Origin: Medicago truncatula
Lineage: Eukaryota > Streptophyta > Magnoliopsida > Fabales > Fabaceae
Assembly: GCF_003473485.1 (NCBI RefSeq)
Contig: NC_053044.1
Span: forward strand, 28,896,091-28,960,090
Reading direction: 5' to 3'
DNA length: 64,000 nt
Shown: in pieces, positions 1-64,000 of the stretch
How the letters are laid out: each line of letters starts with the position of its first letter
How positions within the stretch are numbered: position 1 is the first letter of the stretch
The notes under the pieces: model-generated
Told to the model about the DNA's origin: nothing
Databases searched by the model: none
What the model saw: the letters and a program-made list of their open reading frames with translations, nothing else
Translations under genes and position numbers: made by a program

Positions 1-650
1 AGATGCTGGAGGAAATTTTATCAAAATACCCCAAGGTTGTTGCTTCTGAAGTGACAACTTCTTGTTCATTTACAGCGCAGATTAAAAGGATGATAGCACT
101 GTTAGAGACAGAATTGATAGCTAAGTCTAAAAACTACAAGTACCCTGCTATGCAGCATCTTTTCATGATGAATAATAGGAAACGCATAGAACAAATGTTA
201 AATAAGATACACTGGAATTCTAGCTTCTATATCGGTGATGATTGGTTTCCAGAAAACCAAGCAAAAATCCAACAACACATTGAGCTTTATCATAGAAACT
301 CGTGGAGTAAGGTGATCAGGTTTCTCAAGGTTGACAGCAATGAGTTGGGTGTTACACAAGAGTCATTGATAGACAAGCTCAATTTGTTCAACATACACTT
401 CGAGGAGATTTGTAGTGAACAATCCATGTGGCTTGTTTATGATAAAGAGCTTAGAAAAGAAGTAATAGAGTCTGTGGAAAACACTTTGCTACCAGCATAC
501 GGAATCTTCATGGGAAAGTTTCAGGATTTTCTTGGCAACCACGCCTACAAATATATTGAATATGGACTATTTGAGATTCAAGATCGACTCAGCCATTTGT
601 TTCTGGTAAACAGTAAAGATGATTCATTTGTTTCGGGTGGATTATTATAA
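1..650 (+). CDS. EXO70 exocyst subunit, C-terminal part (gene truncated by window edge)
   Basis: The reading frame is open from the left edge to a TAA at 648-650 and encodes about 215 residues ending in SGGLL. It matches the C-terminal helical domain of plant EXO70: a Met-Met-Asn-Asn stretch followed by the segment YHRNSWSKVIRFLKVD and a terminal block with VYDKELRKEVIESVENTLLPAY. EXO70 is the exocyst subunit that binds phosphoinositides and helps tether secretory vesicles to the plasma membrane. Full EXO70 proteins are about 600-700 residues, so roughly the last third is here and the rest lies upstream. The Met at base 3 is internal, not the start. Legumes have many divergent EXO70 paralogues; I cannot say which clade this is. 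Confidence 0.85.
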   Translation, partial: MLEEILSKYPKVVASEVTTSCSFTAQIKRMIALLETELIAKSKNYKYPAMQHLFMMNNRKRIEQMLNKIHWNSSFYIGDDWFPENQAKIQQHIELYHRNSWSKVIRFLKVDSNELGVTQESLIDKLNLFNIHFEEICSEQSMWLVYDKELRKEVIESVENTLLPAYGIFMGKFQDFLGNHAYKYIEYGLFEIQDRLSHLFLVNSKDDSFVSGGLL

Positions 651-752
651 TTTTGGGGAAACATATTAGATCTCAAAATATTAGAATGTATTGTTATTGT
701 TAATTCTAATTATGTGATCAAAATAGTATTAGAGTTGATTGAGATTATTAGG

Positions 753-1107
753 CTCAAATATGGTTTTAGTCCCTGCAAATATGTCTCGTTTTGATTTTAG
801 TCCCTGTAAAAAAAAAATTTGATATTGGTTCCTGCAAAATTTTTTGTTTTTGAAAATAGTCCCTGGAGGGACTATTTTCAAAAACAAAAAATTTTGCAGG
901 GACCTTTTTTAAAAACAAAATATTTTGCAGGGACCAAAAACTACAAAATTGGTTCAGTTATAATGTGCCACGTATACAGATCATCACAAAAGTGGAGTCA
1001 GAGACTATTTTCAAAAATAAAAAATTTTGCAGACCAAAAACAATTTTTTTTTTTACAGGGACTAAAACCAAAACGAGGCATATTTGCAGGGACTAAAACC
1101 ATATTTT
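753..1107. mobile_element. Foldback (MITE-like) element with 'tagtccctgcaaa' arms
   Basis: The left end (about 756-810) reads as the reverse complement of the right end (about 1053-1107): both carry a 'ggttttagtccctgcaaata' block and a second 'tttagtccctgta' block. Between them lies a perfect hairpin at 831-900. This 'gtccctgcaaa' type of foldback is common in legume genomes. No transposase is present, so it would be non-autonomous. The short open frame at 819-1109 lies wholly inside it and is not a gene. Confidence 0.7.
831..900. repeat. Perfect 34-bp-arm inverted repeat
   Basis: Bases 831-864 are the exact reverse complement of 867-900, with only GG (865-866) between them. Transcribed, this would be a 34-bp perfect hairpin with almost no loop. 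It is the core of the foldback element at 753-1107. Confidence 0.9.
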
Positions 1108-1126
1108 AGCCAGATTATTATTATTA

Positions 1127-1949
1127 GAGTTTTTCTAGTTGCACCCTAGTTAATCATGGTTGCACCCCAAAATGACAAGATTACCCTTTCATAAAATTTG
1201 ATTTTCAAAAAGCCTATTCCTTCTTTTTTGGTTACACCCCAAAACCCTTCTTCCAAAACCATAATTCTCCAATCGATCGATGGTGTTCTGCGAAGATTTT
1301 CAAAACCATATTTTCTCACGTCCATTCATGATTTCAAAGAAAATTCGAAGCAAATCAGGTTAGCAAGTGTTGTTCTTCAATCGATTGTGTTTTTCTTTTT
1401 ATGGGTTCTCAGTTCTGATTTTGTGTTTTCCTTGTTCTGCGATTCACAGTTCTGCGATTTTGTAAACTCAGTTTAAGTAGGTTCATGTAAACTCAGTTTA
1501 AGTAGGTTCATGTTAACTCAATCTAAGTAGGTTCATGTAAACTCAGTTTAAGTAGGTTCATGTAAACTAAGTTTACATGAACCTACTTAAACTGAATTTA
1601 AGTTAACCTTGCCAATGTAAATTAAAACCGTAATCGTACAGTGCATCATTGCAGTTGAAGGAAAAAAATTGAAACTAGCAAATAGAAGAAGAAATTCACT
1701 TACTTATATCCAATTGAGTATGGATGAAAAATATTTTGATTCACTCTTTAATTTTCATGGAGATTGATATTGAACATCAAATTGTTTGATCGATCGCTTT
1801 GTGGGGTGAAAGAGGGTGAAACTCACTGACAATGAATAAAATTAGGGTTTTAAGAAAATTTATATAAAAAGGTAATTTTGGTATTATAAAAAAATTTTAA
1901 GAAAATTTGGGTGTAACCAGAAAAATATGGGGTGTAAATAAAAAAACTC
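1127..1949. mobile_element. Mutator-like non-autonomous element with 9-bp target duplication
   Basis: The element begins GAGTTTTTCTAGTTGCACCC and ends GGTGTAAATAAAAAAACTC, which are imperfect inverted repeats of about 20 bp with further similarity inwards. It is flanked on both sides by TTATTATTA (1118-1126 and 1950-1958). A 9-bp duplication fits Mutator-like elements, although this one is low-complexity and could arise by chance. The interior holds a 25-bp tandem array. The open frame at 1198-1476 has no recognisable domain and lies inside the element. Confidence 0.6.
1462..1617. repeat. 25-bp tandem repeat followed by an inverted copy
   Basis: Four consecutive 25-bp units of the form GTAAACTCAGTTTAAGTAGG+TTCAT occupy 1462-1561; the third (1512-1536) has three changes. 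A palindrome (gtaaactaagtttac, 1562-1576) follows, then an inverted copy of the unit to about 1607. The array sits inside the Mutator-like element. Confidence 0.85.
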
Positions 1950-1958
1950 TTATTATTA

Positions 1959-2267
1959 TGAAGCGAAGCCGATAATGAGTGAATGCGGAAGGCTTTATGC
2001 GGACATGCTATGATGGATAAGTGAGTCCATTCATCAAACAGAAAGAGACCTCAATCTCTTTCCATTATATAGTACAGTTGATTACACACATTCTCCCACC
2101 AGTGGAATGGAGATAGTTTTCTCTCCTCACTAACACATGACTTGGAAGATTTTTCTGGCATAAGATAAGATGGCACTTAGCATACATGTCCAAAAGTGCA
2201 GTTTGAAGAACGACGTTGTCACAAAGACATAAACTCATTATTTATCATTTTGAAGCATTCAAGTTAC
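1959..2267. other. Stretch with no recognised feature
   Basis: I see no reading frame with recognisable similarity. It lies downstream of the sugar-transporter relic on that relic's strand and could contain decayed sequence from the same gene, but nothing shows this directly. Confidence 0.4.
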
Positions 2268-2414
2268 CTGGTTACCAAATCCAATGCCAACGCCAAGAAG
2301 GATACGACCAATGATCAACATATAAATGTTGAGAGAAGCAGCATTTAGGACTGCTCCAATGAAGAAGCTAATGGAACCAACAACAATACTTAAGAACATA
2401 TAACCTCCAATAAC
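2268..2414 (-). pseudogene. Hexose/H+ symporter (STP family) exon relic
   Basis: The minus strand reads IVVGSISFFIGAVLNAAS and then IIGRILLGVGIGFGNQ without a stop. This matches transmembrane helices 3-4 of plant sugar transport proteins of the major facilitator superfamily, including the R-x-L-L-G-x-G-x-G-F motif. The frame ends in CAG directly followed by GTAAC, a good 5' splice donor and, from memory, a familiar exon boundary in STP genes. No other exon of the roughly 500-residue protein was found nearby on either side, so this is an isolated exon relic or transduplicated fragment rather than a working gene. Confidence 0.65.
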
Positions 2415-2613
2415 ACATGTTGATGAGTGAAGTAGGAGAAATGATGAAAGAACATATAATGAGAGTAAAAAAAGTCTTACGAAATATCAGGTATTTGTGT
2501 GAGATTGTTAGTTTTAAAATTTTCAACTAAAAAGTCTCACAAAATCCATTCTACCAAGTAATCCATTGAAATCTTTAAGTTTTTGAATACCGTTTTATAG
2601 TTGGCATGATGAG

Positions 2614-2652
<39 letters not shown>

Positions 2653-3076
2653 GAGCTGGTTTAGATCAATCCTAACCGGATAATTATGAATTTTTTAGAT
2701 TCTATAAAATCCGGTTGGTAAGACAATTAAAGTAAAGAACAACTAAAAGACAATTAAAAAGCTAAAATAGCAAATCTTGTATTTATAGGTAATACCTTTC
2801 AGGAATACTTTTTAATTTCTTACTCATGAGTAATCCTTTTGAGTATATAATATAATGTTTTGTTTGGAATGCAAATGGTTGGGGATAATACTTTTGAGTA
2901 ATACTTTTTTGAAAAGGGTTTTTTGAGTAATCCTTTATTATTCATGAATACTGCTTTTAAGTAAAAATAAAAAGTATAGTAGTATAATTACCATACTTAC
3001 TATACTTTTTATTGATTATTGATTTTTATTCATTAAGTAAGAAAAACAATATTTTTTTATTTTCAACTTCCATTTT
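2415..3076. other. AT-rich spacer with (TA)n microsatellite
   Basis: A (TA)n run occupies about 2616-2650. At 2671-2717 a small dyad pairs AACCGGAT with ATCCGGTT. Several degenerate 'ttgagtaatcctttt' copies lie at 2819-2935. I see no gene. Confidence 0.6.
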
Positions 3077-3430
3077 TCACTCTTTAAAAAATGATGATTT
3101 TTCCATTCTTTTTCCATTATCATTATATAAATAGTAGAATACTAATAAGAAGAACATAAAGATTATAATATATCGGAAAAAATTATCATCATCCGTATGA
3201 TCATCATCATCAGGCTCATCATCATCATCAGGATTAAAAAAAAACTCAGTAATTAATCCCTTCAAAAACTGAAAAAGCCTCCAAAGTAAAAACGCTCGAG
3301 AAAACAGATTATTATTACTAAAATACGCCTTAATTAACCACTTAATTAAGTCCAAAAGCTTCAAAAGCAAAAGCAATAGAGAAGAAGAAGGCGGGTTAGG
3401 GGACGGTGGAGTAACAAATATGTTTGTCAT
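3077..3430 (-). CDS. Hypothetical small protein, 117 aa, doubtful
   Basis: The minus-strand frame runs from ATG at 3430 to a stop at 3077. It encodes a Leu-rich first half, an acidic run of Asp residues (about residues 69-83), and a strongly hydrophobic stretch of roughly 18 residues (about 86-105) that could span a membrane. I do not recognise the family. It lies in AT-rich repeat-bearing DNA, the acidic run is encoded by a simple atc/tca-type repeat (3187-3232), and no intron or promoter supports it. It may be a chance frame. Confidence 0.2.
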   Translation of the reverse strand: MTNIFVTPPSPNPPSSSLLLLLLKLLDLIKWLIKAYFSNNNLFSRAFLLWRLFQFLKGLITEFFFNPDDDDEPDDDDHTDDDNFFRYIIIFMFFLLVFYYLYNDNGKRMEKSSFFKE

Positions 3431-3815
3431 AGCATTTAATTCCTTCTTTTTATTATTTGATTTATCTTTTGAGTGAGAACGTAGGTTGTCGTATAATGAT
3501 ATTATTTAACTTCTTTTTTTAAAAGAGACAATTTTTAAGTTGTGAAAAATCTTGATTGAATACCAACGGATTTTGTTGGATTCTTTAAAAAAATCATGAA
3601 AATCCTAATTGAATACCACCGGATTTATTTCTAATCTTTTAAAATCTTGATGGAATACCTCAAGATTTTTCTATAACTAAAAACTCTTTTAAAATCCTTC
3701 GAAATCCCAATTCAATACACCCTCCTAAATTCATTCCCCAAACCGCCGCCCCTCTTTCATCATCTTCATGGCTTGAACTACTTCCCTCAAAATTAATGTT
3801 GATGACACTTCGTCA
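3431..3815. repeat. Degenerate 'gaatacc...ggattt' repeats, possibly a MITE end
   Basis: Three related copies (gaataccaacggatttt, gaataccaccggattta, gaatacctcaagattt) lie between 3550 and 3675. The stretch ends at about 3724 in 'cccaattcaatacaccctcc', which looks like a terminal repeat of a common plant MITE type. I could not find the matching left end, so the element is not proven. Confidence 0.35.
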
Positions 3816-4908
3816 ATGTCCAACCAAGCCACTCCGACGGCAAAATCCAACTTTCATTCCGCTTTCACCGTAAACAATGTCAAAACCATCATACTGGTGA
3901 AGTTAGATGATGCTCTAACCTCTGTCTCTCATGCTCCGCCCTTTTTAAAGTGCAAGCACACGTCCACAACGTGCTCGACCATATCATCCCATCTTAGCAA
4001 GCAATCCAATAAACTGTCGCCATCAAAGCTCGTGATTCCGACCTTTGGAATCGTTTAGATGTTGTTGTTTGCAATGGATGTATGCAACCGTCTCACAAAA
4101 TATCCACAATTCCATACTTGTGATCGATGACTCGGCCGAAAAGTGTTGGAACCGCATTGCCGCTTTGTTCCATGATAACAAAAATTCAAAGGCTGTTCAA
4201 CTTGAAAATCAATTTAGCAACACAAACTTGGAGGATTTTCCATCCACCAAAAACTATTGCAAGCGTCTCAAGCTCCTTACTGATCGACGGGAAAATGTTG
4301 ACTCTCCGGTCTCCAATAGATGTTTGGTATTGGAGATGATATTTGTCCTATGCAGGGTTTGTCACATACATCCAAAAAATTGATCCTCTTCCAATATTTG
4401 CAACTACAAAATCTAGATTGGAACTCTAAGAATCCACAATGCGTCAAAGGTCAACACGTGAAACCAGCTCCTCCACGCCGACGGTGCTTGTGGCCAACAC
4501 CATAGCCCCGATTTTGGATTTCCCTCCCCAGTCTTATCCTGCAAACGAAAATCCAAACCGACCCCCACAAACAAATTGTTACCGCGGAAGAGGCAGAAGA
4601 AAAACCGCAACAACGACGGCCGGAACCCTGTAAGAGGTGGCCTGGCCGGTCACAATCATTTCAGCAGTGGCGGCCGAAACCAGCGGCAGGCTCCTTGGTT
4701 GTAGTGGGCTCCTTGAAATATTTCACCTTGTCCTTACCCATCCTACAATTAGGGTAGGTCCAACTATGTTCCCTAATCACAACAAGGAGGAATTCTTGGG
4801 TCAAGACCTCAACTGACTGTTTTCAATGTCAACATTCCCAGTCCAATTGACATTGAAAATGCTCTTCACACTTTCAACCTTGCAGCCAATTTTCATCGTA
4901 AATAGGCT
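3816..4908 (+). pseudogene. Ty1/copia-type gag (UBN2 domain) pseudogene
   Basis: The start at 3816 gives a copia-like gag N-terminus, but the frame shifts near 3930 and again near 4060. Frame-shifted segments carry the UBN2 signature: a Trp-Asn-Arg stretch, then [18 protein letters not shown], then a '[14 protein letters not shown]' helix. A Gly/Arg-rich segment (YRGRGRRK, about 4578-4601) resembles the basic tail after UBN2. No protease, integrase or reverse transcriptase follows, and no LTRs were recognised. UBN2 gag packages the RNA of copia retrotransposons. This copy is broken by at least three frame changes. Confidence 0.75.
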
Positions 4909-5514
4909 AGATTATAAACCCATATCTAGTAGCTCAACCTATATTTACTCTATTTAAAATAATAAAATTGCTCTATAAGAACCTTTAAATGCTCATAAGT
5001 CCCTCAAAACTAAAATATATCCCTATCACAACTTACGCCCTGATAACTCCCATTCGGGAGTTGCACCCCATCTGTTAAATATCGAACCTTATGAACCGAT
5101 CCGTTATTAACATATATCCTAGCCAGCTCACTTGTACTACACTTCTCTATCACCACCTACATACCTATTCCATCCATTTTCTCCAAAACTTCAACTTTTT
5201 TATTGCAAAAGTATGTCTTAAAATCATCAAAGAAGGATTGTTAAAGGTTTCTACACTCATTTAACATCAACAAATAAATATTGCTTCTCTTTATCCGTTT
5301 ACATTGTTGATATTTTGTGGACTTTTTTAAACAAGATGTGATGAATCTATCACGAGTTAAGAACCGATCATGGGCTCGGGTTCTAACTTTGGATCTATTC
5401 GGCCCCAATTTTGTTTTATTCCTTCATTTTTGTGCATTTTTTGATTTTATTTGATGTTATTATTTTATAATTTACTTTTTTTCAATGTTTTGTTATTTAT
5501 TTATAATTATGGTT
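4909..5514. other. Stretch with no recognised feature
   Basis: AT-rich DNA. I see no open frame with family resemblance and no clear repeat. Confidence 0.5.
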
Positions 5515-5970
5515 GAATATCTGGTTGATAATTCCATTGAGTCAAAACTAAATATTGTTGAGTCTTCCGATGAATTTGATCTATTGTTGAAGCTTCCGTT
5601 GAATTGAAACCAAACATTATCGAAACTTATGTTGATTTGAAATCAGATGTTGATTATAAAGAGAACATGTTTGATCACGATGTCCCAAAACTTGGTGATA
5701 ACGAAGTTGATATGACGAAATACTTTTTTTTACAAAGTTAAAGATGATATGTTTAATTGGGTTCGTCAACAATAAACAATGATCATCATGGTTGTAAAAG
5801 AAAGTCGCCAATGTTATTGTTGGTCTATAAAAGGGGTGGTGTTGTATACATAGGAAGCAAGAAGAAATTGAAACGGGCACACCAAGGTCAAGAAATGAAT
5901 CATACAAAAGAAAGTACAACTTTATTTTAGCGTTTAAGAAAGTCGTAAACTGCATAGTGTTCAACTTTTC
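5515..5970 (+). pseudogene. FAR1/FRS-like (MULE-derived) N-terminal domain relic
   Basis: Plus-strand fragments in changing frames resemble the N-terminal DNA-binding region of FAR1-related proteins, which descend from Mutator-like transposases. A segment KVKDDMFNWVRQQ (about 5737-5775) is followed, after a stop and frame change, by KRKSPMLLLVYKRGG and GSKKKLKR. An acidic leader with NIVESSDEFDLLLKLPLN precedes it. No zinc-ligand set, MULE domain or SWIM domain is visible. The 134-codon open frame on the opposite strand (5617-6021) is its shadow. The family call rests on short motifs only. Confidence 0.45.
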
Positions 5971-6191
5971 TTCATAATATATGCTGTAGTCATGCAAAGT
6001 CATATATGACGAAAATACCATATATTTGCGTTTACAATTTTAAATATTAATCCTTCAACAAAATAAAATTAAATATAAAGATTCTAGAAGACAAAGTCGG
6101 TAGTGATAATATTTTCTGAAAATAAAGAAGTGAAGTCAAATAGTTTGATAAATACCATATTCCATTTTAATAACTCATTAAAACTACATTT

Positions 6192-6271
6192 TTTTTTTAT
6201 CAAGTAGCCTAGTGGCTAGAGCTCAAACAATTAAATGTGGAGAAGTGGAGTGTCTGAAGTTCGAATCCCAG

Positions 6272-6329
<58 letters not shown>

Positions 6330-6366
6330 GTAATAACTCTACCAACTGAACTAATCTCACGGGGAT
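6192..6366 (-). mobile_element. tRNA-derived SINE with a (TA)n-expanded head
   Basis: On the minus strand the element starts with a tRNA-like head. Box A (TTAGTTCAGTTGG, 6342-6354) and box B (GGGATTCGAAC, 6259-6269) are the internal RNA polymerase III promoter. A body with 'ttgagctctagccactaggc' follows, then an A-run (minus strand of 6190-6200). The sequence between the boxes has expanded to a long TA microsatellite (about 6274-6325), which would probably impair transcription. Related heads lie at 18139-18217, 20595-20680 and 40508-40630. Confidence 0.65.
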
Positions 6367-7220
6367 TAAAAGTTATCTTTATTAGAAAGAATATGGAATA
6401 TACAAGGAATTTTCTTAGCAATAAAAAATACATGCAAATACAACTATACAAGGAATCTCCTTTGAAAAAACCAATACACGGAATCTTTGGTTTTGTGTTT
6501 TCCCAGCACCACGGTCAACTTCCCTCTCCCTTTTCTCTGTTAGAGGTTTTTCTAGAGATATCTATTAGAAGTTAATAGCGTATTTATCTGGCGTTACACA
6601 GGGTTACATATATAATAAATATTCCTATTTGATTTGAATTATGTATAACATTCATAAAAAATCCGTGTATCCCATAAAAAATAAGAAAAATATTACTCAT
6701 ATTATAACCCACAATTTATTAATTGAACTGTTAACATCTATCTAAAATATAAAATAAATAAATTCTAGTTGTGCAAGAAAAAGAAATAAATGAATATAAT
6801 GAGGACGGTTTAGGGTTTTTTGTGTGAACTAGTCTGTGTAATTTACCACAGTTTAAGTTTTTTTTTCTAGAGAAACACGGTTTAGGGTTTGCTATATATA
6901 GCCGAGTTTTCATGTAAATTAGGATATTCTGTTTGTAAACGTATTAAATAAGTGTACAACAACTTGTCAAAAAAAAGTCAACAGAAACAATAGATATATA
7001 CATGACACAACATGATAGGAATGAAAAGTCTCATTAGTGAGGAGAAATATTAGGGATTGCTGCATTTTAGAGGGAATTTGTTAGCTTAAATTGGTGCACT
7101 GCATTTCAGATAGAATTTGTTAGGTTAAATTGCTGCTAACCTCATGCAGCATTTTAGAGGAAAATTATTAAGTTAAGTTGTTGCAGACCTAACAAAATTA
7201 ACAAATAAGGATACCGTATA
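6367..7220. other. Spacer with a degenerate ~55-60-bp tandem repeat
   Basis: About 7055-7195 holds three diverged copies of a unit built on 'tgcattttagagggaatttgttagcttaaattg'. I see no gene in this stretch. Confidence 0.5.
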
Positions 7221-7369
7221 TACTCCCTCTGATCACAATTATAATAAAAAAAAATATTTTTTGATTAATTGAATAACTAATATATCTGAATTAAATACAA
7301 ATCCGATACATTAGTTATTCAATAAACTTAAATAATTGTTTTTTGTTTGTAAATGTGACCAGAGAGTAT
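7221..7369. mobile_element. Short MITE with 'TACTCCCTC' ends
   Basis: The left end TACTCCCTCTGATCACA pairs with the right end, whose complement reads ATACTCTCTGGTCACA. A second inner dyad pairs gaataactaatatatc with gatacattagttattc. Size (about 150 bp), ends and AT-richness fit a Stowaway-like MITE. Confidence 0.7.
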
Positions 7370-8285
7370 GTGTTTAACTTAAGACAAATTAAAAATATAA
7401 AAAATATTAAATTTATTTGATAATTAAATGTGATTTATATTTTAAGGATATATAAATTTGTTTTCAAATGGACTAATAATAAGAGACAAAATAATATTAT
7501 TTGATATCGGAAAAATTACAATGAACTCCCTCCAATGTTATTTAAATAGGAGAAACATCACTATAGTTTTTAATTGATCATCACCAACCTTAATTCATTT
7601 TCTTTCGATATATGACATTTACTTCGTTATCCGTTAATTGTGACTTGTTGTGGTTTGGTTTATAAAAGAACTCACTGTTTGGATCCCAAAGAAGCTCTCA
7701 CAAGGACACTTGAAAGAAGCCATCAAGGAAAGGAAGACATAGATTTCTCTTTTCACTCTTTCATTGTGGTAAGTTCTTTCATGTTCATGTCTATGTCTTT
7801 TATTTTATTTTTGATTTTATGATTTTCAAATCGCTAATTAGGTTGGGAGCATGTATTGATTTTAGGCAAGGGACCAAGGGGAGGGGTGAAGGGTGTAATA
7901 AAACTTTTACAAGACAAGGTATTATTTGGATTATTTTTCCTCCCTTCTTTACAATTATATGTTGAGAGAGATAAAAACAATTTTGATAAACTATTGTCAC
8001 AAAAGTTATTGTTTGGATTTTTCTTGCTGTATTAACATAAGAGAGAGGAAAATAGAGATAAAAAATAGAGGATTAAAATCCAACCATGTTTATTTTATTT
8101 ATTGTTTGGATTTCTCTCACTGTATTAACATAAGAGAGAAGAAAATAGAGGATCAAAATCCAACCATGTTTATTTTGAAAAACAAGTTGTTATGGACTCA
8201 TATATCCTTATGTTTTGTCCTTTCCAATGCAAAAAAGGTTATTCGATTTATCTTAATAAATTTGTTACATGTAATTTTTCATGGT
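7370..8285. other. Spacer containing a ~90-bp direct duplication
   Basis: Two copies of a block that starts 'attgtttggattt' and ends 'aaaatccaaccatgtttatttt' lie at about 8008-8096 and 8100-8176. They differ by a short indel and several substitutions. A frame at 7926-8375 runs through both copies and is not a convincing gene. Nothing else was recognised. Confidence 0.6.
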
Positions 8286-9200
8286 TTAAATATATCATTG
8301 GTCCCTGCACTTTCACCAAATTTTGACATTTGTCTGTGCATTTTTTTTTTTGGCATTGATCCCTGCACTTTATAAAAGTTTTGCTTTTGGTCCTTCTGTT
8401 AAGTTCAAATTAAAAAAATCCAAACCTAACGGTGTGCCACGTGGACCAATCATTCCGCGCCACGTGTCACACTAAAAGACAAAAAAATATTCCAACTATA
8501 TCATTAGTCTCTGCAGTTTTAATACTTTTTAATATTGGTCCTTGCACTTTCTTTTTTTTGGCATTGATCCCTACACTTTGTAAAAGTTTTGCTTTTAGTC
8601 CTTCTGTTAAGTTCAAGTTAAAAAAACAATCCAAAATTAACGGGGTGCCACGTAGACCAATCGTCACGCCACATGACACATTAAAAGACAAAAAAATATT
8701 TCAACTATGATTGGTGCACAAGATTAGTTTTTTTAATGAATAAAAATGTTTTCTTAATTATTTTTTAAGAAATTGTTCTTTAAAAGATTTATTTTTTTAT
8801 AATTATTCTCAATAAAAATAATAAACAAAATAATAATAACACATAATAATATCTTTGAAAGTTTTTTATATAAAAAAAAAAGTGCTCAAGATCATTATCA
8901 AAGTGCAGTGACCAATATCATAAAATATTGAAAGTGCAGGGACTAATGATATTTTTAGATCAAAAAATAATGAATAAAATATATTTTTTTTTTGAATATT
9001 TTGTTGTCTTTTAGTGTGTCACGTGGCATGAAACGATTGTGCACATGGCACACCGTTAGTTTTAGATTTTCTTTTGACTTGGACTTAACAGAAGGATCAA
9101 AAGTAAAACTTTAACAAAATACAGGGATGAATGTCAAACAAAAAAAATGCAGGATCAATGTCAAAATATGATAAAAGTGCAAAGACTAATCACATATTTA
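8286..9200. mobile_element. Large foldback element with 'ggtccctgcactttc' arms
   Basis: The left end TAAATATATCATTGGTCCCT and the complement of the right end, TAAATATGTGATTAGTCTTT, match. The left half contains two direct copies of a ~200-bp module (about 8290-8495 and 8500-8700), each with 'cttctgttaagttcaa', 'acggtgtgccacgtgg' type and 'taaaagacaaaaaaatatt' blocks. The right half (about 8930-9200) has one inverted copy. No protein is encoded; the element appears non-autonomous. Confidence 0.65.
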
Positions 9201-10393
9201 TATTTATGTTAATTGAGTGTCACGTCTCGTCTTTGAGAAGTACATCAATTAATTATGACACTACACCTTTAATTTGCGAAACACAAAATCATGCATCTTC
9301 AACAAATAATATATCTAATTGTTTTTTTTTTTTTTTGTTTTTTTATTTTGCACCTCTACCCCACACACTCTCTCTGCAACACTCGTAACAGTTTAGAGAT
9401 TCCATTATTGTTTGTGCTTTTCATAATTTTGTTGATAGAAATTGATTAGACCCAAATTTGGGGGTTTTGCTTGGGGAGTACGCTTCCTTTTAGTATACAA
9501 CTAATTGTTCTGCTTGACTTGTTCCTCATTTAAAATAGGCTTGAATTTGTGCAAACAATGTGTTTGTTGAAATGTCACAAAGAGTTTGACTATGTTTATT
9601 TTGATCTAGAATGTTTCTAATGATTTGAACATGCTTGCATGTAGATATTATTTATTGAGAATGCATGATTTTGTGTTTTGTTGAGTAAAAGTTCATACGA
9701 ATAGGCTTTACTTTATGGTGGTTAAAGTATTGAGAGGTTAGTAAATGTAATTCCAAATCATAGGTCCTGATGCTATAAATGTTAGTAAGTAATCTTAGAT
9801 ATGGTATCGAGTATAGCCTTGAAATTGATGATAACAAAGTCACACTTTGCTTATCTGTTTATGTCTCTTCACGTCTAAAATATTGTGCATGTTTGAATTT
9901 GCACTGAGTTTGGCAGAATCACAATGAGCTACCGTGATTTTGAAAAGCTACACTTTAGAGCTTCAACAAAATCACGGTACCATCATGATTTTGGCAAATT
10001 CATTGTGATAACAAACATAGTGATGTCTTCTATTGCCTATGAATACTCGTGTTTGTCCCTTACATGATACATTTCAAAAGCATAACATAGTAGTTTTTAG
10101 CATTCAGTTCTTCATAGAGAAGATATAGCTAATAATGGTGTACATAAATCCATGCAAACCAATGGATTTAATAATCAAACAATCCAAATCCAAAAAAGAA
10201 AATGGATTTGTTGAAAAAAAATTCTGTAAATATACAGTTTTAAGTTATGGTTTTGGCTTGTATCCAGATATTTTGTGCATCCCTAAATCATAGAGTAGTC
10301 TTATTTCCATGTGCTCATATTCAATCTCTTTGGTCATTTTGTAGCTGCAGTGCAAGGAAAGTACAGAGACGTCAGCGAAATTTAGTTGCAGCT
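9201..10393. other. Spacer upstream of the TNL gene
   Basis: It holds a hairpin-forming dyad at 9909-9998, listed separately. A pyrimidine-rich stretch at 9315-9390 resembles a plant 5' leader but no gene can be tied to it. No TATA box can be assigned to the TNL gene with confidence. Confidence 0.4.
9909..9998. repeat. Imperfect ~40-bp-arm hairpin
   Basis: Bases 9909-9949 and 9959-9998 are inverted copies with roughly 80% match by eye; both contain TACCGTGATTTTG on one strand or the other. The loop is about 9 bases. It could be a foldback remnant or a small-RNA precursor; sequence alone does not decide. Confidence 0.7.
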
Positions 10394-10899
10394 ATGTGGG
10401 GTGGTTCTTGTCCTATTTCCATGTCTCCTCCAACTGAAAAGTACGACGTGTTTCTCAGTTTCAGAGGAGAGGATACTCGTGACAACTTCATTAGTCATCT
10501 TTCTGCAGAATTATGCAGGAAAAATATCAAAACCTTCATAGATTACAGGTTAGACAGAGGGAAAGAGATTTCACCGGCACTGTACAGAGAAATAGAACAA
10601 TCAATGATTTACGTCATCATTTTATCCGAGCATTATGCTTCTTCCACATGGTGTATGGATGAACTCACAAAGATACTCGAGTGCAAACAAATATATGGAA
10701 GGGATGTGATACCGGTCTTCTACAAGGTGGATCCATCAAATGTTAGGAATCAAAGAGAGAGTTTTGAGGAAGCTTTTATTGAGCATCAACAGCGATTTAG
10801 GGACAAAGTGGATACATGGAAGGATGCTCTAACTCAAGTAGCTGGACTGTCAGGATGGGATTCACAAGTAACCGGGTAACTAATCAATTTACATGGTCT

Positions 10900-10947
<48 letters not shown>

Positions 10948-13820
10948 TTGTGTATTTACACTATTCAAAATATTTCTTATCAGATATTTTTATTATAAAG
11001 TTTACCTTTGGATTGAAAGTTACTATTAATTAGATTATACGTACAAAAGTTTACATTAATATAAAAGCATTTTATATGTCAATAAGTTATGTCAAAATGA
11101 ATGTATTCTGCACTTTTGTTTGTAACATTTGATTTTCATTTTACAAATTCAAAAACAACACCTATAGTTTAATGATGTTTTTTCTTATTAACCCCTTTAG
11201 ACTAGTTATTTTAGGTTTATGACTCCATGTTTATTTTTTTTTTATTATGTGCAGTCCAGAACATACACTTGTTACCGACATTGTGGAAGAAATTTTGAAG
11301 AAAAAAAAGAATCGTCATCGTTTCCTAAGCAACTGTGAAGGAACAATCGGAATGGACAAACATATTGAACAAATCAAATCTTTGTTGCACCTTGAATCAC
11401 CAGCTGTTCGGATCATAGGAATTTGGGGTATGGGAGGAATAGGCAAAACCGAAATTGCCCGTGCAATATATCACAGGTTTGCAACTCAATTCAATTCTAG
11501 CAGCATGATACTAAATGTTGAACAAGAAATAAAAAGAGTTGGACTATCCAATATACATAACAAGTATATATCAGAACTTCTAGAGGAAGACAAACTTTCT
11601 TCTAAATTACAGTGCTCATATGTTCAGAGGCTTCGACAAACAAAGGTTCTCCTTGTTCTTGATGATGTGAACACTTCAAATTTAACTATAAAGCATTCTA
11701 ACTTTGGCCAGGGTAGTAGAATCATTATGACTAGTAGAGACAAACATGTGCTTAAGAATGCCATTTCAGATGAAATATACGAAGTCAAGGAGATGTGTTT
11801 TCAAGATTCAGTACAACTCTTCAGTTTAAATGCCTTTAAACAAAACTATCCTATAAAAGCTTATGTAGACTTATCAGAAAAGCTTGTATTAAACCATGCT
11901 AAAAGGGTTCCACTAGTTCTCAAGAATTTGGGGTTATTGCTTCATGGTAGAACAAGGGATGCATGGGAAAGTGAATTGCAAAAGTTGCAAGAGTTTCCTG
12001 ATGAGGATACTTTTAAAGTGTTGAAATTAAGTTATGACTCGCTTGATGACCGACAGAAGAATATGTTTCTTGACATCGCTTGCTTCTATACTGGACATTT
12101 GGTGAATGATGTTGCACGAACACTAGATAGTTGTGGTTTCTCTGCTGACATTGGAATGGATGTTCTTAAAGATAAAGGTCTTATATTTATTTCGGAAGGT
12201 AGAATTGGGATGCATTATTTAATACAGAAAATGGGACATGAAATTGTTCGTTGGGAGTGTGTTGATGATCCTAGAAACCGTACTCGATTGTGGAATCCTG
12301 AGGAAATTTATCATGTTTTAAAAAACAAGGTACGTATATTCTTTGGCAAAATAAAAAAAAATAAAAATCTTGTGCAAATTGCTTCCATTTTATTTTGAAG
12401 CAAACAAATTGCTTACAATAATTCATACTACTAGTACTATGTATTAGATTTGTTTGCTTCTAAATATACTCATAATTAATATACTTCCATTTTAGGTGCA
12501 TTTCTTTAAATGTTTTTTGTATGGTTCTTAACTTAAACTCATGAGTAGAGTAGACAGTAGAGTACTACTCTCTCTGTTTCAAAATAAGTATCGATTTAGC
12601 CAATTGCACACAGATTAAGAAATGGAATAAAGTAGTCAAATGTCATAACAATTTTACTAAAATAACCTTACTTTACAAGAATAAGACAAACTTAAAGTTG
12701 CATTGAAAATTGTGTGAGAGAGAAAAGTTGGAGTATTTATTTAGGGTAAAGTATGAAGAAAAAAATTAAAGTTGTATTGAAAATGTAAAGTGACATTCAT
12801 TTTGAAATAATTTTTTTTGGCTAAAGCGACACTCATTTTGAAACGGAGGGAGTACTAAGTTAGAAGATGAAAAGCCAAAAATATCTATATACAGAATAGT
12901 ATTTATATTTTAGGAATATTTGCATACAAAATTTTACATTAATCCACTACCTATAGTTTACTTGTATGTTTGGTTGGAGGGTACAAAAGGGATGAGAGGG
13001 GAGGATTCTTGTAAAGTGAAATTGATTTCCAGATTTTTCCTATTTATTTTTTTTGTCTGCTAATTCCTTGTGTTTTGATTCTTTTAGGGAACAAATGCAA
13101 TCCGGTGTATATTCCTGGACGTATGCAAAATAAATAAGGTTCAAGTACATGGTAAAACGTTCAAAAAGATGAGTAATCTTCGAATAATTCAGTTTTATAA
13201 GCCTTCTGGCTTTTGGAATGACGACTCTAATGTGATCCTGCCCGAATCTCTTAAAAGCCTTCCTCATACATTAGTATTTCTCCGTTGGGATAACTTCTCT
13301 CTAAAATCTTTGCCGTTGAAGTTTTGCCCTAAAAACCTAGTTAAACTTGATATGCGTGGAAGCAATCTTGAGCAACTTTGGGAAGGAGATCAGGATCAGG
13401 TATTTTCAAGCTGTATATCAGTGTAGGATTGAATGGAAAACATTAATTTATTATAACAATAATTTTATTTTTATGATTTTATACAAAACAAACTCTTAAT
13501 CATTGTTTTTTCTTCAGGTTTTGCCAAAATTGAAAAGGCTTGATCTAAGTTATTCTCGTAAGCTTACTCGAGTTCCTGATTTATCACTATGTCCAAATAT
13601 TGAACAAATCATTCTCAGTGGGTGTGTAAGATTGGTTGACATTTACTCCTCGAGTTTCCTCAACAAGCTCAACTTTTTATGTTTACATGATTGTGTTGAG
13701 CTTAGGAGTTTGAATCTTCGAAGGGATGGTCTATCAAGATCTTCTGGATTAGTTGTTCTGTATGGCTGTGTCAGGCTTGAACTGGTGGTTCTTGTTGAAA
13801 GTTTATATTTTCTATTCTAA
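10394..13820 (+). CDS. TIR-NBS-LRR (TNL) disease-resistance-type protein, short LRR
   Basis: Four exons with GT-AG borders: 10394-10875, 11255-12329, 13088-13399 and 13518-13820, predicting about 723 residues. TNLs are intracellular immune receptors whose TIR domain is an NADase. TIR (residues about 17-160) has SFRGEDTR and WCMDEL, keeping the catalytic-type Glu (residue 90). The NB-ARC has P-loop GMGGIGKT (about 219-226), kinase-2 LLVLDDV (293-299), GSRIIMTSRD (314-323) and a weak GLPL box (RVPLVLKNLG). The MHD motif reads MHY (480-482). Exons 3-4 carry the start of the LRR. TNLs usually exceed 1,000 residues, so the LRR looks cut short; the frame ends at TAA 13818-13820. I chose the ATG at 10394, just before the TIR; one at 10247 adds an unlikely leader. 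It may be a working truncated TNL or an early pseudogene. Confidence 0.85.
10904..10945. repeat. (TA)n microsatellite in TNL intron 1
   Basis: An uninterrupted TA run lies just inside intron 1 of the TNL gene (intron 10876-11254). Confidence 0.9.
12566..12854. mobile_element. MITE ('TACTC...GGGAGTA' ends) in TNL intron 2
   Basis: The left end TACTCTCTCTGTTTCAAAAT pairs with the right end ATTTTGAAACGGAGGGAGTA. It lies wholly in intron 2 (12330-13087) on an otherwise normal intron, so it need not affect the protein. Ends of the same type occur at 7221, 18812 and 40684. Confidence 0.75.
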
Positions 13821-14782
13821 TATAGGATTAATCTAATAACAGTTAGTTTAGCAATTTATAGTTACGGGGCTCGATCTGATTTGTGCTTATGGAGAATATG
13901 TCAATGTTGGTCAATAATAGGAATCATAATGCATTAACACACTCATAATGGTTATGGTTTCCAATGTACAAAATCACAAGTTATTTTCCCCGGCACACAA
14001 AAGATGTCTCGTTATCTTCAATGTTGGAACAAATTAAATTAAATTCTTGGAATTGGCTACGCTCAGAGACTCCCGGTTTTAGTTACTCAATTTCAAATTC
14101 GATGTTAAATCCATTGGCTTGTTTGGGATTTAGAGCGTGAAGTTGAGGGTCTCAAATATTTCTGGATGTTTTTACTTGTTGCTTCGACATTTGGATGAAA
14201 TTCATCTTGATCCATGGGACAAGCACTTGATCTTTTACTGGAGGTAGGGGCAGTATTACGGCTTTTTCATCAGTGGCATATGTTAGAGCTGTTATGTTTT
14301 TCTGCAGCAGGTGCAAGCCTGGATACTGGTTTTGCAATAAGTTGCATAAAGTGACTATGTCTTTGAGGCAGGTTTAAGGATGCTAGAGATAGGAGTTTGT
14401 ATCAAAAGCTTGAGACTATGGATTTTTGAAGTAGTTTTATCTTATAACATACGAAGTAGGAATGCTAAAGGGTGGTGTGTTGTGTGACAGAATTAGAAGG
14501 CTATTAACAATTTTTGTAGAATGAGTGTAGATGACAACTGAAAATGGAAATTAGATTCGGGTAAAGGGTACTCAATTTGCTACGCATGTGCTTTTTTTGT
14601 TGTTTTGGTTCCTTTCTTGTAATGTTGGTTGTATCATACATTGAGTCCTAACCTAGCATTCTTTGTGCGGGTTTTGAGCTCCTTTCGATTAGCAGACTTA
14701 CGTTTTATCTTTTAAAAATCTAACACAATAGCGTTTTTAAGTCTAACACAATATTGACTGTATCAAGGTTTCTGCAAATTCT
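13821..14782. other. Region after the TNL stop; possible decayed continuation
   Basis: TNL genes usually have several further LRR-coding segments at this point. Scattered short frames occur here (for example around 14165-14225), but none gave a run of LRR consensus that I could defend. A ~40-bp block, attagcagacttacgttttatc and following, is repeated at about 14688 and 14782. Confidence 0.35.
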
Positions 14783-15382
14783 AATTAGCAGACTTACGTT
14801 TTATCTTTAAAAATCTAACACAATTGCCAAACATGATTTTAATGAAAATCAATCATTACACAAGATAAGATTTGAATTGTAAAACCGAAAAGAAGTAGTA
14901 AATTATGAAAATTCAACTTGAACCAAAGAATTTGTCCAAAAAAAACTTCGGTCAAAGAAATGTTTTTGAAGCTAGAGTCATATACAATTATAATTTATAC
15001 ATCAATAATTTATGATCAAGTTAATTAAGAAATAATAACTCGTGTTTTTATATTCATTAATTGATTTAATAACACGTTGTTCGATACATGTGTAAAATAA
15101 ATTATACATTAAATACTAATTTTTTTTTTTTGGTACAATAAATACTAATTTAACTCATGAAACAAATCCATTTAAATGTACCAAAATCTAGGACAGCTCA
15201 CAGATCACCATCTCTTGCGTGTAACTATAAGCATGAGTTCAGCTGGTACCGTTGAAGACGGGCTTAAATCAAATACTCATAACGTGGTCTCCGTCTCTAA
15301 TCTGGCAAGTTATTGACTTACATAAACACTAATTAATTCTGCATGCTCCATGCCCCTAAGGCCAGCAATAATAAATTATGTT
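14783..15382. repeat. Diverged duplicated segment, copy A
   Basis: Two blocks (14783-14935 and 15158-15382) match 28537-28680 and 28797-29016 in the same order and orientation. Shared runs include 'ccaaaatctaggacag', 'acgggcttaaatcaaatact' and 'ggccagcaataataaattat'. The DNA between the two blocks differs in the two copies. No coding potential was recognised, so this may be an old segmental duplication or a repeat family. Confidence 0.75.
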
Positions 15383-15736
15383 GAGTGTTTTCAGCATGAT
15401 TAAAGAAAAAGAAGTTATTGATGAGTTAAGGATAATGAAGAAGACATCTTCGTTACATCCCATTAATAAAATTTTAAAAATGATTTCAATTCACCGTGAA
15501 AGTTTTAAATTGTCGTTTTGGGAGAATCAAGTTAATCAATTTTGAAAGCTTGTGTTTATGGGGGAAGTAAAATGAATTCATGCTCTTTCGATATGTTACT
15601 AAACAAATACGTAATCTTCCTCCTTCTTATGAGAACAAAATGATATCTTCAAAATAGTTAAGGGACCAAGAGATCAATTAAACCTTAAAATAATTAATTT
15701 GAATTTGGAACATCCAATATTGATAAAAAAATAATC
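15383..15736. other. Stretch with no recognised feature
   Basis: No gene, repeat or structured element was recognised. Confidence 0.5.
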
Positions 15737-16289
15737 ATGGATATCCCATATATGCCGATGCAGCCATCTGTTCAGCCACTTGTGGCCAGGGTGAGACGGC
15801 ATCTCATCTTTTTTTACAGTGTGACTACTATGCATTGTTGTGGCACTGGTCCGATCTTGGTTAGGTGTCTCAGGCGTGGATCCTCCAAGTCTTCAAGAGC
15901 ATTTCTTTCAGTTTACTCATTACTTAGGGGGCACGAAGGCTTGTCGATCCTTCCTTCAGTTGTTGTGGCTTTTGTGCGTTTGGTTAATATGGGCCGATAG
16001 AAATAACAGGTTATTTAATAATTCTCAAAGCTCCATGCATGAGCTTTTGGAAAAAGTTAAGTATCATTCTTATTGGTGGTTGAAGGCTCATAGCACCATT
16101 TTTGTTTTTGGTAGTCAGAGATGGTGGTCATACCCCTTAAAATGTATGGGTATCGGCTAGTCTTGCTTTGATTTTTGGTTGTAACAGATTGACTCTATGT
16201 TCTTTTTGGAGTGGTCTCTTTAGCACACCTTATGCTAAGGAACGACTCTGTGTTTGTTAATATAATCCATTTTTATTTCTTAAAAAAAA
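15737..16289 (+). pseudogene. LINE 3' end (zf-RVT domain) with poly(A) tail
   Basis: Frame-shifted fragments read CGQGETASHLFLQCD, then (in the frame at 15840-16160) FLQLLWLLCVWLIWADRNNR and a tail with WWLKA. This is the zinc-binding 'zf-RVT' region at the C-terminus of plant L1-type LINE ORF2. The frame changes at about 15836. A 3' UTR follows and ends in an A-run at 16280-16289. It is a 5'-truncated dead LINE, the usual product of incomplete target-primed reverse transcription. Confidence 0.8.
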
Positions 16290-16374
16290 AGAATCATAGA
16301 AAAACATAAAACAAGTTTGAAGGATGACTAGGGTCATAAAAAGGCTTATAAGTTAGAAAAGAGTTGAGAGGCAT

Positions 16375-17169
16375 AATTATTCATTATCCACCAATAATGA
16401 GCTTAAGACCATTCAAGAGTGTTCAAGTTGTCGAGAACTCTTTCTCTCTTCTCATTTCGGCTTGTGTTAACGAATTATTCTTCTCTTCATCTCCTTTTTC
16501 TGTCCCTTCGAAATTAAGAATGTTCTTAAGACCTTAATCCTTATTCAGCATAATGTCCCTTCGAAGTTAAGAAATGTCTTAAGAACATAGTCCCTTCGAT
16601 AATATATGTCCCTTTGAAATAAAGAGTACTTATCAGATCATAGTCCAATTTTGAAATAATAACGTTCCGTCGGAATTAAGAATGATCTTAATATTATATA
16701 AATATTCTTTCAATATTTTTCTACTCTTGGAAAAGTTAAAAAGTTAGAATGGTGGTATCACCATATTTGAATGGTCGTAGTACCATATTGATATTTTGGA
16801 GAACTTAAAGGTTAGAATGATGATAACACCATATTTGAGTGGTCTTAACACCATAATAGTGGTCACAATACCATATTAGAATGATTTCAGTATTTAAGAG
16901 TGGTCTTAGTACCATATTGGAGGTGTAAATCTCGAACGGTTTTCTACAGTGCAGTAGTTAACCGCACAGTTGTAACTGCACTTGTTTATCCTCCTAGAGG
17001 CGGCGTGGTTGGTTGATAGCCTGATTGCACAATTCTGGGTAGTGCCGCGAAACGTCTTAAAGAGAGCGACCTGGTCGTGACTCAATCTAGTACAACTTTG
17101 GTATATATTCTTTTTCAAAATAAAATTTAGAAATCCAAACACAACAATTACTCATTATCCACCAATAAT
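16375..17169. mobile_element. Insert flanked by 24-bp direct repeats, type unknown
   Basis: AATTA[T/C]TCATTATCCACC and on to AATAAT occurs at 16375-16398 and at 17146-17169 with 23 of 24 bases identical. The ~747 bp between is unlike its surroundings. Its first half has repeated 'tcccttcgaa..taagaa' and 'ggtggtatcaccatatttgaa' type phrases. Its second half (about 16915-17095) is richer in G+C and has no long open frame. Such a long direct repeat fits a target duplication from retroposition, but no poly(A) tail is visible. Confidence 0.5.
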
Positions 17170-17595
17170 ATCCTGACTCCATAAACGAGATTATTGTTGG
17201 AATTTCATATACTTTGGGGTTATATTGTTTTTTAAGTAAGCTTTGGTTTCTTGATTTACAACTCTTGAAGCTTATGCCATTGGACCTTTATATATTCCCA
17301 AATTAATAGTCAAATTCCTTATGCTTTGCTATATATTTTCTTTTGTATCTATTATTTTTGTAACACATTGTTAAAAATTAGAACCCAAGTCCTTGTAGTT
17401 AAATAAGTTAAAGATAACCGATGAATATATCATAATACAAGTGTATCCATTTTTTATTGAGGCAATTACACAAGTGTATCATAAATATAAATATTATTAA
17501 TAGATAAACACAAATAAATTCTAAATAAACTCTTCAAAATGTCTCAAATATTCAAAAGGTTAGAACAATTATAATTGGTCAAAAACCAAGCACTT
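17170..17595. other. Upstream region of the esterase gene
   Basis: AT-rich DNA with no recognised gene. It would contain the promoter of the MES-type gene that starts at 17668; beyond the TATA box I cannot name any element. Confidence 0.4.
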
Positions 17596-17603
17596 ATATA
17601 AAG
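17596..17603 (+). promoter_or_regulatory. Likely TATA box of the MES-type gene
   Basis: TATATAAA lies 64-72 bp upstream of the ATG at 17668. The spacing suits a plant TATA box with a leader of about 35-40 bases. Confidence 0.55.
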
Positions 17604-17667
17604 GAGCTAAGCTAAAGGTCTATCTACTAGCTCATTCCTAATTATAGAGATATAATACATTATCAAG

Positions 17668-20301
17668 ATGTTGAAACTTCTCTTCTTTATTCTTTCATTT
17701 TTCATTGGTGTTAATGGGAAGCACTTTGTGCTTGTTCATGGACCTTTCCATGGTGCATGGTCTTGGTATAAGGTTGCAACTATGCTGAAATCAGCTGGTC
17801 ATAATGTTACAACTATTGAATTGGCTGGTTGTGGTATCAGTCCAATACAGGTTCAAGAGATTCATTCAATTTCACAATATTATGAACCTTTTATGACATT
17901 TATGGAATCTCTTCCTCCAAAGGAGAAGGTGATTCTTGTGGGTCATAGTTTTGGAGGGATACCCTTATCTGTTGCTATGGAAAAATTCCCTAACAAAATT
18001 TCTGTTGCAGTTTTTATCACTGCATTGGTGCTTAGTGAAAAATTTGATTTCAGAAATTATATTCAAGAGGTACTTTGCTTTGTCTTTTTCTCACATTTAC
18101 TATACATAGTATATGATGAATTAATAAGGGTAATATCTTTTTCTTTTTTGGGTGGTGGTCGGGATTTGAACCCCGGACCTTGCATATATTATGCATTGTC
18201 CATACAGCTAAGCTAATAGAATACACTATTGATCTGGTGGAAACAAAAAAAAAATTATTTGTAAAAATTAGGCAAAATTATACCTCGAATCCTTTGAGTT
18301 TGACATTTTTTTTTTAATTGAACCTTTAGAATTTCTTTAATACTGATCATTTAAGTCACAATTTTTTTTTTCTTTGTGTTAGCCACAAAAAGTGTTTGCC
18401 ATCATAATTTTTTTGTTCTGTTTAACTCAGTTAAAAAAAACGACATAGTTGATAAGATATTTTTTAATAACTTATATTAGAAATTAAAATCTTAAATTAA
18501 AATTATTAGGGTTCTTTGTCTTGTTTTATGGATTTTTATATTGAATTCTCTGAGTTTGAATTTTTATTGTTGAAGCCTATTGTGACATTTATTTTTAATT
18601 TGTCTCATTTTGTTTTTTGCCGCATATAGTATACCACTAGACAGGGAACATCCCAGTTATTCTTCTTTAATGGGACAAATAATCCTCCAACTGCCTCGTT
18701 GTTTGGACCCAAACTCTTGGCAGCTCATCTATATCAATTATCGCCTCATGAGGTAATTTTTTTACTTGATTGAAATAAAGGTCAATAATTTTACTTTAAT
18801 CGAATATACGTTACTACATCCATTTTAAAATAAATAATACACTTTAACTATGTGCTCTATTCATGTAGTATATTTTTTGATACATATTTTGACCATATTT
18901 ACTTTTCTTTAAAAAAATGTATAATATTTTAACGATATTTTTCTATTAATATTATATAAAAACAAATGATAAGATGTTGAATTCGTCTCGACGAATCTTT
19001 CAAAATATCAATTTTTTATAAAATATTTCTAATACGTATCTAAAGATATTAAAGGTTAAAGATGTGCATTGACATATATCTAACGATCAACAAAGAAAAA
19101 AAAATCTAACAATCAGCGATCACTTATTTTGGAACGGAAGTAGTAGTTGATTTCCATACATCTTCTACTTTTTTATGGTAAGGAAGGGATCAACAAAGGC
19201 CGGTCAAAGAAGACTATAAATAACGATGTTCGATAGTTCAACTGATTTGAGATAAATGATAAGAGATTAAAAGTCATGAAATTAAATTCGGACGAAAAAA
19301 GTAAATATTAATCTAAGTAGTAACTATTAACATCTATCCTTCTGGAAGAAAAAAAAACCATAAATAAAGTAGCCGCTTTTGGCCTCAAAGAATATTTAGG
19401 CCTCTAATTTGTTTAACTAATAGTATTTATTTTATTTATTCAAAACAAAATAGTATTTATTTTATTAGTATTAATTTCACTTGAATAATATTATAGTAAT
19501 TAATTGAATAAAAAAAATTAATCAATCACTTGGAGTTTTCAAAATAAAACAGATCAAGGTTTGTTTCTTAAACTTATTTTCAAAATAATCCCTTTTAAAA
19601 TAATATTTTTTTTGAGTTTTCATCCGTAATTGATACAACCGTTAAAAATTAAGAATATAAAAGCTGCTTTAAATAAAAAGTTATTCTGAGTAGTTTCAAC
19701 AAAAATCATTTTGATCATTGTTTTTCTTTAGAAGATAGATTTCATTTTTGTTTTCCTCAAAAATCTCCAAAAAATATTGAATACCACTAGCACCAAATGT
19801 GTACCCCAAGTTACCTTAACTTCAGGCTCTTTAAAGATTCAATTTCACTCTTGAGTTGTCGCCTATTTTGATATTTTCTCTTGAGACCACTAGCACCAAA
19901 TGTGTACCCAAGTTACCTTAACATACCATATTTTATTATATTGATTGATTTATTATTTATTTATATTAATGATTAATGAAGTCATATATTAATTGATCTT
20001 GTAAAATGCGCAGGATTTGACACTTGGATTATCGTTAGTGAGGCCACATCCTAACTTTAATGACGAAAAACTATTATTGAAAGAAACAAGAGTTACCAAG
20101 CATAGGTATGGAAGGGTGCCTAAAGTCTACATCATCAGCAAAGAAGACATTTTGTTTCCAGAGGATTATCAAATGTGGGTGATTGGGAATACTGGTCCAT
20201 ATGTTGAGGTGAAAGTGATAAATGGTTCAGATCATATGGTCATGTTCTCCAAACCAAAAAAACTCACCTCTCACATTCTAAAGATTGCTCACAAATACTA
20301 A
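17668..20301 (+). CDS. MES-type alpha/beta hydrolase (methylesterase / hydroxynitrile lyase-like family)
   Basis: Three exons, 17668-18069, 18630-18752 and 20014-20301, all with GT-AG borders and in phase 0, predict 270 residues. The fold is the plant MES/SABP2 type: oxyanion-region HGPFHGAW (residues 24-31), nucleophile Ser94 in GHSFGG, Asp220 in SKEDILFPEDY, and His249 in GSDHMVM. All three catalytic residues are present. Family members hydrolyse methyl esters of plant hormones such as methyl salicylate, methyl jasmonate or methyl-IAA; the substrate here is unknown. The first 17 residues (LLFFILSFFIGVNG) look like a signal peptide, which is unusual for a family generally considered cytosolic. 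Intron 1 contains a SINE head and intron 2 a MITE; splice sites are intact. Confidence 0.85.
18139..18217 (-). mobile_element. Short tRNA-derived SINE in esterase intron 1
   Basis: On the minus strand, a head with box A (TTAGCTTAGCTG) and box B (GGGGTTCAAATCCC) ends in an A-rich tail (complement of 18139-18149). It lacks the longer body seen at 6192-6366. Confidence 0.65.
18812..19147. mobile_element. MITE ('TACTAC...GTAGTA' ends) in esterase intron 2
   Basis: The left end, tactacatccattttaaaat, pairs with the right end, attttggaacggaagtagta. The arrangement is that of the other 'tactccctc' MITEs in the window. Confidence 0.65.
19783..19923. repeat. Short direct repeat in esterase intron 2
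   Basis: The ~37-bp phrase starting 'accactagcaccaaatgtgt' occurs at 19783 and again at 19886 with one base of length difference. It shows a local duplication within intron 2. Confidence 0.75.
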
Positions 20302-20594
20302 CAAGGATTTCAATTCATTAGTGTTTTTAATCAAAAGCTTTAAGATTTTCATCGTTGTTAGTTTGTGATTTTATTGATGTTGTGTATTGTTTTGTTTAGC
20401 AAAGATGTTGTGTATTGTTTTTAAAATAAATGGTGATAATTAGTGAAATTATTATTAATTAAATTGACACTAATGATCATTTCAATTAAAATAGTTGAGG
20501 GGATTTGAACTTCATCCTTTTAAGTTATAAAGATAAATTCTTACCATTGAGTATTGAGCCAATTTATGCCAATGTTTAGACTAATTTGTTCATG

Positions 20595-20680
20595 TGTGAG
20601 CTTAACTCGGTTGCTATAGACAAATGCATAATATATACAAGGTCTGGGGTTCGAACCCCGGCCACCACAAAAAAAAAACA
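20595..20680 (+). mobile_element. Short tRNA-derived SINE downstream of the esterase gene
   Basis: A head with box A-like GAGCTTAACTCGG and box B GGGGTTCGAACCCC is followed by CCACCAC and an A-run. It is the same family as the copy in intron 1 of the esterase, in the opposite orientation. Confidence 0.7.
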
Positions 20681-21659
20681 AAGAATGCTCATTGGTTTTT
20701 ATACTAGAAAAAAAAAGTAAAATTATATATTGTGGATTTTTTGAGTTTGAGTTTTAAACAAAGAATGCTCTCTCTCTCTCTCTCAAAAATTTTCCTTCAA
20801 ATAAATGAACTTGTATGATCAATCTAGGATTCAAGTTAAATCCTTAAAAAGTTTTGAGATGATAGTTATGTATCCACAAATCTTAGTTTGTGACGCAAGA
20901 AACGTTTGATCGAGTGAAAATGGTAAAATATAAAAGTGCAGAAAACTTAAAATAAAGATAAAAAGAAAATGATATTATTATAAATATAGGTGACTTACCT
21001 ACACCATTCGTTCAACAATTTTATCTTGTGAGTATAGTATAATTGAACTGTCATCATAACCGTTTATATACGAAGTCTAACTCAAAAGACTAATCTATTA
21101 TGTAAAATAATTTTATGCAGTTTGCTGTTTTGTGTATCCTATTTCTCTCAATATGAGGAATGTGGGATGATGGATTAGAAAGTGGTTAAACCCTGGCTCC
21201 TTTGTTATGGTCTTTACGTATGCTTGATTGATTGTACTTAATTGCCATTCAAGAACGAGGATTTGGTGGATTCCTGTTTTGGTTATATTGGCCTCAGTTT
21301 GCTCTTTTGATTATCACATGGGCGCGACAACAATCCTTAATTTTTATGATATGTTATTTCCTTTTCGGATGTTGCGAATGTCACCTCTCATGAATTAGAA
21401 CATCCTGTGCGTGATTCAGCTTCCATTCTCCTGCATTATTGGAATACTGCTATTTTATGTATCCATATCCATATCATTGGCATTAAAAATCCTTTAAAGG
21501 TTTGCTTCTTTCTTAAGAATATCCCTTACGTGATTTGGTGCATTGAGTTTTTTGAGAAAATTAAGGAATAGTTTCAGGACCAAAATTATATAAATATAGG
21601 ATCTGTGTAGATGTTTTTTCATCACCAAATGCGATACAACCTGTATAGCATTGCATTAC
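20681..21659. other. Spacer, (CT)n run, possible LINE leader
   Basis: A (CT)n run lies at 20768-20784. The last few hundred bases (about 21150-21659) lead into the LINE ORF1 at 21690 and could be its 5' UTR. No gene was recognised. Confidence 0.4.
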
Positions 21660-21692
21660 AAAAGTACTACAATTTCCTTACTCTTTTTCTCA

Positions 21693-23101
21693 TCATGTCT
21701 ACTTCTACCCAAAACACTGCCCCTGGTACTAATGCCCAGTGAACACCTTTCAATCCATCCAACAAAACCCAGATGGCATCCTTATGGAAACCAAAAAATA
21801 AAGTGGACATCTCCTTGATGGACCATAATCGCTTCATGTTCCAATTCTTCAGTTATACGGAAAGGGAACAAAATGTTCAACAAGGACCATGGATGTTTGA
21901 CAATTTCCCTCTAATTTGGAGCAAGGTCCCGGTGGGGAAAGATCCTTATACTATGCCCTTAGATACAATTGAATTATAGGTGCAAGTCCATAATCTCCCT
22001 TTCGGATTTATGACTGTATCAATGGGAATCTTGTTGGGCAATCATGTAGGCAAGCTTGAAAAATATGATTTTGAAATAACTATGGAAATTGGTGTAGGTA
22101 TATGAGGCTAAAAGTGGCCATGAAAGTCCAGGACCCGTTGGTGAAGTGCTTTGAATTCATATTAGATGATGGAACTGCGGTAACGGTGAATTTCCTCTAT
22201 GAGAAACTTGGGAATTTTTGTAATGTTTGTGGTCTGATTGGGCATACAGAGGTCTCCTATTCGAAACTCTTTGAAAGAGGCTTTGTGGAGGGAGACCAGA
22301 ACTAGGGTCCTTACTTGCGAGTTGATTATATGGGACTAGTAGGGGAAGAACCTGAAAACCCTTGGTTGCATGATAATATAAGGCGAGCAGACAAGGGGGA
22401 AGAGAGGGCTCTCTTTATGCTCACTATAACAACCTTCACCGTGTGTATGAAAAGGTTAAAATAGGGAGGGATGTTATTACTAGACAGCTGGTTTTTTATA
22501 AACATGTCGGACGTCTTTACACATTTGATGAATGGATACGGGTGAATATTGAAAGAATAAACAACATTCCAGATGTTGCCCAGCCAGTTGGAGTAAACCT
22601 TATGTGACCCGCAGTGAACAGATAATAGGTACAGCTGGGAATGAAACTTTGTTGTTGGAAGGAGATGAGGCGCGTATAACTCGCTTAGTGCAAGAATCTA
22701 GACTTAAAAACCCGGTGCTGGTGGAAACAATGACTGATAACTCTTTGGAAACACGCCACAATGTGAACGACCAGCAACACGTCTCACAACTAGTTGCTTC
22801 TTTGGCACGGGTCATGTGCATGGGTATGCCTTTAGTTGTTGATCCACTTGTGAATAGCGATGGCGTAATGTCTCTCAAAAAGTTGGATGGTCAAAAACAG
22901 CTGAAGCGTCTAAGGATGGAGGATAGTGAAGAAGTTGATGTGGAAAGTCAGAATGCTATAGATGTTATTGTTATGAATAGAGTAGATAATAATAATAATA
23001 ATGTTGGAGAGACTGATGACGTTGTAATGAATGACCCTGCTGCGGAAGCACCTCTCAATGTAATGGCGGGACCTAGACACCAGGCCCGCCAAGGAAAATG
23101 A
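21693..23101 (+). pseudogene. LINE ORF1 (DUF4283 plus CCHC knuckle), decayed
   Basis: The frame runs from ATG 21693 with interruptions (stops at 21740, 21977 and others). It includes the DUF4283-type stretch MASLWKPKNKVDISLMDHNR (from 21773) and 'QQGPWMFDNFPLIW', and a zinc knuckle near 22218-22260 reading CNVCGLIGHTEVSY, in which the final Cys is replaced by Tyr. The last part (22604-23101) is open for 165 codons. ORF1 proteins bind the LINE RNA. It ends in TGA at 23099-23101, overlapping the ATG of ORF2. Confidence 0.7.
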
Positions 23102-25260
23102 GTTTTATAGCCTGGAACTGTCGGGGTCTAGGAAGCCCGAGCATAGTTCCGACTCTTAAGTACCTTGTCTGGACATATAAACTGGAAGGAATTTTTCTGT
23201 CTGAAACAATGGCAGCCTTAAATAAAATTGAAGAATTAATGTATCTCTTGTCTTTTGATTCCTGTTTCATAGTTGATAAAATTGGTAAAGGAGGAGGATT
23301 GGCCTTTCTTTGAAAAAAACAATAAATTGCACCATCACAATTTATTCACAAAATCATATTGATGTTGAAGTGGATGACTCTTTAATTGGAAAATGGCGTT
23401 TGACTCATTTCTATGGAATGCAAGAAATAGGGAGAAGGAAAGAATCATGGAATGTTTTGAGAAACCTAGCAGGAGCATCATCTTTACCATGGTGTGTATT
23501 CGTAGATTTTAATGACATTCTATCATCCGATGAGAAGAAAGGCAGATCAGAAAGAGTTTCTTGGTTGATTCCTGGCTTCAGACAAACAGTGTTGGACACA
23601 TGGATGTTCAATTTGCACATGAGTGGATAAGCTTTCACATGGTTTAAAAGTCTTGGTACAATCAGAGCTGTTGAGGAGAAGTTAGATAGAGCCTTAGTTA
23701 ACTCGGCTTGGTGTAATATGTTTCCGGATGCAAGTCTAGAGTGCATTTCAACTACTTCATCTGACCATTACCATTTGTGCTTACTTGTAAACCGGTGGTT
23801 GCTTTTAACAGAAACTTGCCGTGATATAAGTTTGAAAATGCCTCGCCTGCATAATCTGATTTCAGAAAACAAGTTGACAAGCGATGGCAGTCATACCCCG
23901 CTGATGGTATTACGCAAAAGTTGAGTTATTGCTCTAAGAATTTGGCAGATTGGAGTCGAAATAATAACAACTTTCGCCGCAATATCAGCAAGGTCTAAAA
24001 AAAGTTGGCAAAATTTCGAACTCATGTGACACCTTAGAACGTCAACTATTTTAATGCACTCAAAAAGAAGATTGGATAAATTGCTTGTGCAGGATAACCT
24101 CTTTTGGAAACAACGAGCAAAAACATTCTGGTACAGAGAAGGAGATTTAAACACAAAGTTCTTTCACGCGGCAGCTACCTCTAGAAGAAAGGTTAATCGA
24201 ATTGAACATCTCGAAAATTCACATGGCACAGTTTGTCGAAAAGTGGAAGAACTTCTAATAGCGCGAGATAACTTCTCACATTTGTTCACCAAACTCCCAA
24301 GAAATTGTGCCGCGATTATTTCTTAAGTACCAACCGCAATTATTGAAGAAGATAATTATTCCCTCACAGTAGCTTTTACAATAGATGAATTCCGCTCGGC
24401 CGTTTTCTCCATGCAAGCTCACAAGTGTTCGAGACCGGACGACTTCAATATGGGTTTTTATCAGAACTTCTGGGATATGTGTGGTGAAGAAGTCTATAAG
24501 GCAGGATGTGAATGGCTTGAAAAAGGTGATTTTCCTCCACATCTGAACTCAACGAATACTGCTTTAATCCCAAAAGGTGATTCTTAGACAACCATGAAAG
24601 ACTGGCGACCTATTGCTTTGTGTAATGTTGTCTACAAAATAGTGGTTAAAGTTCTTGCAAACAGGCTCAAATGTGTTCTTGATAAATGCATGATATGCAT
24701 CTCTACATCTCAGTCCATTTTTGAATACTAGGCAGATCAATCCTTGATAATGCACTATTGAGTTAATTCATTTCATGAAGACCAAAACAAAAAAGGCACA
24801 AGGTGATGTTGCTCTTAAGTTAGATATCAGTAAAGAGTACGCCACGTTGGATTGGGAGTATCTCAGAGATATTATGCTTCAGATGGGCTTTTCTGGAAAG
24901 TGGGTTCAGTGGGTCATGCTTTGTGTTGAGACCCTTGATTACACAGTTTTGGTTAACAATGTACATATTAGACCTCTTATTTCGGTGCGAGGTATTCGAC
25001 AAGGTGATTGGCTTTCACCTTATATATTCATTCCTTGTGCGAAAGGATTGTCTTCCCTTATTAGTGATGCGAAAAAGAAGAGGGGTTATTATGGGGACTC
25101 GCATTTGTACAAGTGCTCCCTCGATAACGCACCTACTCTTTGCAGACAACTGCTTTCTATTTTTTCAGAGCTTGTGAACAAGAAGCAACAGTCATGAAAG
25201 ATATCTTAACCACATATGAGGCTGCATCGGGACAGGCCATTAATCTGCAAAAATCATAGA
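23098..25260 (+). pseudogene. LINE ORF2, endonuclease and reverse transcriptase, decayed
   Basis: From ATG 23098: the apurinic-type endonuclease with MSFIAWNCRGLG, LSET, FNDIL, LDRAL and SSDHYH motifs, broken by stops near 23311 and 23628. The reverse transcriptase follows: DISKEYATLDWEYLRDIM (24826-24879) and GIRQGDWLSPY (24991-25023). The catalytic loop reads LLFADNCFLFF (another frame, near 25135-25167), so the second Asp of the YADD/FADD type motif is Asn. At least six frame changes or stops are visible. Confidence 0.75.
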
Positions 25261-25276
25261 TGTATTGCAGTAGGAA

Positions 25277-25969
25277 CAGGGGTGGATCTGGACCGATAAT
25301 ATTAGTGGGGAAATTTTTTTTTTGTCAAATAATTAAATAATACTAGATTTAATAAGTTATATTAAAAATAGTTGTAGCAACCAAAATTACAAAGAAAATA
25401 ATCTATTTTTCGTTTGTTGAAAATGAATTAAAATTATATCATTACTAATTATTCAAAGAACATCTCTTTCTATATAAGTTACAAGAGATGAATCATATAT
25501 TGTAGCACCCATGCATACGAACGGGTGAGCGTGTTGCGCTCTTTTTTTGAAAGCAAATCGTAATTGCGTAGAAATTATAAAAATAAATATATCTCTGTAT
25601 TTTTATATAAATAAAAATATAGACATATGTACAAATTGTAAAAAAAAAATTATTTCCATATTAAATATGAGTAAAAATATAGACATGTGTATAAATTAAA
25701 AAAAAACGGTCCCCGTATTAATATATAAGCTAAAATATAGACACATATATAAATTAAAAATAGGTCATCTTATTAATATATGAGTAAAAATATAGATACG
25801 TGTATAAATTACAGAAAAATATATCTTCGTATTAATATGAGTAAAAATATTGACATATGTATAAATTATACAGTAAAAATTATACATTGAACCGGTAAAA
25901 CTAAAAAAAGAAAAGGACTCAGATTAGTGTGGCACTTGTCACACTGTGCCTTGAAGAGGTCCGCCTCTG
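25277..25969. mobile_element. Non-autonomous hAT element, 693 bp, with 8-bp TSD
   Basis: The ends CAGGGGTGGATCT and AGGTCCGCCTCTG are imperfect inverted repeats in the hAT style (starting CAG). They are flanked by AGTAGGAA at 25269-25276 and 25970-25977, a perfect 8-bp duplication typical of hAT transposition. Removing it rejoins the LINE sequence around it. No transposase is encoded. The interior (about 25600-25880) holds five or six diverged copies of a ~60-bp unit containing 'taaaaatatagacat.tgta'. Confidence 0.85.
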
Positions 25970-25977
25970 AGTAGGAA

Positions 25978-27898
25978 CACTTCCACAATTTTCCAGAACC
26001 GTATAGCAACAATTCTCAGGGTTAATTAGGTCCTGGGTACGGGCAAGTATCTTGGTCTTCCATCAATGATTGGGATGAGCAAGAAAGCGACATTCAAGTT
26101 TGTTAAAGACCAAATTTGGAATCAAATCAACTATTGGAGCAGCAGATGCCTATCTCAAGCAGGGCGAGAGATTCTTATAAAATATATATAACAATCCATA
26201 TCATCTTATGTGATGAGTATATTCTTACTGTCAGGCACCTTCATTAGTGAAATTGAGAAGATGCTTAACACTTTCTGGTGGGCACACAACTCTACAACAT
26301 CACGTGGTATACACTGGTTATCTTGGTAGCGTCTATCTGTTCCTGAGACTTTTGGAGGAATGGGTTTCAAGAACCTTAGGGCCTTTAATTTGGGTATGAT
26401 TGGGAAGCAGACATGGAAACTAATTACTAACTCTGACTCTCTTATCACTAGGCTACTTAAAGCTAAATATTTTTCGCATACTGATTATTTTAGTGCGTCT
26501 ATAGAGCACGATCCAAGCTATGTTTGGAGAAATTTATGGAATGCAAGAGAGGTTCTCAAACGTGAGTTGAAATGGAGTATAGGAACGGTGAGAACCATAT
26601 CAATAGGGAATTAACCTTGGCTAAAAGAATCTATTTGCCTTTAGCCTGTCACAGAAGTGCAGGTTATGTGGGATGCCCTTACTGTTAATCATTTGTTCAA
26701 GCTAAACACAAAGGAGTGGAATGAGAATTTTATCAGGCATGTGTTTGATGCCAAAACCGCAAGTCAGATTTTGCAAACTCCTTTTCTGCCTTTGGCTCAC
26801 ATGGATACGACAACTTGGAAACAGGAGAAGAATGGGCTATATTCAGTGTGTAGTGTGTATCAAGAGATCATTAATAACAATGATTCTATGTTACAACAGA
26901 GTATTACAGGGCGTTGGAATACAATTGGAACCTTAAACGTCCACCTAAGATAAAAAAAATATTAGGTGGCGCCTATGTCATAATTGTTTGTCGACTCGCA
27001 CGTGTTTACTTGCAAAAGGAGTCCAGTGCTCTCCATCTTGTGCTATCTGTGATAATTATGATGAAGATGGTAAGCATTTTTTTGTGTAGCAAGAGTGTCG
27101 ATTGTTGGAAGTGGTCGGGTATTTGGCTTTCAATTCAACAGATCTGATCAGCTGATGTCTCATGTGCTGACATGATTTTCCAGTTATTTCAACAACTAGA
27201 TATTGCTAAAAAAACAAATTTTTGCGGTCACCTTATGGAGCATATGGAAGCACAGAAACAACAAAGTGTGGAATAATGTTGTGGAGACTACTCAACATAT
27301 TGGAGCACACGTGGAGGCTTTTCTAAGTAGCTGGAAGATTAATGCACAAGAAACCATGACCCACACCACTTCTAATTTCTTGCATACTGATTTAGATAAG
27401 TGGACAAAGCCAAGTGTCGGAAGATTTAAATGCAATGTTGATGCATCCTTTTCCACTTCCCTCAATAAAGTCGGTTTCGGAGCTTGCATTCGAGATGCAT
27501 ATGGAAATTATGTGATAGGTCGGACTACTTGCTTCACCCCTTTACTCGATGTTGAGATGGGAGAAGCTATAGGTTTACTACATGCTATGTAATGTTAACG
27601 ATTTTAACCTGGTAAATATGGATTTTGAAACCGATTAAAGGTTGTGGCAGATAGTATCTACAAAGGGGATGGTGTCTCTAATTATATGGCTATAATTCAC
27701 GATTGTAGTAGACAATTGTTGATGATTAATTTAGCGAACTCTGATGTAAAGTTTATTAGGAGACAAACCTATAATGTTGCCCATAGCCTAGCTAGGAAAG
27801 CATTACATCATGCTAATTTCCAATTTCATCTTAACATTCCACATTGTATTCATGCTTTGATTAATAATGAAAAACTATAAGCTTCTTTTTGTAAAAAA
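25978..27898 (+). pseudogene. LINE ORF2 distal part: RT thumb, zf-RVT, RNase H, decayed
   Basis: After the hAT, segments with GKYLGLPSMIGMSKKATFK-type sequence (frame-shifted, about 26038-26100) and GGMGFKNLRAFNLGMIGKQ (from 26354) belong to the RT connection. The zf-RVT region (about 26800-27050) includes TTWKQEKNGLYSV. The RNase H (27203-27880, broken) has KCNVDASFS, giving the first catalytic Asp, and 'VEMGEAIGLLHAM' for the Glu. A tail with 'HSLARKALHHA' matches the final helix. It ends at TAA 27878-27880, followed by an A-run. Confidence 0.75.
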
Positions 27899-28028
27899 AA
27901 ATATAACAGCAACAAAAGCCATGAACCATCATACTTCTTGTAGTAACTTTGTTTTTCACCAGCAGTAAAGCTGTTGAAAGCAGAGGACTCTCCCACATAT
28001 GTTAGTTTATGTACTTAGTTTAAGGGTC

Positions 28029-28181
28029 ATGTTAACGAGTGCCTCTGGGGTACTAGTTAAGAAAACTATAAAGAAAAAATTTTAAATTAAAAAAGACACT
28101 TTATTGATTTTTAAGGGATTGACAACACAATTTCCAATATAATACATACTATATTTGGTTCTTAACCGGTGCTTTAACATT
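28029..28181. mobile_element. MITE with 'ATGTTAAC...' ends
   Basis: The left end, atgttaacgagtgcctctgg plus ttaagaa, pairs with the complement of the right end, aatgttaaagcaccggttaa. Related ends occur at 34010-34184, 43657-43819, and, more weakly, about 36125-36290 and 46312. Confidence 0.6.
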
Positions 28182-28536
28182 ACCCTTAGTTTAATAGTAT
28201 ACAACATGTTTGATTAAAAAGTTAACATTTTCTTAAATAAGTTTTTTGAATCCTTAAAAATGTCAACCCAATGAACCAATTCAAATAAACCTGTTCTTCA
28301 TCGATTTGGTTTGATTCAGATTTGAATTTATTGGATCAAATTTATTTTCTGTAAAAAAACCTAATCAAACTGGCGTGTTACAACAAGAAGGATTCCTCCA
28401 TTTCATTCACTATATTTGCATTATATGGTTTATTTCTCTTCATCTCTCACATTTAATTCATTCTGAACAAAATTATTATAACAAAGTAAAAATGTCATTA
28501 TATGATCAAACCAACAAAACGTGATTCTAAATTGTC
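28182..28536. other. Stretch with no recognised feature
   Basis: AT-rich DNA without recognised gene or repeat. Confidence 0.5.
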
Positions 28537-29016
28537 ATACTTACTTTTAACTTTAAAGTCTAACACAATTACCAAACATGATTTTAATGAAAATAAATCA
28601 TTACACATGACAACATTTGAGTTGTAAAACAGAATAGAAGTAATAAATTATGAAAATTCAATTTCAACCAAATAAATATTTGTTAAGTTCGATTTTTTAG
28701 TAGAACAAACGTGGGTCAGACTATATTTACCGATCAAACCATTACCCGTGGCCGTCCCTTCCTGTGAGAACCGAAAGGTTAATTAAGAAAATGCTTTTGA
28801 AACAAATCCATTTAAATTTACCAAAATCTAGGACAGATCACAGATCAATATCTGTTTGCGTGTAGCATGTGTGCAGATAGTTCCGTTGAAAACGGGCTTA
28901 AATCAAATACTCACAACGTGGTCTCCATCTCTAATTTGGCAGGTTATTGACTAACATTAACACTTATTAATTCTGCATGCTTCATGCTCCTTAGGCCAGC
29001 AATAATAAATTATGTT
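28537..29016. repeat. Diverged duplicated segment, copy B
   Basis: It matches copy A at 14783-15382 in two blocks (28537-28680 and 28797-29016), same orientation, about 13.7 kb apart. The middle part differs. Confidence 0.75.
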
Positions 29017-29281
29017 AAAAAAATTTAGGGGCAGTTACCAAATTAGTTTATTCAAGTAAATTACAACCAAATGAAAATGGCAATATATAGTTTGGAATAT
29101 TTAATAAGAAACAAAAAAAAGTCCTACTTAAGTCCCATGAGAGTGAATTGACACCAACCACTTTATTTCTTATTACAGAATCATAGAATGAGTGTACCAC
29201 AAGTTAAAAGGTTTGTTCAATTCATAAAGATAATACTCCTTATACAAACATTAAATAAGTGTACCAAGAACACTTGGATGA

Positions 29282-29420
29282 GATAATATGGATCTCTTTT
29301 AGCTTAACCTAGATCTGGATTCGAATCCAGCCTACATATGCAGGAGCATTAAAACTCTTAGGGAGAGTTTTCCGCCCATTTGGGTCCCATAAGACTCGAT
29401 AAATTAGTCTCCGCAAGTTG
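29282..29420 (-). repeat. Dispersed repeat with 'ggattcgaatcc' box
   Basis: Read on the minus strand, the block runs 'gcggagactaatttatcgag', 'gggacccaaatggg', 'ctccctaagagttt' and 'ctggattcgaatccag'. A diverged copy lies on the plus strand at about 33600-33720. The box resembles a pol III box B, so a SINE origin is possible. Confidence 0.5.
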
Positions 29421-29579
29421 CGTGCGGAGGATACCCGGTTTACACCAAAAAAATTCTATAGTCGATGCAAAAACATGATGAGTATGTTGGGTGACTCGGG
29501 GGAGCTTGGGGGACCGACCGACATTGTACCGCCGTTGTTGCTTTCTGCGCAAACGGACCGGCTGCCTCGGTCGAACGGG

Positions 29580-29787
29580 GCTCTGATACCACTATTGCGT
29601 CACTGAAGGGGAGCCTTGGGGGACCGTCCACATCGAGGCTAGAACTACCGCACAAGCTAGAGAGACGTCACACTCTTACCCAAAACCTAAAAGCAATGAG
29701 TTTATGGGTCCTCTTACTTATATGATGTTCAACTTTTACTATTTTATCCGATGTGGGACATATAACTCACACTTGCACACAACAACA
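29580..29787 (-). mobile_element. Short LTR plus primer-binding site (TRIM-like)
   Basis: On the minus strand a 192-bp LTR-like block (29787 to 29596) starts TGTTGTTGTG and ends in CA. Four bases later comes TGGTATCAGAGC (29591-29580), the sequence complementary to initiator Met-tRNA used as primer-binding site by many plant LTR retrotransposons. No second LTR was found beyond it on the minus strand, so the element is incomplete. A related LTR-like block lies at 45582-45780. Confidence 0.7.
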
Positions 29788-30008
29788 GAGTAATCTATAA
29801 ATACATTTATATCAGTGTTCTCTAATCCTCAAGTTTTGTTCTCGCTCGCGATACGAACCTCGAGATTCAAATCATGTATAGCAAGTATTTTTGTTATTCA
29901 CATTATAAGTTCATAAATTTATAATCCAAAGAATAATTTAACAAAACATTAAAATGTGTAACAAAAATAAAAGAATTTATTGCATCTATAGATAATTCTT
30001 ATTTTTTT

Positions 30009-32420
30009 TCATGTAAGTGTGGCAGAAAATGAAGACATAGAAAAACTACTAGGACTACCCTCAAGAAAAGCCAAAGCCCTCTCCAAATTAGCAACAACAT
30101 CAACCATATTAGGCCTTTCTTTTCCTTCCAAATTCACACAATGCATAGCAGTATAAGCCATAATCTCAACAGATTCAACTTCATTCACTTCTGGTATTCC
30201 AACTCTATGATCCAATAAATTCCACACCTCTCCTGAACCTATCTTTGGCCCTGCATATTCCACCACACCAATAGGACTTGAACCACCTTCAGTTTTAAAC
30301 ACTGCTCTTTTACCTGTCAAAAGCTCCAACATCACAACACCTAAACCATAAACATCACTTTTTGTTGTTAAAACATTTAAAACATAGTACTCAGGATCTA
30401 TGTAACCAACGGTTCCGACCGCTTTTATATTCGACATTGAATCTTGTTCGGTTTCTTGCCAAATTAACGATAATCCGAAGTCGGAAACCCTAGCATTCCA
30501 TTTTGAATCAAGAAGTATGTTTGAGGATTTAATATCTCGATGAATAATCGGTGGTACCGCGTAGTTATGAATGTACTCAATTCCCCTTGCAGCATCTAAT
30601 GCAACTTTGATTCTCATTTTCCATGAATTTAAAATGCTACTATTTTTTTCAACATTATTCTTATCATGCAAATGATCATGTAATGATCCATTACTCATGT
30701 ACTCATACACCAAAAGCCTCTCATCATTCTCCTCACAAAAACCAATTAGTCTCACCAAATGCTTGTGATGAAGCCTTGACAATAGTGTTAACTCAGAATC
30801 AAAAGCTGTTTCTTTCTCTTGGAATTTCTTCTTCTTCAAGCTTGTATCGCCTCTTTTAATCGCGACTTCACGACCGTCTAATAACTTCCCTTTGTAAACA
30901 CATCCAAAACTTCCAGCACCAATTTTATTTCCCAATGAGAAATTGTCACTAGCTGCAACTAACTCCCAAAATGTGAAATTTTCTGTTCTGTCTAATTGCT
31001 TTGAAGATGAACCACTTCTTAATCTACTTGAACTATGTCTTTTACTAGAAAAAGATCTTAACGCCGTTGTTCCAATATTCGGCATTGGAGCTATATCAAC
31101 ATAAGCATCATCAGATTCACTACTTGTAGGTTGAACAGAATTATCGATTTTCGCCTTTAACAATTTTCTTGCACCAATCATAAGAAAATAAAGAAAAGTG
31201 CATAAACCAGAAAAAGCACCAACTGATCCAATAATCATAAATACCATCAATTTCCAACCTCTCAAGTTAGTTTTTTCTTCAACACCTTTAGAAGATTGAT
31301 TCTTAGGTGGTGATGTTGATGGTGGTAGCAACGGCACCGCGAATGGTAACTCGGTTCGACAATCATAACAAATGCTTCCAAAACCTTGACAAAGAAAATC
31401 AGAATTTGGATACACACCACAAGTGCTACATGAATCACTAACACATGGACCAGGAAGAATCATTCCCAATGGAACATTAACATCCTCATTAGTATTACCC
31501 CAACAAATAAGAGACAAATTTTTAATACTCAAACCACAAACAAAATCCAAACCAGCAACAATTGACTCAAAAGAAACACTTTTCATCATCACATGATTAT
31601 TCACACCACCACTATCAAATAAACCACCCCAACATAGAACAAATCCATTCTTTTTTCTAATACCACAAGTGAAATTTTTTCCTAAAGCAAGACCTGAAAA
31701 AACTGAACCAGAATTCAAAGGAACATTTAGCTTACCAGAATCATTGTTCTTCTCACCTTTACAAACCAAAACTTTATCAAGAGTTAAACCACAAACATGT
31801 GACACACCAGCAACCAATGTTGACATTGATAAATTCCCAAACTGTTTCTGAATCTCTTTTTCAACACCCTTTTTACCATTTACACCCCAACAAAAAACTT
31901 TACTATTCTCCTTCAATATCCCACAACAAAAACCAGTACCACAAGTAATGCTTCGAAACCGAAAATTTTCATCAGGAGAAGGAAACTTGAATCCATTAGT
32001 TTCACCATAACCTCTCCAACACCTTACCACACCAGAGTGCAACTCTCTAGCACAAACATGATCATCACCAACAGCTACATCATTCAACTGAACATTTTCA
32101 CTATGATACACCCTTTTAGGTTTGAGAAAAGACTTCCGTGTCCTTGTGTTCCAACAGTGTAGGCTGAGTCCATTAGACCGGAGGCCGCAGAAGAAGCTCC
32201 GGCCACCGGATATGGACTGAAATGAAACGTTGGGGAGTATTGGTGGAATGAGTTTTTTGTTTTGGTAGCATTGGATGTATTGGTAGGGCTTACCGGCGAC
32301 TATGCCGCAGATGGTGGAGGTGTTGTGGATGATGGCGGTAGTGGTGGCGGTGCCGAGGCTGTTGACGGTGGTTATGGTGAAAATGAAGGAGAAAATGAGT
32401 GTTAGTGATGTTGGTGTCAT
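30009..32420 (-). CDS. CRINKLY4-related receptor-like kinase (CCR3-like)
   Basis: A single uninterrupted frame of 803 residues on the minus strand, from ATG 32420 to TAA. Order: signal peptide (about 1-21), extracellular Cys-rich beta-propeller-like repeats containing V/I-x-C-W-G type motifs (about 30-330), a Cys-rich stretch (about 340-365), one membrane helix (about 390-415), juxtamembrane Ser-rich region, and a protein kinase (about 482-790). Kinase landmarks: GAGSFG (501-506), Lys522 in VAIK, HRDIKSSN (Asp629), DFG (Asp647) and GTVGYIDPEYY. It is an RD-type kinase with all catalytic residues. ACR4/CCR proteins sit in the plasma membrane and act in epidermal and meristem signalling; ACR4 binds CLE40-type peptides by reported work. 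Residue pattern, length and lack of introns resemble CCR3 or CCR4; which orthologue is not certain. Confidence 0.9.
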   Translation of the reverse strand: MTPTSLTLIFSFIFTITTVNSLGTATTTAIIHNTSTICGIVAGKPYQYIQCYQNKKLIPPILPNVSFQSISGGRSFFCGLRSNGLSLHCWNTRTRKSFLKPKRVYHSENVQLNDVAVGDDHVCARELHSGVVRCWRGYGETNGFKFPSPDENFRFRSITCGTGFCCGILKENSKVFCWGVNGKKGVEKEIQKQFGNLSMSTLVAGVSHVCGLTLDKVLVCKGEKNNDSGKLNVPLNSGSVFSGLALGKNFTCGIRKKNGFVLCWGGLFDSGGVNNHVMMKSVSFESIVAGLDFVCGLSIKNLSLICWGNTNEDVNVPLGMILPGPCVSDSCSTCGVYPNSDFLCQGFGSICYDCRTELPFAVPLLPPSTSPPKNQSSKGVEEKTNLRGWKLMVFMIIGSVGAFSGLCTFLYFLMIGARKLLKAKIDNSVQPTSSESDDAYVDIAPMPNIGTTALRSFSSKRHSSSRLRSGSSSKQLDRTENFTFWELVAASDNFSLGNKIGAGSFGCVYKGKLLDGREVAIKRGDTSLKKKKFQEKETAFDSELTLLSRLHHKHLVRLIGFCEENDERLLVYEYMSNGSLHDHLHDKNNVEKNSSILNSWKMRIKVALDAARGIEYIHNYAVPPIIHRDIKSSNILLDSKWNARVSDFGLSLIWQETEQDSMSNIKAVGTVGYIDPEYYVLNVLTTKSDVYGLGVVMLELLTGKRAVFKTEGGSSPIGVVEYAGPKIGSGEVWNLLDHRVGIPEVNEVESVEIMAYTAMHCVNLEGKERPNMVDVVANLERALAFLEGSPSSFSMSSFSATLT

Positions 32421-34009
32421 TGGGAAGATGAGTTAGGCTTGTTGGTTTTCTTCATTGATGAGGTTTTTTGATAGGGAAATGGTGTGAGAGAAGAGAAGAG
32501 AAAAGAAGAAAGAGTGTCGTGAGAAAATTAACATAAACATGAACATGCTATTGCATTTTTTATCAACATGATATAGCTACTACTATTTTTTTTTTTTTTG
32601 GTAGAATATAGCTATGTTAGATAGAAAAAAAATAATATAGATTGAAAATTCACACACAAGTAGCATAAAATTAGGGTTCAAACTCCGATCAAGATGTCTA
32701 GTCAAACAATTATGACATTCATTTTAAGAGAATTTCAACATTTTTATCGGCCGTAGGACTTGTGGACTATAACTACTACTATTATTATTTATTAAAAAAA
32801 AAAATACTACTATTATTATGTTTAAAAGAATTATTTATTTTATAAAAAAATAGTTGTAAAATTTTATGTAATTATTAAAAAAATCAGTTACTACTATTTA
32901 ACAAGATAATAAAAATAAAGTGTCTCATAACTAGTACATGTGGAAGCAATTGATTAGGGATGCGATATTTTTGAATTCGGAATTCCCCGCTTCTCAATGC
33001 TAATGTGTATGAGTTTCATTATTAAGCTATTTAAAAAAGAAAAATAACAAAATTATAAATAAAATCTCTCTCAAAGGAAATAATTTAAATAAATAGATAG
33101 AATTGGGATATTAAGATAAAAAAAAAAATTGAGAAAGATTATAAAGATATCAAGATAATATTGATATATCCGAGAAAATTGAAATTGCAGATTATGGTAA
33201 TTAATTGTGACAGTCAACCTTGCTTAAATTTGAAAGAAAAGCCGATAAATGGAATATGATTTGCGTATTTAATTGGTTCTGGTCACCAAGATAAATGAGA
33301 GTTAGGATGAAAGAGGAAACCATTTTCAAATTTGACTGAAGATGACATTGGTCTGTGCCTTGGACGGCTAGTTAATTATTACCATTCAAATATTTGAAAT
33401 ACAGACAGAATTGTTAATTTCTTAAATGCATTGACCAATTAACCAAGAGTGAATTAAAGAAGCTAATTTTCTCTTGTCATTTTTCACAAATTACTCCATT
33501 CAAGATAATTTTGTTTTAGGCATAAATGTGAACAAGGTATGATGTGCTCCCCTTGACTATTTTTTTTAATTTTTTTTTAAATTTGATATCCTTTGCATTT
33601 GCAATTGTAAAGACTAATCACTCGAGCTTTATGAGACTTAAATGAGTAGCAAACTCTTCCTAAAAGTTTCAACGCTACTACATGTCTAAACCTAGATTCG
33701 AATCCAGGACTTTGACTAATTGGATAGATAAACATCTATAGTTAATTTGGAAAATCATATATTTTAGAGAAATGATTGTTTTACCCAAAACTGTGAGGTC
33801 TAAGTCCTAGTTTTGGCTTCTTGATTTTTTTTTTTGGTCAAGTGGCTTCTTGATCTTTATATCGACTCTTTTAATACTTATTTGATATTGTAAAATGACA
33901 TATAAATAAGAAAATTGAGAGGTTTTCAACTCTAAAAGAACCCTGAACTTTGACTAATTAGGTACATTTATTACAAGAAATTAATGAGTTATTTGTCTTT
34001 CTCAGACAA
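32421..34009. other. Spacer upstream of the CCR-like kinase
   Basis: It would contain the kinase promoter next to 32420 (with a pyrimidine-rich stretch on the minus strand at about 32462-32510). About 33600-33720 is a diverged plus-strand copy of the dispersed repeat at 29282-29420. No gene was recognised. Confidence 0.5.
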
Positions 34010-34184
34010 ATGTTTACCGGTGCTTCGGGTACCGATTAAGGATACTAAAAAAGGAAATTATATAGTAATTATTGCATTAAAAATTGTGTAATTAATTCAT
34101 AAAAAGTCAAAATCGTTTCATTTTTTAGTAATAATTTCCTTTTTTGGTATGCTTAACCAGTAGTCTCGGGGCAGCAGTTAACAT
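34010..34184. mobile_element. MITE with 'ATGTTTACC...' ends
   Basis: The left end, through 'ctaaaaaaggaaattat', pairs with the complement of the right end, which runs ATGTTAACTGCTGCCCCGAG and 'ccaaaaaaggaaattatt'. Arms are about 50 bp and imperfect. Confidence 0.7.
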
Positions 34185-34289
34185 GATCCAAAGAAATATG
34201 CAGAAGAAATTATATATATTGAGCGTGGAGGTATGTCCTCTTCCAAGCCATAACCTACACGAAAATATTGTAGCATTCTCGAAGCATTA

Positions 34290-35524
34290 GCTCTTCTTTA
34301 CAACAAGTTTTGCTCGCGCCCAACTGAAACACTGAAAATATCCTTGCGTTATTTAAGTAACGCAAGTGTTAAATTTTGCGCAGCTTAACGAACGTTGCGT
34401 TAGTTAAGTAACGCAAGTGTTAAATTTATTCTAATTAATTTGTTCACTTTTATTCAAATTTATTTATTTACTTTATTCTAATTTATTTATTTACTTTATT
34501 CCAATTAATTTATTTACTTTATTCTAATTTATTTGTTCACTTCGTTCTAATTTATTTGTTTACTTTATTATAATTTATTTATTCACTTTATTCTAATTTA
34601 TTTATTTACGTTATTCTAATTTATTTATTCACATAAAATAAATATTTATTCAAATTTATTCATTAAATACAAAATCAGAAAATAAAAGCAAATATACATA
34701 AAAAGAAATGAACAAAATTAATACATATAACAACATCTCATTTTATTAATAGAATTCATACAATAATTGATACATTTATTCGAATTCACTAAATCTACTT
34801 ATTTTCTTTTTACCCTCTTGGGGGAAAAAGTTCTTTTAACCCTCTTTGGGTAAAAAGTGATAAGCCTTGGGGCAAATAGTGACCAGCCTTGTTGTGGGAA
34901 AATACATTATCAACCCTTGAGCTAAATCTAAATTTGGTTCTTTTTAAACCCCAAGAAGATTCTTTATACCCACGGTAAAAAAAATTTGGGGTAAAAAGAA
35001 GAAAAAATAATTTATCCTAATGGTTGATCTCTTTTTCCCCAAGCCGGCTAGCCACTTTTTACCTCAAGCCTTACGACTTTATACCTCAAATGGGTAAAAA
35101 TAGACTAGAGACTATAGAAGAAAAGAAGAAGAAGAGTAATAGGGGGAGAGAGTGAGGAGAGCTTGAATGTGAGATGGTGTAAGAAAATGGGGGAAGTTAG
35201 GAGGGGTATTTATAAGTGGGAATAATAAAATAGGTTATAACTACCATAAATATAGTCAAAAAACGTGAAAAAGCTAAAAAAAAAAAAAAAAAACATGTAA
35301 AAACCATTAAAATGCATTGACCAAAGTCCAAAAACCGTGTGTTCTTGAGCTCTGACCAATCGGCCAACCTGCGTGAGTTAACTCGTGCAGCGGCCAAAGG
35401 AGCGTGACTTAAGTCACGCAGAGCTATAAGGTGTGTGAGTTAAGTCATGCTGCGTGACTCTACTCACGCAGGGGTATATATGGTATTTCAGCTAGGCGCG
35501 AGTGTTTTGTGTTGGGAGAAGAGC
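34290..35524. mobile_element. TIR element, 1.235 kb, with internal 18-bp palindromes
   Basis: The left end GCTCTTCTTTACAACAAG and the complement of the right end GCTCTTCTCCCAACACAA begin ~50-bp imperfect inverted repeats that also share CTCGCGCC and CTGAAA blocks. Inside are six 18-bp palindromic motifs (see findings), a ~23-bp AT tandem array at about 34430-34640, and 'ttttaccc/gggtaaaa' dyads around 34800-35100. No long protein is encoded (the 66-codon frame at 35197-35397 is not convincing). I found no exact target-site duplication, so the superfamily is undecided. Confidence 0.65.
34430..34640. repeat. ~23-bp AT-rich tandem array
   Basis: About nine diverged copies of 'tttattctaatttatttatttac' follow each other. 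The array lies inside the TIR element. Confidence 0.8.
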
Positions 35525-35532
35525 AGAATTCT

Positions 35533-35691
35533 ACATTTACAAGACCAGATATCTCTTATGTAGTTCAACATGTATGCTTGTTTATGCATGATCCAAAAAC
35601 ATAACATATGTCTCCATTAAAACGGACCATCTGCTACATTCACTGCACTGTTGAATTCGGCTTCCATCTGCATCCCTTCTCTTAGTGGAGA
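35533..35691 (+). pseudogene. Ty1/copia RT-RNase H fragment
   Basis: The frame reads TRPDISYVVQHVCLFMHDPK, a stop, then PLKRTICYIHCTVEFGFHLHP. This is the end of the copia reverse transcriptase just before RNase H. The surrounding domains are missing. It begins right beside the TIR element's right end. Confidence 0.75.
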
Positions 35692-37858
35692 AACCAGCCG
35701 CATACATCTCCAACACCGAATACTCTCCGTCAAAGCCAAAGTGCATCTGGAAAGGTTGTGGATCAAACCCCGTTGATAATTAAATGTGTTTAACTTTTTG
35801 TATTAACAAAACAAAAAAATAATTAAAGGATCAAATGTCCAATTAAGCCTAACTTCTTTTTTTTAGAGGAAGAAATGTGTCTTACTTGTTCTTCCTCTAT
35901 AAAAAATATTATTTTTCCTAGAAAACAACCACATATGTAGGGAGCGCACAGAGGAATTCAATGCGGGGGCAATGGGGTTAGTCGACCCCTCTTGCCTCCA
36001 CTTGGTTATTGTATTTTTAACCTAAAATAAATATTTATGCAGTTTGACCCTACTTATATAGTATTATTGTCTTCATATATAGTTCATTCATAACACTACA
36101 AAGAATTAAAAAATTAGGAAGAATCTTAATGAGTATTCTAAGAGCACTAGTTAAGAAATTAAAAGAAGTAATTTTTTATAAAAATTGATGTAATTATTAT
36201 ATCTATAAAAATTATAACGCTTATTTTTAAGATAGAATTTCCTTTTATGAAATCTTTAATCAATTCTCTTAGAGATTATTGTTAGCAAGACCATAAAACT
36301 ACTATTATATTTTAAACTATTCTTATATTTGTTGAAAAAGACTATGTGATTGACATTGGTGGTTGAAAATTAATTAATTGTGGTTATATTTTTTATACTG
36401 TACTAGAAATAGAAAAATAAATAAATATTTTAGAGCAATTATAAACAAAACTTAAATAATTTTTGCACACTTACGCGTTTACAAAAGTTTTGTATAAATT
36501 TTTATAATATAACTTTAATCTCACTTATTAAAATTTTTGGATCCGTCAACCAGAAGGGAGAGGGAGTTCAACGATAAAATAAAAGAGAATCCTTGACTTC
36601 TTAGGAATCAGGATCCAAGTTGTATCTGAGGCCTGAGCATCAAGTTAAACTATAAAAGCTAGACTTCTTTGCAAGCTGGACTTCTTTAGCATTATAAAAA
36701 ATTCAATGCCACGATCAACACTTAAAAAATGTATAAAGACACTAACTAACGTAACAAGTCTCACTATTTGATTCCTTTCAAAAAATAATAAGTCTCACTA
36801 TTTGATCTTCAAAAACAAAAATCTCATTATTTGCTTTTTTGACATAAGGTCTCACTATTTGTTAAAAAACCAAACCTGTTTATATTATTATTATTATTAC
36901 TAGCGTTCAGACGGATATGGTATTCATATGTTTGGTTTTTGTACTGCACTAATGCGTATAAATTACAAACAACAAATTTTTCTTTTAGCATAAGCGTTAG
37001 TGCTAGCTAATACCAAACATGTTGCTTATTTTGATTGATTAATACATTGATGTATTTTCTAGGCATGAAACTTTGAAACTCAAAATTTCCAAGGCTCACG
37101 ATGAGAATGTGTCTGTTAATAGCATAATCTTATGAACGCCATAAGCTGTTTCAATATCCATGTGTGAAGTTTCTGGTTTCAATGTTATTGAGTGTCAGGA
37201 CTGTGTTAGAATGATTTTTTATTCTTACCGTTGAAGGACATTGCATGGCAAACAATCTTATTAATATGACATTGTTTGGCAAGCTTGAGATGAAATGAGA
37301 CTTTATTATTATTACACAAGACTGAAAAATTGCTTTTAAGTGCTTCATTTGGTAAGCTTCCTTTCCAATTTAATTAGAATCATATTATTTTTTTCCATAT
37401 TTTGTTGATCTGCTATAGTTTCTATTTAGTACAGCTAGTCAAATGACGATCATGTTTATTATGTTTTTTCTGATATTGAATATGTACTAATTTTGGTCTC
37501 CTGGTTCTAATTTTGAGAGTATAGTTGATGTGTATAGTCTAGTGTTAAACTCTGTTAGTTTTTTAGTAATTACTTTTTGCTTCTTTTTGATAATTGCTTA
37601 TTGTGTATAATAGTATTGTTTAGCATGTAAGTGGGGTGAAAATATAACGTAGTTGAGTTTAGTAAATGCACGCTAACGTAATGATAAAGACCATTGATTC
37701 ATATTGAATTTTGGAATTGAACTATTTTTCTATAACATTAGACAAAAAGTACACTTACAGGTTAAGAACATTGTGAAAATTAATGCAATGAATTTTGGAA
37801 CCATATTTAAGTACAAAATTCTTGAAGGATTAAAATTTATTTTTTCGTTGTTGTAGAT
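35692..37858. other. Long spacer with no intact gene seen
   Basis: AT-rich. A TGTTAAC-type MITE remnant may lie at about 36125-36290, and a short (TTA)n run at 36885-36899. Short frames such as 37151-37348 (minus) have no family resemblance. Confidence 0.45.
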
Positions 37859-39126
37859 ATGGATAATGAAAATGTTGGTAGGACATGACGTGGTTGTCCG
37901 CAAAGAGCGAGTTCTAAACGCTCTGCTAAGGACCCATGGACATGGTCATGGGCGTGGTCGAAGAGAGGAACCAGATGGCTCTATTCCCAGTCTCAGATTG
38001 ATATCGATCATCATAGTCAGCCTCTGATTCACAGCCTCCTTCTGTGGGAGTTGTTCAGGAGGGTTACGATGGAGGACCTTCGAACAGTACATGTCTTTGT
38101 TCCCGAGTTTTGGCCAACATATTCCAGCAAAGATTTGGAATGGAGGGGTAAGAATTTCTTTTATTTATTTTATTCGCTTTTGAATGTGGTAGTTTAGTAG
38201 TAGAGTTTATCCTATAAGTTTAGTGAATTTTGTCAATACATAGGAGCCAGAACTAAGAATACAAATGTGACTAATCGTTAGTAAAGGTAAATCTGTTTTT
38301 GTCAATATACACATGAATCAGTACTTGTTAGAGGTTTTAGAGTTTTTGATTGTTCTCAGTTGTATTAGACTATATGAGGTTACTGTGACACTGTGGTGTG
38401 GTATTTGTAAAGTGGGGAATTGTTTTTATTGATAATTAGTGATCTACACATTAGACATTTTAAAATCCATCATCATGCATCAACTTGATTTTTTTTTTAT
38501 TTTCTACGCATGATTTACTTTCTTCCTCAGGGTGAGGTATATGGTGTAGGACTGTTGGTTATAATAGTTTTAACAATTTATATTTGCCTTCTTCTTCTTC
38601 TCAGGGTCGTGAAAAAGACACATTAGGTGCTTAACAATGCCAAGTGAATAATAGACTTGAAATCAGCATTACCTCCAGATGTTGCTGCTGCTATAGGGTG
38701 GTTCCGGAATGTCATCAAGCCATCTAGTCTTTACCCGCTCTTGATTGCTTTCTTAGAGAGGTGGCACTCAGGAACGAGTAGTTTTCACCTTCCTGTAGGT
38801 GAAATGACAATCACCTTGGATGATATTTTGTGCTTGTTGCATATACATGTTGGAGGTGATCAATTGTTTCATGAGAGCTTGTCTATTAATCAGGGGACAT
38901 AGTATTTGATAACTACTTAAGATTGGAATTTGAGGACAGTGCCGCAGAGACCAAACGTTTGAAATCGACACATATCACTTATGATACGCTTATGAGTATT
39001 TACACGAGCTATCTGACCGAAGCAAAATCATATGCGAATCAGCCTGGGGAGGAAGATTCAATGGAATGGTACTGGACTCGGTGCATTAGAGCTTTCCTGC
39101 TTTATCTAGTTAGCTGCACGTTGTGA
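37859..39126 (+). pseudogene. Plant mobile domain (PMD/MAIN-like) protein, decayed
   Basis: Fragments in several frames match the PMD family, carried by some Mutator-like elements and by host MAIN/MAIL genes. The leader has CPQRASSKRSAKDP, then VVQEGYDGGPSNSTC near 38047-38092. The domain itself reads LIAFLERWHSGTSSFHLPVG and EMTITLDDILCLLHI (38729-38851), a hallmark of PMD. A second segment with TRCIRAFLLYLVSCTL (39077-39124) matches the next block. Stops and frame shifts separate them, and a ~480-bp low-complexity stretch (38150-38630) separates leader and domain and could be an intron. Confidence 0.75.
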
Positions 39127-39379
39127 TGTTTGCATTCCGTTGTTAGTTTTTTTGTTTTAGGTATTCGGGCTTTTGGATATGAACCTATGTTGTTGGCCAT
39201 TGTACTTTGTTATGAACCTATTTGGTAATTGTATCAATTTATGAACCTATTGTAGTTTGTTATGTACTATGTGAAAATGTGAAAATGTTTTGTATTTTTA
39301 GGGGGCCTAAAAAGATATTGGGGGTCTAAAAAGTGTGCACCACACTTTTTTTGTGGCCTTTAGGGTCAATCGGCTTACT
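39127..39379. other. Spacer after the PMD pseudogene
   Basis: No gene was recognised. Confidence 0.5.
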
Positions 39380-39862
39380 TTAGTCTTGAAAATTATTATA
39401 TATGATCATTGCTCTTTTAACCCCCACAAATGCCTATATTGTTTGGGAGATGATTATCAATGACATTTTTGTGTTTTTGAAAGCTTCGAAAGATAACTCT
39501 CAACTGTTCTTTTTTAGAATAAAGAGGAAATAGATGTGTCAAAAGAGAAATAATCTAAAATTAAATTTAAAACTAAGGCTTCACAAATAAAAATACAATT
39601 GTTTAGAATTTTTTTAGTCTTAAAAATTATTATATATGCTCGTTGCTCTTTTAGCCCCCCCCCCCCCCCCCCCCCCACAGATGCCTAAATTGTTTGGGAG
39701 ATGATTCTCAATGATATTTTTTATGTTTTTGAAAGCTTCGAAAGATAACTCTCAAATGTTGTTTTTTAGAATAAAGAGCAAATAGATGTGTCAAAAGAAA
39801 TAATCTTAAATTAAATTTAACACTAAGGATTCAAAAATAAAACTACAATTGTTTATAATTTT
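39380..39862. repeat. ~234-bp direct duplication with a C22 run
   Basis: Copy 1 (39380-39613) and copy 2 (39614-39862) share long runs such as 'gaaagcttcgaaagataact' and 'aaatagatgtgtcaaaagag'. Copy 1 has 'aacccccacaaatgcc' where copy 2 has a run of 22 C (39655-39676), so the C-run expanded after duplication. Confidence 0.85.
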
Positions 39863-40216
39863 TTTGTATAATATAATATTGAATGATAATAAAAGAAGGG
39901 AGCCATATTCAAAAGATTTTCATTAATATTTAATTGATGTAACAACACATCATTAGATACATATGTAAATTAATCGCACATTGACAAAACATACTGATTA
40001 AACTCTATTTAAAATAGAATCCAAAAACCTTAAAATAACATTTTTTTTCATGTCCCAATTTTAGAATCGGAACGCCCCATTTCACACGGTTCAAACCCCT
40101 TTTGTGTCAAAATGCATTTCCTCAAATAAATTTCTCATCTTTTATAAAGAGAGTCACGGTTGAACTATAGCTACCTGCTTCCCGTCCAAAAAAAAAAATC
40201 ATACATTTAGATTCTA
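39863..40216. other. Stretch with no recognised feature
   Basis: AT-rich DNA without recognised gene. Confidence 0.5.
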
Positions 40217-40308
40217 GGATATGAACAAAAAAATAGTCATTTTTACACATTCAAATATTAAAAGGATATGAACAAAAAAATAGTCATTTTTACACATTCA
40301 TATATTAA
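40217..40308. repeat. 46-bp tandem duplication
   Basis: Two adjacent copies (40217-40262 and 40263-40308) of 'aggatatgaacaaaaaaata' and following bases. By eye they differ at a single base (tcaaatatta/tcatatatta). Confidence 0.9.
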
Positions 40309-40507
40309 AATTTGAATATCCATGTTTGTATGTTTTGAACCCCTCTTGTAAAAAAAAAGGTAATTTGTAATTTTTTTCCAACACTTTACATGGTTTGGAT
40401 TCCAAAATCCAAATATTAAAAGGTATTTTTGGGTTTTCAACGTGCGCATCATGTGTTTGGGCAGAAGGGGTGTGATTAGGGATAAAATCCATCACGGCTC
40501 TCCTTTC

Positions 40508-40630
40508 TTTTTTTTTTAAGAAGCAGTTTAATGATTAAAATTAAATTTTTAAGATGAATAGGTGGGGTGTCCACGGTTCAAACTCCGACCATTGCATATA
40601 ACAATGCATTGTTCTTACCAACGGAGTTCA
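40508..40630 (-). mobile_element. tRNA-derived SINE with A-tail
   Basis: On the minus strand: box A remnant (CCGTTGGTAAGAAC), 'aatgcattgttatatgcaat', box B (GGAGTTTGAACCGTGG), 'acaccccac', and an A-rich tail (complement of 40508-40520). It is the same broad family as the SINEs at 6192, 18139 and 20595. Confidence 0.65.
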
Positions 40631-40683
40631 AATTTCTTCTTTCTATACATAAAAGATAACAGAAAATTTAAAAAAGAATTATG

Positions 40684-40963
40684 TACTCCCTCTGTCCCTG
40701 TATGTAAGCTCCCTTTGCTTTTTTTACATTTCTTAAGAAAGGTTGTTAATGTAATTAATTTGTCTATTTTGTGTGTTAATATTACCAACTTGTTCTTTGT
40801 TTGTATGTGTATTAAATTTGACTTTTGAAGAAAATTTAGTAGTATTAATTAAGGATATGTATAGAAAATATAATAAATGTATCTAGTAATTTGAAAAAGA
40901 GTTTACATTTAAGGACAAAAAATAAAGTCAAGTGGGTGCTTAGATATAAAGACGGAGGGAGTA
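40684..40963. mobile_element. MITE ('TACTCCCTC...GGAGGGAGTA' ends)
   Basis: The left end TACTCCCTCTGTCCCTGTAT pairs with the right end, which reads ATATAAAGACGGAGGGAGTA. About 280 bp, no coding capacity. Confidence 0.75.
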
Positions 40964-41024
40964 AATGATAAACTCCTTTTTTAATTAGGATAAAAGTTGT
41001 GTGCATTTTCTTATGTTTTTTCAT

Positions 41025-41173
41025 ATAAATGATAAATATTTAGACACACTCACATCAAATAGAAAAATTTAAAACAAAAAATAATTAAATTACATCAATC
41101 AACATCATTTAATTTTATTTTCTTTTAATTTTTGCATTTGGTGTGAATGTGCTTAAATATTTATCATTTGTGA
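41025..41173. mobile_element. Short foldback element
   Basis: The arms, about 41025-41062 and 41136-41173, are inverted: 'aaatgataaatatttagaca' pairs with 'gtgcttaaatatttatcatt'. The ~150-bp size fits a small MITE. Confidence 0.65.
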
Positions 41174-43656
41174 TTGTGTCTATACAAGATTTTCTCCAAA
41201 TTTTAAACATTATGAATTTGAGAAAGTCATGAATAGTTATGAATATTTTAAGTGAATAAACACACCTAAATTTTGTCATTTTAATTAAAATCTTTTTTAA
41301 AATATTGTTTAACCTCACATCTTTTAAGGAGAAGAGAAGACATGTCTAATTTTTCATTTATTAATGTTCAATTTATCCATTCAACTACAAAAAATCTTGT
41401 ATAGATTTTCTTTGTAAGTATGTCTAGCTGCTGACTCTAGTGGTGTTTTCTATTTAGCCCTCTATTTTACTCAAAACAGGAAAAAATACACCATCCAAAG
41501 ATTTGTTCTATCTTTTAATAGGCAAAAACAGTAAAAGAAAATAAATCATTGAAACATATCTTCCAATAAATCTAAGGGGCTTCACAGCAATGTGGGGCTT
41601 TAAAGAGCAATCATTGACTTCAATTAAGTTGCATAATCCAAATATGGGTGGAGAAAATTGGACTAATGGCTCATTTTAGGAATATTAAAGATTAAATATT
41701 AGGAATTGTTAGCCAAAACCAATATTGGAGCTTATAGTGGATTGTTTATAAATTATAAGTTCATATAACCAAAATAGACATGTTCGATAACATTTTTCTC
41801 ACGAGCTGATAATTTATATTTTCTCTCTCTTAACTTTATCATTGTTATCTTAATTAAGAATATAAATTATTTAAAAATATCATTTTATATTTATCAACTA
41901 ATAATTTACACTACAAATTCATTATCTTATTCGCTAGCAACTAGTTTATCTAATATTCATTACAAGATAGTTTATCACTTATCAGCTATTTTTGTCAAAT
42001 TAAACCTTAATGTATTTCATATTTATTTCTTCTTTTCCTTTTCATTGCTACTTTGAACTAAAAAAAATATTACTTGATTAGATATTCTAATATGGAATAA
42101 CCTATGTAGTTGGCAACTCATCACACTAGACCTTTATTATTAATTTCCAATTCAAATGAGAATGTCCTACAATCGTCTTAGTTTACTTGAAAGTTTCTTC
42201 ATTAAGGGTTACAATAGTTGTTTTTTAGATCACAACGTAACTTCAAATCAATTTATTTTAAACATTGAACATTCAACGGAATGCATTAGATCAAAACGTA
42301 ACTTCAAATCGATTTATTTCAAACATTGAACAATCAATGGAATGCATAACACAATCATCATTCGAATTCCTATGATAACTTACACAACCCACAAAAATTT
42401 GATTACCAGCTTAAAAAGCCTACTCCAAGTCACACACATACATGCATGTACAAAAAAGTCATAGAAATATGGAAAGCAAACACTATCTCTCACATTGGTT
42501 GTTTCTCGTTAGGGCTGAAAATAGGTAAACACACGTTGCAGTTAGGAAACAAATCTGCTCTTCCAAGCATTTCCAAATGAAGAAATTAAATGCAACTTTT
42601 TGTGGAAAGCGAGTGAACCCTAAATAAATATCTTCAAAATAGTCACTTATTGATGATGCCTGCACCACTCACTCACTGAAAATCTCTTTTATTTCATGAC
42701 CCTACAATCATATCATAGTTGAAATCCACTTCATCACGCGCATGCTTCATACAAATCATCATTATCTTGCTTTTGATTGGAGAGTGTAATACACAGCACT
42801 TTCCATTTTTGGTTCAATGTAACATGGTGGAAAGAGTTACTATTATGTGAGCAAGTTGGTTCATAAATGTCCAAAGCATCTGTCACTAGCTAATTAAAGG
42901 TTTTTTGGGATGGCCTACTCACATTATAGTGGCCCTCCTGATGAGATCCAGAACCCAAATCTTGATTGATAGTGATACAAAGATTAGCCATTGCCAATTC
43001 CAATTTTGATATAGGACCCGTTCTATCAAATTTGGGTTCCATTATTGAAGAGAGAACCACATATTCTACATCAATTAGTCAATGTTTTCTTTATATATTT
43101 GGTTCTTCTTTATAGAATCAAGATCACTATGATTGATATTTGTTACTATATTCTGTTTTCTTTTTATTGGAACTTTTATTAATTATGGTGATTAATGGGA
43201 TGACTCTTATAATTTGTGGTTGGATTAACACAATCATACAAAATCAACTTGTGAGATGAAGATTGTCTCCACTTATAAACTGAAGCAAGATTTGAGTGAT
43301 CTGATAGTGAAACTTGTGATTAAATCTTAAACAACCTCACTAAATCGATTTGTAAGAGGATAATTGAGTTCACTTATAAATGTTTGTTCATGCCATAATA
43401 CTTTTAATTTGAGGTTTTAACCGTGTCAAAATAGTCAAACTCGACATACCAACCCATTTTTTTAAGTAGTGACCTCAAATTTTGAAGTCTATCGTTTAAG
43501 TTGGACTATACCGCTTACCCTCCAAAAAAAACAAGACAACGACAGAGGGCATATGGTTTGCCGGTTTAGATAAAAACTATGCAAGTTAATTTTCTTTCTA
43601 AAAATGTAAGTTAATTTTCCTTACCGTCAATTTATTGAGGTTAAATTATTGGGTCT
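41174..43656. other. Spacer with a 61-bp tandem duplication, no gene seen
   Basis: Two adjacent copies of a 61-bp unit starting 'agatca.aacgtaacttcaaatc' lie at 42227-42287 and 42288-42348. Nothing else was recognised in about 2.5 kb; the 61-codon frame at 42483-42668 (minus) is not convincing. Confidence 0.5.
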
Positions 43657-43819
43657 TGTTTACGACTATCTCCGGAGTACTCTTTAAGCATATCAAATTT
43701 AGAAAATATTCTTCAATAAAGTCAAATGTTATAAGTTTCAATGCATTAATTACATAAATTTTCATAAAAACTTACTATTAAAGGTGCTTAAAGAGTACCA
43801 TAGAAACACTCATTAACAT
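43657..43819. mobile_element. MITE with 'TGTTTACGA...' ends
   Basis: The left end, tgtttacgactatctccgga plus 'gtactctttaagca', pairs with the right end, 'tgcttaaagagtaccatag' plus 'cattaaca'. Same broad family as 34010-34184 and 28029-28181. Confidence 0.65.
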
Positions 43820-44128
43820 TTCCCTAAATTATTTTTTCCTACCAACTTATTATACTTTTTAAATTCCATTAATGAGTTGCCTCATTTTGCCAAAAACAAA
43901 AACAAAAACTCTCCGGTCTTAAATTATAAGTTTTGTTTTACTACTTTCTATTTAAAAGAGAAATTGTGAATTTTATAAAATTATTCTTCATTAATAGTAT
44001 GAAAAAGATAAATTATAAAATGAAAAGAAGAGGGTAATAAATAATTAATAGTATATAGATGAAAAAATTAATATTTTATTGATATTGTAAAACGAATAAG
44101 AATAATTTATGACTAAGTTTTTCTCTAA

Positions 44129-44507
44129 AGGCTTTGTTTGGGAGTTTGGAGGGGATGAAAGGAAATGCTTTGAGGGGTGTAAAATATGAGGAAAAATAGA
44201 GAAATCTTTCAAAAAAATTAAAAGAGTAGTTTTTTAAAGAATGATAAATTAATGCATATGATTACTTTATTTTTAATTTTAAAAATATTATAACAACATA
44301 AATTAAATTCGAAGAATTCTTATTAACCCCCCAAAATCCTCCTCCAATACAATTTTTTAGTTCCTCCAAATGAGGAGGGTTTTGTATTATGAAGAAAAGT
44401 CAACCCCAAAGCCCTCCTCTCCCATTATCCTCTATTTCTTTCACTTACTTATTCCTTTTTTTCCAAGACTTCCCCTCCCTTCTCATCCAAACTCGCAAAC
44501 AAAGCCT
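44129..44507. mobile_element. Foldback element with 'AGGCTTTGTTTGGGAG' ends
   Basis: The left end AGGCTTTGTTTGGGAGTTTG pairs with the right end, which reads ATCCAAACTCGCAAACAAAGCCT. Inner 'ggaggggatgaaagg' pairs with 'cttcccctcccttctcat'. The 70-codon frame at 44389-44601 overlaps the right arm and is not a gene. Confidence 0.75.
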
Positions 44508-45581
44508 AAAACAACACATAATTGACGATAGAGGGATTAGGTTATATAGTATTGACACAAGTTTACTTCCTTTGATCTCATGCGGTAAATTTAATCATTA
44601 ATCTAGTATTTGGTCATAGTTAAAGGTTCTTCATCCATCTATAATAATAAGGTTCTCGATCAAAAGCTTATTTTAGACATTAACAATGAAAAGTAATCCA
44701 CTTGAATTGAATTGATGGTATTGACTTGAAATTTGGGAGTATATTCGTCTTTAAGGTTTCAGGTTCGATTTTCCTAATACCAATTTTGTGAGAGAGTAAA
44801 AAATTTCCCAGTACCAATTTTCCTAATGCCAATTTTGAAACTAGAAAAATATATTTAAAACTAGCCACCAAAGATTTGAAATAGAGAGTAAAAAACAAGA
44901 CTCAGCTTTTGTACCAAGAAAAAAAAAAGGACTCGGCCCAATTGAAAAGATTTTTTTTTAAGGAACCAATTGAAAAGTTATTATAGCAACAAAGATGCAT
45001 GCACATATTGCATACCCTCTCCAAAAAAACAAAGATGCATGCATATATACGATGAAAGAAGAAAAACAAAACCACAGGCTTACATGTTACTAGCTTTGTT
45101 TCAGTAATAATCCAATTGATAACCACCAATGCAACTTTTTCAGTTTGATTAGAAAAGACATCTTGAATTGATATTTAAAGAGCATCAATGAAGAAGGTGA
45201 TAATACACAAGGATACTCCAATTTAATAACGGACAAAACATCCACAGTTTGATTGATTTGAAGGATTGATTTTAACAAGAATATGTATACTAAATGAAAG
45301 ATTAGCAGTTTATTATAGGACCCTACACAAATTTTTGTCGATATTAAAAATATTCAAGATCTGCATTAATTAAAAGAAGATCTCATATAAAAGTTCAAGA
45401 AGGATAGACACTCAAAGTCGATTAGTAACTTTTTTAAGAACATTTATGTGTCTCAAAACCCAAGTACTAGTTTATCCATTGAATGATCAACCGTAGATAT
45501 GCATGCACTAATATATATTTTACTAAACATTTTAATATAGTTAGTTATAGTATATAAAAAAAATGATTAAAAATGCAGGGG
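44508..45581. other. Spacer with no gene seen
   Basis: AT-rich; several short frames but none with family resemblance. Confidence 0.5.
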
Positions 45582-45780
45582 TGTTGTTGTGTACAAGTGT
45601 GAGTTATATGTCTCACATCAGATAAAAGAGTAAAGGTTGAATACCTTATAAGTAAGAGGACTCATAAATCCATTGTCCTAAAGTTGTGGGTAAAAGTGTG
45701 GCGTCTCTCTTGCTTGTGCGGTTGTTCTAGCCTCGATGTGGATGGTCCCCCGAACTCCCCTCATGACCCATGACCCAACA
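45582..45780 (+). mobile_element. Likely solo LTR, ~199 bp
   Basis: It starts TGTTGTTGTGTACAAGTGTG and ends CCCAACA, and matches the LTR-like block at 29596-29787 (opposite strand) over most of its length, including 'gagttatatgtctcacatc' and 'tctagcctcgatgtgga'. No primer-binding site or internal sequence follows. A clear 5-bp target duplication was not found. Confidence 0.6.
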
Positions 45781-46589
45781 GGGAGACCATGGCCTTTAAA
45801 GGCTCCAATTCCCTCCGCCCCTGCTTTTGTATTTTCAAAAGAGAAAATGGAAAGACTATAAAATGAAGAGGATTTTATCCATCTGAGACAATTTATCATA
45901 CTAAAATATCCGATTTTACAATTTCGATGAAAAATTTAACAATTGGCTCTTTAATTTACCCAAAGACCCCACACAAGAAAATAGACTTTCTTTTATGTTA
46001 ACTTTTCGATGCTTAGAAGAAATAAACTCTAATAGTTTAAAGTTCGAACGAAAGATAAATAAAATCCAACAAAAAAAATTAATAAAAGAGTACTACTAAA
46101 GACGGATAGTGACATCCATGTAGTTGTCATGAGACATCCATAAGCATATACCTCCTAAAATTGAACACGATTAATGTAAAAAGAGGTCGCAAGACCACAC
46201 CATAAACGACCCTTTTGGATCTTTAAATGAGATTGATGTTGCAAAAACAGAGACGTAATTGTACAGAAATTAAAACATATCTCTTAAATTTCATGATTAA
46301 AAATAAGCGGTTTGTTAACTAGTATCTCCAGTGCACTCTTTAGTATTTTAAATGAAGTAGTTATTTTTTAAAAAAGTTAAATGAAGTAGTTATTTCTCAT
46401 CATTTATGAAAACCAACGATTTTTTTCATTGTTTCCCTGTCTCACAAAGTTGTAACTCAAACGACGCCTCATTGTTTCATTTGTGAATAACATAGTGGTT
46501 TTCTCCAAGACCGCCTCATTATCAACACGTACGTTGATTCGCCATGGAGTGTTTTCACTGGTTAAAGAAAAAGAGGAAAGGGAAAAAAT
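45781..46589. other. Spacer, possible MITE remnant
   Basis: A phrase 'gttaactagtatctccagtg' near 46315 resembles one end of the TGTTAAC MITEs. No gene was recognised. Confidence 0.4.
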
Positions 46590-46880
46590 GAATGATAGGG
46601 ATGAACATAGATATATCCAATACCATCATGAAATGTGTCAATACGGTCTCTTACAAAATCCTTATCAATGGCAAGCCTAGCAAGTCTTTTACTCTTGAGC
46701 TAGAAGCACATCTCACATATCACACCTTCAATTCACGGATGATAGTCTCCCATTTGCTCGCGCAAGTAAAATGAAGGCGCATCCATTTTGGATATTCTTG
46801 ACACCTATGAGAAGTCATATGGATAAGTTGTTAACATGGGCAAACATGAAGCCACGTGATGGTCGGATTTAGGCAAGTGT
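46590..46880 (+). pseudogene. LINE reverse transcriptase fragment
   Basis: One frame reads CVNTVSYKILINGKPSKSFT (near 46635-46694). A second gives DDSLPFARASKMKAH after the expected catalytic position (from 46739). A third continues ILDTYEKSYG and VVNMGKHEAT. Together they are the palm region of an L1-type RT, missing the RQGD segment and broken by frame changes. Confidence 0.7.
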
Positions 46881-47585
46881 ACAAAATCATTTATCAAATA
46901 ATAAAGAAGTAAGTAGAGTATCGTATCCACAAAAATTGTCGTTCTAACTAGGCAATTTGTGTTACTTATTTGGGAACAATAAAATAAAAGATAAAGGGGG
47001 TTTTGCAATTTAGTCGTTTGCAGTCGATCAAGAGTTTAGGAGTAGCCTGTTTTGATTGCAAAATGTTAGCGGTGGTTAGGATCTTCGAATCCTCTCTATT
47101 TATTTGTTGGAATTAATTAATGGTCAAACATTATTCAGAGATTGATTAATGTCTCCCATCAAAGTGATGAGTTCATGGAGTTTTATTATTCTACTAGATG
47201 TCGAGTTGCACCTACTAATCACAAGGGTTTACTCTCTTAGAGGTCATGGTTTTATTCCCCTCCAACTGTTGAGGTGGACTTAATGATCACGCTAAGGTTA
47301 TACGCGCGCTACAGTCTAGGGTTGTCAATCCTATTGGATCCATACACCTTCATAAGGAATATTAGTGTGAGGTCTTACTCTCTCAGAGGTAATTGAAACA
47401 TAGACTTAAATTAGCATTCTTAAATTTCCAACGATTCCAATGGTTCTCTCATCTCTGAATCATAGATGTACATCAACATACTCTTCCTCTCGATATTTCT
47501 ACAAACGGGCATCCATATCTCGCCTACCTTAGCATTGTACAGTCGTTAACATTGCATAGCAATCTACTAATTTTATTAGCCTTTG
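46881..47585. other. Spacer before the LTP array
   Basis: It contains phrases such as 'gcaagtgtacaaaatcattt' and 'gtatcgtatccacaaaaatt' that resemble parts of legume retrotransposons, but I could not assign a family or ends. No gene was recognised. Confidence 0.35.
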
Positions 47586-47843
47586 AAAACGTGAGAACAT
47601 GAGTATGAGAATAAATAAACTACTTTTAAAAGAAATTCAAGTACATTATATTCTTACAATTTTTTATAGTTAGAATTGATTGTCTTAATTGTAAGTTTGA
47701 CCAAGAATATTGAAGTTCAAAACATTTCCCTTTTATATAAGAATAATAAGGAATAAAATATGAAATCACTAACAAGACTTTTTTAACATTAAAAATAAAC
47801 AAAAAAATTTAAAGAGTTACTAAAAAAATCGCAACAGGTTTTG

Positions 47844-47851
47844 CATATAAA
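47844..47851 (+). promoter_or_regulatory. Likely TATA box of the first nsLTP gene
   Basis: CATATAAA lies 77 bp upstream of the ATG at 47928. The equivalent sites in the later units are at 51962, 54846, 57729, 60614 and 63498, all at about the same distance. Confidence 0.5.
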
Positions 47852-47927
47852 GTAAGGCATACTTGCAGAGACCAATCATTCTAAACATCCACAAAAACAT
47901 CATACACATAAACATATTCAAATTAAA

Positions 47928-48508
47928 ATGTTGAGGAAGAAAATTATTTGTCTTTCTATGCTTGTGATGGTTTTAGGCATGCTAGTAGCAACATTAGATG
48001 CACGCCAAATTGATGACGTGAGCTGCTCTTCGGCTCTTTTTTCCTTGTTGCCATGTCTGCCTTTTTTGCAGGGAGTTGGCCCTGCTACACCAACTAGTTA
48101 TTGTTGTGCAGGAGCAAATGATTTAAATCAAAAGGCTAACACCACTCAGATTCGGAGGGATGTGTGCAATTGTCTCAAACCGTCTGCATCAAGATTCGGA
48201 GTTAACCCAGATAGATCAAAACAACTACCAACTCTTTGCAACATTACTCTCAATGTTCCTTTTGATCCAAGCGTCGATTGCAACACGTAAGTATTTCTTT
48301 CAAACTCACACATATGCATACCTTGTTTTTGAAATGTTTAAAGTTAGTTGATAATTGATTTTTAAATGGAACGAGGTAAAACAGTGAATTCCTTATAATC
48401 TAACCTTACATCTCTCCATGAAACGCACAAAATCTAATTATTATTTAATTTCTAGAACATTTTTATTTTGGTCTAATTTTTTTTTCATTTTTGTGCAGGG
48501 TTCAATGA
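47928..48508 (+). CDS. Type 1 nonspecific lipid transfer protein, unit 1
   Basis: Two exons: 47928-48286 and 48499-48508, with GT-AG borders; the second exon adds Val-Gln and the TGA. The protein has 122 residues. Residues 1-25 form a signal peptide. The mature part has the eight-Cys motif with spacing C-X9-C-X15-CC-X19-CXC-X21-C-X13-C, which defines type 1 nsLTPs. These small secreted proteins bind fatty acyl chains in a cavity held by four disulfides and act at the cell wall, for example in cuticle assembly or defence. Differences from units 2-6 include Ser-Ser instead of Pro-Ser after the first Cys, Ala-Asn instead of Ile-Thr after CCAG, and KPSASR instead of KPAASR. Its intron is 31 bases longer. 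Confidence 0.92.
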
Positions 48509-48975
48509 TTCGACAAAATTGGACTTGAAGACCATAAAGAAACATTGAAGATTTACCAAGATAACAATAATTGTATCCATAAGAAAATTGAAAAATTGTA
48601 CCAACCATTTAATGTTGGTTAACTTTTCTAAGTTTTATTATTAATTGAAAAAAGTTATTACAACTTGTTACATTGTTTTTAAGTTTAATATGATCTTTTA
48701 GAGATTAAATCGTAAAGAAAAAAACTACGAACATATAATTACATATATTTCATAAACTTGAATGATTAAAATTCAAATAAAAAATATTAAAATAATATTT
48801 ACACTACCTATATCAAGAGTTTTTACATTGTCAATGAATCCTATTTGTTACATCATTAAAAATATTTGCCTTTAATCATACTTACTACTAAAGTCACATA
48901 TATGATTTCTATCTGATTGGTTGACAATCTTAAACTTTATACACGGATAGTGTATCAAATTAAACTCTAATGATT

Positions 48976-49944
48976 TTGTGGCGTTTTATCCATGGTCGTA
49001 TGCCTACAGATGAAAACCTCCGGACGCGGGGATGTGTCATAGTTTCTGCTTGCTGCTTTTGTTTAAAAACCGTTGAAACATCTGATCATACATTTCTTCA
49101 GTGCCCTTTTGCAATTAATCTCTGGAACTTGCTTGGTGGTAAGCTTAACTATTTGATAGATTGTACTTCAGCTCTTTCGCTTTTATCTTGCATTCCTGCT
49201 CATTGTTCTTCTCAGATAGCGGATATTTTCCTAGCAGCCGTGATTCACACCGTGCATACCATTTGGCTTGCTCGCAATAACATTTGGTTTTCCTCGACAG
49301 CTACAACCTTTCACTCCGCAAAGGTCCGCATTCACTCCTGGGTAGCCTCGTCTGGTAATTCCTCGATTGGGAAATGTTTGCCTTCGGATTCCCATTTCCT
49401 CGATTCTTTTGCGGTTGCTGCCCATTGTCGCACTGTTAAAGAGATCATTCCGGTGTTGTGGAAGGCTCCATTCCCTCCTTGGTTGAAAGTTAATACTGAT
49501 GGTTCTGTTATCGCTGGCCATGCGGCTTGTGGTGGCCTCTTTCGTGACTCTAGGGGCTCTTTTCTTGGTGCTTTCTGTTGTAACGTTGGGGAGGCATCGG
49601 TTTATCATTCTGAAGTCCTTGCTATTATTTTATCCATGGAGCGTGCGTCCTCTCGTAGATGGCGAAATCTTTGGTTGGAAAGTGACTCATCTAGTGCTTT
49701 GTTGATTTTTTCCAACCCTTCTTTGGTGCCCATCTTGCTTCGAAACAGGTGGCATAATGCCCGTAACCTTGGTATTCAGATTATCTCTTCTCACATCTTT
49801 CGTGAAGGTAACCGTTGTGCGGACAAATTAGCAACTTTGGGTCATGCTATACAGGGATCAGTTTGGTTGGATGTGCTTCCTCCGGATTTGCTTTTTGACT
49901 TCGTTCGGGATAGACTAGGCTTGCCTAACTACAGATTTCCTTAG
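48976..49944 (+). CDS. LINE ORF2 C-terminus: zf-RVT plus intact RNase H frame
   Basis: An uninterrupted frame of about 322 codons. First the zf-RVT region (FIHGRMPTDENLRTRGC, then CFCLKTVETSDHTFLQCPF). Then an RNase H of the RVT_3 type with VNTDGS (first Asp), HSEVLAI (Glu), LESDSS (Asp) and EGNRCADKLA (last Asp), so all four acidic catalytic residues are kept. RNase H removes RNA from the RNA-DNA hybrid during retrotransposition. No promoter is present; the ATG at 48970 that opens the frame belongs to the target duplication. The frame is intact because the insertion is young, not because it is used. Confidence 0.85.
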   Translation: MWRFIHGRMPTDENLRTRGCVIVSACCFCLKTVETSDHTFLQCPFAINLWNLLGGKLNYLIDCTSALSLLSCIPAHCSSQIADIFLAAVIHTVHTIWLARNNIWFSSTATTFHSAKVRIHSWVASSGNSSIGKCLPSDSHFLDSFAVAAHCRTVKEIIPVLWKAPFPPWLKVNTDGSVIAGHAACGGLFRDSRGSFLGAFCCNVGEASVYHSEVLAIILSMERASSRRWRNLWLESDSSSALLIFSNPSLVPILLRNRWHNARNLGIQIISSHIFREGNRCADKLATLGHAIQGSVWLDVLPPDLLFDFVRDRLGLPNYRFP

Positions 49945-50161
49945 GGTCTTGTAGTCTGCTGTTTGTTTCCTTGTTTTCGCTTTTTTTTCTTCTGAGGGTT
50001 TTGGCATAGTCCCCCCCTCTTCTTGTACAGTTTTCCCCCTTTTTTAATAATATTTTAGAGTTTGGCAGCATAGGATGGAGGTTTTCCGAAGTGCCAACCT
50101 AGTTGGGATGTCGGTGTTGCCTCTTGATGCTTGTCCTCTCTCCTCGCTCAAAAAAAAAAAA
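48976..50161 (+). mobile_element. 5'-truncated LINE with poly(A) and 14-bp TSD, inserted in LTP unit 1
   Basis: The insert is flanked by AAACTCTAATGATT at 48962-48975 and 50162-50175, and ends in an A-run (about 50149-50161). Units 2-6 have no insert at this site: there the sequence runs straight from 'tatcaaattaa' to 'ctaatgattaaaag'. It is a clean target-primed insertion that lost its 5' part. Confidence 0.9.
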
Positions 50162-50566
50162 AAACTCTAATGATTAAAAGTTCTTTTTATTTTTTTGACA
50201 AGTGATTAAAAGTTCTTGTTTAGTAGATTTTACATAAATAACCTTAATGAAAATTATTATTTTTCTAACTCTTTATCATGTCATTTTATTTTAACATTTT
50301 ATATGAGACTTAAAATATAGGTCAAGTTGTCTTGCCAAACAACAGGGACATAAATATTTAAATCATCCATATGTTATATATATGATCATTAAGATAACAT
50401 AACATTGATATATGTTCAGATTATAAATTGAAATTTCAAACCATTACTAGAGGTATCTCCTAGTTTAAAGAAATCACGAACCTATATATAATTAGAATGA
50501 TGAAATATCAACGAGACAAAACAATATTTCTTAATATTAGATCAATTCAACAAGTTAAAATAACGT

Positions 50567-50908
50567 TTAACACATATTCGTGATCAACATAATTACACTT
50601 GAAAGGGTCTTTAAACCAGACGTCGGTGATGCAGAAATTAACATGACAACCAACATTTTAAGCAATACAACTACCCACCACCTCATAGATGGCGGTGGCT
50701 GCAGAATACTGTATAAGACGGACGACCAACCCTTGAAAGGTTTCAAAAAATCCATTGTTCCTAGATCCGGAAGATTGGAAGAAGGGTAAATATTAGGAGT
50801 TGAAAGAGAGCCACTTGGGGCGGTGAAAGGCCACATGAGGTATTCAAGCTGATTGCTACCTACGAACGAGTGGAGGTGGTGCGACGGTGACGCAAGCACA
50901 CCACCCAC
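50567..50908 (-). CDS. Unknown 113-codon frame in each LTP repeat unit, doubtful
   Basis: The minus-strand frame occurs at 50567-50908, 53453-53794, 56337-56678, 59221-59562 and 62106-62447, in units 1-5. It starts MGGVLASPSHHLHS and ends ITNMC. Opposite it, on the plus strand, a 69-codon frame is open in every unit too. I do not recognise either. Because the units are near copies, openness in all five says little; unit 1, the most diverged, keeps the frame with a few changes (for example one Ser to Phe). Base composition is richer in G+C than the surrounding spacer, so this may be an exon or relic of some gene carried in the unit. Confidence 0.25.
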   Translation of the reverse strand: MGGVLASPSHHLHSFVGSNQLEYLMWPFTAPSGSLSTPNIYPSSNLPDLGTMDFLKPFKGWSSVLYSILQPPPSMRWWVVVLLKMLVVMLISASPTSGLKTLSSVIMLITNMC

Positions 50909-52045
50909 ACAAGAATCTACATGTTTGTGGAGATCTTTTGGATGTTGGGGAGAATAAGAAGGGTGGTTTTTGGTGTGATACGGCGGTGGGTAAGGATGGA
51001 GAGAAAGAAGAGAGAGAAGAGAGAAGTGATTAATGATCTTTCAAAACACACATACCATGAGAAACATTTGAGTTAAGTATTTGACCAATAGGAATTTAAT
51101 GATCTTGTTCACTAATTTCTTATATAACAAAATCACGTAGAGAACGATTTTTTTTTTGTTTGAAATTGAAATATACATGGTTTGAGTTTTTTTAATTATG
51201 GAAAATAATAACACATAAGGAGTTAGCTCAACAATAAAAACTTATTTTTATAGCCTTAAAGGCTGAAGTTTAAATCCCATATACGAAAACTTTAAATGGA
51301 TCTTACAACCACCATTATAGACGCTTTCAAAAGAAACCCACCACTATAGACAATACTTACCCAAATTAAATTTTTAAAAGAAAATAAAAAAAATTAGTTT
51401 TATTAAAATTTATAGTTAGATTTGTAAAATTTCTATAAATTTCATCCTATTAAAAAAATATTATATTTTTAAAAATATATTTAATTGGAATTATATTTTT
51501 ATCAAAGTAGTACATTTTCTATTTTATAGTACTTTAAAAACTATTAATCTTTACATGATGAGAAACTAAAAAAAATACATCGCAAAGATTATAATATTAA
51601 CTAACAATATCCTTTCAGATAACCGAACAATGAATTAGTAAGAGATATCACAATCCGTCTATCTTCGATGATTAAATGATATACTATAACTAACAAGATT
51701 AACATGACAAAACGTGGGAACAGAATAAAAAAAAAAAACTACTTTAAAAAGAATTTCGAGTACATTATTTTCTTACAATTTTTTATAGTTAGAATTGATT
51801 GTCTTTATTATAAGTTTGACCAAGAAAATTGAAGGTCAAAACATATCCCTTTTATATAAGAATAATAAGGAATAAAATATGAAATCAATAACAAGACTTT
51901 TTTAACATTAGAAATAAACAAAAAATTTAAAGAGTTACTAAAAAACTCGTAACAGGTTTTACATATAAATTAAGGCATACTTGCAGAGACCAATCATTCT
52001 AATCATCCACAAAAACATCATACACATACAAATATTTAAATTAAA

Positions 52046-52595
52046 ATATTGAGGAAGAAAATTATTTCTCTTTCTATGCTTGTGATGGTTTTAGGCATGC
52101 TAGTAGCAACATTAGATGCACGCCAAATTGATGACGTGAGCTGTCCTTCGGCTCTTTTTTCCTTGTTGCCATGTCTGCCTTTTTTGCAGGGAGTTGGCCC
52201 TGCTACACCAACTAGTTATTGTTGTGCAGGAATAACTGATTTAAATCAAAAGGCTAACACCACTCAGATTCGGAGGGATGTGTGCAATTGTCTCAAACCG
52301 GCTGCATCAAGATTCGGAGTTAACCCAGATAGATCAAAACAACTACCAACTCTTTGCAACATTACTCTCAATGTTCCTTTTGATCCAAGCGTCGATTGCA
52401 ACACGTAAGTTTTTCTTTCAAACTCGCACATATGCATACCTTGTTTTTTAAATGGAACGAGGTAAAACGGTGAATTCCTTTTAATCTAACCTTACATCTC
52501 TTCTTGAAAATCACAAAACCTGATTATTATTTAATTTCTAAAACATTTTTATTTTGGTCTAATTTTTTTATTCATTTTTGTGCAGGGTTCAATGA
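52046..52595 (+). pseudogene. nsLTP unit 2, initiator ATG mutated to ATA
   Basis: Exon 1 52046-52404 and exon 2 52586-52595 mirror the other units and the splice sites are intact. At 52046-52048 the sequence reads ATA instead of ATG, directly before TTGAGGAAG. The next in-frame ATG is at 52076 (Met 11 of the normal protein). Use of it would shorten the signal peptide by ten residues, removing the Arg-Lys-Lys N-region but keeping a hydrophobic core (MLVMVLGMLVATLDA). So the gene is either dead or makes a protein with an altered signal. The mature sequence equals that of units 3-6. Confidence 0.8.
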
Positions 52596-54929
52596 TTTGA
52601 CAAAATGGGACTTGAAGACCATAAAGAAACATTGAAGATTTACGAAGATAACAATAATTGTTTCCATAAGAAAATTGAAAAATTGTACCAACCATTTAAT
52701 GTTGGTTAACTTTTCTATGTTTTATTATTAATTGAAAAAAAAATTATTACAACTTGTTTCATTGTTTTTAAGTTTAATACGATGTTCTAGAGATTAAATC
52801 GTAAAGAAAAAAACTACGAACATATAATTACATATATTTCATAAACTTGAATGATAAAAATTCAAATAAAAAATATTAAAATAATATTTACACTACCTAT
52901 ATCAAGAGTTTTTACATTGTCAATGAATCCAATTTGTTACATCATTAAAAATTTTTGCCTTTAATCATACTTACTACTAAAGTCACATATATGATTTCTA
53001 TCTGATTGGTTGACAATCTTAAACTTTATACACGGATAGTGTATCAAATTAAGGTCTAATGATTAAAAGTTCTTTTTCTTTTGACAAGTGATTAAAAGTT
53101 CTTGTTTAGTAGATTTTACATAAATAACCTTAACGAAAATTGTTATTTTTCTAACTCTTTATCATGTCATTTTATTTTAATATTTTATATGAGACTTAAA
53201 ATATAGGTCAAGTTGTCTTGCCAAACAACAGGGACATAAATATTTAAATCATCCATATGTTATATATATGATCATTAAGATAACATAACATTGATATATG
53301 TTCAGATTATAAATTGAAATTTCAAACCATTACTAGAGGTATCTCCTAGTTTAAAGAAATCACGAACCTATATATAATTAGAATGATGAAATATCAACGA
53401 GACAAAACAATATTTCTTAATATTAGATCAATTCAACAAGTTAAAATAACGTTTAACACATATTCGTGATCCACATAATTAGACTTGAAAGGGTCTTTAA
53501 ACCAGACGTCGGTGATGCAGAAATTAACATGACAACCAACATTTTAAGCAATACAACTACCCACCACCTCATAGATGGCGGTGGCTGCAGAGTACTGTAT
53601 AAGACGGACGACCAACCCTTGAAAGGTTTCAAAAAATCCATTGTTCCTAGATCCGGAAGATTGGAAGAAGGGTAAATATTAGGAGTTGAAAGAGAGCCAC
53701 TTGGGGCGGTGAAAGGCCACATGAGGTATTCAAGCTGATTGCTACCTACGGACGAGTGGAGGTGGTGCGACGGTGACGCAAGCACACCACCCACACAAGA
53801 ATCTACATGTTTGTGGAGATCTTTTGGATGTTGGGGAGAATAAGAAGGGTGGTTTTTGGTGTGATACGGCGGTGGGTAAGGATGGAGAGAAAGAAGAGAG
53901 AGGAGAGAGAAGTGATTAATGATCTTTCAAAACACACATACCATGAGAAACATTTGAGTTAAGTATTTGACCAATAGGAATTTAATGATCTTGTTCACTA
54001 ATTTCTTATATAACAAAATCACGTAGAGAACGATTTTTTTTTGTTTGAAATTGAAATATACATGGTTTGAGTTTTTTTAATTATGGAAAATAATAACACA
54101 TAAGGAGTTAGCTCAACAATAAAAACTTATTTTTATAGCCTTAAAGGCTGAAGTTTAAATCCCATATACGAAAACTTTAAATGGATGTTACAACCACCAT
54201 TATAGACGCTTTCAAAAGAAACCCACCACTATAGACAATACTTACCCAAATTAAATTTTTAAAAGAAAATAAAAAAATTAGTTTTATTAAAATTTATAGA
54301 TAGATTTGTAAAATTTCTATAAATTTCATCCTATTAAAAAAATATTATATTTTTAAAAATATATTTAATTGGAATTATATTTTTATCAAAGTAGTACATT
54401 TTCTATTTTATAGTACTTTAAAAACTATTAATCTTTACATGATGAGAAACTAAAAAAAATACATCGCAAAGATTATAATATTAACTAACAATATCCTTTC
54501 AGATAACCGAACAATGAATTAGTAAGAGATATCACAATCCGTCTATCTTCGATAATTAAATGATATACTATAACTAACAAGATTAACATGACAAAACGTG
54601 GGAACAGAATAAAAAAAAAAAACTACTTTAAAAAGAATTTCGAGTACATTATTTTCTTACAATTTTTTATAGTTAGAATTGATTGTCTTTATTATAAGTT
54701 TGACCAAGAAAATTGAAGGTCAAAACATATCCCTTTTATATAAGAATAATAAGGAATAAAATATGAAATCAATAACAAGACTTTTTTAACATTAGAAATA
54801 AACAAAAAATTTAAAGAGTTACTAAAAAACTCGTAACAGGTTTTACATATAAATTAAGGCATACTTGCAGAGACCAATCATTCTAATCATCCACAAAAAC
54901 ATCATACACATACAAATATTTAAATTAAA

Positions 54930-55479
54930 ATATTGAGGAAGAAAATTATTTCTCTTTCTATGCTTGTGATGGTTTTAGGCATGCTAGTAGCAACATTAGA
55001 TGCACGCCAAATTGATGACGTGAGCTGTCCTTCGGCTCTTTTTTCCTTGTTGCCATGTCTGCCTTTTTTGCAGGGAGTTGGCCCTGCTACACCAACTAGT
55101 TATTGTTGTGCAGGAATAACTGATTTAAATCAAAAGGCTAACACCACTCAGATTCGGAGGGATGTGTGCAATTGTCTCAAACCGGCTGCATCAAGATTCG
55201 GAGTTAACCCAGATAGATCAAAACAACTACCAACTCTTTGCAACATTACTCTCAATGTTCCTTTTGATCCAAGCGTCGATTGCAACACGTAAGTTTTTCT
55301 TTCAAACTCGCACATATGCATACCTTGTTTTTTAAATGGAACGAGGTAAAACGGTGAATTCCTTTTAATCTAACCTTACATCTCTTCTTGAAAATCACAA
55401 AACCTGATTATTATTTAATTTCTAAAACATTTTTATTTTGGTCTAATTTTTTTATTCATTTTTGTGCAGGGTTCAATGA
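54930..55479 (+). pseudogene. nsLTP unit 3, initiator ATG mutated to ATA
   Basis: Exon 1 54930-55288 and exon 2 55470-55479. It shares the ATG-to-ATA change with unit 2 (54930-54932); the next in-frame ATG is 54960. The rest of the reading frame and the splice sites are intact. The shared change shows that units 2 and 3 are closest relatives at this site, or that one converted the other. Confidence 0.8.
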
Positions 55480-57812
55480 TTTGACAAAATGGGACTTGAA
55501 GACCATAAAGAAACATTGAAGATTTACGAAGATAACAATAATTGTTTCCATAAGAAAATTGAAAAATTGTACCAACCATTTAATGTTGGTTAACTTTTCT
55601 ATGTTTTATTATTAATTGAAAAAAAAATTATTACAACTTGTTTCATTGTTTTTAAGTTTAATACGATGTTCTAGAGATTAAATCGTAAAGAAAAAAACTA
55701 CGAACATATAATTACATATATTTCATAAACTTGAATGATAAAAATTCAAATAAAAAATATTAAAATAATATTTACACTACCTATATCAAGAGTTTTTACA
55801 TTGTCAATGAATCCAATTTGTTACATCATTAAAAATTTTTGCCTTTAATCATACTTACTACTAAAGTCACATATATGATTTCTATCTGATTGGTTGACAA
55901 TCTTAAACTTTATACACGGATAGTGTATCAAATTAAGGTCTAATGATTAAAAGTTCTTTTTCTTTTGACAAGTGATTAAAAGTTCTTGTTTAGTAGATTT
56001 TACATAAATAACCTTAACGAAAATTGTTATTTTTCTAACTCTTTATCATGTCATTTTATTTTAATATTTTATATGAGACTTAAAATATAGGTCAAGTTGT
56101 CTTGCCAAACAACAGGGACATAAATATTTAAATCATCCATATGTTATATATATGATCATTAAGATAACATAACATTGATATATGTTCAGATTATAAATTG
56201 AAATTTCAAACCATTACTAGAGGTATCTCCTAGTTTAAAGAAATCACGAACCTATATATAATTAGAATGATGAAATATCAACGAGACAAAACAATATTTC
56301 TTAATATTAGATCAATTCAACAAGTTAAAATAACGTTTAACACATATTCGTGATCCACATAATTAGACTTGAAAGGGTCTTTAAACCAGACGTCGGTGAT
56401 GCAGAAATTAACATGACAACCAACATTTTAAGCAATACAACTACCCACCACCTCATAGATGGCGGTGGCTGCAGAGTACTGTATAAGACGGACGACCAAC
56501 CCTTGAAAGGTTTCAAAAAATCCATTGTTCCTAGATCCGGAAGATTGGAAGAAGGGTAAATATTAGGAGTTGAAAGAGAGCCACTTGGGGCGGTGAAAGG
56601 CCACATGAGGTATTCAAGCTGATTGCTACCTACGGACGAGTGGAGGTGGTGCGACGGTGACGCAAGCACACCACCCACACAAGAATCTACATGTTTGTGG
56701 AGATCTTTTGGATGTTGGGGAGAATAAGAAGGGTGGTTTTTGGTGTGATACGGCGGTGGGTAAGGATGGAGAGAAAGAAGAGAGAGGAGAGAGAAGTGAT
56801 TAATGATCTTTCAAAACACACATACCATGAGAAACATTTGAGTTAAGTATTTGACCAATAGGAATTTAATGATCTTGTTCACTAATTTCTTATATAACAA
56901 AATCACGTAGAGAACGATTTTTTTTTGTTTGAAATTGAAATATACATGGTTTGAGTTTTTTTAATTATGGAAAATAATAACACATAAGGAGTTAGCTCAA
57001 CAATAAAAACTTATTTTTATAGCCTTAAAGGCTGAAGTTTAAATCCCATATACGAAAACTTTAAATGGATGTTACAACCACCATTATAGACGCTTTCAAA
57101 AGAAACCCACCACTATAGACAATACTTACCCAAATTAAATTTTTAAAAGAAAATAAAAAAATTAGTTTTATTAAAATTTATAGATAGATTTGTAAAATTT
57201 CTATAAATTTCATCCTATTAAAAAATATTATATTTTTAAAAATATATTTAATTGGAATTATATTTTTATCAAAGTAGTACATTTTCTATTTTATAGTACT
57301 TTAAAAACTATTAATCTTTACATGATGAGAAACTAAAAAAAATACATCGCAAAGATTATAATATTAACTAACAATATCCTTTCAGATAACCGAACAATGA
57401 ATTAGTAAGAGATATCACAATCCGTCTATCTTCGATGATTAAATGATATACTATAACTAACAAGATTAACATGACAAAACGTGGGAACAGAATAAAAAAA
57501 AAAAACTACTTTAAAAAGAATTTCGAGTACATTATTTTCTTACAATTTTTTATAGTTAGAATTGATTGTCTTTATTATAAGTTTGACCAAGAAAATTGAA
57601 GGTCAAAACATATCCCTTTTATATAAGAATAATAAGGAATAAAATATGAAATCAATAACAAGACTTTTTTAACATTAGAAATAAACAAAAAATTTAAAGA
57701 GTTACTAAAAAACTCGTAACAGGTTTTACATATAAATTAAGGCATACTTGCAGAGACCAATCATTCTAATCATCCACAAAAACATCATACACATACAAAT
57801 ATTTAAATTAAA

Positions 57813-58362
57813 ATGTTGAGGAAGAAAATTATTTCTCTTTCTATGCTTGTGATGGTTTTAGGCATGCTAGTAGCAACATTAGATGCACGCCAAATTGATG
57901 ACGTGAGCTGTCCTTCGGCTCTTTTTTCCTTGTTGCCATGTCTGCCTTTTTTGCAGGGAGTTGGCCCTGCTACACCAACTAGTTATTGTTGTGCAGGAAT
58001 AACTGATTTAAATCAAAAGGCTAACACCACTCAGATTCGGAGGGATGTGTGCAATTGTCTCAAACCGGCTGCATCAAGATTCGGAGTTAACCCAGATAGA
58101 TCAAAACAACTACCAACTCTTTGCAACATTACTCTCAATGTTCCTTTTGATCCAAGCGTCGATTGCAACACGTAAGTTTTTCTTTCAAACTCGCACATAT
58201 GCATACCTTGTTTTTTAAATGGAACGAGGTAAAACGGTGAATTCCTTTTAATCTAACCTTACATCTCTTCTTGAAAATCACAAAACCTGATTATTATTTA
58301 ATTTCTAAAACATTTTTATTTTGGTCTAATTTTTTTATTCATTTTTGTGCAGGGTTCAATGA
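57813..58362 (+). CDS. Type 1 nonspecific lipid transfer protein, unit 4
   Basis: Exons 57813-58171 and 58353-58362, GT-AG. The start is ATGTTGAGG. The 122-residue product has the signal peptide and eight-Cys motif described for unit 1, with the Pro-Ser, Ile-Thr and KPAASR variants shared by units 2-6. TATA-like CATATAAA sits at 57729-57736. Confidence 0.92.
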
Positions 58363-60697
58363 TTTGACAAAATGGGACTTGAAGACCATAAAGAAACATT
58401 GAAGATTTACGAAGATAACAATAATTGTTTCCATAAGAAAATTGAAAAATTGTACCAACCATTTAATGTTGGTTAACTTTTCTATGTTTTATTATTAATT
58501 GAAAAAAAAAATTATTACAACTTGTTTCATTGTTTTTAAGTTTAATACGATGTTCTAGAGATTAAATCGTAAAGAAAAAAACTACGAACATATAACTACA
58601 TATATTTCATAAACTTGAATGATAAAAATTCAAATAAAAAATATTAAAATAATATTTACACTACCTATATCAAGAGTTTTTACATTGTCAATGAATCCAA
58701 TTTGTTACATCATTAAAATTTTTTGCCTTTAATCATACTTACTACTAAAGTCACATATATGATTTCTATCTGATTGGTTGACAATCTTAAACTTTATACA
58801 CGGATAGTGTATCAAATTAAGGTCTAATGATTAAAAGTTCTTTTTCTTTTGACAAGTGATTAAAAGTTCTTGTTTAGTAGATTTTACATAAATAACCTTA
58901 ACGAAAATTGTTATTTTTCTAACTCTTTATCATGTCATTTTATTTTAATATTTTATATGAGACTTAAAATATAGGTCAAGTTGTCTTGCCAAACAACAGG
59001 GACATAAATATTTAAATCATCCATATGTTATATATATGATCATTAAGATAACATAACATTGATATATGTTCAGATTATAAATTGAAATTTCAAACCATTA
59101 CTAGAGGTATCTCCTAGTTTAAAGAAATCACGAACCTATATATAATTAGAATGATGAAATATCAACGAGACAAAACAATATTTCTTAATATTAGATCAAT
59201 TCAACAAGTTAAAATAACGTTTAACACATATTCGTGATCCACATAATTAGACTTGAAAGGGTCTTTAAACCAGACGTCGGTGATGCAGAAATTAACATGA
59301 CAACCAACATTTTAAGCAATACAACTACCCACCACCTCATAGATGGCGGTGGCTGCAGAGTACTGTATAAGACGGACGACCAACCCTTGAAAGGTTTCAA
59401 AAAATCCATTGTTCCTAGATCCGGAAGATTGGAAGAAGGGTAAATATTAGGAGTTGAAAGAGAGCCACTTGGGGCGGTGAAAGGCCACATGAGGTATTCA
59501 AGCTGATTGCTACCTACGGACGAGTGGAGGTGGTGCGACGGTGACGCAAGCACACCACCCACACAAGAATCTACATGTTTGTGGAGATCTTTTGGATGTT
59601 GGGGAGAATAAGAAGGGTGGTTTTTGGTGTGATACGGCGGTGGGTAAGGATGGAGAGAAAGAAGAGAGAGGAGAGAGAAGTGATTAATGATCTTTCAAAA
59701 CACACATACCATGAGAAACATTTGAGTTAAGTATTTGACCAATAGGAATTTAATGATCTTGTTCACTAATTTCTTATATAACAAAATCACGTAGAGAACG
59801 ATTTTTTTTTGTTTGAAATTGAAATATACATGGTTTGAGTTTTTTTAATTATGGAAAATAATAACACATAAGGAGTTAGCTCAACAATAAAAACTTATTT
59901 TTATAGCCTTAAAGGCTGAAGTTTAAATCCCATATACGAAAACTTTAAATGGATGTTACAACCACCATTATAGACGCTTTCAAAAGAAACCCACCACTAT
60001 AGACAATACTTACCCAAATTAAATTTTTAAAAGAAAATAAAAAAATTAGTTTTATTAAAATTTATAGATAGATTTGTAAAATTTCTATAAATTTCATCCT
60101 ATTAAAAAAATATTATATTTTTAAAAATATATTTAATTGGAATTATATTTTTATCAAAGTAGTACATTTTCTATTTTATAGTACTTTAAAAACTATTAAT
60201 CTTTACATGATGAGAAACTAAAAAAAATACATCGCAAAGATTATAATATTAACTAACAATATCCTTTCAGATAACCGAACAATGAATTAGTAAGAGATAT
60301 CACAATCCGTCTATCTTCGATGATTAAATGATATACTATAACTAACAAGATTAACATGACAAAACGTGGGAACAGAATAAAAAAAAAAAACTACTTTAAA
60401 AAGAATTTCGAGTACATTATTTTCTTACAATTTTTTATAGTTAGAATTGATTGTCTTTATTATAAGTTTGACCAAGAAAATTGAAGGTCAAAACATATCC
60501 CTTTTATATAAGAATAATAAGGAATAAAATATGAAATCAATAACAAGACTTTTTTAACATTAGAAATAAACAAAAAATTTAAAGAGTTACTAAAAAACTC
60601 GTAACAGGTTTTACATATAAATTAAGGCATACTTGCAGAGACCAATCATTCTAATCATCCACAAAAACATCATACACATACAAATATTTAAATTAAA

Positions 60698-61247
60698 ATG
60701 TTGAGGAAGAAAATTATTTCTCTTTCTATGCTTGTGATGGTTTTAGGCATGCTAGTAGCAACATTAGATGCACGCCAAATTGATGACGTGAGCTGTCCTT
60801 CGGCTCTTTTTTCCTTGTTGCCATGTCTGCCTTTTTTGCAGGGAGTTGGCCCTGCTACACCAACTAGTTATTGTTGTGCAGGAATAACTGATTTAAATCA
60901 AAAGGCTAACACCACTCAGATTCGGAGGGATGTGTGCAATTGTCTCAAACCGGCTGCATCAAGATTCGGAGTTAACCCAGATAGATCAAAACAACTACCA
61001 ACTCTTTGCAACATTACTCTCAATGTTCCTTTTGATCCAAGCGTCGATTGCAACACGTAAGTTTTTCTTTCAAACTCGCACATATGCATACCTTGTTTTT
61101 TAAATGGAACGAGGTAAAACGGTGAATTCCTTATAATCTAACCTTACATCTCTCCATGAAACGCACAAAACCTGATTATTATTTAATTTCTAGAACATTT
61201 TTATTTTGGTCTAATTTTTTTATTCATTTTTGTGCAGGGTTCAATGA
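60698..61247 (+). CDS. Type 1 nonspecific lipid transfer protein, unit 5
   Basis: Exons 60698-61056 and 61238-61247, GT-AG. The protein is identical to that of unit 4. The intron differs: it shares 'ccttataatctaacc' and 'ctctccatgaaacgcac' with unit 1, where units 2-4 have 'ccttttaatctaacc' and 'ctcttcttgaaaatcac'. Confidence 0.92.
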
Positions 61248-63581
61248 TTTGACAAAATGGGACTTGAAGACCATAAAGAAACATTGAAGATTTACGAAGA
61301 TAACAATAATTGTTTCCATAAGAAAATTGAAAAATTGTACCAACCATTTAATGTTGGTTAACTTTTCTAAGTTTCATTATTAATTGAAAAAAAAAATTAT
61401 TACAACTTGTTTCATTGTTTTTAAGTTTAATACGATGTTCTAGAGATTAAATCGTAAAGAAAAAAACTACGAACATATAATTACATATATTTCATAAACT
61501 TGAATGATAAAAATTCAAATAAAAAATATTAAAATAATATTTACACTACCTATATCAAGAGTTTTTACATTGTCAATGAATCCAATTTGTTACATCATTA
61601 AATTTTTTTGCCTTTAATCATACTTACTACTAAAGTCACATATATGATTTCTATCTGATTGGTTGACAATCTTAAACTTTATACACGGATAGTGTATCAA
61701 ATTAAGGTCTAATGATTAAAAGTTCTTTTTCTTTTGACAAGTGATTAAAAGTTCTTGTTTAGTAGATTTTACATAAATAACCTTAACGAAAATTGTTATT
61801 TTTCTAACTCTTTATCATGTCATTTTATTTTAATATTTTATATGAGACTTAAAATATAGGTCAAGTTGTCTTGCCAAACAACAGGGACATAAATATTTAA
61901 ATCATCCATATGTTATATATATGATCATTAAGATAACATAACATTGATATATGTTCAGATTATAAATTGAAATTTCAAACCATTACTAGAGGTATCTCCT
62001 AGTTTAAAGAAATCACGAACCTATATATAATTAGAATGATGAAATATCAACGAGACAAAACAATATTTCTTAATATTAGATCAATTCAACAAGTTAAAAT
62101 AACGTTTAACACATATTCGTGATCCACATAATTAGACTTGAAAGGGTCTTTAAACCAGACGTCGGTGATGCAGAAATTAACATGACAACCAACGTTTTAA
62201 GCAATACAACTACCCACCACCTCATAGATGGCGGTGGCTGCAGAATACTGTATAAGACGGATGGCCAACCCTTGAAAGGTTTCAAAAAATCCATTGTTCC
62301 TAGATCCGGAAGATTGGAAGAAGGGTAAATATTAGGAGTTGAAAGAGAGCCACTTGGGGCGGTGAAAGGCCACATGAGGTATTCAAGCTGATTGCTACCT
62401 ACGGACGAGTGGAGGTGGTGCGACGGTGACGCAAGCACACCACCCACACAAGAATCTACATGTTTGTGGAGATCTTTTTGATGTTGGGGAGAATAAGAAG
62501 GGTGGTTTTTGGTGTGATACGGCGGTGGGTAAGGATGGAGAGAAAGAAGAGAGAGAAGAGAGAAGTGATTAATGATCTTTCAAAACACACATACCATGAG
62601 AAACATTTGAGTTAAGTATTTGACCAATAGGAATTTAATGATCTTGTTCACTAATTTCTTATATAACAAAATCACGTAGAGAACGATTTTTTTTGTTTGA
62701 AATTGAAATATACATGGTTTGAGTTTTTTTAATTATGGAAAATAATAACACATAAGGAGTTAGCTCAACAATAAAAACTTATTTTTATAGCCTTAAAGGC
62801 TGAAGTTTAAATCCCATATACGAAAACTTTAAATGGATGTTACAACCACCATTATAGACGCTTTCAAAAGAAACCCACCACTATAGACAATACTTACCCA
62901 AATTAAATTTTTAAAAGAAAATAAAAAAATTAGTTTTATTAAAATTTATAGTTAGATTTGTAAAATTTCTATAAATTTCATCCTATTAAAAAAATATTAT
63001 ATTTTTAAAAATATATTTAATTGGAATTATATTTTTATCAAAGTAGTACATTTTCTATTTTATAGTACTTTAAAAACTATTAATCTTTACATGATGAGAA
63101 ACTAAAAAAAATACATCGCAAAGATTATAATATTAACTAACAATATCCTTTCAGATAACCGAACAATGAATTAGTAAGAGATATCACAATCCGTCTATCT
63201 TCGATGATTAAATGATATACTATAACTAACAAGATTAACATGACAAAACGTGGGAACAGAATAAAAAAAAAAAACTACTTTAAAAAGAATTTCGAGTACA
63301 TTATTTTCTTACAATTTTTTATAGTTAGAATTGATTGTCTTTATTATAAGTTTGACCAAGAAAATTGAAGGTCAAAACATATCCCTTTTATATAAGAATA
63401 ATAAGGAATAAAATATGAAATCAATAACAAGACTTTTTTAACATTAGAAATAAACAAAAAATTTAAAGAGTTACTAAAAAACTCGTAACAGGTTTTACAT
63501 ATAAATTAAGGCATACTTGCAGAGACCAATCATTCTAATCATCCACAATAACATCATACACATACAAATATTTAAATTAAA

Positions 63582-64000
63582 ATGTTGAGGAAGAAAATTA
63601 TTTCTCTTTCTATGCTTGTGATGGTTTTAGGCATGCTAGTAGCAACATTAGATGCACGCCAAATTGATGACGTGAGCTGTCCTTCGGCTCTTTTTTCCTT
63701 GTTGCCATGTCTGCCTTTTTTGCAGGGAGTTGGCCCTGCTACACCAACTAGTTATTGTTGTGCAGGAATAACTGATTTAAATCAAAAGGCTAACACCACT
63801 CAGATTCGGAGGGATGTGTGCAATTGTCTCAAACCGGCTGCATCAAGATTCGGAGTTAACCCAGATAGATCAAAACAACTACCAACTCTTTGCAACATTA
63901 CTCTCAATGTTCCTTTTGATCCAAGCGTCGATTGCAACACGTAAGTTTTTCTTTCAAACTCGCACATATGCATACCTTGTTTTTTAAATGGAACGAGGTA
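63582..64000 (+). CDS. Type 1 nonspecific lipid transfer protein, unit 6 (cut by window edge)
   Basis: Exon 1 is 63582-63940 and starts ATGTTGAGG; the donor GTAAGT follows. Exon 2, expected about 182 bases further on near 64122, lies outside the window. The encoded part equals units 4 and 5. The array therefore probably continues to the right. Confidence 0.88.

Follow-up and report, generated by a model that had tools for sequence, protein, structure and literature searches.

A tandem array of predicted type I nsLTP genes in Medicago truncatula with a mosaic, LINE-bearing end unit

Tandem growth is well documented for plant nsLTP genes. For example, 18 of 49 nsLTP genes in Arabidopsis and 17 genes in Brassica rapa are arranged in tandem (PMC3908880), and four tandem duplication events have been described in the chickpea LTP family (PMC10348895). 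Tandem gene arrays with 'mixed dynamics' have also been reported in Trypanosoma brucei (PMC1855330). Here, we describe an array found in a 64,000-nucleotide stretch of Medicago truncatula DNA (the window). Similar to the Arabidopsis and B. rapa nsLTPs, its genes appear to have expanded in tandem, to belong to type I and to carry one intron shortly before the stop codon; the difference is that the copies described here are near-identical across whole 2.88-kb units, and spacer identity is not given in the accessible portion of that report and ages are not comparable (PMC3908880). In chickpea, tandem duplication likewise adds to family growth, but the accessible portion of that work describes no near-identical array (PMC10348895). 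Like our locus, the T. brucei arrays combine similar inner copies with a divergent end copy that is set apart by altered intergenic DNA; however, the organism and the genes are different, and in our case it is a LINE insert that alters the intergenic DNA, the spacer itself having hardly diverged (PMC1855330). Our literature search returned no paper joining nsLTP with tandem duplication and unequal crossing, and none joining lipid transfer protein with copy number variation, tandem array and long-read.

Layout and identity of the six units

Self-BLAST of the whole window revealed direct repeats between 50166-61116 and 53055-64000 (99.6% over 10,953 bp), further in-register direct repeats offset by two, three and four of the ~2.88-kb periods, and, at 47586-48975, a copy of the nsLTP block that has diverged further. 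The array consists of six head-to-tail copies of the predicted type I nsLTP gene on the forward strand and extends from 47586 to the window edge at 64000. Both self-BLAST and the unit alignment bear out the six-unit tandem nsLTP array proposed in an initial annotation of this DNA, which also expected the array to run past the window edge, and unit 6 is indeed cut at 64000. With unit boundaries set by cutting at the start of the nsLTP block, unit 1 (47586-51708) is followed by unit 2 (51709-54592, 2884 bp), unit 3 (54593-57475, 2883 bp), unit 4 (57476-60360, 2885 bp), unit 5 (60361-63244, 2884 bp) and the first 756 bp of unit 6 (63245-64000), the remainder of which lies beyond the window. The near-constant length noted earlier is thus confirmed, and the figure of ~2.88 kb applies to units 2-5 but not to unit 1, which self-BLAST, alignment and change-point analysis resolve into a diverged nsLTP block, a 1,186-bp LINE and an array-like spacer, 4,123 bp in all.

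Pairwise comparison of exons, introns and spacers gave overall alignment identities of 99.34-99.97% among units 2-5. Units 2 and 3 are 99.97% identical, with one substitution and one gap column in 2,884 columns; unit 4 is 99.86-99.90% identical to these two, unit 5 is 99.34-99.41% identical to units 2-4, and the visible part of unit 6 differs from units 2-5 at one or two of 756 bases. Among units 2-6 there are 24 variable alignment columns, and each of these units carries at least one private variant, that of unit 3 being a one-base deletion. Broken down by region, the differences between pairs of units 2-5 number 0 over the 337 upstream positions, 0-1 over the 359 of exon 1, 0-6 over the 181 of the intron, 0-4 over the ~482 of the 3' part and 0-8 over the ~1524 of the spacer. 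Across the in-register units, noncoding DNA is about as alike as coding DNA, which is the pattern taken here to mark recent amplification, the exception being the intron of unit 5, which shows six differences in every pair. The near-identity that had been claimed for spacers and introns alike therefore holds for the spacers, but the introns are not uniform.

Predicted genes and proteins

The amplified gene is, as judged from its sequence, an nsLTP of type I (LTP1), presumably of the secreted kind. Pfam matches to PF00234 (3.1e-9) and PF14368 (5.7e-8) are above cut-off for the copies in units 1 and 5, and all 17 PDB sequences found at E up to 0.001 are named lipid transfer proteins (plant nsLTPs, best E 1.1e-15). 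The predicted precursor has 122 residues in units 1-5, with the lost start of units 2 and 3 (see below) counted as codon 1, and is cut in unit 6. Taking the general eight-cysteine form C-Xn-C-Xn-CC-Xn-CXC-Xn-C-Xn-C with type I spacing as our guide, we found the pattern C-X9-C-X15-CC-X19-CXC-X21-C-X13-C in the two copies measured, those of units 1 and 5; a published type I example reads C-X9-C-X13-CC-X19-CXC-X21-C-X13-C (PMC3908880). Under three assumed cleavage sites the mature protein would have 92-98 residues, in line with the ~90 expected for type I. As for a possible N-terminal signal peptide, nine-residue windows that start at residues 5-16 of the unit 5 protein average 1.6-3.0 on the Kyte-Doolittle hydropathy scale. 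A single-sequence AlphaFold model of 94 residues was too poor (mean pLDDT 49.5) to be used in judging the compact helical fold with its lipid tunnel. Because the flanking genes look dicot, we also considered, by literature description alone, a reading as a nodulation LTP (MtN5-like), for which we claim nothing; in the accessible portions of these reports, MtN5 is described as having high homology with DIR1 and grouping with nsLTP-like proteins (PMC3564872), and, of the nsLTPs studied in nodulation, AsE246 is so far the only one said to be of type I (PMC10520049).

The gene copy of unit 1 spans 47928-48508 and encodes 122 aa, with exon 1 at 47928-48286, a 212-bp intron at 48287-48498 and a stop codon ending at 48508. 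In unit 4, exon 1 (57813-58171) is followed by an intron of 181 bp (58172-58352) and the stop ends at 58362; the nsLTP coding regions of units 2, 3 and 5 occupy 52046-52595, 54930-55479 and 60698-61247, and unit 6 shows exon 1 (63582-63940) and an intron donor at 63941. The predicted GT-AG intron, 181 bp long or 212 bp in unit 1, where it carries a 32-bp segment absent from the other units, interrupts codon 120 and is followed by ten bases, stop included, so that the protein ends VQ. The introns that had been proposed appear real: units 1-5 have one each, predicted 7 bp upstream of the stop in all five copies covered, and unit 6 shows the donor only, while the 120-aa open reading frames terminate by reading into the intron. 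For comparison, type I nsLTP genes of B. rapa are reported to contain one intron, located 7-59 bp before the stop codon (PMC3908880). Upstream of the gene, the three units examined (1, 2 and 4) have a TATA-like motif at -84, and the stretch from there to the start is free of ATG.

In units 2 and 3 the start codon reads ATA instead of ATG, its last base (alignment column 345) having changed from G to A in both, and the next in-frame ATG, at 52076 and 54960, respectively, is codon 11. A start at Met11 would drop the first 10 residues, keeping much of the hydrophobic stretch and losing the basic residues. These two copies could therefore start at Met11 with a signal peptide missing its basic end, or be impaired.

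The proposed identity of the mature proteins of units 2-6 stands for codons 2-122 of units 2-5; the last exon of unit 6 lies beyond the window, so its comparison is limited to codons 1-120, which are the same as in units 4 and 5. The unit 1 protein does differ, as had been stated, by five amino acids from that of unit 4, four of them past the signal-peptide region, but the divergence is confined to the left half of the unit. These codon changes, five nonsynonymous and one synonymous (dN 0.022, dS 0.012), are too few for a claim of positive selection on unit 1. Within its left block, 7 of 366 coding positions differ, as against 49 of 1104 noncoding ones (p 0.027).

The mosaic first unit and the history of the array

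Unit 1 diverges from the array by 4.05-4.47% in its gene-bearing left part (columns 1-1475) and by 0.52-0.59% in the spacer (columns 1572 to the end). Its private differences number 60 over 2,879 compared columns, with 56 of 1470 on the left and 4 of 1409 on the right (Fisher p 9.5e-13). The switch from ~4% to ~0.5% divergence falls at 50257-50352, best at 50296, positions obtained by arithmetic from the column numbers (columns 1476-1571, best 1515); the likelihood gain was 26.3, a value not approached by any of 300 permutations, which were scanned every three columns and reached 10.0 at most, and the best column was identical against each of units 2-5 separately.

The 3' flank of the unit 1 gene contains the 1,186-bp insert (48976-50161, forward strand), which is bordered by a target-site duplication: the left copy, AAACTCTAATGATT at 48962-48975, is an exact 14-bp match to the right copy at 50162-50175, the first three A of which merge with the poly(A) tail, giving a length of 11-14 bp. 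An open reading frame at 48970-49944 matches PF13966 (zf-RVT; 1.4e-12, profile positions 35-85 of 85) and PF13456 (RVT_3, RNase H domain; 4.3e-13), and Pfam found no reverse transcriptase domain in this frame. The duplication, the poly(A) tail, the end of zf-RVT and the RNase H domain therefore identify the insert as a fragment of a non-LTR retrotransposon (LINE), 5'-truncated inside zf-RVT. The LINE and its duplication are present in one unit only, at alignment column 1394, and because both copies of the duplication bear two unit-1-specific bases (columns 1383-1384), the element entered unit-1-type DNA. Pieces of a second LINE-like element lie elsewhere in the window at 24751-27592 (forward strand; a match to RVT_1 at 24751-25194 and one to RVT_3, below the cut-off, at 27200-27589), and neither the self-BLAST hits nor tblastn at E 0.001 matched it to the LINE of unit 1.

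The left part was polarised with unit 1 as the outgroup, the comparison containing no outgroup species. In ungapped columns 1-1475, seven sites group units 2-4, one groups units 2 and 3 and one groups units 4 and 5; from column 1572 to the end, three sites group units 2-4 and none conflicts. These sites suggest that relationships follow array order, units 2 and 3 first, then unit 4 and then unit 5, the visible stretch of unit 6 being too short to place. Such nesting of derived sites is what stepwise unequal crossing-over would be expected to leave, and it supports the very recent unequal crossing-over envisaged in the initial annotation. Two features conflict with the nesting, a substitution at column 1281 and a poly-A length difference at column 1064, both at A/T runs. 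Moreover, units 1 and 5 are alike against units 2-4 at ten sites, which are not independent because six of them fall inside 61 columns of the intron, a degree of clustering that none of 200,000 random draws reproduced; one gene conversion or complex mutation is probably behind most of the ten.

We believe that an older duplicate of ~1.5 kb, followed by recent stepwise amplification of a 2.88-kb spacer-plus-gene unit by unequal crossing-over, is the probable history of this locus. A ~1.5-kb block holding the gene would have duplicated first, unequal crossing-over between the two gene blocks would then have doubled the intervening spacer, and further 2.88-kb units would have been added by the same process. 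The newest visible units, 2 and 3 and then 4, would adjoin unit 1, which would account for similarity following array order, and the LINE would have inserted at an undated time, 121 columns left of the switch. This history is supported by the contrast between the divergence of unit 1 over its left ~1.5 kb, which holds promoter, gene and 3' flank, and the near-identity of the five spacers and the five other gene copies. In the right part, furthermore, unit 1 is as far from units 2-4 as unit 5 is (0.52-0.59% in both cases), and the spacers therefore appear to coalesce at one recent depth, as would be expected if the spacer had been single-copy until amplification began. Against it, the introns of unit 5 and units 2-4 are less alike than the exons (6/181), and a later crossover or conversion swapping the unit 1 spacer fits the same data. 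Plant substitution rates are 6.5e-9 to 1e-8 per site per year, which, with large uncertainty, puts the left part of unit 1 at roughly 2-3 million years, units 2-5 at 0.33-0.51 million years and units 2 and 3 at 17-27 thousand years, a figure that rests on one substitution; conversion would bias these estimates.

An old duplication of the whole 2.88-kb unit, after which units to the right of the LINE went on exchanging sequence, the LINE insert and the unique flank barred the left part of unit 1 from taking part, and the LINE or the array edge became a homogenisation boundary, seems to us unlikely. The switch does lie on the array-facing side of the LINE, 82-177 columns from its site, divergence peaks at the outer edge of unit 1 (20 of 245 columns, against 36 of 1225 in the remaining left block, p 0.0004), and T. 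brucei arrays have been described in which divergent end copies are physically segregated and their intergenic DNA is remodelled (PMC1855330). However, the coincidence of switch and LINE is weak, since a random switch would fall this near in ~12% of cases (2 x 177 / 2884), about one in eight; coding constraint combined with a freely drifting upstream region could also produce the edge gradient, the LINE may have inserted before or after the exchange, and against unit 2 or unit 3 alone support for the switch begins as early as column 1118, to the left of the LINE site. The further idea that the LINE acts as an insulator against homogenisation, leaving the unit 1 gene frozen and evolving on its own (five amino-acid changes against one synonymous change) in an otherwise uniform array, strikes us as quite doubtful, and no direct precedent for a retrotransposon as such a boundary appeared in the titles and abstract openings of the matches listed for conversion-blocking insertions and array edges.

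That strong and continuing gene conversion, in place of recent amplification, has kept an old array uniform is very unlikely: the clustered intron sites and the mosaic of unit 1 suggest past exchange, but the sites nest in array order, with the changes of units 2-4 and the start loss of units 2 and 3 common to neighbours, as duplication predicts, and conversion strong enough to remove former divergence ought to have left the variants scattered. The strong homogenisation offered as an alternative in the initial annotation is accordingly less favoured on its own, although some exchange is suggested; the unit 1 mosaic, the LINE, the start-codon loss and the array-order relationships had no place in that annotation. 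Finally, false repetition of one or two true units during assembly is extremely improbable, because the units carry their own variants and the LINE with its duplication sits in unit 1 only, and random consensus errors would not be expected to yield ten sites common to units 2-4, even though units 2 and 3 are nearly identical and the case was judged from the assembled sequence.

Neighbourhood and wider meaning

All five spacers contain a minus-strand open frame of 89 aa (50567-50836, 53453-53722, 56337-56606, 59221-59490 and 62106-62375); a second gene in the spacer was set aside, the one copy scanned having no Pfam match at E 0.1. We also set aside amplification as a mobile element because no inverted-repeat pair frames the ends of unit 4, the unit examined. 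A tblastn search of the whole window (E up to 10) for dispersed relics of the nsLTP gene found only the six copies and one chance match inside the LINE (E 1.8), and comparison of the 1 kb left of the array with the spacer gave only two short matches (E 0.66 each).

Elsewhere in the window, open frames with TIR, NB-ARC, Roq1-like winged-helix and LRR_3 matches follow in a row at 10244-13426 (forward strand), which we read as a TIR-NBS-LRR resistance-type gene, a kind that indicates a dicot plant. An 807-aa open frame at 30009-32432 (minus strand) combines a protein kinase domain with a match to an RCC1-type repeat and in this resembles CRINKLY4-type receptor kinases, and an open frame at 17656-18216 (forward strand) shows alpha/beta hydrolase matches over part of the fold.

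Tandem growth is ordinary in plant gene families, and this array is, as its sequence suggests, a good example of a known process. It offers a clear worked example of how a plant array grows, with a partly readable birth order, end-copy divergence, a start loss common to two copies and a LINE beside the switch. The likely effect of the array would be more transcript of one lipid-binding protein. Moreover, copy number may well differ between plants and, if it does, expression or association studies that treat the array as one gene would be misled.
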